39,912 nucleotides of DNA, taken from assembly GCA_903930515.1 (NCBI GenBank), contig CAIYYW010000148.1, positions 1 to 39,912 of the forward strand, written 5' to 3'. This DNA is from an uncultured delta proteobacterium (GTDB lineage: Bacteria > RBG-13-61-14 > DRUE01). Of this stretch, positions 1 to 39,912 are shown piece after piece (the first letter of the stretch is position 1; each line of letters begins with the position of its first letter). The notes beneath the pieces are model-generated. The model ran no database searches. It was not told where the DNA came from and was given only the letters and a program-made list of their open reading frames with translations. A program made the translations under genes and the position numbers.

Positions 1-63
1 AAATTTAAAAAAATTAAAAAAACAATCATTAGAGACATTAAATTTGAAATCCTCGCTGTGCGG

Positions 64-107
64 GGGACTTCCTCCTTCGCTAAAGCTACGAAGGGCAAGT
101 TAGTCCC
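64..107. repeat. Nested imperfect hairpin downstream of cysC, possible dispersed intergenic repeat or terminator
   Basis: Outer arms GGGACT (64-69)/AGTCCC (102-107), inner arms CCTTCG (74-79)/CGAAGG (89-94) around CTAAAGCTA. Confidence 0.5.
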
Positions 108-124
108 GATTCCTCTGTTCGATC

Positions 125-727
125 TCAAATGTATCCCAAATCCTTCAGCCGCTTCTTGATCTTAGCCTCTTCCTCCGAGGAGTAGCCGTCGTTCATTTCC
201 CCGGCCGGGATATAGCCCATCAGCTCCAGGGTCCGGATGATTTTGTTCACACTCTCGTCCACCGTTTCCTTGTCGGTCTCGCACACGATCTCGGGATGGT
301 CCGGGGCCTCGTAGGGATCGTCAACCCCGGTGAAGCCCTTGATCTCTCCCCGGAGCGCCTTTTCATAAAGGCCCTTGGGGTCGCGCTTCTTGAGCGCGTC
401 AATGGTGGCCTTGCAAAAGACCTCCACAAAACGGCCGATCAGCTCCCGGTTCTCGTTCCGGATCGCCCGATACGGAGAAATCGCCGCGGCAATCGCGACC
501 ACATCGTTGCGGGTCAGGATATGGCAGACCCATCCGATCCGGCGGATGTTGATGTCCCGGTCCTCCTTGGAGAACCCCAGCCCCTTGCTCAGGTTGGTCC
601 GGACCACATCCCCGTCCAATATTTCCACCTTCATCCCGCGCTCCAGCAAAATTTCCTCAATCTTGTTGGCGATAGTGCTCTTGCCCGCGCCGGAAAGTCC
701 CGTGAACCATAAAGTGAAACCCTTCAT
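125..727 (-). CDS. cysC: Adenylylsulfate (APS) kinase with C-terminal extension
   Basis: P-loop GLSGAGKST, LDGDVVR, FVEVFCKATIDALKKRDPKGLYEKA, GFTGVDDPYEAP; SD aggagg upstream of ATG. Confidence 0.95.
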   Translation of the reverse strand: MKGFTLWFTGLSGAGKSTIANKIEEILLERGMKVEILDGDVVRTNLSKGLGFSKEDRDINIRRIGWVCHILTRNDVVAIAAAISPYRAIRNENRELIGRFVEVFCKATIDALKKRDPKGLYEKALRGEIKGFTGVDDPYEAPDHPEIVCETDKETVDESVNKIIRTLELMGYIPAGEMNDGYSSEEEAKIKKRLKDLGYI

Positions 728-755
728 TTGATATCCTCCTGAAAGATATATTTTA

Positions 756-2144
756 CTAGCGGATCAGCGATTTTCCAATCATATCCTGCGGAATTTCAAT
801 CCCGAAATATTTGAGCACGGTGGGCGCGATGTCGTAGATGCGGAAGGAGTCGGCTTTTTGCAGGAACCGATTCGGGTCCAGGTTCCAGATGAAGATCCCT
901 TCCTGGGCGTGGTTGGCGTCATCGGGGCCGGTGTCGTTTTCATAGATGTGAATTTTTCCGCCGCCGACGGTCCCGGCGCTTCTCCAGTCCAGGTTTCCGA
1001 AATGCACGATCAGGTCCGGAGCGATCCCGTTGACCGTTTTATAGATCTCCTCGGGCTTGAATGCGCGGGTGCCGATATTCTTTCCCTGCTCGTCCTCAAT
1101 CGCCTCCAGCGCGGCCTTCACCTCGTCCCGGAATTTTTCATAATCGGCCTTGGGCACGATCCCTTGCGGCTCGCGTCCCTGCACATTGAAGAACATCCTT
1201 GCGTAATATCCGCCTTCGCTCCAGGCCCTGGTGTGTTCCCAATCAATATTGTCCATCTTCATCTTGGTCTGCTCCTTGGGCGGATTCTTCAGCTTGAGCC
1301 AGCCCTTTTTCTGGAGCCACTCGTTCACGCAGATCGCCCCGGTCATACCCTTGGCGCCGTGGTCGGAAACCACCATCACCGTGGTTTTCCCGTCCAGGTC
1401 GTTGAGGAGCTTGCCGATTTCCTGGTCCACATACACATAGTAATCGTGGATCACATTTTCAAAAGCATTACCCGGCTGGTAAAGCCGATGCTTTTTGTCA
1501 AAGAATCTCCAGAAGCCGTGGTGAAGTCGGTCAATTCCCATCTCCACCATCATCGCGAACGGCCAGTCCTCTTTCCTATAGAAATGGCGGAAGGCCTTGA
1601 AGCGGTGATCGGTCATCAGATATATCTGTTCCACCAGCCACTTGCGGTTATCGGTGCGGAAATCCTTGACATCAATTATGTAGTCCCCGTCCGCGGCCTG
1701 GTCCAACTCGGCTTTGATCTCGGGCGGATAGGTGAACTCGGCGTTCTTGTCCGGGGTCAAAAAGCAGCCGACCATAATACCGTTCAAGGGCTTGGGCGGA
1801 TAGGTCTGGGGGATGCCGAAACACAAGGTCGCCAGGCGGTTCCGGTTCAAATAATTCCAGACCGTCTTCTCTTTCACATATTTGGAATTGGCGAAAAAGA
1901 GGTTCTCGTAATCGTAGCCGGCGCGGTTTCTAAACCCGTAAAAGCCGAGCTGTCCCGGGTCCTTGCTGGTCATCATCGCGGTCCAGGCCGGGACCGTGAT
2001 CGGCGGGATGGTGGACACCAATTTGGCTTGATGCCCCTTTTGCCCGAGCGATCGGAGATTGGGAAGGTCGCTTGCGAATTGGTCAAACACCAACTGCGGA
2101 GTCGCGCAATCAAGACCGATGATTAGCAACTTTTCCATTTCCAA
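756..2144 (-). CDS. Type I phosphodiesterase/nucleotide pyrophosphatase-like protein, alkaline phosphatase superfamily
   Basis: LLIIGLDCATP start, ITVPAWTAMMTSKDPGQLGFYGFR, VVSDHGAKGM; SD aaggag. Confidence 0.9.
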   Translation of the reverse strand: MEMEKLLIIGLDCATPQLVFDQFASDLPNLRSLGQKGHQAKLVSTIPPITVPAWTAMMTSKDPGQLGFYGFRNRAGYDYENLFFANSKYVKEKTVWNYLNRNRLATLCFGIPQTYPPKPLNGIMVGCFLTPDKNAEFTYPPEIKAELDQAADGDYIIDVKDFRTDNRKWLVEQIYLMTDHRFKAFRHFYRKEDWPFAMMVEMGIDRLHHGFWRFFDKKHRLYQPGNAFENVIHDYYVYVDQEIGKLLNDLDGKTTVMVVSDHGAKGMTGAICVNEWLQKKGWLKLKNPPKEQTKMKMDNIDWEHTRAWSEGGYYARMFFNVQGREPQGIVPKADYEKFRDEVKAALEAIEDEQGKNIGTRAFKPEEIYKTVNGIAPDLIVHFGNLDWRSAGTVGGGKIHIYENDTGPDDANHAQEGIFIWNLDPNRFLQKADSFRIYDIAPTVLKYFGIEIPQDMIGKSLIR

Positions 2145-2186
2145 CTCCTTAATATGTTTTCACCGCAGAGACGCGGAGAAGGCAAA

Positions 2187-3359
2187 TCAATCCTGGTCTC
2201 CCCTCTTTCCCAGGCTCTGGTAATATTCAATCAGCACCTTTGCCACTTCCGGTCTGGTGAATTCCTCGGGCGGGATTTCACCCTTGGCGAACATCTCCCT
2301 GACCTTGGTCCCGGAGAGCGAGATATGATCGTCGCCGGAATGAGGGCAGGTCTTGGACGAGGCCATTCCGCCGCATTTTTTGCACCAGAAGGAATTGTCA
2401 AAGAAGAGCGGGGTGATCGCGATTTCCTCCGGGTCAAATTCCGAGAAGATGTAATGCGCGTCAAAGGGCCCGTAATAGTTGCCCACCCCGGCGTGGTCGC
2501 GGCCCACGATAAAATGGGTGCAGCCGTAGTTCTTTCGGCAGAGCGCGTGCCAGACGGCCTCGCGCGGCCCGGCGTAACGCATGGCCGCGGGGAAGACGCT
2601 GATCGCGGCGCGGTTCTTGGCGTAATAATTTTCAATCAGGACCTCGTAGCATTTCATCCGGACCTCCGCGGGGATGTCGTCCTTTTTGGTCTCGCCCACC
2701 AGCGGGTGGATCAGGAGCGCGTCCACCATTTCAATCGCGCATTTCTGCAAATATTCATGGGCGCGGTGGATCGGGTTTCGGGTCTGGAAGGCGACGATGG
2801 ATTTCCAGCCCTTGGTCTTGAACAGCACCCGGGTCTCTTTCGGGTCCAGCGCCCATTTTTCAAACGCCGGGTCCTTGGTCCGCTTGAACAGCTTGACCTT
2901 GCCCCCGACATAGGTGTCGGAAATAGTGTCCAGGTATTGCACGCCCGGGTGCGCCCGCTCAGTGGTCTGGAGCACCTTGTCCGCTTCCTGCTCCTTGTCC
3001 ACCTTGAACTGGTCATCCACCTCCATCACCGCGACCGGCTCTCCCCCCGGCTCGCACAGCGCGACTTCCTGCCCGATCTGGTTCAGGTTATGGCCGCCCT
3101 TGAGCGAGAGGGTTACCGGGAGGGACCAGACCATTCCGTTCTTCAGGCGCATGAAGTCAACCACGCTCTGGTAGTCCTCGCGGTTCATAAACCCTTCCAG
3201 CGGACTCATCGCCCCGGTGGCGATCATATCCAGGTCGGACAGCTCGCGCCGGTTCAATAAAAGCTTGGGCAGGCCCTTGGCCTGGTCCAAGAGCGCCACC
3301 GCCTCTTCCGCTTCCGCGATCCGATTCACCAATCTGCCGCCGTGGGGAGCAATCATCAA
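2187..3359 (-). CDS. sat: Sulfate adenylyltransferase (ATP sulfurylase)
   Basis: QTRNPIHRAHEYLQK, GRDHAGVGNYYGPFDAH, Cys-rich FWCKKCGGMASSKTCPH, SGTKVREM; SD aggagg. Confidence 0.96.
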   Translation of the reverse strand: MMIAPHGGRLVNRIAEAEEAVALLDQAKGLPKLLLNRRELSDLDMIATGAMSPLEGFMNREDYQSVVDFMRLKNGMVWSLPVTLSLKGGHNLNQIGQEVALCEPGGEPVAVMEVDDQFKVDKEQEADKVLQTTERAHPGVQYLDTISDTYVGGKVKLFKRTKDPAFEKWALDPKETRVLFKTKGWKSIVAFQTRNPIHRAHEYLQKCAIEMVDALLIHPLVGETKKDDIPAEVRMKCYEVLIENYYAKNRAAISVFPAAMRYAGPREAVWHALCRKNYGCTHFIVGRDHAGVGNYYGPFDAHYIFSEFDPEEIAITPLFFDNSFWCKKCGGMASSKTCPHSGDDHISLSGTKVREMFAKGEIPPEEFTRPEVAKVLIEYYQSLGKRGDQD

Positions 3360-3408
3360 GACCTCCTAGAAAATAAATTTGCTATTAGTTTAATCAAGGT
3401 TCGGGAAT

Positions 3409-4383
3409 TTAAAAGTTGACCCCCAGACTGGCCAGAATCCCGCTCTGATCCGCGTCCAGTTTGATATAGCCGTCCTTATCCTCATTCCCAACCTCCAGGT
3501 CATAAACCAGGCTCCGATAACTCACCCCGGCATAGAGCCTTTTATACTTGAAGCTCGCGCCCAACTCCCAATCGGTATAGTTGGCCTTAACATCATATTT
3601 AGCAATATCCGCGCCGATCCAGGCGAACTTTCCCCAGACCCCGAGCCCATAGCCGATGGTATAATCCCCGGCCAGGCCGATCACCGGAATCGGAAGCGGC
3701 AGGGTTTGATCCATCTTCTCGTCCAGGTCTTTGGATTCAATCCGGAGCTGATAGACATAACATTCCAGGCCGATCAAAGGCCCGATCCCGCCGCGCTCAT
3801 TGGCCAGGGGTAGAAATTGATAAAGACTCTGGAACCGCTGGATCGTAATCTCGGTCTCAACATCATAAGTGGCTTGGAAGGTTTTGCCGGCGATATCTAT
3901 TTTCTGCCCAAGATCGTCCACATCACCGGAATATGAGCTCCAAAAGTAAGAAAGGATAAACCGGTTTCTATTGCTCGGCCTTGACCAGAACTCCATTTCA
4001 AACGCGGAAGTCGGGGTTTTTAAATCCAGGTCGTCCCGGACATCAACCGTCGTTCCAATCAACTGGCCGTGCTCTTCTTCAATCGCCTTGATCTTCGCTC
4101 CATAATCAGCGTTCCACCAATTCGCCCGAACCGTCCCGTGCCAGTATTCGGTTCCCCAATCTTTCGGATCTTTGCCGGGTTTTTCCCCTTGCGCTTCCGG
4201 CTTATTGGTCTCCGTCTCCGGCGGATAGTTCCAGACCGGCGGCGGCTCCGATGGTTGCGGCGAATTCACGGTTTCCCCGGCCTGCCCCTCCCCGGTGGGC
4301 TGATCGTTGGAAGCGGCTTGGGCTGAGACAGCCAGAAAAATAGAATACAGCAACGCGATCCCGATCAAAATTTTTCTCGTCAT
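3409..4383 (-). CDS. Exported hypothetical protein, probable outer-membrane beta-barrel with Pro/Glu-rich N-terminal linker
   Basis: N-terminal signal peptide (MTRKILIGIALLYSIFLAVSAQA), alternating-strand-like C-terminal region ending in Phe (LGVNF), SD aaggag. Confidence 0.7.
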   Translation of the reverse strand: MTRKILIGIALLYSIFLAVSAQAASNDQPTGEGQAGETVNSPQPSEPPPVWNYPPETETNKPEAQGEKPGKDPKDWGTEYWHGTVRANWWNADYGAKIKAIEEEHGQLIGTTVDVRDDLDLKTPTSAFEMEFWSRPSNRNRFILSYFWSSYSGDVDDLGQKIDIAGKTFQATYDVETEITIQRFQSLYQFLPLANERGGIGPLIGLECYVYQLRIESKDLDEKMDQTLPLPIPVIGLAGDYTIGYGLGVWGKFAWIGADIAKYDVKANYTDWELGASFKYKRLYAGVSYRSLVYDLEVGNEDKDGYIKLDADQSGILASLGVNF

Positions 4384-4558
4384 ATTTTTCTCCTTCCGTG
4401 ATTTATTATCTCATTATCTCATAATCATCCCGGTTTTTCCAGCAGAGCTTGGGGGCCGGGGCGCAGGCCGGAAACCGTCGCCACAATTTCCAGACTCAAA
4501 ATTTTCTGATCTTTTGATTTGGGCAACCGGCCCTATAGAAGGGACCCCGGAACGCGGC

Positions 4559-5527
4559 CTAAAAATAATCCGCCAGCCAGAACTGGATTTCCTCCGGGGT
4601 CAGGCGGTAAATTTTATCCGCCCGCTCGGTCAAGGCCGTGAGCATCATCAGAGAGCGCGTCCGGGGCTCGCTCTCCTTGAGTCGCAGGAATGGGTATTGC
4701 TCAAACTCGGCCGGGAGCCAGCCTGAGATGCTGTTGAACCCGAGTTGCGCTTTCAGCCCGGCCAGGAGCCGGCCCAGGGCCAAAGCCGGATCGCTCGCCC
4801 GGGTGCCGAACCTCCGAACGGTTAATCGCCACCGGCTCAAGTCCGCCCAGAGATAGGTCTGGTCGGAGAAAGACACCGCGGCCTTCTGGTCGTGATATCC
4901 GAGGAATTTTTGATGCCAGCCCATCCGGTCGCTTAATAACTGGAAATATTCCGGGTTTTTTACGATCACGAAATTCCGGCCCTGGTCATAAGCCTGGTCC
5001 CATTCCATAAGCTCGGCCGGGAGATGGTTCAGGATCTGGATTTCAGGGCTTGCCCGGCCTTGCTCCTCAAAAAGATAAACCGGATCGCTCTTGAAAAAGA
5101 GCCGGAAACCGAACCGGGAATAAAACTCCGGGCCGATGTCGGTGAAGAGCAGGGCCAGCTCAAAACCCTGATCCTGGATTTCGTCCATCAAATACTCCAG
5201 CATCTGGCTCGCGTAATTCAGGCCCCGGTAGGGAGGCGGGGTGAACACCGCGCCGATCCCGGCGAGAGGGAAAAATTCCGAGCCGATCCGGACCCGGTGA
5301 TGATAGACTTTGCAGGAGGAAAAAATCTCCCCCTGATCGTCAATCAGAACCAGGTGCTGAAAATTCTTCCGAGACCAGGGATGGTTCCGGATCAGGTTGT
5401 GATACTCCACATATTCCTCCAAACTGATCCCGTGGCCCCAGACCGATTTGCTCTGCTCCAAAACCGCCAAAATCTCCCGGTCCGTCCCCGGTCTCAGCGC
5501 CAGCGCCTTTGGACTCATAATCTCCAT
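4559..5527 (-). CDS. GNAT family N-acetyltransferase
   Basis: GAVFTPPPYRGLNYASQMLEYLMDEIQDQGFELALLFTDIGPEFYSRFGFRLF matches the GNAT acetyl-CoA loop and following strand/helix. Confidence 0.8.
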   Translation of the reverse strand: MEIMSPKALALRPGTDREILAVLEQSKSVWGHGISLEEYVEYHNLIRNHPWSRKNFQHLVLIDDQGEIFSSCKVYHHRVRIGSEFFPLAGIGAVFTPPPYRGLNYASQMLEYLMDEIQDQGFELALLFTDIGPEFYSRFGFRLFFKSDPVYLFEEQGRASPEIQILNHLPAELMEWDQAYDQGRNFVIVKNPEYFQLLSDRMGWHQKFLGYHDQKAAVSFSDQTYLWADLSRWRLTVRRFGTRASDPALALGRLLAGLKAQLGFNSISGWLPAEFEQYPFLRLKESEPRTRSLMMLTALTERADKIYRLTPEEIQFWLADYF

Positions 5528-5600
5528 CGTCTAAATATCTCACTCTTTTAGATGCTGTCAAACCTATCTGAGGCCAGGCCTTAAGGACCGGTTGCCCGAA

Positions 5601-8042
5601 TTATTTGGTGAATTCCATCAGATGTTCCCGGTCATCTAGGAGGAATTCCAGTTCCAGGAAATTTTGATCCGGATTCCAGAAGAAATTTTCCGTTTCCCGT
5701 CCGTCCGTCCGGATGGTCGGCTTTTCGCTCAAGCCGTAAAACCTGACTTTCGCCATGCGCTCCGGGATCGGGAACGGGCCATTTTTTTTGCCGATGTAAA
5801 AATTAAATCCCTGGTTGGTTTTTGAAACCTGAAACTCCCGAGTGGAAAAATTACCGCTTAAATATTCCTCGCTCTCCCCGTCGTCTTGATAGAGCTGAAA
5901 AGTTCCCGTTTGATTCCCCGGATATACTTCCAGCTCCAACCCCGGCCAGGGGATTTTCAGCTCCGGCTTTTGCTGAAAAACCAGGATCCCTCCCTCCCGG
6001 ATAAAAATCGGCATCGTTTCCAAACCCGCATCAGCCTTGATCCATCCCGGGCCGGAGAATTCCTTTTTCTCCCAAAAATCCGTCCATCTCCCCTCGGGCA
6101 AATACACCCGCCGCTCTTTTTGTCCCCGGTTCACGATCGGCGCCAAGATCAAGGACGGTCCGACCATAAACTGGTCCTCAATTTTTCTTGCCGCGAAATC
6201 GCGGGGGAATTCCAGGAACAGGGGCCTCCAGACCGGAACCCCGGTGTGACTTGCTTCCCAAAACAGCGAGTAAATAGTCGGCATCAGCCGATAGCGGAGC
6301 CGGATATATTTTTTCGCTATCTCCTCAACCTCCGGCCCGAATTGATACGGCTCCTGCCGCCGGGTCCGGATCGAGCTGTGGGTCCGACAAAAGGGATAAA
6401 AAGACCCGAGCTGGATCCAACGGGCGTAAAGCTCGGGCGGGCAATCCCGGGCGAACCCTCCGATGTCCGCACCGGCAAAACTCACCCCGCTCAAGCCCAG
6501 GCTCAGGATTTGGGTGATGCTTCCGGCCAAATGGCGGAACCGGCTTTTACTATCCCCGGTCCAGACCGAACTCATCCGCTGAATCCCGGCAAAGCCGCTC
6601 CGGCTCAACAGGAACGGCCTTTTACCCGGCCGGAATTTCTTGAACGCGCTCACCGTGGCCTCGCATTCCATCTGGCCGTAAAGGTTCCGGCATTCCCGGT
6701 GCGGAAGCTCGCGGCCGGAAAAGCGGTGAAGCATCTCCGGCTCTCGCTCCGGCCGGAAAGACACCACCGTCTTCCCGATCCTCAAATCATATTTCCAGAA
6801 ACTCGGCTCGTTCATATCGTTCCAGATCCCGCTGATCCCCTGCTCAAACAAACCCCGATGCTGCACCGCCCAGAACTCCCTTGCCTCCGGCCGGAAAAAA
6901 TCCGGGAACGCGGATAGTCCCGGCCAGAGTTTCCTTTGATACTCCTCCCCCTGCTCATCCTCGCATAAGTATCCCTGTTCTTTCGCCAGCAGATACGGCT
7001 GATATTCCGGATCAACCTTCAGACCCGGATCGATGATGCTCACCAGCCGGACCCCTTTCTCCATCAACTTACGAGACAGCCCGGCCAGGTCGGGAAACCT
7101 TTTCGCGTCCACCGTGAAGGGCTGATACCGATCCATATAATGTATATCCAGGTGAACCGCGCTGAGCGGGATTTGCCGCTGTTCAAATTCCTCCGCAACC
7201 CCCTCAACTTCTTCCTGCGAAAAATAAGACCAGCGGGACTGGTGGTACCCAAGCGACCAGAGCGGGGGCAGGAAAGCCTTTCCGGTCAGATCGGTATAAA
7301 GCGAGATTAATTCCTTGACCGAGCCGGCGGAAAGGAAATACAAATCCATTTCCCCGCCTGCCCCGTTCGCGGACATCAGGCCCGGGAATTTCTTGCCCAG
7401 GTTCAGCTCCAGATAGCCCGGCTGATCAAAAAACCAGCCGCAGACCGATCCCGGCCGGAGCGAAATCAAAAACGGAACACTGGTATATCTAGGGTCCCGT
7501 TCAAAATGTTTCCCGCCCACATCCCGGTTCCAGAATTCCCAGACCTTGCCCTTGCGCGAAAGTCCTCCGTATTTGTCGCCCAGGCCGAAGAATTCCTCGT
7601 CCGGAAAAATAAAACGGCTGACGCTGAAATCGTCCATCCCGAACCCCGGTCCCAGGCCGGGAAAATCGCGGCTGAGCAATTTGTCCGAGCAATCATAAAT
7701 TTCAAACCGGAACGGCCCCTCCGGGATCAGCAGTTTTAGCCGCTCGGTTTTAAGGAGAACCCGGTCCGGCTTGAGTTCAAGCCGGCACTCCGCTTCCGGC
7801 CGGGCGGTGATGGCGTTGGAAATCTTGTCCGGCCAGGACAGGTCGCGGGTGATCCGGACCCGGAGCGCGCCCGTCCGGAACGCCTCCACCCTTGCCAGGC
7901 CCGACAGATATTGCAGTTCCACTCCAAAATCGGTTTGCGAAACCCGTCTCAACCCGAACAATCCCTGCCGCTCAACCGGTTTCCGGAACCGCTCCATCCT
8001 TTCTCTTATGCGTATTGCCATTCTCAAAACCTGCCTGCCCAA
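5601..8042 (-). CDS. Glycoside hydrolase family 31 (alpha-glucosidase-like)
   Basis: GIWNDMNEPSFW nucleophile motif, GADIGGF, LPPLWSLGYHQSRWSYFSQEEV; no signal peptide apparent. Start uncertain. Confidence 0.94.
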   Translation of the reverse strand: MGRQVLRMAIRIRERMERFRKPVERQGLFGLRRVSQTDFGVELQYLSGLARVEAFRTGALRVRITRDLSWPDKISNAITARPEAECRLELKPDRVLLKTERLKLLIPEGPFRFEIYDCSDKLLSRDFPGLGPGFGMDDFSVSRFIFPDEEFFGLGDKYGGLSRKGKVWEFWNRDVGGKHFERDPRYTSVPFLISLRPGSVCGWFFDQPGYLELNLGKKFPGLMSANGAGGEMDLYFLSAGSVKELISLYTDLTGKAFLPPLWSLGYHQSRWSYFSQEEVEGVAEEFEQRQIPLSAVHLDIHYMDRYQPFTVDAKRFPDLAGLSRKLMEKGVRLVSIIDPGLKVDPEYQPYLLAKEQGYLCEDEQGEEYQRKLWPGLSAFPDFFRPEAREFWAVQHRGLFEQGISGIWNDMNEPSFWKYDLRIGKTVVSFRPEREPEMLHRFSGRELPHRECRNLYGQMECEATVSAFKKFRPGKRPFLLSRSGFAGIQRMSSVWTGDSKSRFRHLAGSITQILSLGLSGVSFAGADIGGFARDCPPELYARWIQLGSFYPFCRTHSSIRTRRQEPYQFGPEVEEIAKKYIRLRYRLMPTIYSLFWEASHTGVPVWRPLFLEFPRDFAARKIEDQFMVGPSLILAPIVNRGQKERRVYLPEGRWTDFWEKKEFSGPGWIKADAGLETMPIFIREGGILVFQQKPELKIPWPGLELEVYPGNQTGTFQLYQDDGESEEYLSGNFSTREFQVSKTNQGFNFYIGKKNGPFPIPERMAKVRFYGLSEKPTIRTDGRETENFFWNPDQNFLELEFLLDDREHLMEFTK

Positions 8043-8240
8043 TTCTCACAAAACCAGGCCGACAATTCAAGCCGGCTATGCCCAAGGTGAAAATTTCCCC
8101 GGCCATTACCTGGTATTGTTCAAGGCCGCCAGGAATTTCCATTTGGAAAGCGAGTTGTTCCCAAACCTCCCGGACCAGACCCGGCGGAAGATTTTGAAGA
8201 AGGTCCAGGCGCAGGAGCAGGGTTAGCCGGGGTAAAAAAC

Positions 8241-8268
8241 TTGAATATCCATTTGCTTGGGATACTAT
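8241..8268 (+). promoter_or_regulatory. Sigma70-like promoter TTGAAT-N16-TACTAT
   Basis: Predicted TSS about 8275, 1 nt before the TTG start of the 8276 ORF. Confidence 0.45.
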
Positions 8269-8275
8269 CAGGGTA

Positions 8276-9655
8276 TTGAATTATTCCAGATTGCGATACG
8301 CCCTGATCGCGGCGTTGATCCTGGCCGGGTCGTGGTTTGATTCCTGCCACAAGACCGCCAAAGGGCCTTCGGTGATCATCATCACCCTGGACACGGTCCG
8401 GATGGATCATCTTTCCGTATACGGATATTTCCGGCCCACTACTCCGTTCCTGAACCAGCTCGCGGCGGAGAGCGTGGTTTTTAACAACGGCTACACGCCG
8501 ATCCCGCACACGGTCTCGGCGCACGCCTCCCTGTTCACCTCCCACTATCCTTCCGAGCACAAGGCCCTGTATAACGGCTGGAAGCTTGAGGATTACCAGC
8601 CGCCACTCCTGGCGGAAGTTTTGAAGCGGGAGGGGTATCAGACCGGCGCGGTGGTCTCGAGCGCGGTGCTGGCCGGATGGCATGGGCTGGACCGCGGCTT
8701 TGATTTTTACCAGGACCAGAATTTTGAACACAAGGTGACGGGCGAGAAGAAAAAGGAAAAGACGACCTCCATAGATTATAATCAGCGCCGCGCCTCGGAA
8801 GTGGTGAAATGGGCCGAGAAATGGCTCAACGAAATTGAACGGCAGCAACCGTTTTTCCTCTGGCTCCACTTCTACGACGCGCACCGACCCTACGACCCGG
8901 ACCCTGATTTTACCCCGCGCTTCCAGTTGGACCCCGAATTCACCAAATACCTGGAGCAGAACCATTACCAGATGCCGGACAAGTATGATCAAGTAAACAC
9001 TTACGACAACCAGCTCGCGTACCTGGACCAAAACCTGGAGAATTTTTTCCAGTACCTGAAGGCGCAGGGGCTGCTGGATAAATCCCTGATCATCATCACC
9101 GCGGACCACGGCGAAGGGCTGGGGCAGCATAACCTGATGAACCACGGCCTTTACCTAAGCCAGGAGCAGGTCCGGATCCCGCTCCTGATCCGGTTCCCGG
9201 ACCGATCCCGGGCCGGGACCAAAATAGACACAAGGGTGAACCTGATTGATCTCGCGCCCACCGTGCTGGATTTTCTCAAGCTCAAGGACCCGATGGAACC
9301 GCGCGGAAAATCCTTGCTCAGCCTGATCGCGGGCGGGAAACAGGAACTCAGAGCCTGCGAATATTTTGAGCGGAGATGGTATGAGCCGAACAAAAAGGTC
9401 CAGGGCCGGAAAGCCGGAGCGCTCTGCGGGGAATGGAAAATCATCTGGGCCGACCAGGAGGAAAAGGAGCTTTATAACCTGACCAATGATCCGTTTGAAT
9501 TGACCAATATCCGGGATTCGGAAAACAAAAAATACCTGGAAATGGAAACCGAGATGAAAGGCTATCTGGACCGGGTCAAGTTCTTCGCGGTGAAAAAGCA
9601 AACCGTGCCCAAAGAGGTTCAGGATCAGCTCAAAGCCTTGGGCTATACCAAATAA
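8276..9655 (+). CDS. Sulfatase-like (AP superfamily) putative lipoprotein, paralog 1
   Basis: VIIITLDTVRMDHLSVYGY, TADHGEGLGQHNL, LYNLTNDPFELTN; N-terminal hydrophobic segment then Cys. FGly position is Thr. Confidence 0.88.
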   Translation: MNYSRLRYALIAALILAGSWFDSCHKTAKGPSVIIITLDTVRMDHLSVYGYFRPTTPFLNQLAAESVVFNNGYTPIPHTVSAHASLFTSHYPSEHKALYNGWKLEDYQPPLLAEVLKREGYQTGAVVSSAVLAGWHGLDRGFDFYQDQNFEHKVTGEKKKEKTTSIDYNQRRASEVVKWAEKWLNEIERQQPFFLWLHFYDAHRPYDPDPDFTPRFQLDPEFTKYLEQNHYQMPDKYDQVNTYDNQLAYLDQNLENFFQYLKAQGLLDKSLIIITADHGEGLGQHNLMNHGLYLSQEQVRIPLLIRFPDRSRAGTKIDTRVNLIDLAPTVLDFLKLKDPMEPRGKSLLSLIAGGKQELRACEYFERRWYEPNKKVQGRKAGALCGEWKIIWADQEEKELYNLTNDPFELTNIRDSENKKYLEMETEMKGYLDRVKFFAVKKQTVPKEVQDQLKALGYTK

Positions 9656-9659
9656 TTCT

Positions 9660-9689
9660 GCCCGCCGGCCGGGTCTGGAGGCCGGGGGC
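9660..9689 (+). terminator. GC-rich hairpin after sulfatase-like paralog 1
   Basis: GCCCgCCGGCC / GGCCGGGGGC arms with one bulge, immediately after the stop; no U-tract. Confidence 0.4.
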
Positions 9690-9816
9690 GAAGCTGTAAA
9701 TAAGGCCAAGAATTGACCCGGCCTGGATGCGCTCAAGGCAGCAAGCTTCAAATCTTTTCATCTATCCGGGCTTGACCCTGGCAGTCATAAAGGGGGGGCC
9801 GGATTTCCTGCTTCTT

Positions 9817-11670
9817 TTATTTAATGTAGCCCAAGGCCCGGAGATGCTTCTTGATTTCCATATCCGTCCGGGAGTCGGTCTTCTGTTCTTTCATCGGTTG
9901 ATAAGTTCCGTAAGTGGATACGGTTTTAACCGGGTGGGATTTCACAAACTCATGGTCATACCCCTCAAGCCATACCCTCCCGCGCATGTCCTGGGCGGTC
10001 GGGAAACCCATTAAATAAAGAATATTCGGAGTCAAATCGTAGACCGTGGGCTGCTTGATCGCGGCGCCCTTTTGGATCGGCCCTCCGGCCATGACCAGGA
10101 TTCCGGGGGGCGCATGATGATGACTGTATTTCCCGTCCGGGTCTTTTTGCCAGCCATGGTCGCTGGCGACGATGAAAATTGTTCGATCGTCCGCAAACTT
10201 CAACAATTCTCCGATAAATTTATCATTGTCGGAGTAAATTTCATCTATGATCCTGCCATATTTATTTCTTTGTTTTTCTGAAATATTGGGATCATTGATC
10301 CGATTCGAATATTTGAAAGCCGTGTGGCTTAGAATATCAATGCCGCGAGTATATATCGCCCAGAACGATATTTCCGGATGCCGCCGGATTAAATCGAGCG
10401 AAATGTTTTCGATGCTTACATCCCAACTGATGCTGAAGGGGAATTCCGATTTGACGGAATATTTCTTATAGGAGGCATTCCGCATTTTGGCTATTTCTTC
10501 ATCCGTAACATCCAGATAACGATGATAAAATTCATTGCTGACCTCTTCGGGCGGCAGCACCAGGGTTTCCAGATCCTGGGCCAGCTCCGGGGGATAGGTC
10601 AGGCCTCCCGGAGGCGGCTCGAAACCCCTTTTCGCCTTGGGCCGGAAATAGACAAACCGGTCGCTAACCATGACGCCCAAAATTTTTTCCGCCGGCCAGG
10701 TCGCCCACCAATGAATCACCCCCGAAGGAACGCCGTGTTCGCTGAAGATATTCCAGAGCGCCTTTTCCAAACGGTTGGAGCTGTTTATCGGCAAAATCTC
10801 GGGTTCCTTGGTAAAATACTTTTTCAAACCGATTACCCACATTTTTTCCGGGAATATCAAAGAACCGGTTTCCACCCTGGTGAAAGGCAATCTCCTGGTA
10901 ACATAATGAACAATACCGTGTTCCTGGGGGCTTTTGCCCGTGACGATGGTGGTCCAGATTTGAGGGCTATGGGTCGGATTGAGGGTTGTCAAGGGAGAAC
11001 GCACGCCTTGCTCGATCAATTTTTGAAGATTGGGCATTTTGCCTTCCGCCACCAGCTGGTCAACGATCTTGTTCTCCATGCCGTCAATCCCCAAAAAAAT
11101 GACTTTAAAACCGGTGGCTTGAAATTTCTCGGTCGCGATCAGGGCGGGGGAATTGCCCATTTCACGGCGCTGAGCAAGACCCAACGGTAATGCCGTCAGC
11201 ATGATTAACAATAGCAACAAGTCCAGAATGAAGCTGACCTTTTTGAGTTCCCCCATAATGGGCATGGCCAAGGCCATGACCGCGATCAAGACCACGGAAA
11301 GAAATACGGCCGGTAGGAGGAAAGAGACCGGCTTGGTCAAGGCCTTAAGCAGGTAATTATTATATGCCAAAGCATACCACACTTGGGTCAGATAGCAGAT
11401 AGTGGCGATGATCCAGGGCAGGTGGGATGGGATTCGCCGCAGGCCGGGGATAAAAGCGCCCAGATAAGTGACCAGGCCCAAAATCAATCCCAAAATCAGC
11501 CCCGGGAGGACCAGCAAAACCAGCAGCATAATTTCCACCTTGATCAGGTCAACGGGGAAAAAAACCTTGGAGTTGATCCCGGCCAGCACGACGGCAAACA
11601 GGCTGACGAACGATAGGGTGAAGGACAGGGCGGCCATTTCCGAAACCTTGATGCTCTTGGATAACGACAT
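9817..11670 (-). CDS. Membrane-anchored type I phosphodiesterase (AP superfamily)
   Basis: Several N-terminal hydrophobic helices, then VIFLGIDGMENKIVDQLVAEGKMPNLQKL, NPTHSPQIWTTIVTGKSPQEHGI, VASDHGW. Confidence 0.9.
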   Translation of the reverse strand: MSLSKSIKVSEMAALSFTLSFVSLFAVVLAGINSKVFFPVDLIKVEIMLLVLLVLPGLILGLILGLVTYLGAFIPGLRRIPSHLPWIIATICYLTQVWYALAYNNYLLKALTKPVSFLLPAVFLSVVLIAVMALAMPIMGELKKVSFILDLLLLLIMLTALPLGLAQRREMGNSPALIATEKFQATGFKVIFLGIDGMENKIVDQLVAEGKMPNLQKLIEQGVRSPLTTLNPTHSPQIWTTIVTGKSPQEHGIVHYVTRRLPFTRVETGSLIFPEKMWVIGLKKYFTKEPEILPINSSNRLEKALWNIFSEHGVPSGVIHWWATWPAEKILGVMVSDRFVYFRPKAKRGFEPPPGGLTYPPELAQDLETLVLPPEEVSNEFYHRYLDVTDEEIAKMRNASYKKYSVKSEFPFSISWDVSIENISLDLIRRHPEISFWAIYTRGIDILSHTAFKYSNRINDPNISEKQRNKYGRIIDEIYSDNDKFIGELLKFADDRTIFIVASDHGWQKDPDGKYSHHHAPPGILVMAGGPIQKGAAIKQPTVYDLTPNILYLMGFPTAQDMRGRVWLEGYDHEFVKSHPVKTVSTYGTYQPMKEQKTDSRTDMEIKKHLRALGYIK

Positions 11671-11691
11671 CTCTCAAATATTCCTCAGCCG

Positions 11692-11719
11692 ATTATATCG
11701 GCCCTTACTCCACAGTCAA
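11692..11719 (-). promoter_or_regulatory. Sigma70-like promoter TTGACT-N16-TATAAT
   Basis: Near-consensus elements 21 nt upstream of the 11670 start codon. Confidence 0.75.
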
Positions 11720-11901
11720 ATTTGCAAGATTCCTTGCCGCGGCTCTTCTGGCCGTTGGCGATCCGCTATTCCTTCGACAAAATCCGGGCCTCGGAAGAGG
11801 CCTGGTCCCTTGCTTGATCGGGTTTTTGGATCATACTAAAATTCTAGCGCTAACCGGTCAGGCAATAGGGCGGGACGGATAGGCGAAATTTCATAAGGGA
11901 C

Positions 11902-12045
11902 ATGGCGATTGCGAGGAGCGTGCTGATCAGCGGGTCCGGGAGCTTGGTGGCTTCCCGGCCCAACCTTTTGCTGATCCTGTTTGATCAAATGAGGAAACCG
12001 GCCCTATTGATTTATCAATTGGTTAAGCTAAACTCAACGAACTGA
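11902..12045 (+). pseudogene. Short ORF carrying a sulfatase N-terminal signature (possible truncated sulfatase remnant)
   Basis: Translates as MAIARSVLISGSGSLVASRPNLLLILFDQMRKPALLIYQLVKLNSTN*; RPNLLLILFDQMR resembles the RPNIlLIl.DQ-R start of FGly sulfatases. Not in ORF track (48 codons). Confidence 0.4.
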
Positions 12046-12056
12046 GGCGGATTCAG

Positions 12057-13436
12057 ATGAAAAGATTTTTTATCATCGCTCTGCTGTTGGCGATCCTGGG
12101 GGGCGGCTCCTGCCGGGAATCGCGGAAAAAACCCTCGGTGATTTTGATCTCGCTGGACACCGTCCGTCCGGACCATCTTTCTTTATACGGATATTTCCGC
12201 AAGACCACTCCCTTTCTGGAGCAGTTGGCCAAGGAGAGCGTGGTTTTCACAAATGCTTACAGCCCGATCTCGCTCACGGTCCCCTCCCACGCCTCTCTAT
12301 TCACCTCGCATTATCCGTCCGAGCACAAGCTGGTGAACAACGGCTGGAGACTTGAGAACTGGAAGCTCCCGCTTCTGGCCGAGGTTTTGAACAAGCAAGG
12401 TTACCAGACCGCCGCGGTGATCGGAAGCAAGATTTTAATTAGATACTCTGAACTCAATCGGGGCTTTGAATACTATCAGGATCGGAATTTCGGGTACAAT
12501 ATCAGCATTGTCCGGAGTAAAAAATTCCAGAAACGCAAAAGCATCAAGCGGCTCGCCCAGAATGTGGTTGATTACGGGATGGATTGGCTCGGAAAGATCA
12601 AACCCGGCCGGCCATTTTTCCTGTTCCTGCATTTCTACGACGCGCATATGCCCTATACTTTCCCGCAAGACTGGAATAAGCCTTTCCAAAATGACGCCGA
12701 TCTGAAAAAATATCTGGAAGCCAATTCATTCCTGATCAAAGATGACTACGACCAGGTCAATGATTACGACAATTCCCTTTCTTACCTGGATCAGAACCTG
12801 GAGCGGTTTTTCAGGTATCTGAAGGAAAAGAACCTGCTCGAGAACACCATCATTATCATTATCTCGGATCATGGCGAAGGCCTGGGCCAGCATAATTTCT
12901 ACAACCATTGGCTGAATATCTACGAGGAGCAGGTGCGGGTGCCGCTCCTGATCCGGTTCCCGCGGTCTGAACATGCCGGCCGAAAGGTCGAGGCGCAGGT
13001 CAGCTTGATTGATGTCGCCCCCACCATCCTGGATTTTCTCCAGGTCAGGGACTCGATGGAAAGCAGGGGCAGTTCCCTGCTCCCGCTCATCACCTCGGCA
13101 AAGAGCCAAATCCGGCCCTGCAATTTTCAGGAGCGGCGCTGGTTCCCAGAGGAACCCCCCCCCGAGGAAAAGCATTGGGCAGCCGGGAAAAAAGCCGGGG
13201 TGGTCTGCGGCGAGTGGAAACTGATCTGGGCGGACCGGGAACCGGTTGAGCTTTATAACCTCAAGTCCGACCCTCTCGAACTCCAGAACCTGAGAGAGTC
13301 CGAGCCGAAAAAATACCACGAGCTCCTTCCCATCCTTCAGGACCATCTCGAGAAAATAAATTTCAATTCCGCCAAAGAGCAGGCCGTTCCGGAAAAAGTC
13401 CGGAAGACCCTCAAGAGCCTGGGATACGCACAGTAA
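12057..13436 (+). CDS. Sulfatase-like (AP superfamily) putative lipoprotein, paralog 2
   Basis: VILISLDTVRPDHLSLYGY, LTVPSHASLFTSHYPSEH, SDHGEGLGQHNF; hydrophobic N-terminus ending GGGSC. Confidence 0.9.
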   Translation: MKRFFIIALLLAILGGGSCRESRKKPSVILISLDTVRPDHLSLYGYFRKTTPFLEQLAKESVVFTNAYSPISLTVPSHASLFTSHYPSEHKLVNNGWRLENWKLPLLAEVLNKQGYQTAAVIGSKILIRYSELNRGFEYYQDRNFGYNISIVRSKKFQKRKSIKRLAQNVVDYGMDWLGKIKPGRPFFLFLHFYDAHMPYTFPQDWNKPFQNDADLKKYLEANSFLIKDDYDQVNDYDNSLSYLDQNLERFFRYLKEKNLLENTIIIIISDHGEGLGQHNFYNHWLNIYEEQVRVPLLIRFPRSEHAGRKVEAQVSLIDVAPTILDFLQVRDSMESRGSSLLPLITSAKSQIRPCNFQERRWFPEEPPPEEKHWAAGKKAGVVCGEWKLIWADREPVELYNLKSDPLELQNLRESEPKKYHELLPILQDHLEKINFNSAKEQAVPEKVRKTLKSLGYAQ

Positions 13437-13508
13437 ACCATTAAGGATAAATTTTTACTTCGGCCCGCTCGTCCGCGGGAAAGCCCCGCCCCCGGGTCGG
13501 GTCTAGGA

Positions 13509-13536
13509 TTGACAAGGCAGTCCGTCCCGCTAGAAT
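13509..13536 (+). promoter_or_regulatory. Sigma70-like promoter TTGACA-N16-TAGAAT
   Basis: Consensus -35 and 5/6 -10 upstream of the 13619 ORF. Confidence 0.7.
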
Positions 13537-13618
13537 AAAAATCGGACCGAGATTATCTGCAGGAAACCAGGGGCGATACCAACAGGGCTGAAACCGGGTT
13601 CGTCATTTAGAGGATAAG

Positions 13619-15274
13619 ATGAATAATAACCGTTTGGATCATACCTTGCAGGAGAATTCCGGCATAAGCAGAGACCCGCTTTTTTGGACCTCCATGGCAA
13701 TCGGGGGATTTGTCCTGTTGCTGACGCTCTGGTTCAGGCTGGGCATTGACCAATCGGTTTATTCGTATGGCGCCTGGCTCTGGAAGGATTATCACCTGCC
13801 GCCGTATCTTGGAAGTTGGGGCCACAATTTCCCGGGAACTTATTTGTTTTATTATCTGGCTTTCAGCCTTTTCGGCGAGAACACCCTGAGCGTCCGCTTG
13901 CTTGATCTGATCATTCAACTGACCAATTTGGTCATGATTTTTTACCTGTCCCGAAGGCTTGCCGGTCGCAGTATTGCCGGCTTTCTGGCGGTGGTCTTCT
14001 ACAGCATTTTTTATTATTGGATTGGAAGCACCGACGGAACCGCCAAGAAAGAAACTTTCATTTTTTGGACTTTTTTGCTCGCCACGGTCGTATCTCTGCG
14101 ACTAAACCATAAATATCTCCGCGCGGCCCTGATCGGCTCGCTCCTGGGATTGGCGTTCCTGCTCAAACCCACTTACGGTTTGGCCTGGCCGGTGTTCGGG
14201 ATTTTTCTTCTGGTTAAAGGGCGGAATCAGAAATTGCTGCCCTGGCTATCCGAGCTCTCGCTCTTTTCCCTCTTCTGTTTTATGCCCGCCCTGCTGATCA
14301 TTTTTTATTACTGGTATTATTGGGGGCCTGATTCTTTGCGAGAAATATATTTCGCGCTGATCTGGTTTAACGCCAAAATTTATAGCAGCATGAGCGAGTT
14401 CGGGCAATTCAATTGGCTTTTCTGGGTGAAGAACCTTTCCAGGGCTTTTTTCCAGAAATATCCGCTCTACTTTTTGCCCGCCTTTTTTGCGTGGGGAACG
14501 CAATTTGGGAAAAAAGCAAGGACAAAAGACCTGCCCCTGTTTTGGATGCTTTTGGCGCTGGCCTTGGTCAGCATGATCAGCTACGGCATTCAGGGCAAGA
14601 ATAACTTAAACCATCTTTTCACTTTCACCGGATTCTGCATCATCTTTTCCGGCTGGGGATTTGCGCAGTTGCTGCGCTGCTTTCAAGGCTGGGAGAATTC
14701 CCGACCGGGTAAAATCGTCACCGCGGTCTTTTGCCTGGGCCTGATTGGATGGAATGCGCAAAATGTCCCGGCGCCCGGGCGGGAATTGGCGGTCAAATAC
14801 AGTTTCCGCAATTTTGAAAAGGCCTATAAATTCGGCTTCGGCGCCAAGAATGACAAAATGTCCGCGGCCAATTACTATGTCGTGGCGGAATACCTGAGGC
14901 CCTTGCTCAAGCCCGGCGATCAGATCGCCTGCTTTGGACCTTACCCGCTGGTTCCGTTCCTGCTCAAGAAAAAAGAGCCGACGGTTTTTGTTTGCGTTCA
15001 TCACATGCTGCTCAAGCGAAGGGACGGACAAATTTTCCCTTTGCAAAAAAAATGGATCAGTGATTATTCCGATCAGACGATCCGGTCGCGCCCTCATTTT
15101 ATTATCATCTCCCGGAAGTTCCCGAACGAGGGCAATGTTTATTATAATTTTATGGAGAAAAATCCCGAGCTGGCGTTGGCCCGGCTGTTCCCGCAATTGA
15201 AACTTTTTATGGATAGTAATTACCGGTTGACCACGACCATCGGACAGGTGAAAATCTATGAGCTGCAAAATTAG
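13619..15274 (+). CDS. Polytopic GT-C/ArnT-PMT-like glycosyltransferase
   Basis: Many hydrophobic helices; DQSVYSYGAWLWKDYHLPPYLGSWGHNFPGTYLFYYLAFSLFGENTLSVRLLDLI is GT39/ArnT-like. Confidence 0.8.
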   Translation: MNNNRLDHTLQENSGISRDPLFWTSMAIGGFVLLLTLWFRLGIDQSVYSYGAWLWKDYHLPPYLGSWGHNFPGTYLFYYLAFSLFGENTLSVRLLDLIIQLTNLVMIFYLSRRLAGRSIAGFLAVVFYSIFYYWIGSTDGTAKKETFIFWTFLLATVVSLRLNHKYLRAALIGSLLGLAFLLKPTYGLAWPVFGIFLLVKGRNQKLLPWLSELSLFSLFCFMPALLIIFYYWYYWGPDSLREIYFALIWFNAKIYSSMSEFGQFNWLFWVKNLSRAFFQKYPLYFLPAFFAWGTQFGKKARTKDLPLFWMLLALALVSMISYGIQGKNNLNHLFTFTGFCIIFSGWGFAQLLRCFQGWENSRPGKIVTAVFCLGLIGWNAQNVPAPGRELAVKYSFRNFEKAYKFGFGAKNDKMSAANYYVVAEYLRPLLKPGDQIACFGPYPLVPFLLKKKEPTVFVCVHHMLLKRRDGQIFPLQKKWISDYSDQTIRSRPHFIIISRKFPNEGNVYYNFMEKNPELALARLFPQLKLFMDSNYRLTTTIGQVKIYELQN

Positions 15275-15383
15275 GCCTGCGATCTCCGATAACCATCGCC
15301 ATGCGTTGAGATCTATTTCTGTAATAGGAGATGGGAACTTATCAATCGCGAACGATCCTGATCAAGCGAAAACCGGGAAAATT

Positions 15384-15412
15384 TTGCGAGGCCGCCATAA
15401 TTAGATTATACT
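15384..15412 (+). promoter_or_regulatory. Sigma70-like promoter TTGCGA-N17-TATACT
   Basis: Predicted TSS about 15419, 2 nt before ATG 15421. Confidence 0.5.
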
Positions 15413-15420
15413 GTTTTATA

Positions 15421-16836
15421 ATGAAAACAGCCAAAATAATCCTTGTTTTATCCGTATTCAGCCTGCTTTTGCCGGCATGCAAGCCGTCCACACCCAAGCC
15501 TTCGGTGATTTTGATCGTGCTGGATACGGTGCGGAAGGATCACCTTTCTCTTTACGGCTATCCCCGCAAGACCACGCCCTTTTTGGAAAAGCTGGCAAAG
15601 GAGAGCGTGGTTTTTGATAATGCCTATACTCCGATTTCCCTGACCGCTCCGGCCCATACCTCTCTTTTCACCTCCAGTTATCCGTCCGAGCATCAGGTCC
15701 TGGAAAATGGGTGGAAGCTCCAGAATTGGAAACAGCCGCTCCTGGCCGAGGTCCTCAAAGAAAACGGCTATCAGACCGGCGCCATCTTGGGGAGCAAAAT
15801 CCTGCATCGCTCGATCAATCTGAACCGGGGCTTTGATTATTATCTGGACCAGGGTTTTGTGGTCCCTGGTTCCGGGGCTGACGAGGACGCCAAAGGACCC
15901 GAGCCCGCTGAGAAAAAAGCCGCGGATAAGTCCAAGCCATTGAATAAGCGGAGGGCGCGGGATGTTGTGAACCTGGCCGAGGATTGGCTGAACCAGCTTG
16001 ACTCCCACCAGCCCTTCTTTATTTTTCTCCACTTCTGGGACGCGCATCGGGCCTATTATTTGCCGGATGATTTTGTCAGGCCTTTCCAGTTGGACCCGGA
16101 ATTCCGCGCCTGGCTGGAAGCGAACCATTACCAACTCCCGGAGCAATATGAGAATGTCAACGAGTATGATAATGCCCTCGCCTATATAGACCAGAACCTG
16201 GAGTCTTTTTTCAAGTTTTTGGACCAGAAGGGAATCCTTTCCCGCGCTTTGGTTATCATTGTGGCCGATCACGGCGAAGGCCTGGGCCAGCATAAAGTGT
16301 ATTGGCACTGCGTAAAGATTTATCAGGAACAGGTCCGGATCCCGATGATCATCAGGTTCCCGGACAAGGCTCAGGCCGGCCGGAGGCTTGACCCCAGCGC
16401 CAGCCTGATTGACATTGCCCCGACCATCCTGGAGTATCTCCATCTCAAAAATACCATGGAAAGCCGGGGCCGGTCCTTGTTACCGGTCATTTCCGGCGAG
16501 GAAAAAGCCATACGGCCATGCGAGTATCTGGAGCGGAAATGGTATCCCCCGGACAACCCGGCACATCTTGAGAAATGGGCTCCGGGCCGGAAAGCCGGCA
16601 TTGTTTGCGCGGCATGGAAACTGATCTGGGCGGATCAGGAGCCGATTGAGCTTTTTAATTTGACTAATGATCCGTTCGAACTTGCCAACCTTAAAGAAGC
16701 CGAGGGGAAAAAATCCCAGGAGCTGGAAACGGACCTCAAGGATCATCTCCAAAAAATAAAGTTCTATTCGTTCAAAGTTCAGGACTACTCCCAAAAAATG
16801 AAAAAAAACCTTGAGAGTCTTGGCTATCTGAAATAA
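15421..16836 (+). CDS. Sulfatase-like (AP superfamily) lipoprotein, paralog 3 (ORF track start 15331; ATG 15421 preferred)
   Basis: MKTAKIILVLSVFSLLLPACKP lipoprotein signal at 15421; VILIVLDTVRKDHLSLYGY; LTAPAHTSLFTSSYPSEH; ADHGEGLGQH. Confidence 0.9.
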   Translation: MKTAKIILVLSVFSLLLPACKPSTPKPSVILIVLDTVRKDHLSLYGYPRKTTPFLEKLAKESVVFDNAYTPISLTAPAHTSLFTSSYPSEHQVLENGWKLQNWKQPLLAEVLKENGYQTGAILGSKILHRSINLNRGFDYYLDQGFVVPGSGADEDAKGPEPAEKKAADKSKPLNKRRARDVVNLAEDWLNQLDSHQPFFIFLHFWDAHRAYYLPDDFVRPFQLDPEFRAWLEANHYQLPEQYENVNEYDNALAYIDQNLESFFKFLDQKGILSRALVIIVADHGEGLGQHKVYWHCVKIYQEQVRIPMIIRFPDKAQAGRRLDPSASLIDIAPTILEYLHLKNTMESRGRSLLPVISGEEKAIRPCEYLERKWYPPDNPAHLEKWAPGRKAGIVCAAWKLIWADQEPIELFNLTNDPFELANLKEAEGKKSQELETDLKDHLQKIKFYSFKVQDYSQKMKKNLESLGYLK

Positions 16837-16847
16837 AATGAGCCTGG

Positions 16848-18241
16848 TTGGGAAAATTTTTCATGAATGAGCCAAGTCCGCCCGGGGTGGAAGGGAAATT
16901 ATCTCAGCCGGCGCTCTTGTTTATTATCATTTTGGCCGGCCTGATCCTGAAGTTGCTCCTGCTTCACGATTTCAATTCCCTCCCTTTGATCGGGGACGAA
17001 TATAAATACTGGGAAAAATCGATGGACACTTTTTACGGATATTTTTCCCGCCTGAACTTCCAGGGCCGCTCTATCCGGTTTTCCTGGCCCTCAACCGCAT
17101 TCTCTTTAAAGGTTCGGCGATGCTGCTGGTCCGGGGGGAGCAGATTCTTTTGCAGAGCCTGGAAGTGTATCTGATCTATCTGATCGCGCTTCGCTTCTTT
17201 TCCCGACGGCAGGCGCTCGCCGCCGGGGTCATCGCCGCCTTTTATCCGGAACTGGTTTCATACGGATATTTAATCTTTTCCGAAATATTGTTCCTGGCTT
17301 TTTTCCTCGGGTCCGCGCTTTTTTATTTCCGCTCCCTGAAAAAGCCGGGGTATCAATCGCTGAGATGGCTGATCCCGGCCGGGATCCTGAGCGGGCTGGC
17401 CTGCCTGACCCGCTCGGTGAACTTATTGTTTTTACCCCTCCTTCTCCTTCACCTGCTCTGGTTCCGGAAAGACGGTTTGAAAGACCGGATGGCGCTGGCG
17501 CTGATCTTTTTGCTCGCGATCTTCGCGCCCATTTCCATCCAGACCGCCAAGAACTACCGGCTGGCGGCCTGCCCGCTTCTGATTGACACCTGCGCCGGGT
17601 TGAATTTTTACAAGTCGCACAATCAAGAGGCGCCCCCGCATTACGACTTCAACGAGTATCACCGGCCGGAAAAATTCAGCCGGGAAAGGTGCGCGGGGAA
17701 CGAGGTCTGCGGGAGGATCCGATGCGAGTTCGGGAACGCCCGGGCGTTCATTTTCGCGCATCCCGGTCTGACCCTGCGCCGGATGGGGGTCAAGGTGATT
17801 GACCTTTACACCCCCAACCTGTTCATCTACAAGAATATCTTCCGCGAAAGCTCCTACCTCCTGATCACGCCGGAGCCTCCGGGCGAAACTGAAAAATTGA
17901 GCCGCTACCGCGGGCTCTGGTTCCGGATTCTCGGCTCGGGAGCATATCTGGCCCTGATGCTTCTGGCCCTGCTCGGGATCTCCGCGAGCAAGGATCGGGA
18001 GCTGAAATCCTTCACCGTCCTGCTGATCCTGTATCACACCGCGATCTGCTCCCTGTTCTTCTCGGTCAGCAGATACCGGATGCCCTTTATCCCCTTCCTG
18101 ATTATTTACGCCGGGGCGTTCCTGGCAATGAGCAAAGAAGATTTACGGGACCTTGCCAAACGGCAATGGGCCCTCGGGTTGGGCTTATGGCTTTTGCTTT
18201 TTATTTTGACCTTCCCCCGATTGCTCCTGATCCTGAAATGA
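16848..18241 (+). pseudogene. ArnT/PMT-like GT-C membrane glycosyltransferase, split by an apparent single-base frameshift near 17055-17075
   Basis: ORF 16848..17174 gives IGDEYKYWEKSMDTFYGYFSRLNFQGR; the alternate frame continues PLYPVFLALNRILFKGSAMLLVRGEQILLQSLEVYLIYLIA into ORF 17120..18241. Confidence 0.8.
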
Positions 18242-18243
18242 AA

Positions 18244-18269
18244 GAGGCGGGGGTTCGGCTCCCCGCCTC
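18244..18269 (+). terminator. GC-rich 9-bp hairpin between convergent genes
   Basis: GAGGCGGGG (18244-18252) / CCCCGCCTC (18261-18269) just after the stop at 18241. Confidence 0.55.
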
Positions 18270-18393
18270 CCCGGTCCTGAAAAGATGCCGGATTATTCTT
18301 ATTTGCGCGGTCCGGAAGCCGCTTGATTCACACAGCACCCAGGCCTGGAAAAGCTCTTCGTCGGTCCTTGAATCTTGTTCTTCCAATTCCCTG

Positions 18394-19597
18394 CTAGTTA
18401 ATACGCTCGGGGGAAGGGTTTATTTGATGGGGCAGGAGGAATATCAGCAGGATTGCGGACAGCAACACCAGGGCCGCGCCATAGGAAAAGACCGGCCCGG
18501 CCCCGTATTTTTTCCAGACCAGGCCGGCGATCACGCTGCTGGGGAGCATCAGAGCTCCGGTGATCGCATAGTAGATGCCGTAGGCGCTGGCGCGCTTTTC
18601 GCTCGGGATCAGCTCCCCGATCAAGGCTCGCTGAATACCCTCCCGGGTCGCGTCCACAATGCCGAAGCCGGCGAACAGGGGCCAGAGCCAGACCAGTTCC
18701 AGGTTCCGGGCGAATCCGAGATAGACCAGGCCGCACGAAACAAACGAAAACAATAAGACCTTTTTCCGGCCGATTTTGTCCGAGATGACCCCGGCCGGAA
18801 TGGAAACGAGCGCGCAGCTCAAATTATAAACCAGGTAAACCAAGGTGGTGTGCGACAGGCTCATCCCCAGTTCCTGGGCCCGCTGGATCAGGAAGATATT
18901 GGAAAAATTGCCCAGCACGAACACCGAGGATACGATCAGGTAGTAATGATAGTTCCGGTTGAATCCCCGGAAATTGAGTTGGAATTTTTGCCCGGGAGTC
19001 TTTTCCCGCGGCGCGACTTCGCGCACCAGGACGGCGAGCAGGATCACCCCGATCGCGGCCGGGACGATGGACCAGAGGAAAATGCTTTTGAAATTGAGCC
19101 CGAGGAAAAGCAGTCCGAAAGCGATCAGGGGTCCGATGGCGGCGCCAAAGGTGTCCATCGCCCGGTGGAACCCGAACCATTTCCCCAATTCCGCGGGCGC
19201 GGAGCTGTCCGCCACGATCGCGTCCCTGGGAGCGGTCCGGATCCCCTTTCCGGTCCGGTCGAAAAACCTTAATCCCAGCACCATCGGCCATCCCGCGCTC
19301 ATCCCGATCAGGGGCTTGGCAATCGCGCTCAGGGAATAGCCGAGCCCCCACCAGGACCTTCCGCTTCCGGAGCCGGTCCGAAACATATCCGAAAAATCCC
19401 TTGAGCACGCTGGCGGTGGATTCCGCCACCCCTTCGATCAGACCGAGCACGGCCGGAGAGCCGCCCAAACTCTTGACCAGTTGCGGCATCAGCGGATAGA
19501 GCATCTCGCTGGAGATGTCCGTGAACAGGCTCACAAACCCGAGCGAAACGATGTTCCGCCGAAAAGTTTTCTTCGGCTCGGACCTGGCTTCGCTCAT
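18394..19597 (-). pseudogene. MFS transporter, split by a homopolymer frameshift at 19345-19349
   Basis: ORF 18824..19597 gives FTDISSEMLYPLMPQLV...GYVSDRLRKRKVLVG; ORF 18394..19386 continues LGYSLSAIAKPLIGMS...RTGKGIRTAPRDAI. Removing one base from the C5 tract restores one frame. Confidence 0.85.
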
Positions 19598-19614
19598 CTC
19601 AGGAGTCGGCGTTT

Positions 19615-20490
19615 CTACTTGACCGGGTTCTCGGAAACGAATTTAGTGTAGCGCTCCGGGAAATCCGGCTGAGCGCCTTTTTCCCAGCCCTGCTTGAGAT
19701 ATAATTTGTTCAGCTCCGCGAGCCGGCTGCTCGGCTTGGGATGCGTGCTCAACAGCGTTTTCAGGTTGGGCCCGGGTTGATTTTCCGAAGGCTCCAAACG
19801 CTTGATGAAATCATAAATCCCGTAGGGGTCGTATCCGATCTTGGAGCAGTTGAGAGCGGCGAGCCGGTCCGCTTCATATTCGTCTTCCTTGCTCAGCCCC
19901 TTGACCACCAGGGATTTCCAGGCCTCATCGGTCAGGCCTTGCAGGACTTTCTCCTGATCCGAGGACAGGTCCGTGGCCGAGAGCGCCAGTTTGGTGCCCG
20001 CCTGCCAGACCCCGGATTTTTGAATCTCCTTCACCACATGTTTCCGGGCGATATGTCCGATCTCGTGCGCCAGGACCCCGGCCAGTTCCCCTTCGCTCTT
20101 CGCCTGCTTGAGCAAGCCCCGGCTGATGAACACATACCCGCCCGGAGCGGAATAGGCGTTCACCTCGGCGGTGTCCAGGATCGCGAACCGGTATTTCAGC
20201 TCCGGCCGTTCCGAATAAATCGCCAGGCCCCGGCCCATCACATTGATCCGCTCGGTCCAGGTCTCGTCCTTCCAGATCCCGAAGGTGCCGGCCAGGCGCG
20301 CCGCCACTCTTCTCCCCACCTGGATCTCATCGTCGTCGCTCATCGGCTTGGCCGCTTTCACCAAATCCTTGCCCGCGTTGAGCAGGCCGCCGGCGTCAAT
20401 ATTTTTCAGGTCAAAATTCTGCGCCGAACCCAAAGCCGGAGCCAAGATCGCCGCGAGCATTACCGCGATAAAAGTTTTGGCGGTCTTCAT
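19615..20490 (-). CDS. M48 family metallopeptidase, exported
   Basis: VLAHEIGHIARKH (HExxH), EYEADRLAALNCSKIGYDPYG, STHPKPSSRLAEL; signal peptide. Confidence 0.92.
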   Translation of the reverse strand: MKTAKTFIAVMLAAILAPALGSAQNFDLKNIDAGGLLNAGKDLVKAAKPMSDDDEIQVGRRVAARLAGTFGIWKDETWTERINVMGRGLAIYSERPELKYRFAILDTAEVNAYSAPGGYVFISRGLLKQAKSEGELAGVLAHEIGHIARKHVVKEIQKSGVWQAGTKLALSATDLSSDQEKVLQGLTDEAWKSLVVKGLSKEDEYEADRLAALNCSKIGYDPYGIYDFIKRLEPSENQPGPNLKTLLSTHPKPSSRLAELNKLYLKQGWEKGAQPDFPERYTKFVSENPVK

Positions 20491-20882
20491 TATTCTTCTC
20501 CTTTGACCGCTCTGCCCCGGTACGGCCCCAGGCCGCGGCTCTTGAGGAATTCCATCATCTCGTTTTCATTCACCTTGAAACCCTCCATCCACTTGACCGC
20601 GCCGAAATCGTAGCTTTCCTTGAGCTTGCCCTCCTCGTCCACTCCCCGCACGCCCGCGGTGGTGGATACCTGCCCGCTGCTCTTGCTCCAGCTCGGGTCC
20701 GGCCTGGAGAAAACCCTCCGGAAGGCGCTCCAGAATTGAGACTCATCCTCGTCCCCGCCCCGGTTCTGAGCCTGCCCCTGGGACTGCGCCAGCAGGATCG
20801 GCCTTTCGCTGTCCCGGGACTGGATCAGGAACGGGATTGAGAGGGCGGTCAGGACCAAAACCAAGAAACCTATTTTTTTCAT
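20490..20882 (-). CDS. Exported hypothetical protein
   Basis: Signal peptide; SD ggagga; stop overlaps the M48 start (TAATG). Confidence 0.65.
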   Translation of the reverse strand: MKKIGFLVLVLTALSIPFLIQSRDSERPILLAQSQGQAQNRGGDEDESQFWSAFRRVFSRPDPSWSKSSGQVSTTAGVRGVDEEGKLKESYDFGAVKWMEGFKVNENEMMEFLKSRGLGPYRGRAVKGEE

Positions 20883-20903
20883 TGTCTCCTCCGCGTTTGT
20901 GGT

Positions 20904-22076
20904 TCAGACCAAAAGTTCCGTCAACCGCTTCACCTCTATTTTATCCTTCGCCGCGGCTTTTTGCATCAACTCCAGGCATAGCCCGCACTCGGTCACGATC
21001 ATTTCCGCGCCCATCTTCTTCGCCTCCTCCACCCTCTTCCGGGAAACCCGCTCCGCCATCTCCGGGTCATACCAGAACAGACCCCCTCCGCCTCCGCAGC
21101 ATTCCGCGAGGTTTTTATTCTGGCTGAATTCCACAAGTTGATATCCGAGCTTGGAGATGATGGCCCGGGGCTGGTCCATCAACCCCATCCTCCGGCCCAG
21201 GAAACACGGATCATGATATATCACCTTCACCGAATTCGCCCCGGGACGGGCGGCCAAATTTTCCGGGACCGCCTCCAAAATAAATTTGACCTTGACGCTC
21301 TCCGGAAGTTTCCTGCGCAAGCTGTAAAAACAATGCGGGCAGACCGTGACCACTTCCTTCGGATTCGCCTCAAGCAATTTCTCCAATCCCGGATGGACGC
21401 CTTCCGCGCCGATCTCGTCCAGCAACCCGCCGCAGCAAACCCCGCTGACCAATTCCGCGGACAGGCCGATTTTTTCCGCCAGGCCGATCCATTTCCCCGG
21501 CTCTCCCTTGACCATCTCCCGGCATCCCAAAAATAACAGCCGATCGCTTTTGCCGGACCCCTTCCCCAAAACCACTTGCTCTTTCCCGAAGGGGTTTCCG
21601 AACTGGTCCAGGTTTTTCTTTACCGCGGGGAAAATCTCCCAAGTCTTGGACGGGTCCACCCGGAAAATCCATTTCCGCATCAGCCACCCAATCTCCGAAA
21701 TTTTTACTTCCTCCGGACAGGCCGGCTCGCAACGCGCGCAAAGGGTGCAGCGGAAGAAATCGTCCAGGTCCGATATATATTGCGGCTGGGAACGGCCGGC
21801 GCAGGCGGCCAGATGCTCGGGCCCGAGGAATTTCCCTGCGCTAACCGCCGCGGGCAGGCAGGCTTCCGGGCACAGCCCGCACACGGTGCATTTTTCAAAA
21901 TTATAGACCAGCCCGATTTCTTCCGGACGGAACGAGCTGATCCAGTCTTTCCGGAAATAGCCCTTGAACTTCTCCGCCTGGTTTTCCTTCCGCCGCGGAA
22001 TAATGGACCGGGCCAGATGGAACCAGAAATTGTATCCCAACACCCAGAGCGCCTTGAGCCGTTTCCCGTCAATCAT
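20904..22076 (-). CDS. (Fe-S)-binding protein with CCG domain (HdrD/GlcF-like); start set to ATG 22076
   Basis: CTVCGLCPEACLPA and CTLCARCEPACPEE ferredoxin motifs, YHDPCFLGRRMG, AECCGGGGGLFWYDPEMAERVSRKR; ATGA overlap with the upstream gene. Confidence 0.88.
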   Translation of the reverse strand: MIDGKRLKALWVLGYNFWFHLARSIIPRRKENQAEKFKGYFRKDWISSFRPEEIGLVYNFEKCTVCGLCPEACLPAAVSAGKFLGPEHLAACAGRSQPQYISDLDDFFRCTLCARCEPACPEEVKISEIGWLMRKWIFRVDPSKTWEIFPAVKKNLDQFGNPFGKEQVVLGKGSGKSDRLLFLGCREMVKGEPGKWIGLAEKIGLSAELVSGVCCGGLLDEIGAEGVHPGLEKLLEANPKEVVTVCPHCFYSLRRKLPESVKVKFILEAVPENLAARPGANSVKVIYHDPCFLGRRMGLMDQPRAIISKLGYQLVEFSQNKNLAECCGGGGGLFWYDPEMAERVSRKRVEEAKKMGAEMIVTECGLCLELMQKAAAKDKIEVKRLTELLV

Positions 22077-22912
22077 TTGTCTTTCCTCAACTTCTGATAG
22101 GTATCCTTTAACAGACGCGCGTCCTGTTCCAGGATCGGGCTTTCGCAAATACAGAACCCCTCAACCTCATAATCCGCGAACGCCCTCAAACAATCCCGCC
22201 AGTTGAAATCGGACTTTTCCAGCGGGAGATGCCTGCGCTCTCCCTTGGCGGTGAAATCGATCCCGCTGAGGTGGATGTGCATCCGCTTTAGAATCTTCTT
22301 GCCGAACCCGTGCGCCAGCCGGTCCAGCGCCCCGCAAAAATCTTCATACCTGTTATATCTCCCGGCGTCGCGCGCGTAAAAATGAGAGAAGTCCACGCAG
22401 GGCAAAATCCCTCTCGCCCGTTTTCCCAGTTCAATCAAATCCTCCAGGGAACCCAATTGGCTCGGCTTCCCGGTCAACTCCGGGCGGATATCTATCTCCA
22501 CATTTTCCTTTTGCAATTGAGTCAGGATCAGCTTCAGCTCCCGCTCCACTATCCTAAGCACCTGCCCGGCCGGCCGGTTCTGGAAAAAGGCCGAATGAAA
22601 AGTGATGCTCTCGGCCCCGCATTGATACCCTCTCCGCGCCGTGATCAGGATCCGCTCCTCGCTCGCCTCAATCTTGCCTTGCTCCTGGCTGGCTAGGTTG
22701 ATGTAATAAGGCCCGTGAGCCGTGAGCCGGATTCCGGTCTCCTCGGACGCGGCCCTTGCCAGCTTCGCCCCGGACTCGGTCATCCTCACCCCGTAAACAA
22801 ATTCCAGCTCCATACAATCCAGGCCCAGCCTCGCGCATTCCCGGATCCCTTCCTCGGGCTTCTGTACCCGGGAACTGGACGGAATCCCGGCCGGGCCGAA
22901 TAACAGCGGCAT
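22073..22912 (-). CDS. Endonuclease IV-like / AP endonuclease family 2 TIM barrel protein
   Basis: FGPAGIP start, RLTAHGPYYINLAS, ITFHSAFF, IDIRPELTGK, PCVDFSHFYAR, MHIHLSGI. Confidence 0.85.
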   Translation of the reverse strand: MPLLFGPAGIPSSSRVQKPEEGIRECARLGLDCMELEFVYGVRMTESGAKLARAASEETGIRLTAHGPYYINLASQEQGKIEASEERILITARRGYQCGAESITFHSAFFQNRPAGQVLRIVERELKLILTQLQKENVEIDIRPELTGKPSQLGSLEDLIELGKRARGILPCVDFSHFYARDAGRYNRYEDFCGALDRLAHGFGKKILKRMHIHLSGIDFTAKGERRHLPLEKSDFNWRDCLRAFADYEVEGFCICESPILEQDARLLKDTYQKLRKDK

Positions 22913-22917
22913 TTTCC

Positions 22918-23658
22918 CTACCCCAATCTCCGGAGGCTCTCCGGCAAGATCATTTCCAAATAATATTTCAGCCAGCGATACCGGTCAAACATCATCAGAA
23001 CCCCGACCAAAATCAGGATGGTTCCGGCGCCGATTTCAATCTTGCGGAAATGCGGCTTGATCCGGTTGAAGAAGCTGAAAAAACGCTCCACCAGGGCCGC
23101 GGTCAAAAGGAATGGAACCGCCATCCCCAAAGAGTACGCGAGCAAAAGCAAAATCCCCTTCAGCATCGTGTCCTGGTTCGCGGCCACTACCAAAATGCTC
23201 GCCAGGATCGGCCCGATGCAGGGCGACCACCCGAACGCGAACGCCAGCCCGAATAAAAAAGCCTTTAACGGACCCGTCCCCTTGATCTCCCCCTGGTAGC
23301 GCTTCTCCCTGAGCAAGGGCAAAAACTGGAACAAGCCAAGCAATTGCAGCCCGAACAAAATCACCAGCGCCCCTCCCACCCGGATCAGGATCGGCTTAAG
23401 GCTGATCAGGACCTGACCCAGCGCCCCGGCCATCGCGCCCAGGATCAGGAAAATGACGGAAAAACCGAGCACAAAAAAAATCGCGGTGACCAGCACCGAC
23501 CGCGAGACCTTCCCGGTCCGTTCCGAGGACTGAAGCTCGGCCAGGGAATGGCCGGAGATGAACGAGATATACGCCGGAACCAACGGCAACAGGCAGGGGG
23601 TCAGGAAAGTAACCATCCCCATCGCAAAGGCCAAAACCAAACTAGGCGCCCCGCTCAT
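22918..23658 (-). CDS. ccdA: CcdA-like cytochrome c biogenesis / DsbD-type transmembrane protein
   Basis: FAMGMVTFLTPCLLPLVPAYISFISG and FGWSPCIGPILASIL motifs. Confidence 0.9.
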   Translation of the reverse strand: MSGAPSLVLAFAMGMVTFLTPCLLPLVPAYISFISGHSLAELQSSERTGKVSRSVLVTAIFFVLGFSVIFLILGAMAGALGQVLISLKPILIRVGGALVILFGLQLLGLFQFLPLLREKRYQGEIKGTGPLKAFLFGLAFAFGWSPCIGPILASILVVAANQDTMLKGILLLLAYSLGMAVPFLLTAALVERFFSFFNRIKPHFRKIEIGAGTILILVGVLMMFDRYRWLKYYLEMILPESLRRLG

Positions 23659-23665
23659 CTTTTAG

Positions 23666-23694
23666 AATATATGGCAAGCGCGGGTGTATTTCAA
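23666..23694 (-). promoter_or_regulatory. Sigma70-like promoter TTGAAA-N17-TATATT
   Basis: Predicted TSS at or 1 nt before ATG 23658. Confidence 0.6.
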
Positions 23695-23813
23695 ATAAGC
23701 GGGTGAACCGGCAACTCGGAATCCGCCTTCGCTCGGACCGGCCGCGGCGGACAGGTGGGATCGCGGCTGCCGCGGATAGCGCGGCAGGGCAGGGGCCTTT
23801 GCCGTGGAAATGA

Positions 23814-24020
23814 TCATTTCTTCCGGATCAGCCGCGAGAAATTATTCGGTTGATGATCCAACTTTCCCCCGAGCAACTCCCCGCACACGGCGCAGACATA
23901 ATCGTATTTGTCCCCGCCTGGAAGCGCGAGCAGGATTTTCTTCTTTACCGGCCGGGCCTGCCCGCATTTCGGGCAGAATAATTCCGCAGCCTCCCATTCT
24001 TGGAATTGATCCGCCATCAA
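23814..24020 (-). CDS. Small zinc-ribbon-like protein
   Basis: CPKCG...CAVCG; SD aagggag before the second ATG. Confidence 0.6.
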   Translation of the reverse strand: MMADQFQEWEAAELFCPKCGQARPVKKKILLALPGGDKYDYVCAVCGELLGGKLDHQPNNFSRLIRKK

Positions 24021-24115
24021 TCTCCCTTGATGATTATTTTAGCATTATCTTCTTAAAATAGCGGCATCGGCTCGGTCGTATTCTCGCCCCGCGGCCCCTT
24101 GCCTCCGGTCCGGGA

Positions 24116-24144
24116 TTGAGCTTTGCCGCAAGGGCTGATAAAAT
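24116..24144 (+). promoter_or_regulatory. Sigma70-like promoter TTGAGC-N17-TAAAAT
   Basis: Predicted TSS coincides with ATG 24151. Confidence 0.5.
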
Positions 24145-24150
24145 GAAGAA

Positions 24151-24543
24151 ATGATCAGGGAGACCCGGAAAAAGATATTGGTTCTGGATTCGGAACCGTT
24201 TATGCGGGAGCTGCTCCGGATCAAGCTGGAGGCCGGCTGCGGGGAGGTGGTTTTCGCCGAGGACGAGAAGGAGGCGAAGCGGGTTCTGCTGGAGCAGGAG
24301 ATTGCCCTGGTGATTTTGGAGATTTTGCATCCGCGGCTGGACGCCTACCGCCTGGTCCAATGGTTCAAGAACCATCCGGGCCTGGACGCGGTGCGGGTCC
24401 TGATCTTGACCTTCAAGAAGAAGGATCCGGAAACTTTTTTCCTTTACAATGTCTGGATTGAGGGCTACTTTGAAAAACCTTTTTTGCCGGAGTTGTTTTC
24501 AGCCAGGGTCAAGGAAATCTTGAACTGCGGGGTTGGCGGCTGA
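24151..24543 (+). CDS. Receiver-like (CheY-fold) protein with Glu at the phospho-acceptor position
   Basis: KKILVLDSEPFMRELLRIKLE...ALVILEILHPRLDAYRLVQWFK...GYFEKPF. Confidence 0.82.
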   Translation: MIRETRKKILVLDSEPFMRELLRIKLEAGCGEVVFAEDEKEAKRVLLEQEIALVILEILHPRLDAYRLVQWFKNHPGLDAVRVLILTFKKKDPETFFLYNVWIEGYFEKPFLPELFSARVKEILNCGVGG

Positions 24544-25610
24544 TGGTCAAGATCGCTCAATTTAAAGACCGGGAAGATTTGGTGGGCCGGATTGAGAGCG
24601 AGAGCCTGCTGGAGGTGATTGACCATATCGTCAAACGCAAGTCGCCGATGTATTTGTGGATCCGGTTCGGGGGCGAGGAGGGGAACTTCTATTTCCGGGA
24701 GGGCAAGCTGGTTTACGCGGGTTCGCGCAGCCTGCGCGGGAAGGAGGCCGCCTATCATCCGCTCGCGTTCCGCACCGGGATTTTCCGGATCGTGCGCGGG
24801 AGGGAGCCGGAGACCGAGAATGTGGATATTGACTGGCAGACTTTCAAGAAGAATTTTTTGGCGGAGCTTCAGAAGCTGGTTTTGAATTTCCTCCCGGACC
24901 TGGAGGGCAAATTTATCATCAAGATCGTGGATTTTAAATTGCGGGACCTGTTTTATCACTTTGAGTCAGGGTCTCGTCTGCAAAGGGAAATCCTGATCCA
25001 GCTTTTCCAGGCCGGGGCCGAGCATGGTTTCAAGAGCCTGGTCCGGGGTTTGGAGGATAAGGTAATTGAGTTTCGGGAAGGGTTTTTCTCCGCGGTTTAC
25101 TATATCCCGGAGTTGAGGTATTTCATCGGGGTGTCGGGCGAGAAGCAGGAGCAGGAGCAGATTGATGGGTGGATGCTTCAGCAATTTATTCCCCGGGCGC
25201 GCGAGTCGGTGAGCGTGGCCTTGCGGAGATCGGACCGGCTTTCGGTTCGCGCCGGGGTGCTGGCGGTGATCCCGGACCGGCTGCTGGGGGAGCAGGCGCG
25301 CTCGGCCCTGAGTTCGGCCGGTTTCAAATCCTGGATTTGCCGGGATGGTTTTGAGGGGCTGGTGCGCGCGGAAGACTACCGGCCGGACCTGATCGTATTA
25401 TCTTATGACCTTGACCGGATTTCCAGCGCCGAGGTTTACGCCCGGCTCAAGCGGAAAGAAGAGAGCCAGATGATCCCGGTGATTTGCCTGGTGCCGGAAC
25501 TGCATCGGCCCGAGCTGGAAAAAGCGGCCTGCGGGGATATTTATTATGAATTGCCCTTTTCCGGCAAGAAGCTGGTCAAGATGGTTGAGAATCTTTTGGA
25601 GTTAAAATAA
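24543..25610 (+). CDS. DUF4388/PatA-like N-terminal region plus degenerate C-terminal receiver domain
   Basis: N-terminal SLLEVIDHIVKRKSPMYLWIRFGGEEGNFYFREGKLVYAG; C-terminal PDLIVLSYDLDRISSAEVYARLK. Confidence 0.72.
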   Translation: MVKIAQFKDREDLVGRIESESLLEVIDHIVKRKSPMYLWIRFGGEEGNFYFREGKLVYAGSRSLRGKEAAYHPLAFRTGIFRIVRGREPETENVDIDWQTFKKNFLAELQKLVLNFLPDLEGKFIIKIVDFKLRDLFYHFESGSRLQREILIQLFQAGAEHGFKSLVRGLEDKVIEFREGFFSAVYYIPELRYFIGVSGEKQEQEQIDGWMLQQFIPRARESVSVALRRSDRLSVRAGVLAVIPDRLLGEQARSALSSAGFKSWICRDGFEGLVRAEDYRPDLIVLSYDLDRISSAEVYARLKRKEESQMIPVICLVPELHRPELEKAACGDIYYELPFSGKKLVKMVENLLELK

Positions 25611-25640
25611 AATGCCGGAACCGGGAACGAGGAGGATCAG

Positions 25641-26153
25641 ATGAGAAAAACTTTTGCCTGGATCATAGTGATCGGCGGAACGGCCTTGGCTTTTGCCTGC
25701 GCCCGGCCGCGGGAGGAAAAAGCGGAAGCCAAAACCGTTCCCAAGGCGGAATATAAGACGGTGAAGCCGGATGAATTTCCGATCCCGGCGAAGCTGGCGG
25801 AAGCCCTTCCCGGCCTGGTCAATGACAAGATCCGGATCTGGAAGGAGATTTCTCCCAGCATCAACCTGGTGGTTTACGCCAAGGGTTATAATTTGAAAAA
25901 GGCGATGGAGGAATCGGCGCGGGCATTCCTGGCGCTTTCGGGAAACCCGGAATTCCGGAACCGGGTGGATTTCTGGATCATCCAGATCCAGCCCGAGCAA
26001 GGCCCGGAGGTGTTGGTCTGGGGGGCGCGCCCGTCGGAGGTGGACCAATATCAAAAGACTTTGGACCTCAAAAGCTTTTTCCGCGATTCCGAATATGTCC
26101 TGATCAATGACCAGATCATCAGCAAGGGAGACGACCGCTTGAAATCTTTCTAA
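25641..26153 (+). CDS. Putative lipoprotein of unknown function
   Basis: MRKTFAWIIVIGGTALAFACARP signal/lipobox; SD gaggagg. Confidence 0.65.
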   Translation: MRKTFAWIIVIGGTALAFACARPREEKAEAKTVPKAEYKTVKPDEFPIPAKLAEALPGLVNDKIRIWKEISPSINLVVYAKGYNLKKAMEESARAFLALSGNPEFRNRVDFWIIQIQPEQGPEVLVWGARPSEVDQYQKTLDLKSFFRDSEYVLINDQIISKGDDRLKSF

Positions 26154-26177
26154 CCGATCGGAACCAACCGGAGCTAA

Positions 26178-27863
26178 ATGATGGCAGCCGAACAGAAAAC
26201 GATGATCCAGGAAATCGCGGAATGGGCCGCGGGTCTCAAGTATCAGCAGATACCCGCGAGGGTGATTGAGAAGGCCAAGCTCCAGATTTTAAGCGTGCTG
26301 GCCGCGATCCATTCCTCGGCCCACACCCGGGCGGGAAAAATTTTGATTGAAACCGCGCAGGATTTTTACGGGCCGGGCAAAAGCCCCCTGATCCCGACCG
26401 GGGGAAGAGCTTCTCTTTCCGCGTCTATCTTCGCCGCGGCCGGCTTGAGCGTGGCGCAGGATTATGACGATTACCTGGCCTTCGGACATACCGGTCATAG
26501 CGCGGTTTCGGTCCCGCTCCTGCTGGGGAATTCGCTCGCCTCCGACCCGAAGGAAATCCTGACCGCGCAAATCATCAGCAACGAAATTTCCGGACGGATC
26601 GGCGGGAGCGTGCTGCTGGGGCCGCACAACGGCCAGACCTGGTCGCATATTCACCTGATCGGATCGGCCGCCTCCGCCTCCCGGCTGATGGGCTTGAGCG
26701 CGGAAAAAACCGCGATGGCGATGGCGATCAGTTTCTATCAGCCCACTTATGTTCTGCCCCCCGGTTTTATGGGACCGGATTCCAAATTGCTCACCGGCGC
26801 GGTCCCGACCGTGCTCGGCCTGCAGGCGGCGTTCCTGGCCGAGAAAGGCTTCACCGGCGCGCTGGATCTTTTGGAAAACCATCAGGGCTTCCTGAACCAT
26901 TTCAGCTACTACCCGCTGCCGATGATGCTTACGGGCTTCGGCCGGGCCTGGGTCACGGACACGCTCGCGTACAAGATATATCCCGGCTGCGCCTACATTG
27001 ACACCACGGTGGACGCGCTGTTTGAAATCATCCGCAAGTTCAAGGCCGAGACCGGCCGGGAGCTGAGCGTGGACGAGGTTACGGAGATTTTGGTGGAAGG
27101 CACGGCGCTGACGGTTGAGATGGACCACCTGAGCAAGGTTGGGATCAGCTTTGACCCGCTCAATCCGGTGAGCATCAATTTTTCCATCCCGGGAAATGTG
27201 GCGCTGGTTTTGCTCAAGCGCAAGCTGACCGGCTCGGAGTTGCGGGAGGATAATTTGGCCGCGGACGCGGACCGGATCAAGCAGATCGGGGGCCGGGTGA
27301 AACTCGCGCATAGCCTGGAATTGACCGTGGAGATGTTGCAGAAGATGAATCCGGCCTTGAAGGTGGCGGAGCTGTTCCGGACTTTGAGCCTGCGCAAGCT
27401 GGCCCAGGCCCGGCGCCGGATCACCAAGCAATACGGCCGGAGCATGGGCCTGGAGTTGGAGCCGACCTGGAATTACCTGACCCAAAATCTCGGCAAGGTC
27501 GCGGGCGTCGCGGCGCAGGGCTTGCGGGGCCGGATCGGCAGGGTTATCGCCGGGGAGCAGCCGGGCGGGAAAAGATGGAGCCTGGCGGACGCGGATTTGG
27601 AAAATTTCACCATGCCCTTCAGCGCGCGGGTTACGGTCAGGCTCAAGGACGGAAAGACCTTCCAGCACCGGCAGGATATTCCCCGCGGAGGCCCGGGGGA
27701 GCCGATTGAGGAGCGGAGGAAACTGGTTTTAAATAAATTTATCATTGAGGCCGGGCCGGCCCTGGGAGAAAGAAAAGCGCAGGAAATCGCGGAAAAGATT
27801 TTAAAGCTGGAAAAGCTGTCGTCTATTAAAGAGTTGGTAGAGGAGTTGGGTGCGAAGAAATAA
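26178..27863 (+). CDS. MmgE/PrpD family protein
   Basis: AKLQILSVLAAIHSSAHTRAG, AQDYDDYLAFGHTGHSAVSVP, KIYPGCAYIDTTVDAL. Confidence 0.88.
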   Translation: MMAAEQKTMIQEIAEWAAGLKYQQIPARVIEKAKLQILSVLAAIHSSAHTRAGKILIETAQDFYGPGKSPLIPTGGRASLSASIFAAAGLSVAQDYDDYLAFGHTGHSAVSVPLLLGNSLASDPKEILTAQIISNEISGRIGGSVLLGPHNGQTWSHIHLIGSAASASRLMGLSAEKTAMAMAISFYQPTYVLPPGFMGPDSKLLTGAVPTVLGLQAAFLAEKGFTGALDLLENHQGFLNHFSYYPLPMMLTGFGRAWVTDTLAYKIYPGCAYIDTTVDALFEIIRKFKAETGRELSVDEVTEILVEGTALTVEMDHLSKVGISFDPLNPVSINFSIPGNVALVLLKRKLTGSELREDNLAADADRIKQIGGRVKLAHSLELTVEMLQKMNPALKVAELFRTLSLRKLAQARRRITKQYGRSMGLELEPTWNYLTQNLGKVAGVAAQGLRGRIGRVIAGEQPGGKRWSLADADLENFTMPFSARVTVRLKDGKTFQHRQDIPRGGPGEPIEERRKLVLNKFIIEAGPALGERKAQEIAEKILKLEKLSSIKELVEELGAKK

Positions 27864-28611
27864 GGGCAAGCTGAGGCTGGCGCTGCTGGCGGTGATCGCC
27901 TTGGGGATCGCCTTCGGGAACAGTTCCGGCCAGGCCTTGAAAAGTCCGGCCCAGCCTTATCTGGAAGCCGGGGACAGGTTGTATGAACAGGGGAAGCTGA
28001 AGGAATCGCTTTCCGCCTATGAGCAGGCGCTGGCGATTGATCCGAAGAATCAATATGCGTCCTTCCAGATCATCCAGGTGAATGTCAGGCTGAGTTCGGG
28101 GGAAAATGCCGCGCCCGGCGCGCTGCCCGCGCGCGATTACAGCAAGGTCAGCCGCGAGCTCGGCCCCTATTACAAGGACCCCCTGAACAAGATCGCGCTC
28201 CGTCCCCCGGCCGGCTGGCTGATTGACAACAGCGATCCTCGTTTCCAGGTCAAATTCATTGACCCCCATTACGAGGCGTTCGTTTTCGTCAAGGTGATCC
28301 CGACCCCCAAGCCGGTTTCAATCGGCTACGAACTGCAGACCCGGGTGGAAAACCTGGTAAAGAATCTCGCGGCCCAGATCCCCAACGCGAGCCTGAAATA
28401 TTTGAATTTTGAAAGACTGGTGGACGAGACCGTTCTCCGGGTGGAGGTGCATTACCAGGCCGGCCCGAACCTCATTATCATCAACACCCGTCTGATCACG
28501 GACCTGCAACGGGTGGTGATCGTGACCTGGGTCTGCCCGGAGCGGGTGTTCATTTATTTCCGGCCTTTGCTGGAAAGCTCGGTGGCGACCGTCACGCTCA
28601 CCCCTCAATAA
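27850..28611 (+). CDS. Exported TPR-containing protein of unknown function
   Basis: GTG start overlapping the previous gene by 14 nt; YLEAGDRLYEQGKLKESLSAYEQALAIDPKN. Confidence 0.72.
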   Translation: MRRNKGKLRLALLAVIALGIAFGNSSGQALKSPAQPYLEAGDRLYEQGKLKESLSAYEQALAIDPKNQYASFQIIQVNVRLSSGENAAPGALPARDYSKVSRELGPYYKDPLNKIALRPPAGWLIDNSDPRFQVKFIDPHYEAFVFVKVIPTPKPVSIGYELQTRVENLVKNLAAQIPNASLKYLNFERLVDETVLRVEVHYQAGPNLIIINTRLITDLQRVVIVTWVCPERVFIYFRPLLESSVATVTLTPQ

Positions 28612-28614
28612 ATA

Positions 28615-30024
28615 ATGCCCGGAATCCTATTCCTCCAAAGCGACTGGCTGGAACATCTCGGCCCGCTCTATCTTTCGGCATTCTTAAAATCTCAAGGCCT
28701 TGACGCCGGCCTGGTCATCTCCCGCTCTCCCAAAAAAATCATGGCGGAAATCAACCGCGTCCAACCCGACCTGCTCGGAATCTCTCTCGCCAGCGCCGGC
28801 AAAAGGTCCGCGCTGGAACTGCTGGAACGGATCAAGGCCCTGAGCCAAACCCCGGTCGTGCTGGGCGGACCCCACCCGACTTTTTTACCGGAAACGCTCG
28901 CTCACCCCGCGGTTGATTTCATTATCCGGGGGGAGGCCGAGGAAGGTTTATTTCAATTGATCTCGGCGCTGAAGAATAATTCCGGGCTGGAAAATGTGCC
29001 GGGCCTGGGCTGGAAGAAGGAGGGCGAACTAAAATATAATCCTCCGGCGAAACTCCTGGAAAACCTGGACCGGCTCCCCTTCCCGGACCGCTCGCTTTAT
29101 TTCCGCTACGGTTTTTTCCGGCGGCTCTCAATGAGAAGGGTGATCGCCTGCCGGGGCTGCCCGTTCCAGTGCCGGTATTGCTTCAACGCTCCGCTCCGGG
29201 AATATTATAAGGGTTGCGGCAAATATGTTCGGCATCGAAGCCCGGAAAACATCATCGCCGAGCTTCGGGAACTTAAAGCCGTCAGCCGGACCATTAATTT
29301 CGTGGACGACAGCTTCGGCCTGGACCAGGGACTCGCGATGGAATTGTTCGCGCAATATGAAACCGAAATCCGACTGCCCTTCATCATCAACCTGCGGCCG
29401 GAGCAGGTGAACGAAAAATTGGCCCGGGCCCTGGCCAAGGCCGGATGCCATTGCGCCCAAGTCGGGATTGAATCCGGGAACGACCAAATCCGCGGGCAAA
29501 TCCTGGGAAGGAAAATCAGCGCGGAACAAATCCGGGCCGCGGTCAAATATCTCAAGCAACAGGGGATTAAGGTCTTGAGCTACAATATGCTCGGAATCCC
29601 GGGAGAAAATCTGGAGCAGGGATTCCAAACCATCCGCCTCAACCGCGAACTCAAGATTGATTTCCCGCGCTTCAGCATTTTCCAGCCGTATCCCGGCACC
29701 GAGCTGGGGGAAGAGATCATCAGGAAAGGACTGGCGCGGCGGGAGGAACTATGGGAAAAATTTTCCCCCAGCTACTTCCGGTCCAGCCCGCTTTCATCTG
29801 CCGAGATCAGCCGTCTATCCAACCTGCAAAAACTTTTCCGGCCCGCAATCAAATTCCCGATCCTGGAGCCGCTCCTGAAAAAATTGGTGTCTCTCCCCCG
29901 GAACCCGGCTTTTGATTTGGTCTTCCTCGCAAGCATCGCCGCGCAATACCGGAAAGCCGCCAACCTCTCGGTTTCGGAAACGATGGAATACGGCCTCCGC
30001 AACCTCGCGCTTTATTTTCAATAG
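28615..30024 (+). CDS. Radical SAM protein, B12-binding type (copy 1)
   Basis: ACRGCPFQCRYCFNAP (CxxxCxxC), QPDLLGISLASA, VVLGGPHPTFLPE, FIIRGEAEEGL. Confidence 0.92.
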   Translation: MPGILFLQSDWLEHLGPLYLSAFLKSQGLDAGLVISRSPKKIMAEINRVQPDLLGISLASAGKRSALELLERIKALSQTPVVLGGPHPTFLPETLAHPAVDFIIRGEAEEGLFQLISALKNNSGLENVPGLGWKKEGELKYNPPAKLLENLDRLPFPDRSLYFRYGFFRRLSMRRVIACRGCPFQCRYCFNAPLREYYKGCGKYVRHRSPENIIAELRELKAVSRTINFVDDSFGLDQGLAMELFAQYETEIRLPFIINLRPEQVNEKLARALAKAGCHCAQVGIESGNDQIRGQILGRKISAEQIRAAVKYLKQQGIKVLSYNMLGIPGENLEQGFQTIRLNRELKIDFPRFSIFQPYPGTELGEEIIRKGLARREELWEKFSPSYFRSSPLSSAEISRLSNLQKLFRPAIKFPILEPLLKKLVSLPRNPAFDLVFLASIAAQYRKAANLSVSETMEYGLRNLALYFQ

Positions 30025-30078
30025 TCAAGCGGATACCCGATCCCTGATGCTGAAACCGGACACCCCGGTCCCGCGTAA

Positions 30079-30106
30079 TTGAAGCGTCCCGCCGGCGTGA
30101 TATATT
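30079..30106 (+). promoter_or_regulatory. Sigma70-like promoter TTGAAG-N16-TATATT
   Basis: Predicted TSS at ATG 30112/30115; only obvious promoter of the downstream overlapping gene run. Confidence 0.55.
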
Positions 30107-30111
30107 ATTAA

Positions 30112-31518
30112 ATGATGAAAACCGCGCTGGTTTTTCCCAGGCTTTGGAGCCAGGTGCATGGGATGTGGCCCCCGCTCGGGCTGTGCAGCCTGGCCACCGT
30201 GTTGCGGGACGCCGGGGAATCGGTGAAAATATTTGACTCCAGCTTTGACCAAAGCCTGGACCGGGTGAAGGCGGAGTTGAAAAAATTCCAGCCCGACCTG
30301 ATCGGGATTTATACCCTCACCGATTTCTTCCGCGCCGCCCAAGAGCTTTCGGAATTCGGCCGGAGCCTGGGCGCCAAGGTGGTTTCCGGCGCGGCCCATC
30401 CGACCCTGCTTCCGGAGCAGACCCTGAAAGAAATTCAAGGGTTGGATTTCATCCTGCGCGGAGAGGGCGAGCAAGCGATCCTTCTTCTTTTGGCCGCCAT
30501 CCGGGGCGAGCGGGATTTTTCGCAGGTGCCCGGGCTGGGGTACCGGCGGGGCGGAGAAATTATTTTAAACCCGCTTCCGGAGGAGCCGCTGGATTTGGAT
30601 CAGCTCCCGATCCCGGACCGGGATTTGTTTGAGCATTTTCCGAAATATTTGCGCAACCGCGCGATCAATCTCCACATCAGCCGGGGCTGTCCGTTTAATT
30701 GCTCCTTCTGCCAGCCAACCCTTAAATTGATGTTCGGGAAAAAACCCCGGTACCGGTCCCCGCAACTGGTGGCGGAGGAGTTGAAATTGCTCAATCAAAA
30801 ATACCAGATCCGGGAATTTTTCTTCCACGATGACATTTTCACCGTGAACCATCAGTGGCTGGCCGAGTTGGTGGAAAAGATCAACCAGGCCGGCTTGCGC
30901 AAGGGGTTCCGATATGTGGTGAACAGCCGGGTGGATACCTTTGACGAAAAGGTCGCGCGTCTGCTCCGGGAGATGGGCGTGTATTATGTTTTGTTCGGCC
31001 TGGAGAGCGGCTCGCAGGAAGTTTTGGATCGGATGAAAAAAGGGGCCACGGTGGAGCAGTCATATCAGGCCTTTGCGCTCTGCCGTAAATTCGGGTTCCG
31101 CACCCACGCTTACATAATCCTGGCCGGCCCGGGCGAGACCGAATCCACCCTGGGGATGACCGAGAAGATGATTTCGGAACTGAAGCCGGACACCGTCCAC
31201 ATCTCCATCTGCACCCCTCTTCCCGGAACCAATTTGGCCAAAGACGCCCAAGAGCAAGGCCTGATCGGAGTGCAGGATTATTCGGATATGGATTATTACC
31301 TCAAGACCACCAGCACCGGCAGACTGCCGCTCGCGCTCCCGGGCTTAAGCTATCAGGAAGTTTTATCCGCGCGTGAGCGGATTTTAAAAAAGAGAAAATG
31401 GTTCATGTTCCAGGACAACCTGGCGAACCTGGGCAAAGATTTTATCCATGACCCGTCTCCGGGGAAATTTATCTTCCGGCTCAGCTTTTACCGGAAGATG
31501 CAACATTATTTCGGATGA
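30112..31518 (+). CDS. Radical SAM protein, B12-binding type (copy 2)
   Basis: SRGCPFNCSFCQPT, PPLGLCSLATVLRDAG, AAHPTLLPEQTL, FILRGEGEQAI. Confidence 0.93.
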   Translation: MMKTALVFPRLWSQVHGMWPPLGLCSLATVLRDAGESVKIFDSSFDQSLDRVKAELKKFQPDLIGIYTLTDFFRAAQELSEFGRSLGAKVVSGAAHPTLLPEQTLKEIQGLDFILRGEGEQAILLLLAAIRGERDFSQVPGLGYRRGGEIILNPLPEEPLDLDQLPIPDRDLFEHFPKYLRNRAINLHISRGCPFNCSFCQPTLKLMFGKKPRYRSPQLVAEELKLLNQKYQIREFFFHDDIFTVNHQWLAELVEKINQAGLRKGFRYVVNSRVDTFDEKVARLLREMGVYYVLFGLESGSQEVLDRMKKGATVEQSYQAFALCRKFGFRTHAYIILAGPGETESTLGMTEKMISELKPDTVHISICTPLPGTNLAKDAQEQGLIGVQDYSDMDYYLKTTSTGRLPLALPGLSYQEVLSARERILKKRKWFMFQDNLANLGKDFIHDPSPGKFIFRLSFYRKMQHYFG

Positions 31519-31529
31519 GGTGTTAGGTT

Positions 31530-33389
31530 TTGGCAATCAACCCAGGTCCCTCCCGGTCCAAATTATTCGGCGGATGCCTCGCCTTGCTCATCCTGTTCCA
31601 GGTTTTAAGCGCGGTCCTCTGCTTCAAGACCCCGGCTGAATTGTTCCGGACCGATCCGATCATCAACATTGACTGGAGCTCGCAATACTACTGGAGCTTC
31701 GCGGCCCGTAAATTTTTCGCGCAGTCGCATAGGCTCTGGGGATTTGACCCGTATTATATGGCCGGATACCCGCTGGACTTCATCTTCAACTCCTCGCTCC
31801 CGGTCCAGGTCGCAAACATCCTCTTCCGCCCACTCCCGCTCGGGCTGGTGATCAAATGGTTTTTCCTCCTATCCTTCCTGGCCGTGCCGTTCATCTTCTA
31901 TTTCTCGCTCAGGAACTTCGGCCTGGACAAAGGGGTTTCTCTCGCCGGGGCCGCGCTCGGGGTTTCCTATTTCTGGCTCGGGGAGGACGCCCTGTTCGGG
32001 AACTGGGGTATGATCTCCGGAGCGCTCCTGCTGAATTTTTTCCTGCTTGCCGCCTCCTCCTTATACCGCTACCTTGGCTCCGGGGATCGCGGGAATTATT
32101 TACTATTTATAATCTATCTCACATCCGCGGTCTTGATCCACAAGACCTTCCTGGTCCTGGCCGGGATTCCCTGCCTGATCCTGACGCTGATATTTTTCCG
32201 CCGGATCAGCAGAAAAGTCTGGCTCGGCCTGGTCGGCGCGGTTATTTTCGCCTACGCGGCCAACAGCTTCTGGCTGATCCCGTTCCTGCATTTTTTGCCC
32301 AATAAGATTGAAGACCCCAACACCACTTTTTTCCAGAACACCGTCGCCTGGCGATTCCTGGCCGACCTGATCCCCTTTCCTCTTCCGGGCGCGGCCCTGG
32401 GCCGGATCGCGATTTTATTTCCCGCGCTCTATGGCGTGATCCGGATGCGCAAAGACCGGGAGCATCAAGACCTTTTCCGGTTCACGCTCATTTGCTACGC
32501 GGTGTTTTTCGTCCTGGTTTACTTCGGGTCGTTCTCCGCGCTCCTGCGCAATCTCCAGCCCTACCGATACCTGACCGCTCTTTTCTTTTTGCTCACTCCC
32601 GCGGCCGGGTACGGGCTTGGGAAAGTTGCCCAAAAATTTTCCGGCCGGGCTTTTTCCCGGGCGCTGCCGGTGATGTTGGTGATTTTGCTTTTCGGGCTGC
32701 AATTTGTCCCGAGCTACCGGCTTTTTTATGTAGTGGCTCCCCTGACCAGCAAATGGCCGGCAAATGTTTTAGAACTCCAGGACTGGCTGGTAAAAAATAC
32801 CGACCTGAGCGGCAGAATAATGATGGAAGACATCAACAAATGGGAAGGCAAACTCGCGCCTTATGGACCGGGCCGGCTTCCGGGCCTGGCCCCGGCTCTG
32901 ATCCATCGGCAATTAATCGGCGGCCCTCTCCCCAACGCCTTTATCAAACATCATTACGCCAGTTTCCACGACGGGCTGTTCCTGAACAAGCCGATCCAGG
33001 AATACACCGACCAGGAGCTTCAGGAAAAAATGAGCCTCTATAATATTCACTGGGCCGTGGCCTGGGATGCCCGGTCCAAAATTCGGTTGGAGAAATTTTA
33101 CGCCGGCCGAAAGGCCGCAACCTTCGGCGGGGTGGAGGTATTTGAAATCCGGAACCGGCCCGACTGGTTCCTGGTCGGGAGCGGGGATCTTCAAGCGGAT
33201 TATGATAGAATTGAGTTGAGGCGTCTGAAACCGGTGAATAAGATGGTGGTGATAAAAATGCACTGGCTGGACGGGTTCCAATCCGAGCCGGCTTGCGAAC
33301 TTTTCCGATTTCCGGTTCCGGGCGACCCGATCGGGTTCATCGGCTTGAAGAATCCCCGGTCGGAATTGGTGTTGAAATATGGACGGTAA
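31530..33389 (+). CDS. Large polytopic membrane protein (YfhO / 6-PTPS-related GT-C-like)
   Basis: WGFDPYYMAGYPLDFIFNSSLPVQVANILFRPLP and about ten hydrophobic helices. Confidence 0.75.
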   Translation: MAINPGPSRSKLFGGCLALLILFQVLSAVLCFKTPAELFRTDPIINIDWSSQYYWSFAARKFFAQSHRLWGFDPYYMAGYPLDFIFNSSLPVQVANILFRPLPLGLVIKWFFLLSFLAVPFIFYFSLRNFGLDKGVSLAGAALGVSYFWLGEDALFGNWGMISGALLLNFFLLAASSLYRYLGSGDRGNYLLFIIYLTSAVLIHKTFLVLAGIPCLILTLIFFRRISRKVWLGLVGAVIFAYAANSFWLIPFLHFLPNKIEDPNTTFFQNTVAWRFLADLIPFPLPGAALGRIAILFPALYGVIRMRKDREHQDLFRFTLICYAVFFVLVYFGSFSALLRNLQPYRYLTALFFLLTPAAGYGLGKVAQKFSGRAFSRALPVMLVILLFGLQFVPSYRLFYVVAPLTSKWPANVLELQDWLVKNTDLSGRIMMEDINKWEGKLAPYGPGRLPGLAPALIHRQLIGGPLPNAFIKHHYASFHDGLFLNKPIQEYTDQELQEKMSLYNIHWAVAWDARSKIRLEKFYAGRKAATFGGVEVFEIRNRPDWFLVGSGDLQADYDRIELRRLKPVNKMVVIKMHWLDGFQSEPACELFRFPVPGDPIGFIGLKNPRSELVLKYGR

Positions 33390-34092
33390 GTCGTTGAAGA
33401 TAATCGTCTCGGCCGTGATCCTGGCCAAGGACGAGCAAGGAACCATTTCCGGGATCGTGGAAAAGGCAAAGGGATACGCGGACGAGGTGCTGGTAGTGGA
33501 CGGCCGCTCTACGGACCGCACCCGCGAGTTGGCGGAGAAAGCCGGCGCGAGGGTGATCCCGGACCACGGACTGGGAAAGGGAGACGGGTACCGGGTCGGC
33601 CTGGCCGAGGCCAAAGGAGAAGTTGCGGTGTTCCTGGACGCGGACGGCTCTCACGATCCGGCCGAGATTCCCAAGCTGAGCGGTCCGATTCTCAAGGGGG
33701 ATTTTGATTTGGTGATCGGGTCGCGATGGAGAGGCGGTTCGGACGACATTCATCCCAATTTCAATCACCTGATCCGGGACCTGGGCGGGAACCTCCTTTC
33801 CATCATCATCAGCAGATGGTTCCAGACCGAAGTCACCGACTGCCTGCACGGGTTCCGGGCGATCCGGCGGCAGGTCGGGCTTGGACTCGGACTTTGCGCG
33901 AATGATTTTGATGTTGAGCACGAAATGGTGATCAAAACCTTGAAGAGCGGATATAGGGTCGGGGAAGCGCCGGTGCACGAATACGCGCGCCAGGCTGGGA
34001 AAAGCAAGCTGCCCACCTACGGGAAAGCGCACCTTTTCTGGTGGCGCCTGTTCCGGGAGTTGGTTCGGAGGAAACCGTGCGGGTGTTCCTGA
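33379..34092 (+). CDS. Glycosyltransferase family 2 (dolichol-phosphate mannosyltransferase-like)
   Basis: VSAVILAKDEQGTI, VVDGRSTDRT, VFLDADGSHDP, DLVIGSRW. Confidence 0.92.
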   Translation: MDGKSLKIIVSAVILAKDEQGTISGIVEKAKGYADEVLVVDGRSTDRTRELAEKAGARVIPDHGLGKGDGYRVGLAEAKGEVAVFLDADGSHDPAEIPKLSGPILKGDFDLVIGSRWRGGSDDIHPNFNHLIRDLGGNLLSIIISRWFQTEVTDCLHGFRAIRRQVGLGLGLCANDFDVEHEMVIKTLKSGYRVGEAPVHEYARQAGKSKLPTYGKAHLFWWRLFRELVRRKPCGCS

Positions 34093-35495
34093 TCAATCCA
34101 CCGGCCGCGGACGGGGTAGAGATGGTCCGGGAGGGGAGATGTATGCAGAGGCGCTCGGCCTGGGGAGCGGTCTGGCCCCCGATCAGTTTGGCCACCATCG
34201 CCTCCCTTTTGGAGATTAACGGGTATGAATGCCGGATCCGGGACTGCATTGTGGAAAAAATTTGCCTGACCGATCTTTTGAAAGAGGCGCGCGAATTTCA
34301 TCCCGAGTTGATTATCCTCAACACCGCGACCGGGTCGATCAAGGCTGATCTGGACGCGGCGAACCAACTCCATAAGACGGTTTCGGCCGCGGCGATTTTC
34401 GTGATCGGGATTCATCCGACCGCGCTTCCGGAGGACACCCTGGAAAATTGTCGGGGATTGGACGGGGTGATCCGTGGGGAGCCGGAGGGGGTGGCGCTGG
34501 GCCTGGCCAATCTGATCCGGTACCATAAGGATTGGAGAACCGCTCCGGGCGTGAGTTACAAGGAAGGACTGTTTTGCTACCACAACCCCTGCCCCGCGGA
34601 ACTGGATTTGGACCAGGTGCCCTTCCCCGCCTGGCATTTGATCAAGCCCAATCTTTACCGGATGCCCATCGTCGGAAAAGCGTTCCTGATGGTCGGCGTC
34701 AGCCGGGGATGTCCGTTCAGCTGTCAATTCTGCGCGGACGCAACCTATTACGGCAAAAAACTCCGGACCAAAAGTCCGGCCAAGATTGTGCGCGAGCTGG
34801 ACTGGGTCGGGACCAAGTTCGGGATTGAAGATTTCCTGTTCTGGGCCGAGTCGTCCACCCTGAACCCGCAATGGACAATGTCGGTTTGCGACGCGATCAT
34901 CTCTTCCGGTCTCAAGGTCCGGTTCGTGGTCAACAGCCGTCCGGACCAGGTCAACCTGGAATTATTGAAGAAGCTTAAGCAGGCCGGCTGCTGGATGATC
35001 GGGTACGGGCTGGAGAGCGGTTCCGACCGGATGCTCAAGCTGATGGGGAAAAATATTCGGCTGGACGACAACCGCAACGCGGTCAAGTGGGCCAAAGAAG
35101 CGGGCCTGGCGGTCACCGGCCATTTCGTGCTCGGCTTTCCCGGCGAGACCAAAGAGAGCGCGACGGAGACCATCAGGTTCTCCCTGGATCAGCCGATTGA
35201 CTTCGCCCAGTTCTATTGCGCGGTGCCCTTTCCGGGGTCCAAACTATACGAGCTTGCCAAAGCCAACAACTGGATCATCAACGCGGACTGGAGCAAGTTT
35301 GAGCAAAACTTCTGCGTCATCACCACCCCCGAACTGACCGCGGCGGAGCTGGGCAAAATCAGGATGGAAGCATATCGGAAATTTTATTACTCATTTAAGA
35401 AGATGCTGAATTTCTGGAGACTGGCCTGGAGGATCGGCAGTCTCAGGAACCTGGGGGCTTTATCGCGCGAATTTCAGGGATGGATCGCGGAATGA
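34077..35495 (+). CDS. Radical SAM protein, B12-binding type (copy 3); GTG 34077 preferred
   Basis: VRVFLINPPAADG start at GTG; SRGCPFSCQFCADATYYGKK; IGIHPTALPEDTL; VIRGEPEGVAL. Confidence 0.92.
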   Translation: MRVFLINPPAADGVEMVREGRCMQRRSAWGAVWPPISLATIASLLEINGYECRIRDCIVEKICLTDLLKEAREFHPELIILNTATGSIKADLDAANQLHKTVSAAAIFVIGIHPTALPEDTLENCRGLDGVIRGEPEGVALGLANLIRYHKDWRTAPGVSYKEGLFCYHNPCPAELDLDQVPFPAWHLIKPNLYRMPIVGKAFLMVGVSRGCPFSCQFCADATYYGKKLRTKSPAKIVRELDWVGTKFGIEDFLFWAESSTLNPQWTMSVCDAIISSGLKVRFVVNSRPDQVNLELLKKLKQAGCWMIGYGLESGSDRMLKLMGKNIRLDDNRNAVKWAKEAGLAVTGHFVLGFPGETKESATETIRFSLDQPIDFAQFYCAVPFPGSKLYELAKANNWIINADWSKFEQNFCVITTPELTAAELGKIRMEAYRKFYYSFKKMLNFWRLAWRIGSLRNLGALSREFQGWIAE

Positions 35496-36661
35496 AAATA
35501 TCATCAATGAAAGGGATTGACCGCTGGCTGGGCATCCCGGCCTGCTGGATCTTAAGGCAATGGGGAAGGCTCAGATCCGATCAGGAGCCGGAGCGGATTG
35601 ATCGCATCCTGGTGATCAAGTTCTGGGGAATGGGGAGTATGATCCTGGCCCTGCCGGTTTTTCAAGCCCTGAGAAAGGCGTATCCCAAGGCCGAACTCGG
35701 GTTCGCCACCCTGGCCCGCAACCGCGAGTTCCTGGAGGTGCTGAAAATTTCCGACCGTCAAATATATCTGGAGCTTCCGGCCCATCCCCTGAAGATTTTT
35801 ATTTCCATCCTCTCCTTTTTCCAAAGGCTGAGAAAATTCCGGCCCCAGGCCGTGATTGACCTGGAATACCTCACCCGCTTCTCCGCCATCGCCACCTTCC
35901 TCTCCCAGGCCGAAAAGCGGGTCGGGTTCCATTCCTGGGATGTCTGGCGCGGAGAACTCCATAATGTGCCCGTGCCCTTCAACCCCTACTGGCACGCGAG
36001 CGAAAATTTTCTCAACCTAGCCCGCAAGCTGACCGGCCGGGATTTCCCGCTCAAGTTTGAGTTCACCCTTCCGGAAAACCCGGCCGCGAAAAAGAGGCTG
36101 GAAGAAAAGCTGGGATCGGAAAAAATTTCTCCCGTTGACCGATTGATCCTGATCAATCCCAACGCGTCCACCATCGCATTGGAGCGGCGCTGGCCCCCGG
36201 AGCATTTTTCCCGGTTGATGGAAATGCTTTTGCAACAAAATCTTGGCAAGCTGATCCTGATCGGGGCGCCGGACGAGCAAGGGTTCGGGGAGGGATTGAG
36301 AAGGAGCCTGAAAACTCCGGACCTGGTTTTGAACCTGGCCGGAAAGATCAGCCTGGAGGAATTGATTGAATTGATCCGCAAATGCGAGCTGATGATCACC
36401 AACGATTCCGGGCCGCTCCATATCGCGGAAGTGCTTCACGCCAAGACCGTAAGCTTTTTCGGGCCTGAAACCCCGGTCCTGTTCGGACCGCTCGGAGAAG
36501 GGCACAAGGTTTTATATCACGCCATTGACTGCTCCCCCTGCATCACCGTTTACAACGCCAAGACCGTACGCTGCATCCGCAAGGTCCCGGAATGCGTGGC
36601 CGGGATCAGCCCGGAAGAGGCGTTTGCCGCGGTCAGGGAAGCGCTCGGAAAGCAAAAATGA
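35492..36661 (+). CDS. Glycosyltransferase family 9 (heptosyltransferase-like); ATG 35492 with ATGA overlap preferred
   Basis: VIKFWGMGSMILALPVFQALRKAYP, LILINPNAS, LMITNDSGPLHIAEVLHAKTVSFFGP. Confidence 0.92.
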   Translation: MKISSMKGIDRWLGIPACWILRQWGRLRSDQEPERIDRILVIKFWGMGSMILALPVFQALRKAYPKAELGFATLARNREFLEVLKISDRQIYLELPAHPLKIFISILSFFQRLRKFRPQAVIDLEYLTRFSAIATFLSQAEKRVGFHSWDVWRGELHNVPVPFNPYWHASENFLNLARKLTGRDFPLKFEFTLPENPAAKKRLEEKLGSEKISPVDRLILINPNASTIALERRWPPEHFSRLMEMLLQQNLGKLILIGAPDEQGFGEGLRRSLKTPDLVLNLAGKISLEELIELIRKCELMITNDSGPLHIAEVLHAKTVSFFGPETPVLFGPLGEGHKVLYHAIDCSPCITVYNAKTVRCIRKVPECVAGISPEEAFAAVREALGKQK

Positions 36662-38022
36662 AAATCGTCCTGCTCAACCCGCCATCCCGCGTCCGGCTGA
36701 TCCGCGACTACTATTGCAGTAAGACCAGCAAGAGCACCTATCTGTTCGCGCCCGCTGACCTGCTGATGCAGAGCGGATTGCTTTCCAAAACCAACGAGCT
36801 GATCGTGATGGACGCGGTCGCGGAAAAGCTTTCCCCGAAGCAATGCCTGGATCGGCTCCATTCCTTCCAGCCCGGCCTGGTGCTGGGATTGATCTCCGCG
36901 GTGGAATACAACGCCGACTTGGAATTTTATCGCCGGCTCAAGGACGCGCCCGGGTCCCGCAAAATTTTTTTGAGCGGAGAGCCGGTCCTGGAAAACCCGG
37001 AGCAATGGCTGAGCCAAAACCCCTTCATTGACGGAATCCTGCTCCGGTTTGTCAGCCGGGGAATGGAACAATATGTGCGCGGAGAAAAAAAACCGGAGGG
37101 GCTTGCTTTCCGGGACGGCGGGGAAATAAAATCCTTCCCGATCAGCCGCGAGCCGGAATATTCAGTCGGACGGGCCCGGCAGGAACTGTTCCAGGATCCG
37201 GCTTATTTTTTTTCCTTCGCAAAGCATCGCCGCTTCGCGACTTTCCTCACTGACTTCGGGTGCCCTTATCAGTGCCGGTTCTGCGTGATGGCATCGCTCG
37301 GATACCGCAGGCGGAACGCCGACGAGGTTGAAGAAGAACTGGACTATCTTTCCTGGCTCGGGATCAAGGAGCTTTTTCTCGCAGACCAGAGTTTTGGAGC
37401 GGCGCCTGAGCACAGCCGCAAGATGATGAGCCTGTTCAAAAAATACCGCAATTCCTTTACCGCGTTCGTCCGTCCGGACCAGGGCAAGGATGATTTTTGG
37501 AAGGCCTTGAAAGAGTCCGGCTGTCATACCGCGATCGTGGGATTGGAAAGCGGCTCCGAAGAAATCCTCCAGGCATATTCCAAGGGATATCTCCGCGAGG
37601 AAATCAGCGAGGGAATCCAAAACGCGAAAAGGGCCGGGCTTAGGGTGGTGGCCACCGTGATCGTTGGCCTGCCCGAGGACACTGAAGCGAGCATCCAGTC
37701 CACAATGAAATTCCTCCGCGAGCTGGACCCGGATTTTGTCTCTTACAATTTGGCGGTCCCGCGCAGTCTCACCGACTTGCGCAAGACCGTGATCGCGGAA
37801 GGGTTGGCCGTGAACTTGGAGATGGACCAGGCCGGAAGTTTCGGCTCGCTCAAGACCCGCCATTTGACTGAATCCCAACTGGTCTCGCTCAAGCAAAAAG
37901 CCGTGCGCGATTTCTATCTCAGGCCCGGATATTTATTCTCCCGACTTGCCAAAGCCCAAAGCGCCTTTGAACTCTACGCCCTCCTGCGCGAGGGCCTTTC
38001 CGTGCTGAGCAAGAATATTTGA
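36658..38022 (+). CDS. Radical SAM protein, B12-binding type (copy 4); ATG 36658 with ATGA overlap preferred
   Basis: MKIVLLNPPSRVRLIRDYY; DFGCPYQCRFCVMASLGYRRR; TAIVGLESGSEEILQAYSKG. Confidence 0.9.
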   Translation: MKIVLLNPPSRVRLIRDYYCSKTSKSTYLFAPADLLMQSGLLSKTNELIVMDAVAEKLSPKQCLDRLHSFQPGLVLGLISAVEYNADLEFYRRLKDAPGSRKIFLSGEPVLENPEQWLSQNPFIDGILLRFVSRGMEQYVRGEKKPEGLAFRDGGEIKSFPISREPEYSVGRARQELFQDPAYFFSFAKHRRFATFLTDFGCPYQCRFCVMASLGYRRRNADEVEEELDYLSWLGIKELFLADQSFGAAPEHSRKMMSLFKKYRNSFTAFVRPDQGKDDFWKALKESGCHTAIVGLESGSEEILQAYSKGYLREEISEGIQNAKRAGLRVVATVIVGLPEDTEASIQSTMKFLRELDPDFVSYNLAVPRSLTDLRKTVIAEGLAVNLEMDQAGSFGSLKTRHLTESQLVSLKQKAVRDFYLRPGYLFSRLAKAQSAFELYALLREGLSVLSKNI

Positions 38023-38074
38023 TCGGGAAAAATGGCTCAACGGTCAGCGGTTTGGCACAGGCGGCGCATAAAAA

Positions 38075-38109
38075 AACAGCCCCTTCCGAGATGATCGGAA
38101 GGGGCTGTT
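38075..38109 (-). terminator. Rho-independent terminator of the RRM gene
   Basis: Perfect 15-bp stem AACAGCCCCTTCCGA / TCGGAAGGGGCTGTT with 5-nt loop; A7 at 38070-38076 gives the U-tract on the minus-strand transcript. Confidence 0.9.
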
Positions 38110-38130
38110 AAAGTTCGGCTGAACTAGTTC

Positions 38131-38475
38131 TTACCAGCGCCGGCCGCCGCCGCCGCCACCACCGCCGCCGCCGCCGCCAAATCCGCCGCGGCCGCCGCCA
38201 CCGCCGCCACCACCACCGCGGTCACGGTTTTCCGTGCGGGGCTTGGCCTTGCTGACATTGAGGGCGCGACCGAGCAGGTCCTTCTGGTTCAGGCCGTCAA
38301 TCGCGGCCTGGGCCTTGGCGTCGTCTTTCATTTCGATAAAGCCGAAGCCCTTGGACTTTCCGCTGTACTTGTCCTTGATCACATTGACGGAATCCACTTC
38401 GCCGTAGGCCGAAAAGGCCTCGCGTAAAGAGTCTTCGGTCACATCGTAAGACAGATTTCCCACATAAATATTCAT
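38131..38475 (-). CDS. RRM RNA-binding protein with Gly/Arg-rich C-terminal tail
   Basis: RNP2 IYVGNL, RNP1 KGFGFIEM, poly-Gly/RGG tail; SD aaggagag. Confidence 0.95.
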   Translation of the reverse strand: MNIYVGNLSYDVTEDSLREAFSAYGEVDSVNVIKDKYSGKSKGFGFIEMKDDAKAQAAIDGLNQKDLLGRALNVSKAKPRTENRDRGGGGGGGGGRGGFGGGGGGGGGGGGRRW

Positions 38476-38648
38476 TTTCTCTCCTTGTTTTCGCGAACAA
38501 TCAGATCGGAATCATCGGAATTTCGCCTAGAATTCTTCTTCCGAGTAATGTTCGGATTGGTTCAGGTCAAAAGACCCCTTCCTCGATCAAAGGGCGGGTT
38601 TGTCGAGCACAATAACTATATGTAAACCGTTTCAATCGGACAAACAGG

Positions 38649-38676
38649 AGTATAAACACCTTTTAAAGAATGTCAA
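38649..38676 (-). promoter_or_regulatory. Sigma70-like promoter TTGACA-N16-TATACT
   Basis: Consensus -35 and 5/6 -10; predicted TSS about 38642, giving a 5' UTR of about 165 nt. Confidence 0.8.
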
Positions 38677-38863
38677 GTCCGGGTCAATTCCGGGAAACAG
38701 ATTTCAGCAAAACCGCAAATCAGGCCGGACTAACAAGTGAAAGGATCCTCCCTGCCCTTGGCCTCGACAAAGTCCGCACTCCAAAATTTCCCAAAACAGC
38801 AAAACCCGATTTGGGCAACAAGCCCCTTAAATCCTGACCCCTCTGGCTTGGAAGAAAAATGAT

Positions 38864-39060
38864 TTATTTGACCGGCCAGCCGCCGTGCTCTTCAATGGCC
38901 TGGTCAATTTGGGCCATAAGGTTAATGGTTTAAGAAAGGGCTAGGACGATTTTCTGATAGTGGGCAAAATCATTATGGGAAAGCTCGCGGCCCCGGAATT
39001 CACCCACAAATTCAAGAGATCTGCGGACAAGAGTGTCCGCAGCACGAACTTCGGGTTGAG
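38864..39060 (-). pseudogene. Degenerate C-terminal gene remnant, family undetermined
   Basis: One frame reads ...RSLEFVGEFRGRELSHNDFAHYQKIVLALS*TINLMAQIDQAIEEHGGWPVK* with a single internal TAA at 38930-38932. Confidence 0.4.
39021..39042. repeat. Perfect hairpin CTGCGGACA-AGAG-TGTCCGCAG
   Basis: 9-bp arms, AGAG loop; shares core GACAAGAGTGTC with the right-edge repeats. Confidence 0.7.
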
Positions 39061-39062
39061 CA

Positions 39063-39797
39063 TCATTTGGTTCGGTTGTAAAGGGCATCGGGCAGGAACT
39101 TGAGCAGCCAGGCGAAAAGTCTCCAGCGTCTGGTGATATAGGCGTGCTTCTTTTTAGCTTTGATCGCGCTCATAATTTGCGCGGCGGCCTTGGGCGCGGG
39201 CTGGACCCAGAACAGGCCTTCCCCCTTGGCCATGGCCGTATCAACCAGACCCGGTTGGATATCGGTCACGATGATGGGCAGACCGAGGCGGGCGGCCTTC
39301 TGCCTTAGCCCCTGCAGGTAATTGGATTGGAACGCTTTGGAAGCGTTGTAGGCAGGCGCGTCCGCGCTTCCGCGGATGGCGGCAATGGATGAGATGGCCA
39401 CCAGATGCCCGGCCCGCTCTGAGATGAAGTGGTTCATCGCCAGAGTGGCGATCGCGGCAAACCCCTCCACATTGACCTTGATGGTTTCCCACTCGGGGTC
39501 CCATTCCAACTCCGGGTTCAAATGGCCGGCGCCGGCGCTGATCACCACCAGATCAACGCCGCCCAAGTCCCGAATCAGCCGGGCAAGTTCTTCCCGGGCC
39601 GCGTCCACCTTTGCGACATCAATGATTCTGACCAGCGAGCCGGGCACTTTCTTGGCGACCTCGTTTAACAGGTCAAGCCTTCGCGCGGCCAGGCCGACCC
39701 GATAGCCTTGGCGCCCAAGGATAATGGCCAACTCCCGGCCGATGCCGGAAGACGCGCCAACCACGATGGCCCTTTTCAAGTCTGGGTTCCCGTCCAC
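39063..39797 (-). CDS. Short-chain dehydrogenase/reductase; GTG 39797 preferred (ORF track start 39821)
   Basis: VVGASSGIGRELA, ISAGAGH, AISSIAAIRGSADAPAYNASKAF (YxxxK); SD ggagg before the GTG. Confidence 0.92.
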   Translation of the reverse strand: MDGNPDLKRAIVVGASSGIGRELAIILGRQGYRVGLAARRLDLLNEVAKKVPGSLVRIIDVAKVDAAREELARLIRDLGGVDLVVISAGAGHLNPELEWDPEWETIKVNVEGFAAIATLAMNHFISERAGHLVAISSIAAIRGSADAPAYNASKAFQSNYLQGLRQKAARLGLPIIVTDIQPGLVDTAMAKGEGLFWVQPAPKAAAQIMSAIKAKKKHAYITRRWRLFAWLLKFLPDALYNRTK

Positions 39798-39858
39798 GCC
39801 AACCTCCCTCCAATGCCCCAACCCCGGGAAAATAACCTCAGTCCCTATTTTCCAATGC

Positions 39859-39912
39859 GGGACAAGAGTGTCCCGCCCCCTACAAGAGTGTCCCGCCCCC
39901 TACAAGAGTGTC
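39859..39912. repeat. 20-nt tandem repeat ([G/T]ACAAGAGTGTCCCGCCCCC), at least 2.6 copies, cut by window end
   Basis: Units at 39861, 39881 and 39901; first unit lies in the hairpin GCGGGACA-AGAG-TGTCCCGC. Confidence 0.85.

Follow-up and report, generated by a model that had tools for sequence, protein, structure and literature searches.

What do four radical SAM (rSAM) genes do among genes for glycosyltransferases, and do they belong to one pathway? The features of the window, i.e. the whole 39,912-nucleotide stretch of DNA analyzed, that bear on this question are as follows:

26178..27863, strand +, MmgE/PrpD-family protein (Pfam), a kept neighbor of rSAM1
27850..28611, strand +, TPR protein (Pfam), a kept neighbor of rSAM1
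28615..30024, strand +, rSAM1, B12-binding and radical SAM domains, CPFQCRYC; part of the MmgE/PrpD-TPR unit upstream rather than of the glycan operon
30112..31518, strand +, rSAM2, B12-binding and radical SAM domains, CPFNCSFC; opens the core operon
31530..33389, strand +, predicted divergent GT-C-type membrane glycosyltransferase, 619 aa, the YfhO-like protein of the first-pass annotation; profile match to PMT_2-type GT-C
33379..34092, strand +, GT2, AglJ/DPM1-like polyprenyl-phosphate sugar synthase, 237 aa; PF00535, NCBIfam AglJ, PDB 5mlz
34077..35495, strand +, rSAM3, B12-binding and radical SAM domains, CPFSCQFC, N-terminal REGRC motif; listed ORF start 34041, homologues about 34077
35492..36661, strand +, GT9, heptosyltransferase-like, 393 aa, PF01075 (E 8e-31); ATGA start, listed ORF start 35480
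36658..38022, strand +, rSAM4, radical SAM domain, CPYQCRFC, no B12-binding domain detected; ATGA start, ORF listed from 36592
38075..38109, no strand assigned, stem-loop between rSAM4 and the convergent RRM gene

The coordinates of all seven ORFs (four rSAM genes, GT2, GT9 and the polytopic protein) were reproduced and, together with the Pfam results, bear out the tightly joined gene set described by the first-pass annotation. Gene starts were set by homologues (GTG 34077, ATG 35492, ATG 36658). With these starts, rSAM2 is followed by a gap of 11 nt (31519-31529), where 12 nt had been stated; the nearly seamless overlaps reported from 30112 onward were recovered, namely 11 nt at 33379-33389, 16 nt with the GTG at 34077, and ATGA overlaps at 35492 (rSAM3/GT9) and 36658 (GT9/rSAM4). 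The overlaps are identical in the congener G001 at 69–78% protein identity. Downstream, a T run follows the stem-loop on the minus strand, i.e. on the side of the RRM gene. A short-chain dehydrogenase/reductase (SDR) gene 1 kb downstream (39063-39821, minus strand) was considered as an AprD3-like partner and rejected, since it is not kept beside rSAM4 in the congener. Screening of the window against Rfam yielded no match, and no cobalamin riboswitch scored above the gathering threshold.

The spacing between rSAM1 and rSAM2 is 87 nt, and the first-pass annotation had placed all four rSAM genes in one locus. This placement did not survive comparison with two relatives. In G001, contig C543 carries p24543, p25641, MmgE/PrpD, TPR and rSAM1 in the order of window positions 24543-30024 (rSAM1 orthologue 72%), and rSAM2 is located on contig C634, preceded by a gene that we take, from its motif, to be alanine racemase-like. 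In G002, rSAM1 lies on contig C51 and rSAM2 on C98. Since contig placement separates the two genes in both relatives, one unit closes with rSAM1 and another opens with rSAM2. The four-rSAM stretch is therefore composed of two units, and the glycan unit comprises rSAM2, GT-C, GT2, rSAM3, GT9 and, in this genus, rSAM4 (30112-38022).

Conservation of this core was evaluated within the phylum in three genomes (the window genome, G001 and G002), on which all statistics rest; searches for relatives at family, order, class and phylum level covered two to three genomes each. In G001, contig C592 carries GT-C-GT2-rSAM3-GT9-rSAM4 at 69–78% identity, with rSAM3 broken into two frames, and rSAM2 (77%) lies at the edge of C634. 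In G002, rSAM2 (60%), GT-C and GT2 extend to the end of C98, the latter two matching in separate pieces, and C35 ends in rSAM3-GT9. Core content and order thus fit conservation in all three phylum genomes, as the proposed neighborhood check had asked, contiguity being deduced from matching contig ends, as each of the two relatives has the core divided between two contigs. Among the three genomes, rSAM4 was found only within the genus; G002 has no orthologue (best match 27–29%). Between the congeners, dN/dS was 0.10–0.27 for every gene compared, indicating purifying selection, with the lowest value, about 0.10, for rSAM4. A search of IMG/VR revealed no relative of the GT-C protein, and PLSDB returned only distant Lawsonia rSAMs at 28% identity. 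The region 30112-38022 is a real, conserved and uncharacterized operon.

Concerning the glycosyltransferases, GT2 matched Glycos_transf_2 (PF00535, E 4e-22); its best NCBIfam model is AglJ (E 4e-34, below the family cut-off), and its best PDB match is the dolichol-phosphate mannose synthase 5mlz. The 619-aa membrane protein had no match in Pfam, YfhO included, and no sequence match in the PDB. A profile of this protein and two relatives matched the PMT_2-type GT-C profile at 95% (E 3.4e-8, 250 columns); reversing either profile as a control lowered the match to 0.6–1.2%, and membrane-helix composition alone therefore does not explain it. Only the profile test separated GT-C from control membrane proteins; single-sequence hhalign did not. 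The AlphaFold2 model, at pLDDT 47.8, is too low to read the fold. On this profile evidence, the protein is predicted to be a divergent GT-C transferase.

All four rSAM proteins matched Radical_SAM (PF04055, E 2e-19 to 4e-27) and contain a CxxxCxxC-type core. The assignment of all four to the B12-binding type held for rSAM1, rSAM2 and rSAM3 (PF02310, E 1e-14 to 2e-17) but not for rSAM4, for which Pfam gave no PF02310 match. In the alignment, the GxHPT and GExE loop motifs are present in rSAM1–3 and absent from rSAM4. The cobalamin binders MgmA, OxsB, TokK and TsrM share loop positions reading GExE or a variant of it; in AprD4 these have been lost. The retained motifs are only suggestive of cobalamin binding by rSAM1–3, and rSAM4 is, as judged from its sequence, probably cobalamin-free and AprD4-like. 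The missing DxHxxG motif had been raised as a caution against cobalamin use. DxHxxG belongs to enzymes of the methionine-synthase and mutase type; the cobalamin-binding radical SAM methylases lack it, so its absence here is uninformative. B12-type rSAMs are not rare in the window genome, which encodes 25 long frames with PF02310 (25–31 per genome in the three phylum genomes).

No rSAM protein reached the cut-off of any NCBIfam family, the best families being HpnJ, BchE and ApyD, and the reaction therefore cannot be read from homology. Against HpnJ (TIGR03471, cut-off 577.6 bits), rSAM3 scored 189, rSAM2 179, rSAM4 139 and rSAM1 109 bits, and relatives of rSAM3 reached 236–275 bits. Scores against AprD4 (NF033070, cut-off 500 bits) were 116, 96, 70 and 55 bits for rSAM3, rSAM2, rSAM1 and rSAM4, respectively. 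The AlphaFold2 model of rSAM3 (pLDDT 92.8) matched AprD4 best (TM 0.79/0.84), followed by MgmA; TsrM, OxsB, TokK and CysS were also among the best structural matches. By sequence, MgmA is furthermore the best PDB match of both rSAM1 and rSAM2.

In the tree, rSAM3 falls into a supported clade (SH-aLRT 98) whose nine rows represent eight phylum-level groups, including two from the archaea. No clear sister emerged for rSAM4. Outside the phylum of the window genome, the rSAM3 clade comprises Zixibacteria, Omnitrophota, Nanoarchaeota, Altiarchaeota, Patescibacteria, Myxococcota and Armatimonadota. Every relative compared (36–44% identity) adjoins GT9, GT2 or GT-C (PMT_2) genes: GT9 in Nanoarchaeota, Omnitrophota, Zixibacteria and Myxococcota, GT2 plus GT-C in Patescibacteria and Armatimonadota, and GT2, a carbamoyltransferase and GT-C in Altiarchaeota. 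The nanoarchaeal locus also encodes a Wzx-type flippase. Moreover, 8 of the 26 GT2 genes of the window genome lie within 3 kb of a B12-type rSAM gene on the same strand (expected 0.88, P = 1.5e-6); the corresponding values in the other two phylum genomes are 7/25 and 6/23 (expected 0.8–0.9 each, all same strand). A second cluster, consisting of GT-C, GT2, a B12-type rSAM and two genes that, from their sequences, we presume to be GT4-like and epimerase-like, was found in all three phylum genomes.

The suggestion of a surface glycan or glycolipid locus is well supported by the core order fitting three phylum genomes, the position of rSAM3 relatives beside glycosyltransferases in seven other phyla, and LpxC, which is present in all three phylum genomes, so that the cells can make lipid A. 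The genes of region 30112-38022 may well form a translationally coupled operon that makes a glycan or glycolipid of the envelope, in which GT2 loads, rSAM3 edits and GT-C transfers a lipid-linked sugar; we regard this as evenly balanced between right and wrong. With gene content, gene order, protein families, the modeled fold of rSAM3 and the context in other phyla observed, we infer substrate, order of steps and reaction as follows. GT2 would charge polyprenyl phosphate with a sugar. The HpnJ-like rSAM3, using a 5'-deoxyadenosyl radical, would change the carbon skeleton of this sugar by ring contraction, rearrangement or C-methylation, acting on it either while lipid-linked or as an activated sugar. 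Further changes would be made by the B12-type rSAM2 and by rSAM4. GT-C would then move the edited sugar onto an acceptor outside the membrane. In the cytoplasm, GT9 would attach a sugar to an acceptor that is either inner core or lipid. Taken together, an HpnJ-like protein coupled to a GT2/GT-C pair, the presence of LpxC and the lack of a hopene cyclase match are most simply read as a radical reaction that edits the lipid-linked sugar ahead of its transfer. The absence of a flippase gene from the operon speaks against it.

A possible but rather doubtful alternative is that rSAM2 and rSAM3 act as cobalamin-dependent C-methyltransferases on the sugars of the glycan, comparable to GenK and GenD1 in the case of gentamicin; the latter two are sugar methylases of the cobalamin radical SAM class (PMC5461906). 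PF02310 and the kept GxHPT/GExE motifs of rSAM2 and rSAM3 match the cobalamin binders MgmA, TokK, OxsB and TsrM, and MgmA ranks second among the structural matches of rSAM3. However, retained motifs are no proof of cobalamin binding, the best family score belongs to a rearrangement enzyme, HpnJ, and the best fold match, AprD4, is not known to use cobalamin. Modification of the lipid part (the polyprenyl carrier, a lipid A acyl chain or another membrane lipid) instead of the sugar is unlikely: the relatives of the rSAM proteins do include the lipid-acting HpnR and a ladderane-associated family at weak scores, but glycosyltransferases occur throughout the context, and HpnJ, the closest lipid-associated relative, acts on a sugar headgroup. 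Hopene cyclase (TIGR01507) likewise had no match in the three phylum genomes (87–95% complete), although this negative lacks a strong positive control, as 0 of 14 control genomes passed the cut-off. It is very improbable that all four rSAM proteins serve one pathway, as first proposed, since both relatives have rSAM1 away from rSAM2 and the congener retains the MmgE-TPR neighborhood of rSAM1, even though the four genes are adjacent on one strand in the window genome and one Zixibacteria contig has rSAM3-GT9 flanked by two rSAM1-like genes.

If lipid-linked sugars are edited as proposed for rSAM3, radical chemistry would recur in the building of surface glycans and not be confined to antibiotics, cofactors and hopanoids, and the pairing of rSAM3 with GT9 or GT-C could guide the search for such sugars among bacteria and archaea. 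A role would also be found for some of the B12-type rSAMs and PMT_2 GT-C proteins (40–55 PMT_2 matches per genome in the three phylum genomes) that make up an unusual complement in this poorly sampled phylum. More tentatively still, the rSAM3 clade could represent a new enzyme class, present in both bacteria and archaea, whose members edit the carbon skeleton of polyprenyl-phosphate-linked sugars, which would allow GT-C enzymes to build surface glycans with cyclitols or with sugars that are branched or have a contracted ring; we consider this somewhat unlikely.

Among known systems, the hopanoid pathway is similar in that a glycosyltransferase first puts a sugar on a lipid: HpnI adds N-acetylglucosamine, HpnK deacetylates it, and HpnJ, acting last, forms the cyclitol ether (PMC12583986). 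HpnJ shares the B12-type radical SAM architecture and is the family on which rSAM3 and its relatives score best, but rSAM3 remains far from its cut-off, hopene cyclase had no match, and the partners here are a polyprenyl-phosphate GT2, GT-C and GT9. AprD4, the radical SAM 1,2-diol dehydratase of apramycin, also acts on a sugar, provides the top structural match of rSAM3, and resembles rSAM4 in its lost loop motifs. It is not known to use cobalamin. Consistent with this, it has been contrasted with cobalamin-dependent dehydratases (PMC5461906). The operon differs in that the NF033070 cut-off is not reached, no conserved reductase partner lies beside it, and rSAM3 keeps the cobalamin-loop motifs that AprD4 lacks. 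MgmA, the glutamine C-methyltransferase of methyl-coenzyme M reductase, resembles rSAM3 in structure and rSAM1 and rSAM2 in sequence, but its substrate is a protein and it has no glycan context.

In transmembrane glycosylation, GT2 loading of polyprenyl phosphate and sugar transfer by GT-C outside form the core (PMC8035078). Multi-component systems of the CsbB/GtcA/YfhO type likewise combine a GT2 charging polyprenyl phosphate with an outward GT-C, whereas the present operon has no flippase gene and no YfhO Pfam match and contains added radical SAM genes. In the open-licence literature, no paper was found in which polyprenyl-linked GT-C systems are connected to radical SAMs of the B12 type. 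The link between B12-type rSAMs and oligosaccharide genes is nevertheless hinted at by the name of the model TIGR04295 (B12_rSAM_oligo), which points to such an enzyme in an oligosaccharide setting but was matched at 73–76 bits against a cut-off of 400, and is thus not wholly new; of greater interest is the coupling of B12-type rSAMs to polyprenyl-phosphate GT2, GT-C and GT9 genes across bacteria and archaea.

An N-terminal R-E-G-R-C motif was common to the clade of rSAM3, a B12-binding radical SAM protein of the window's probable glycan operon (window 34077-34200; alignment A2). At the equivalent position of the same alignment, rSAM4, another radical SAM protein of the operon, carries the similar motif R-D-Y-Y-C. 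In the congener, rSAM3 was represented by two overlapping frames instead of one (locus L004, 2546-3999), reflecting a frameshift or an assembly error.

Elsewhere in the window, two sulfatase-family genes are interleaved with two GT-C glycosyltransferase genes of the PMT_2 type on one strand (12057-18753). Furthermore, two phosphodiesterase genes were observed:

756-2144, type I phosphodiesterase gene
9817-11670, type I phosphodiesterase gene

Each of three whole genomes of the phylum (G000, G001 and G002; 3.6-4.7 Mb each) contained 40-55 PMT_2 GT-C matches, along with 25-31 frames for radical SAM proteins of the B12 type. A cluster combining one or two B12-type radical SAM genes with a GT2 gene and additional genes featuring CxxxCxxC motifs was common to all three (L056 4850-15605, L084, L076); it also includes an apparent polysaccharide ABC transporter ATPase gene.

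Radical SAM arrays were also present in other phyla, namely a consecutive run made up of eight radical SAM genes together with a single GT9 gene on a Zixibacteria contig (L007, 514-14052) and four tandem B12-type radical SAM paralogues on an Omnitrophota contig (L015, 150-5964).
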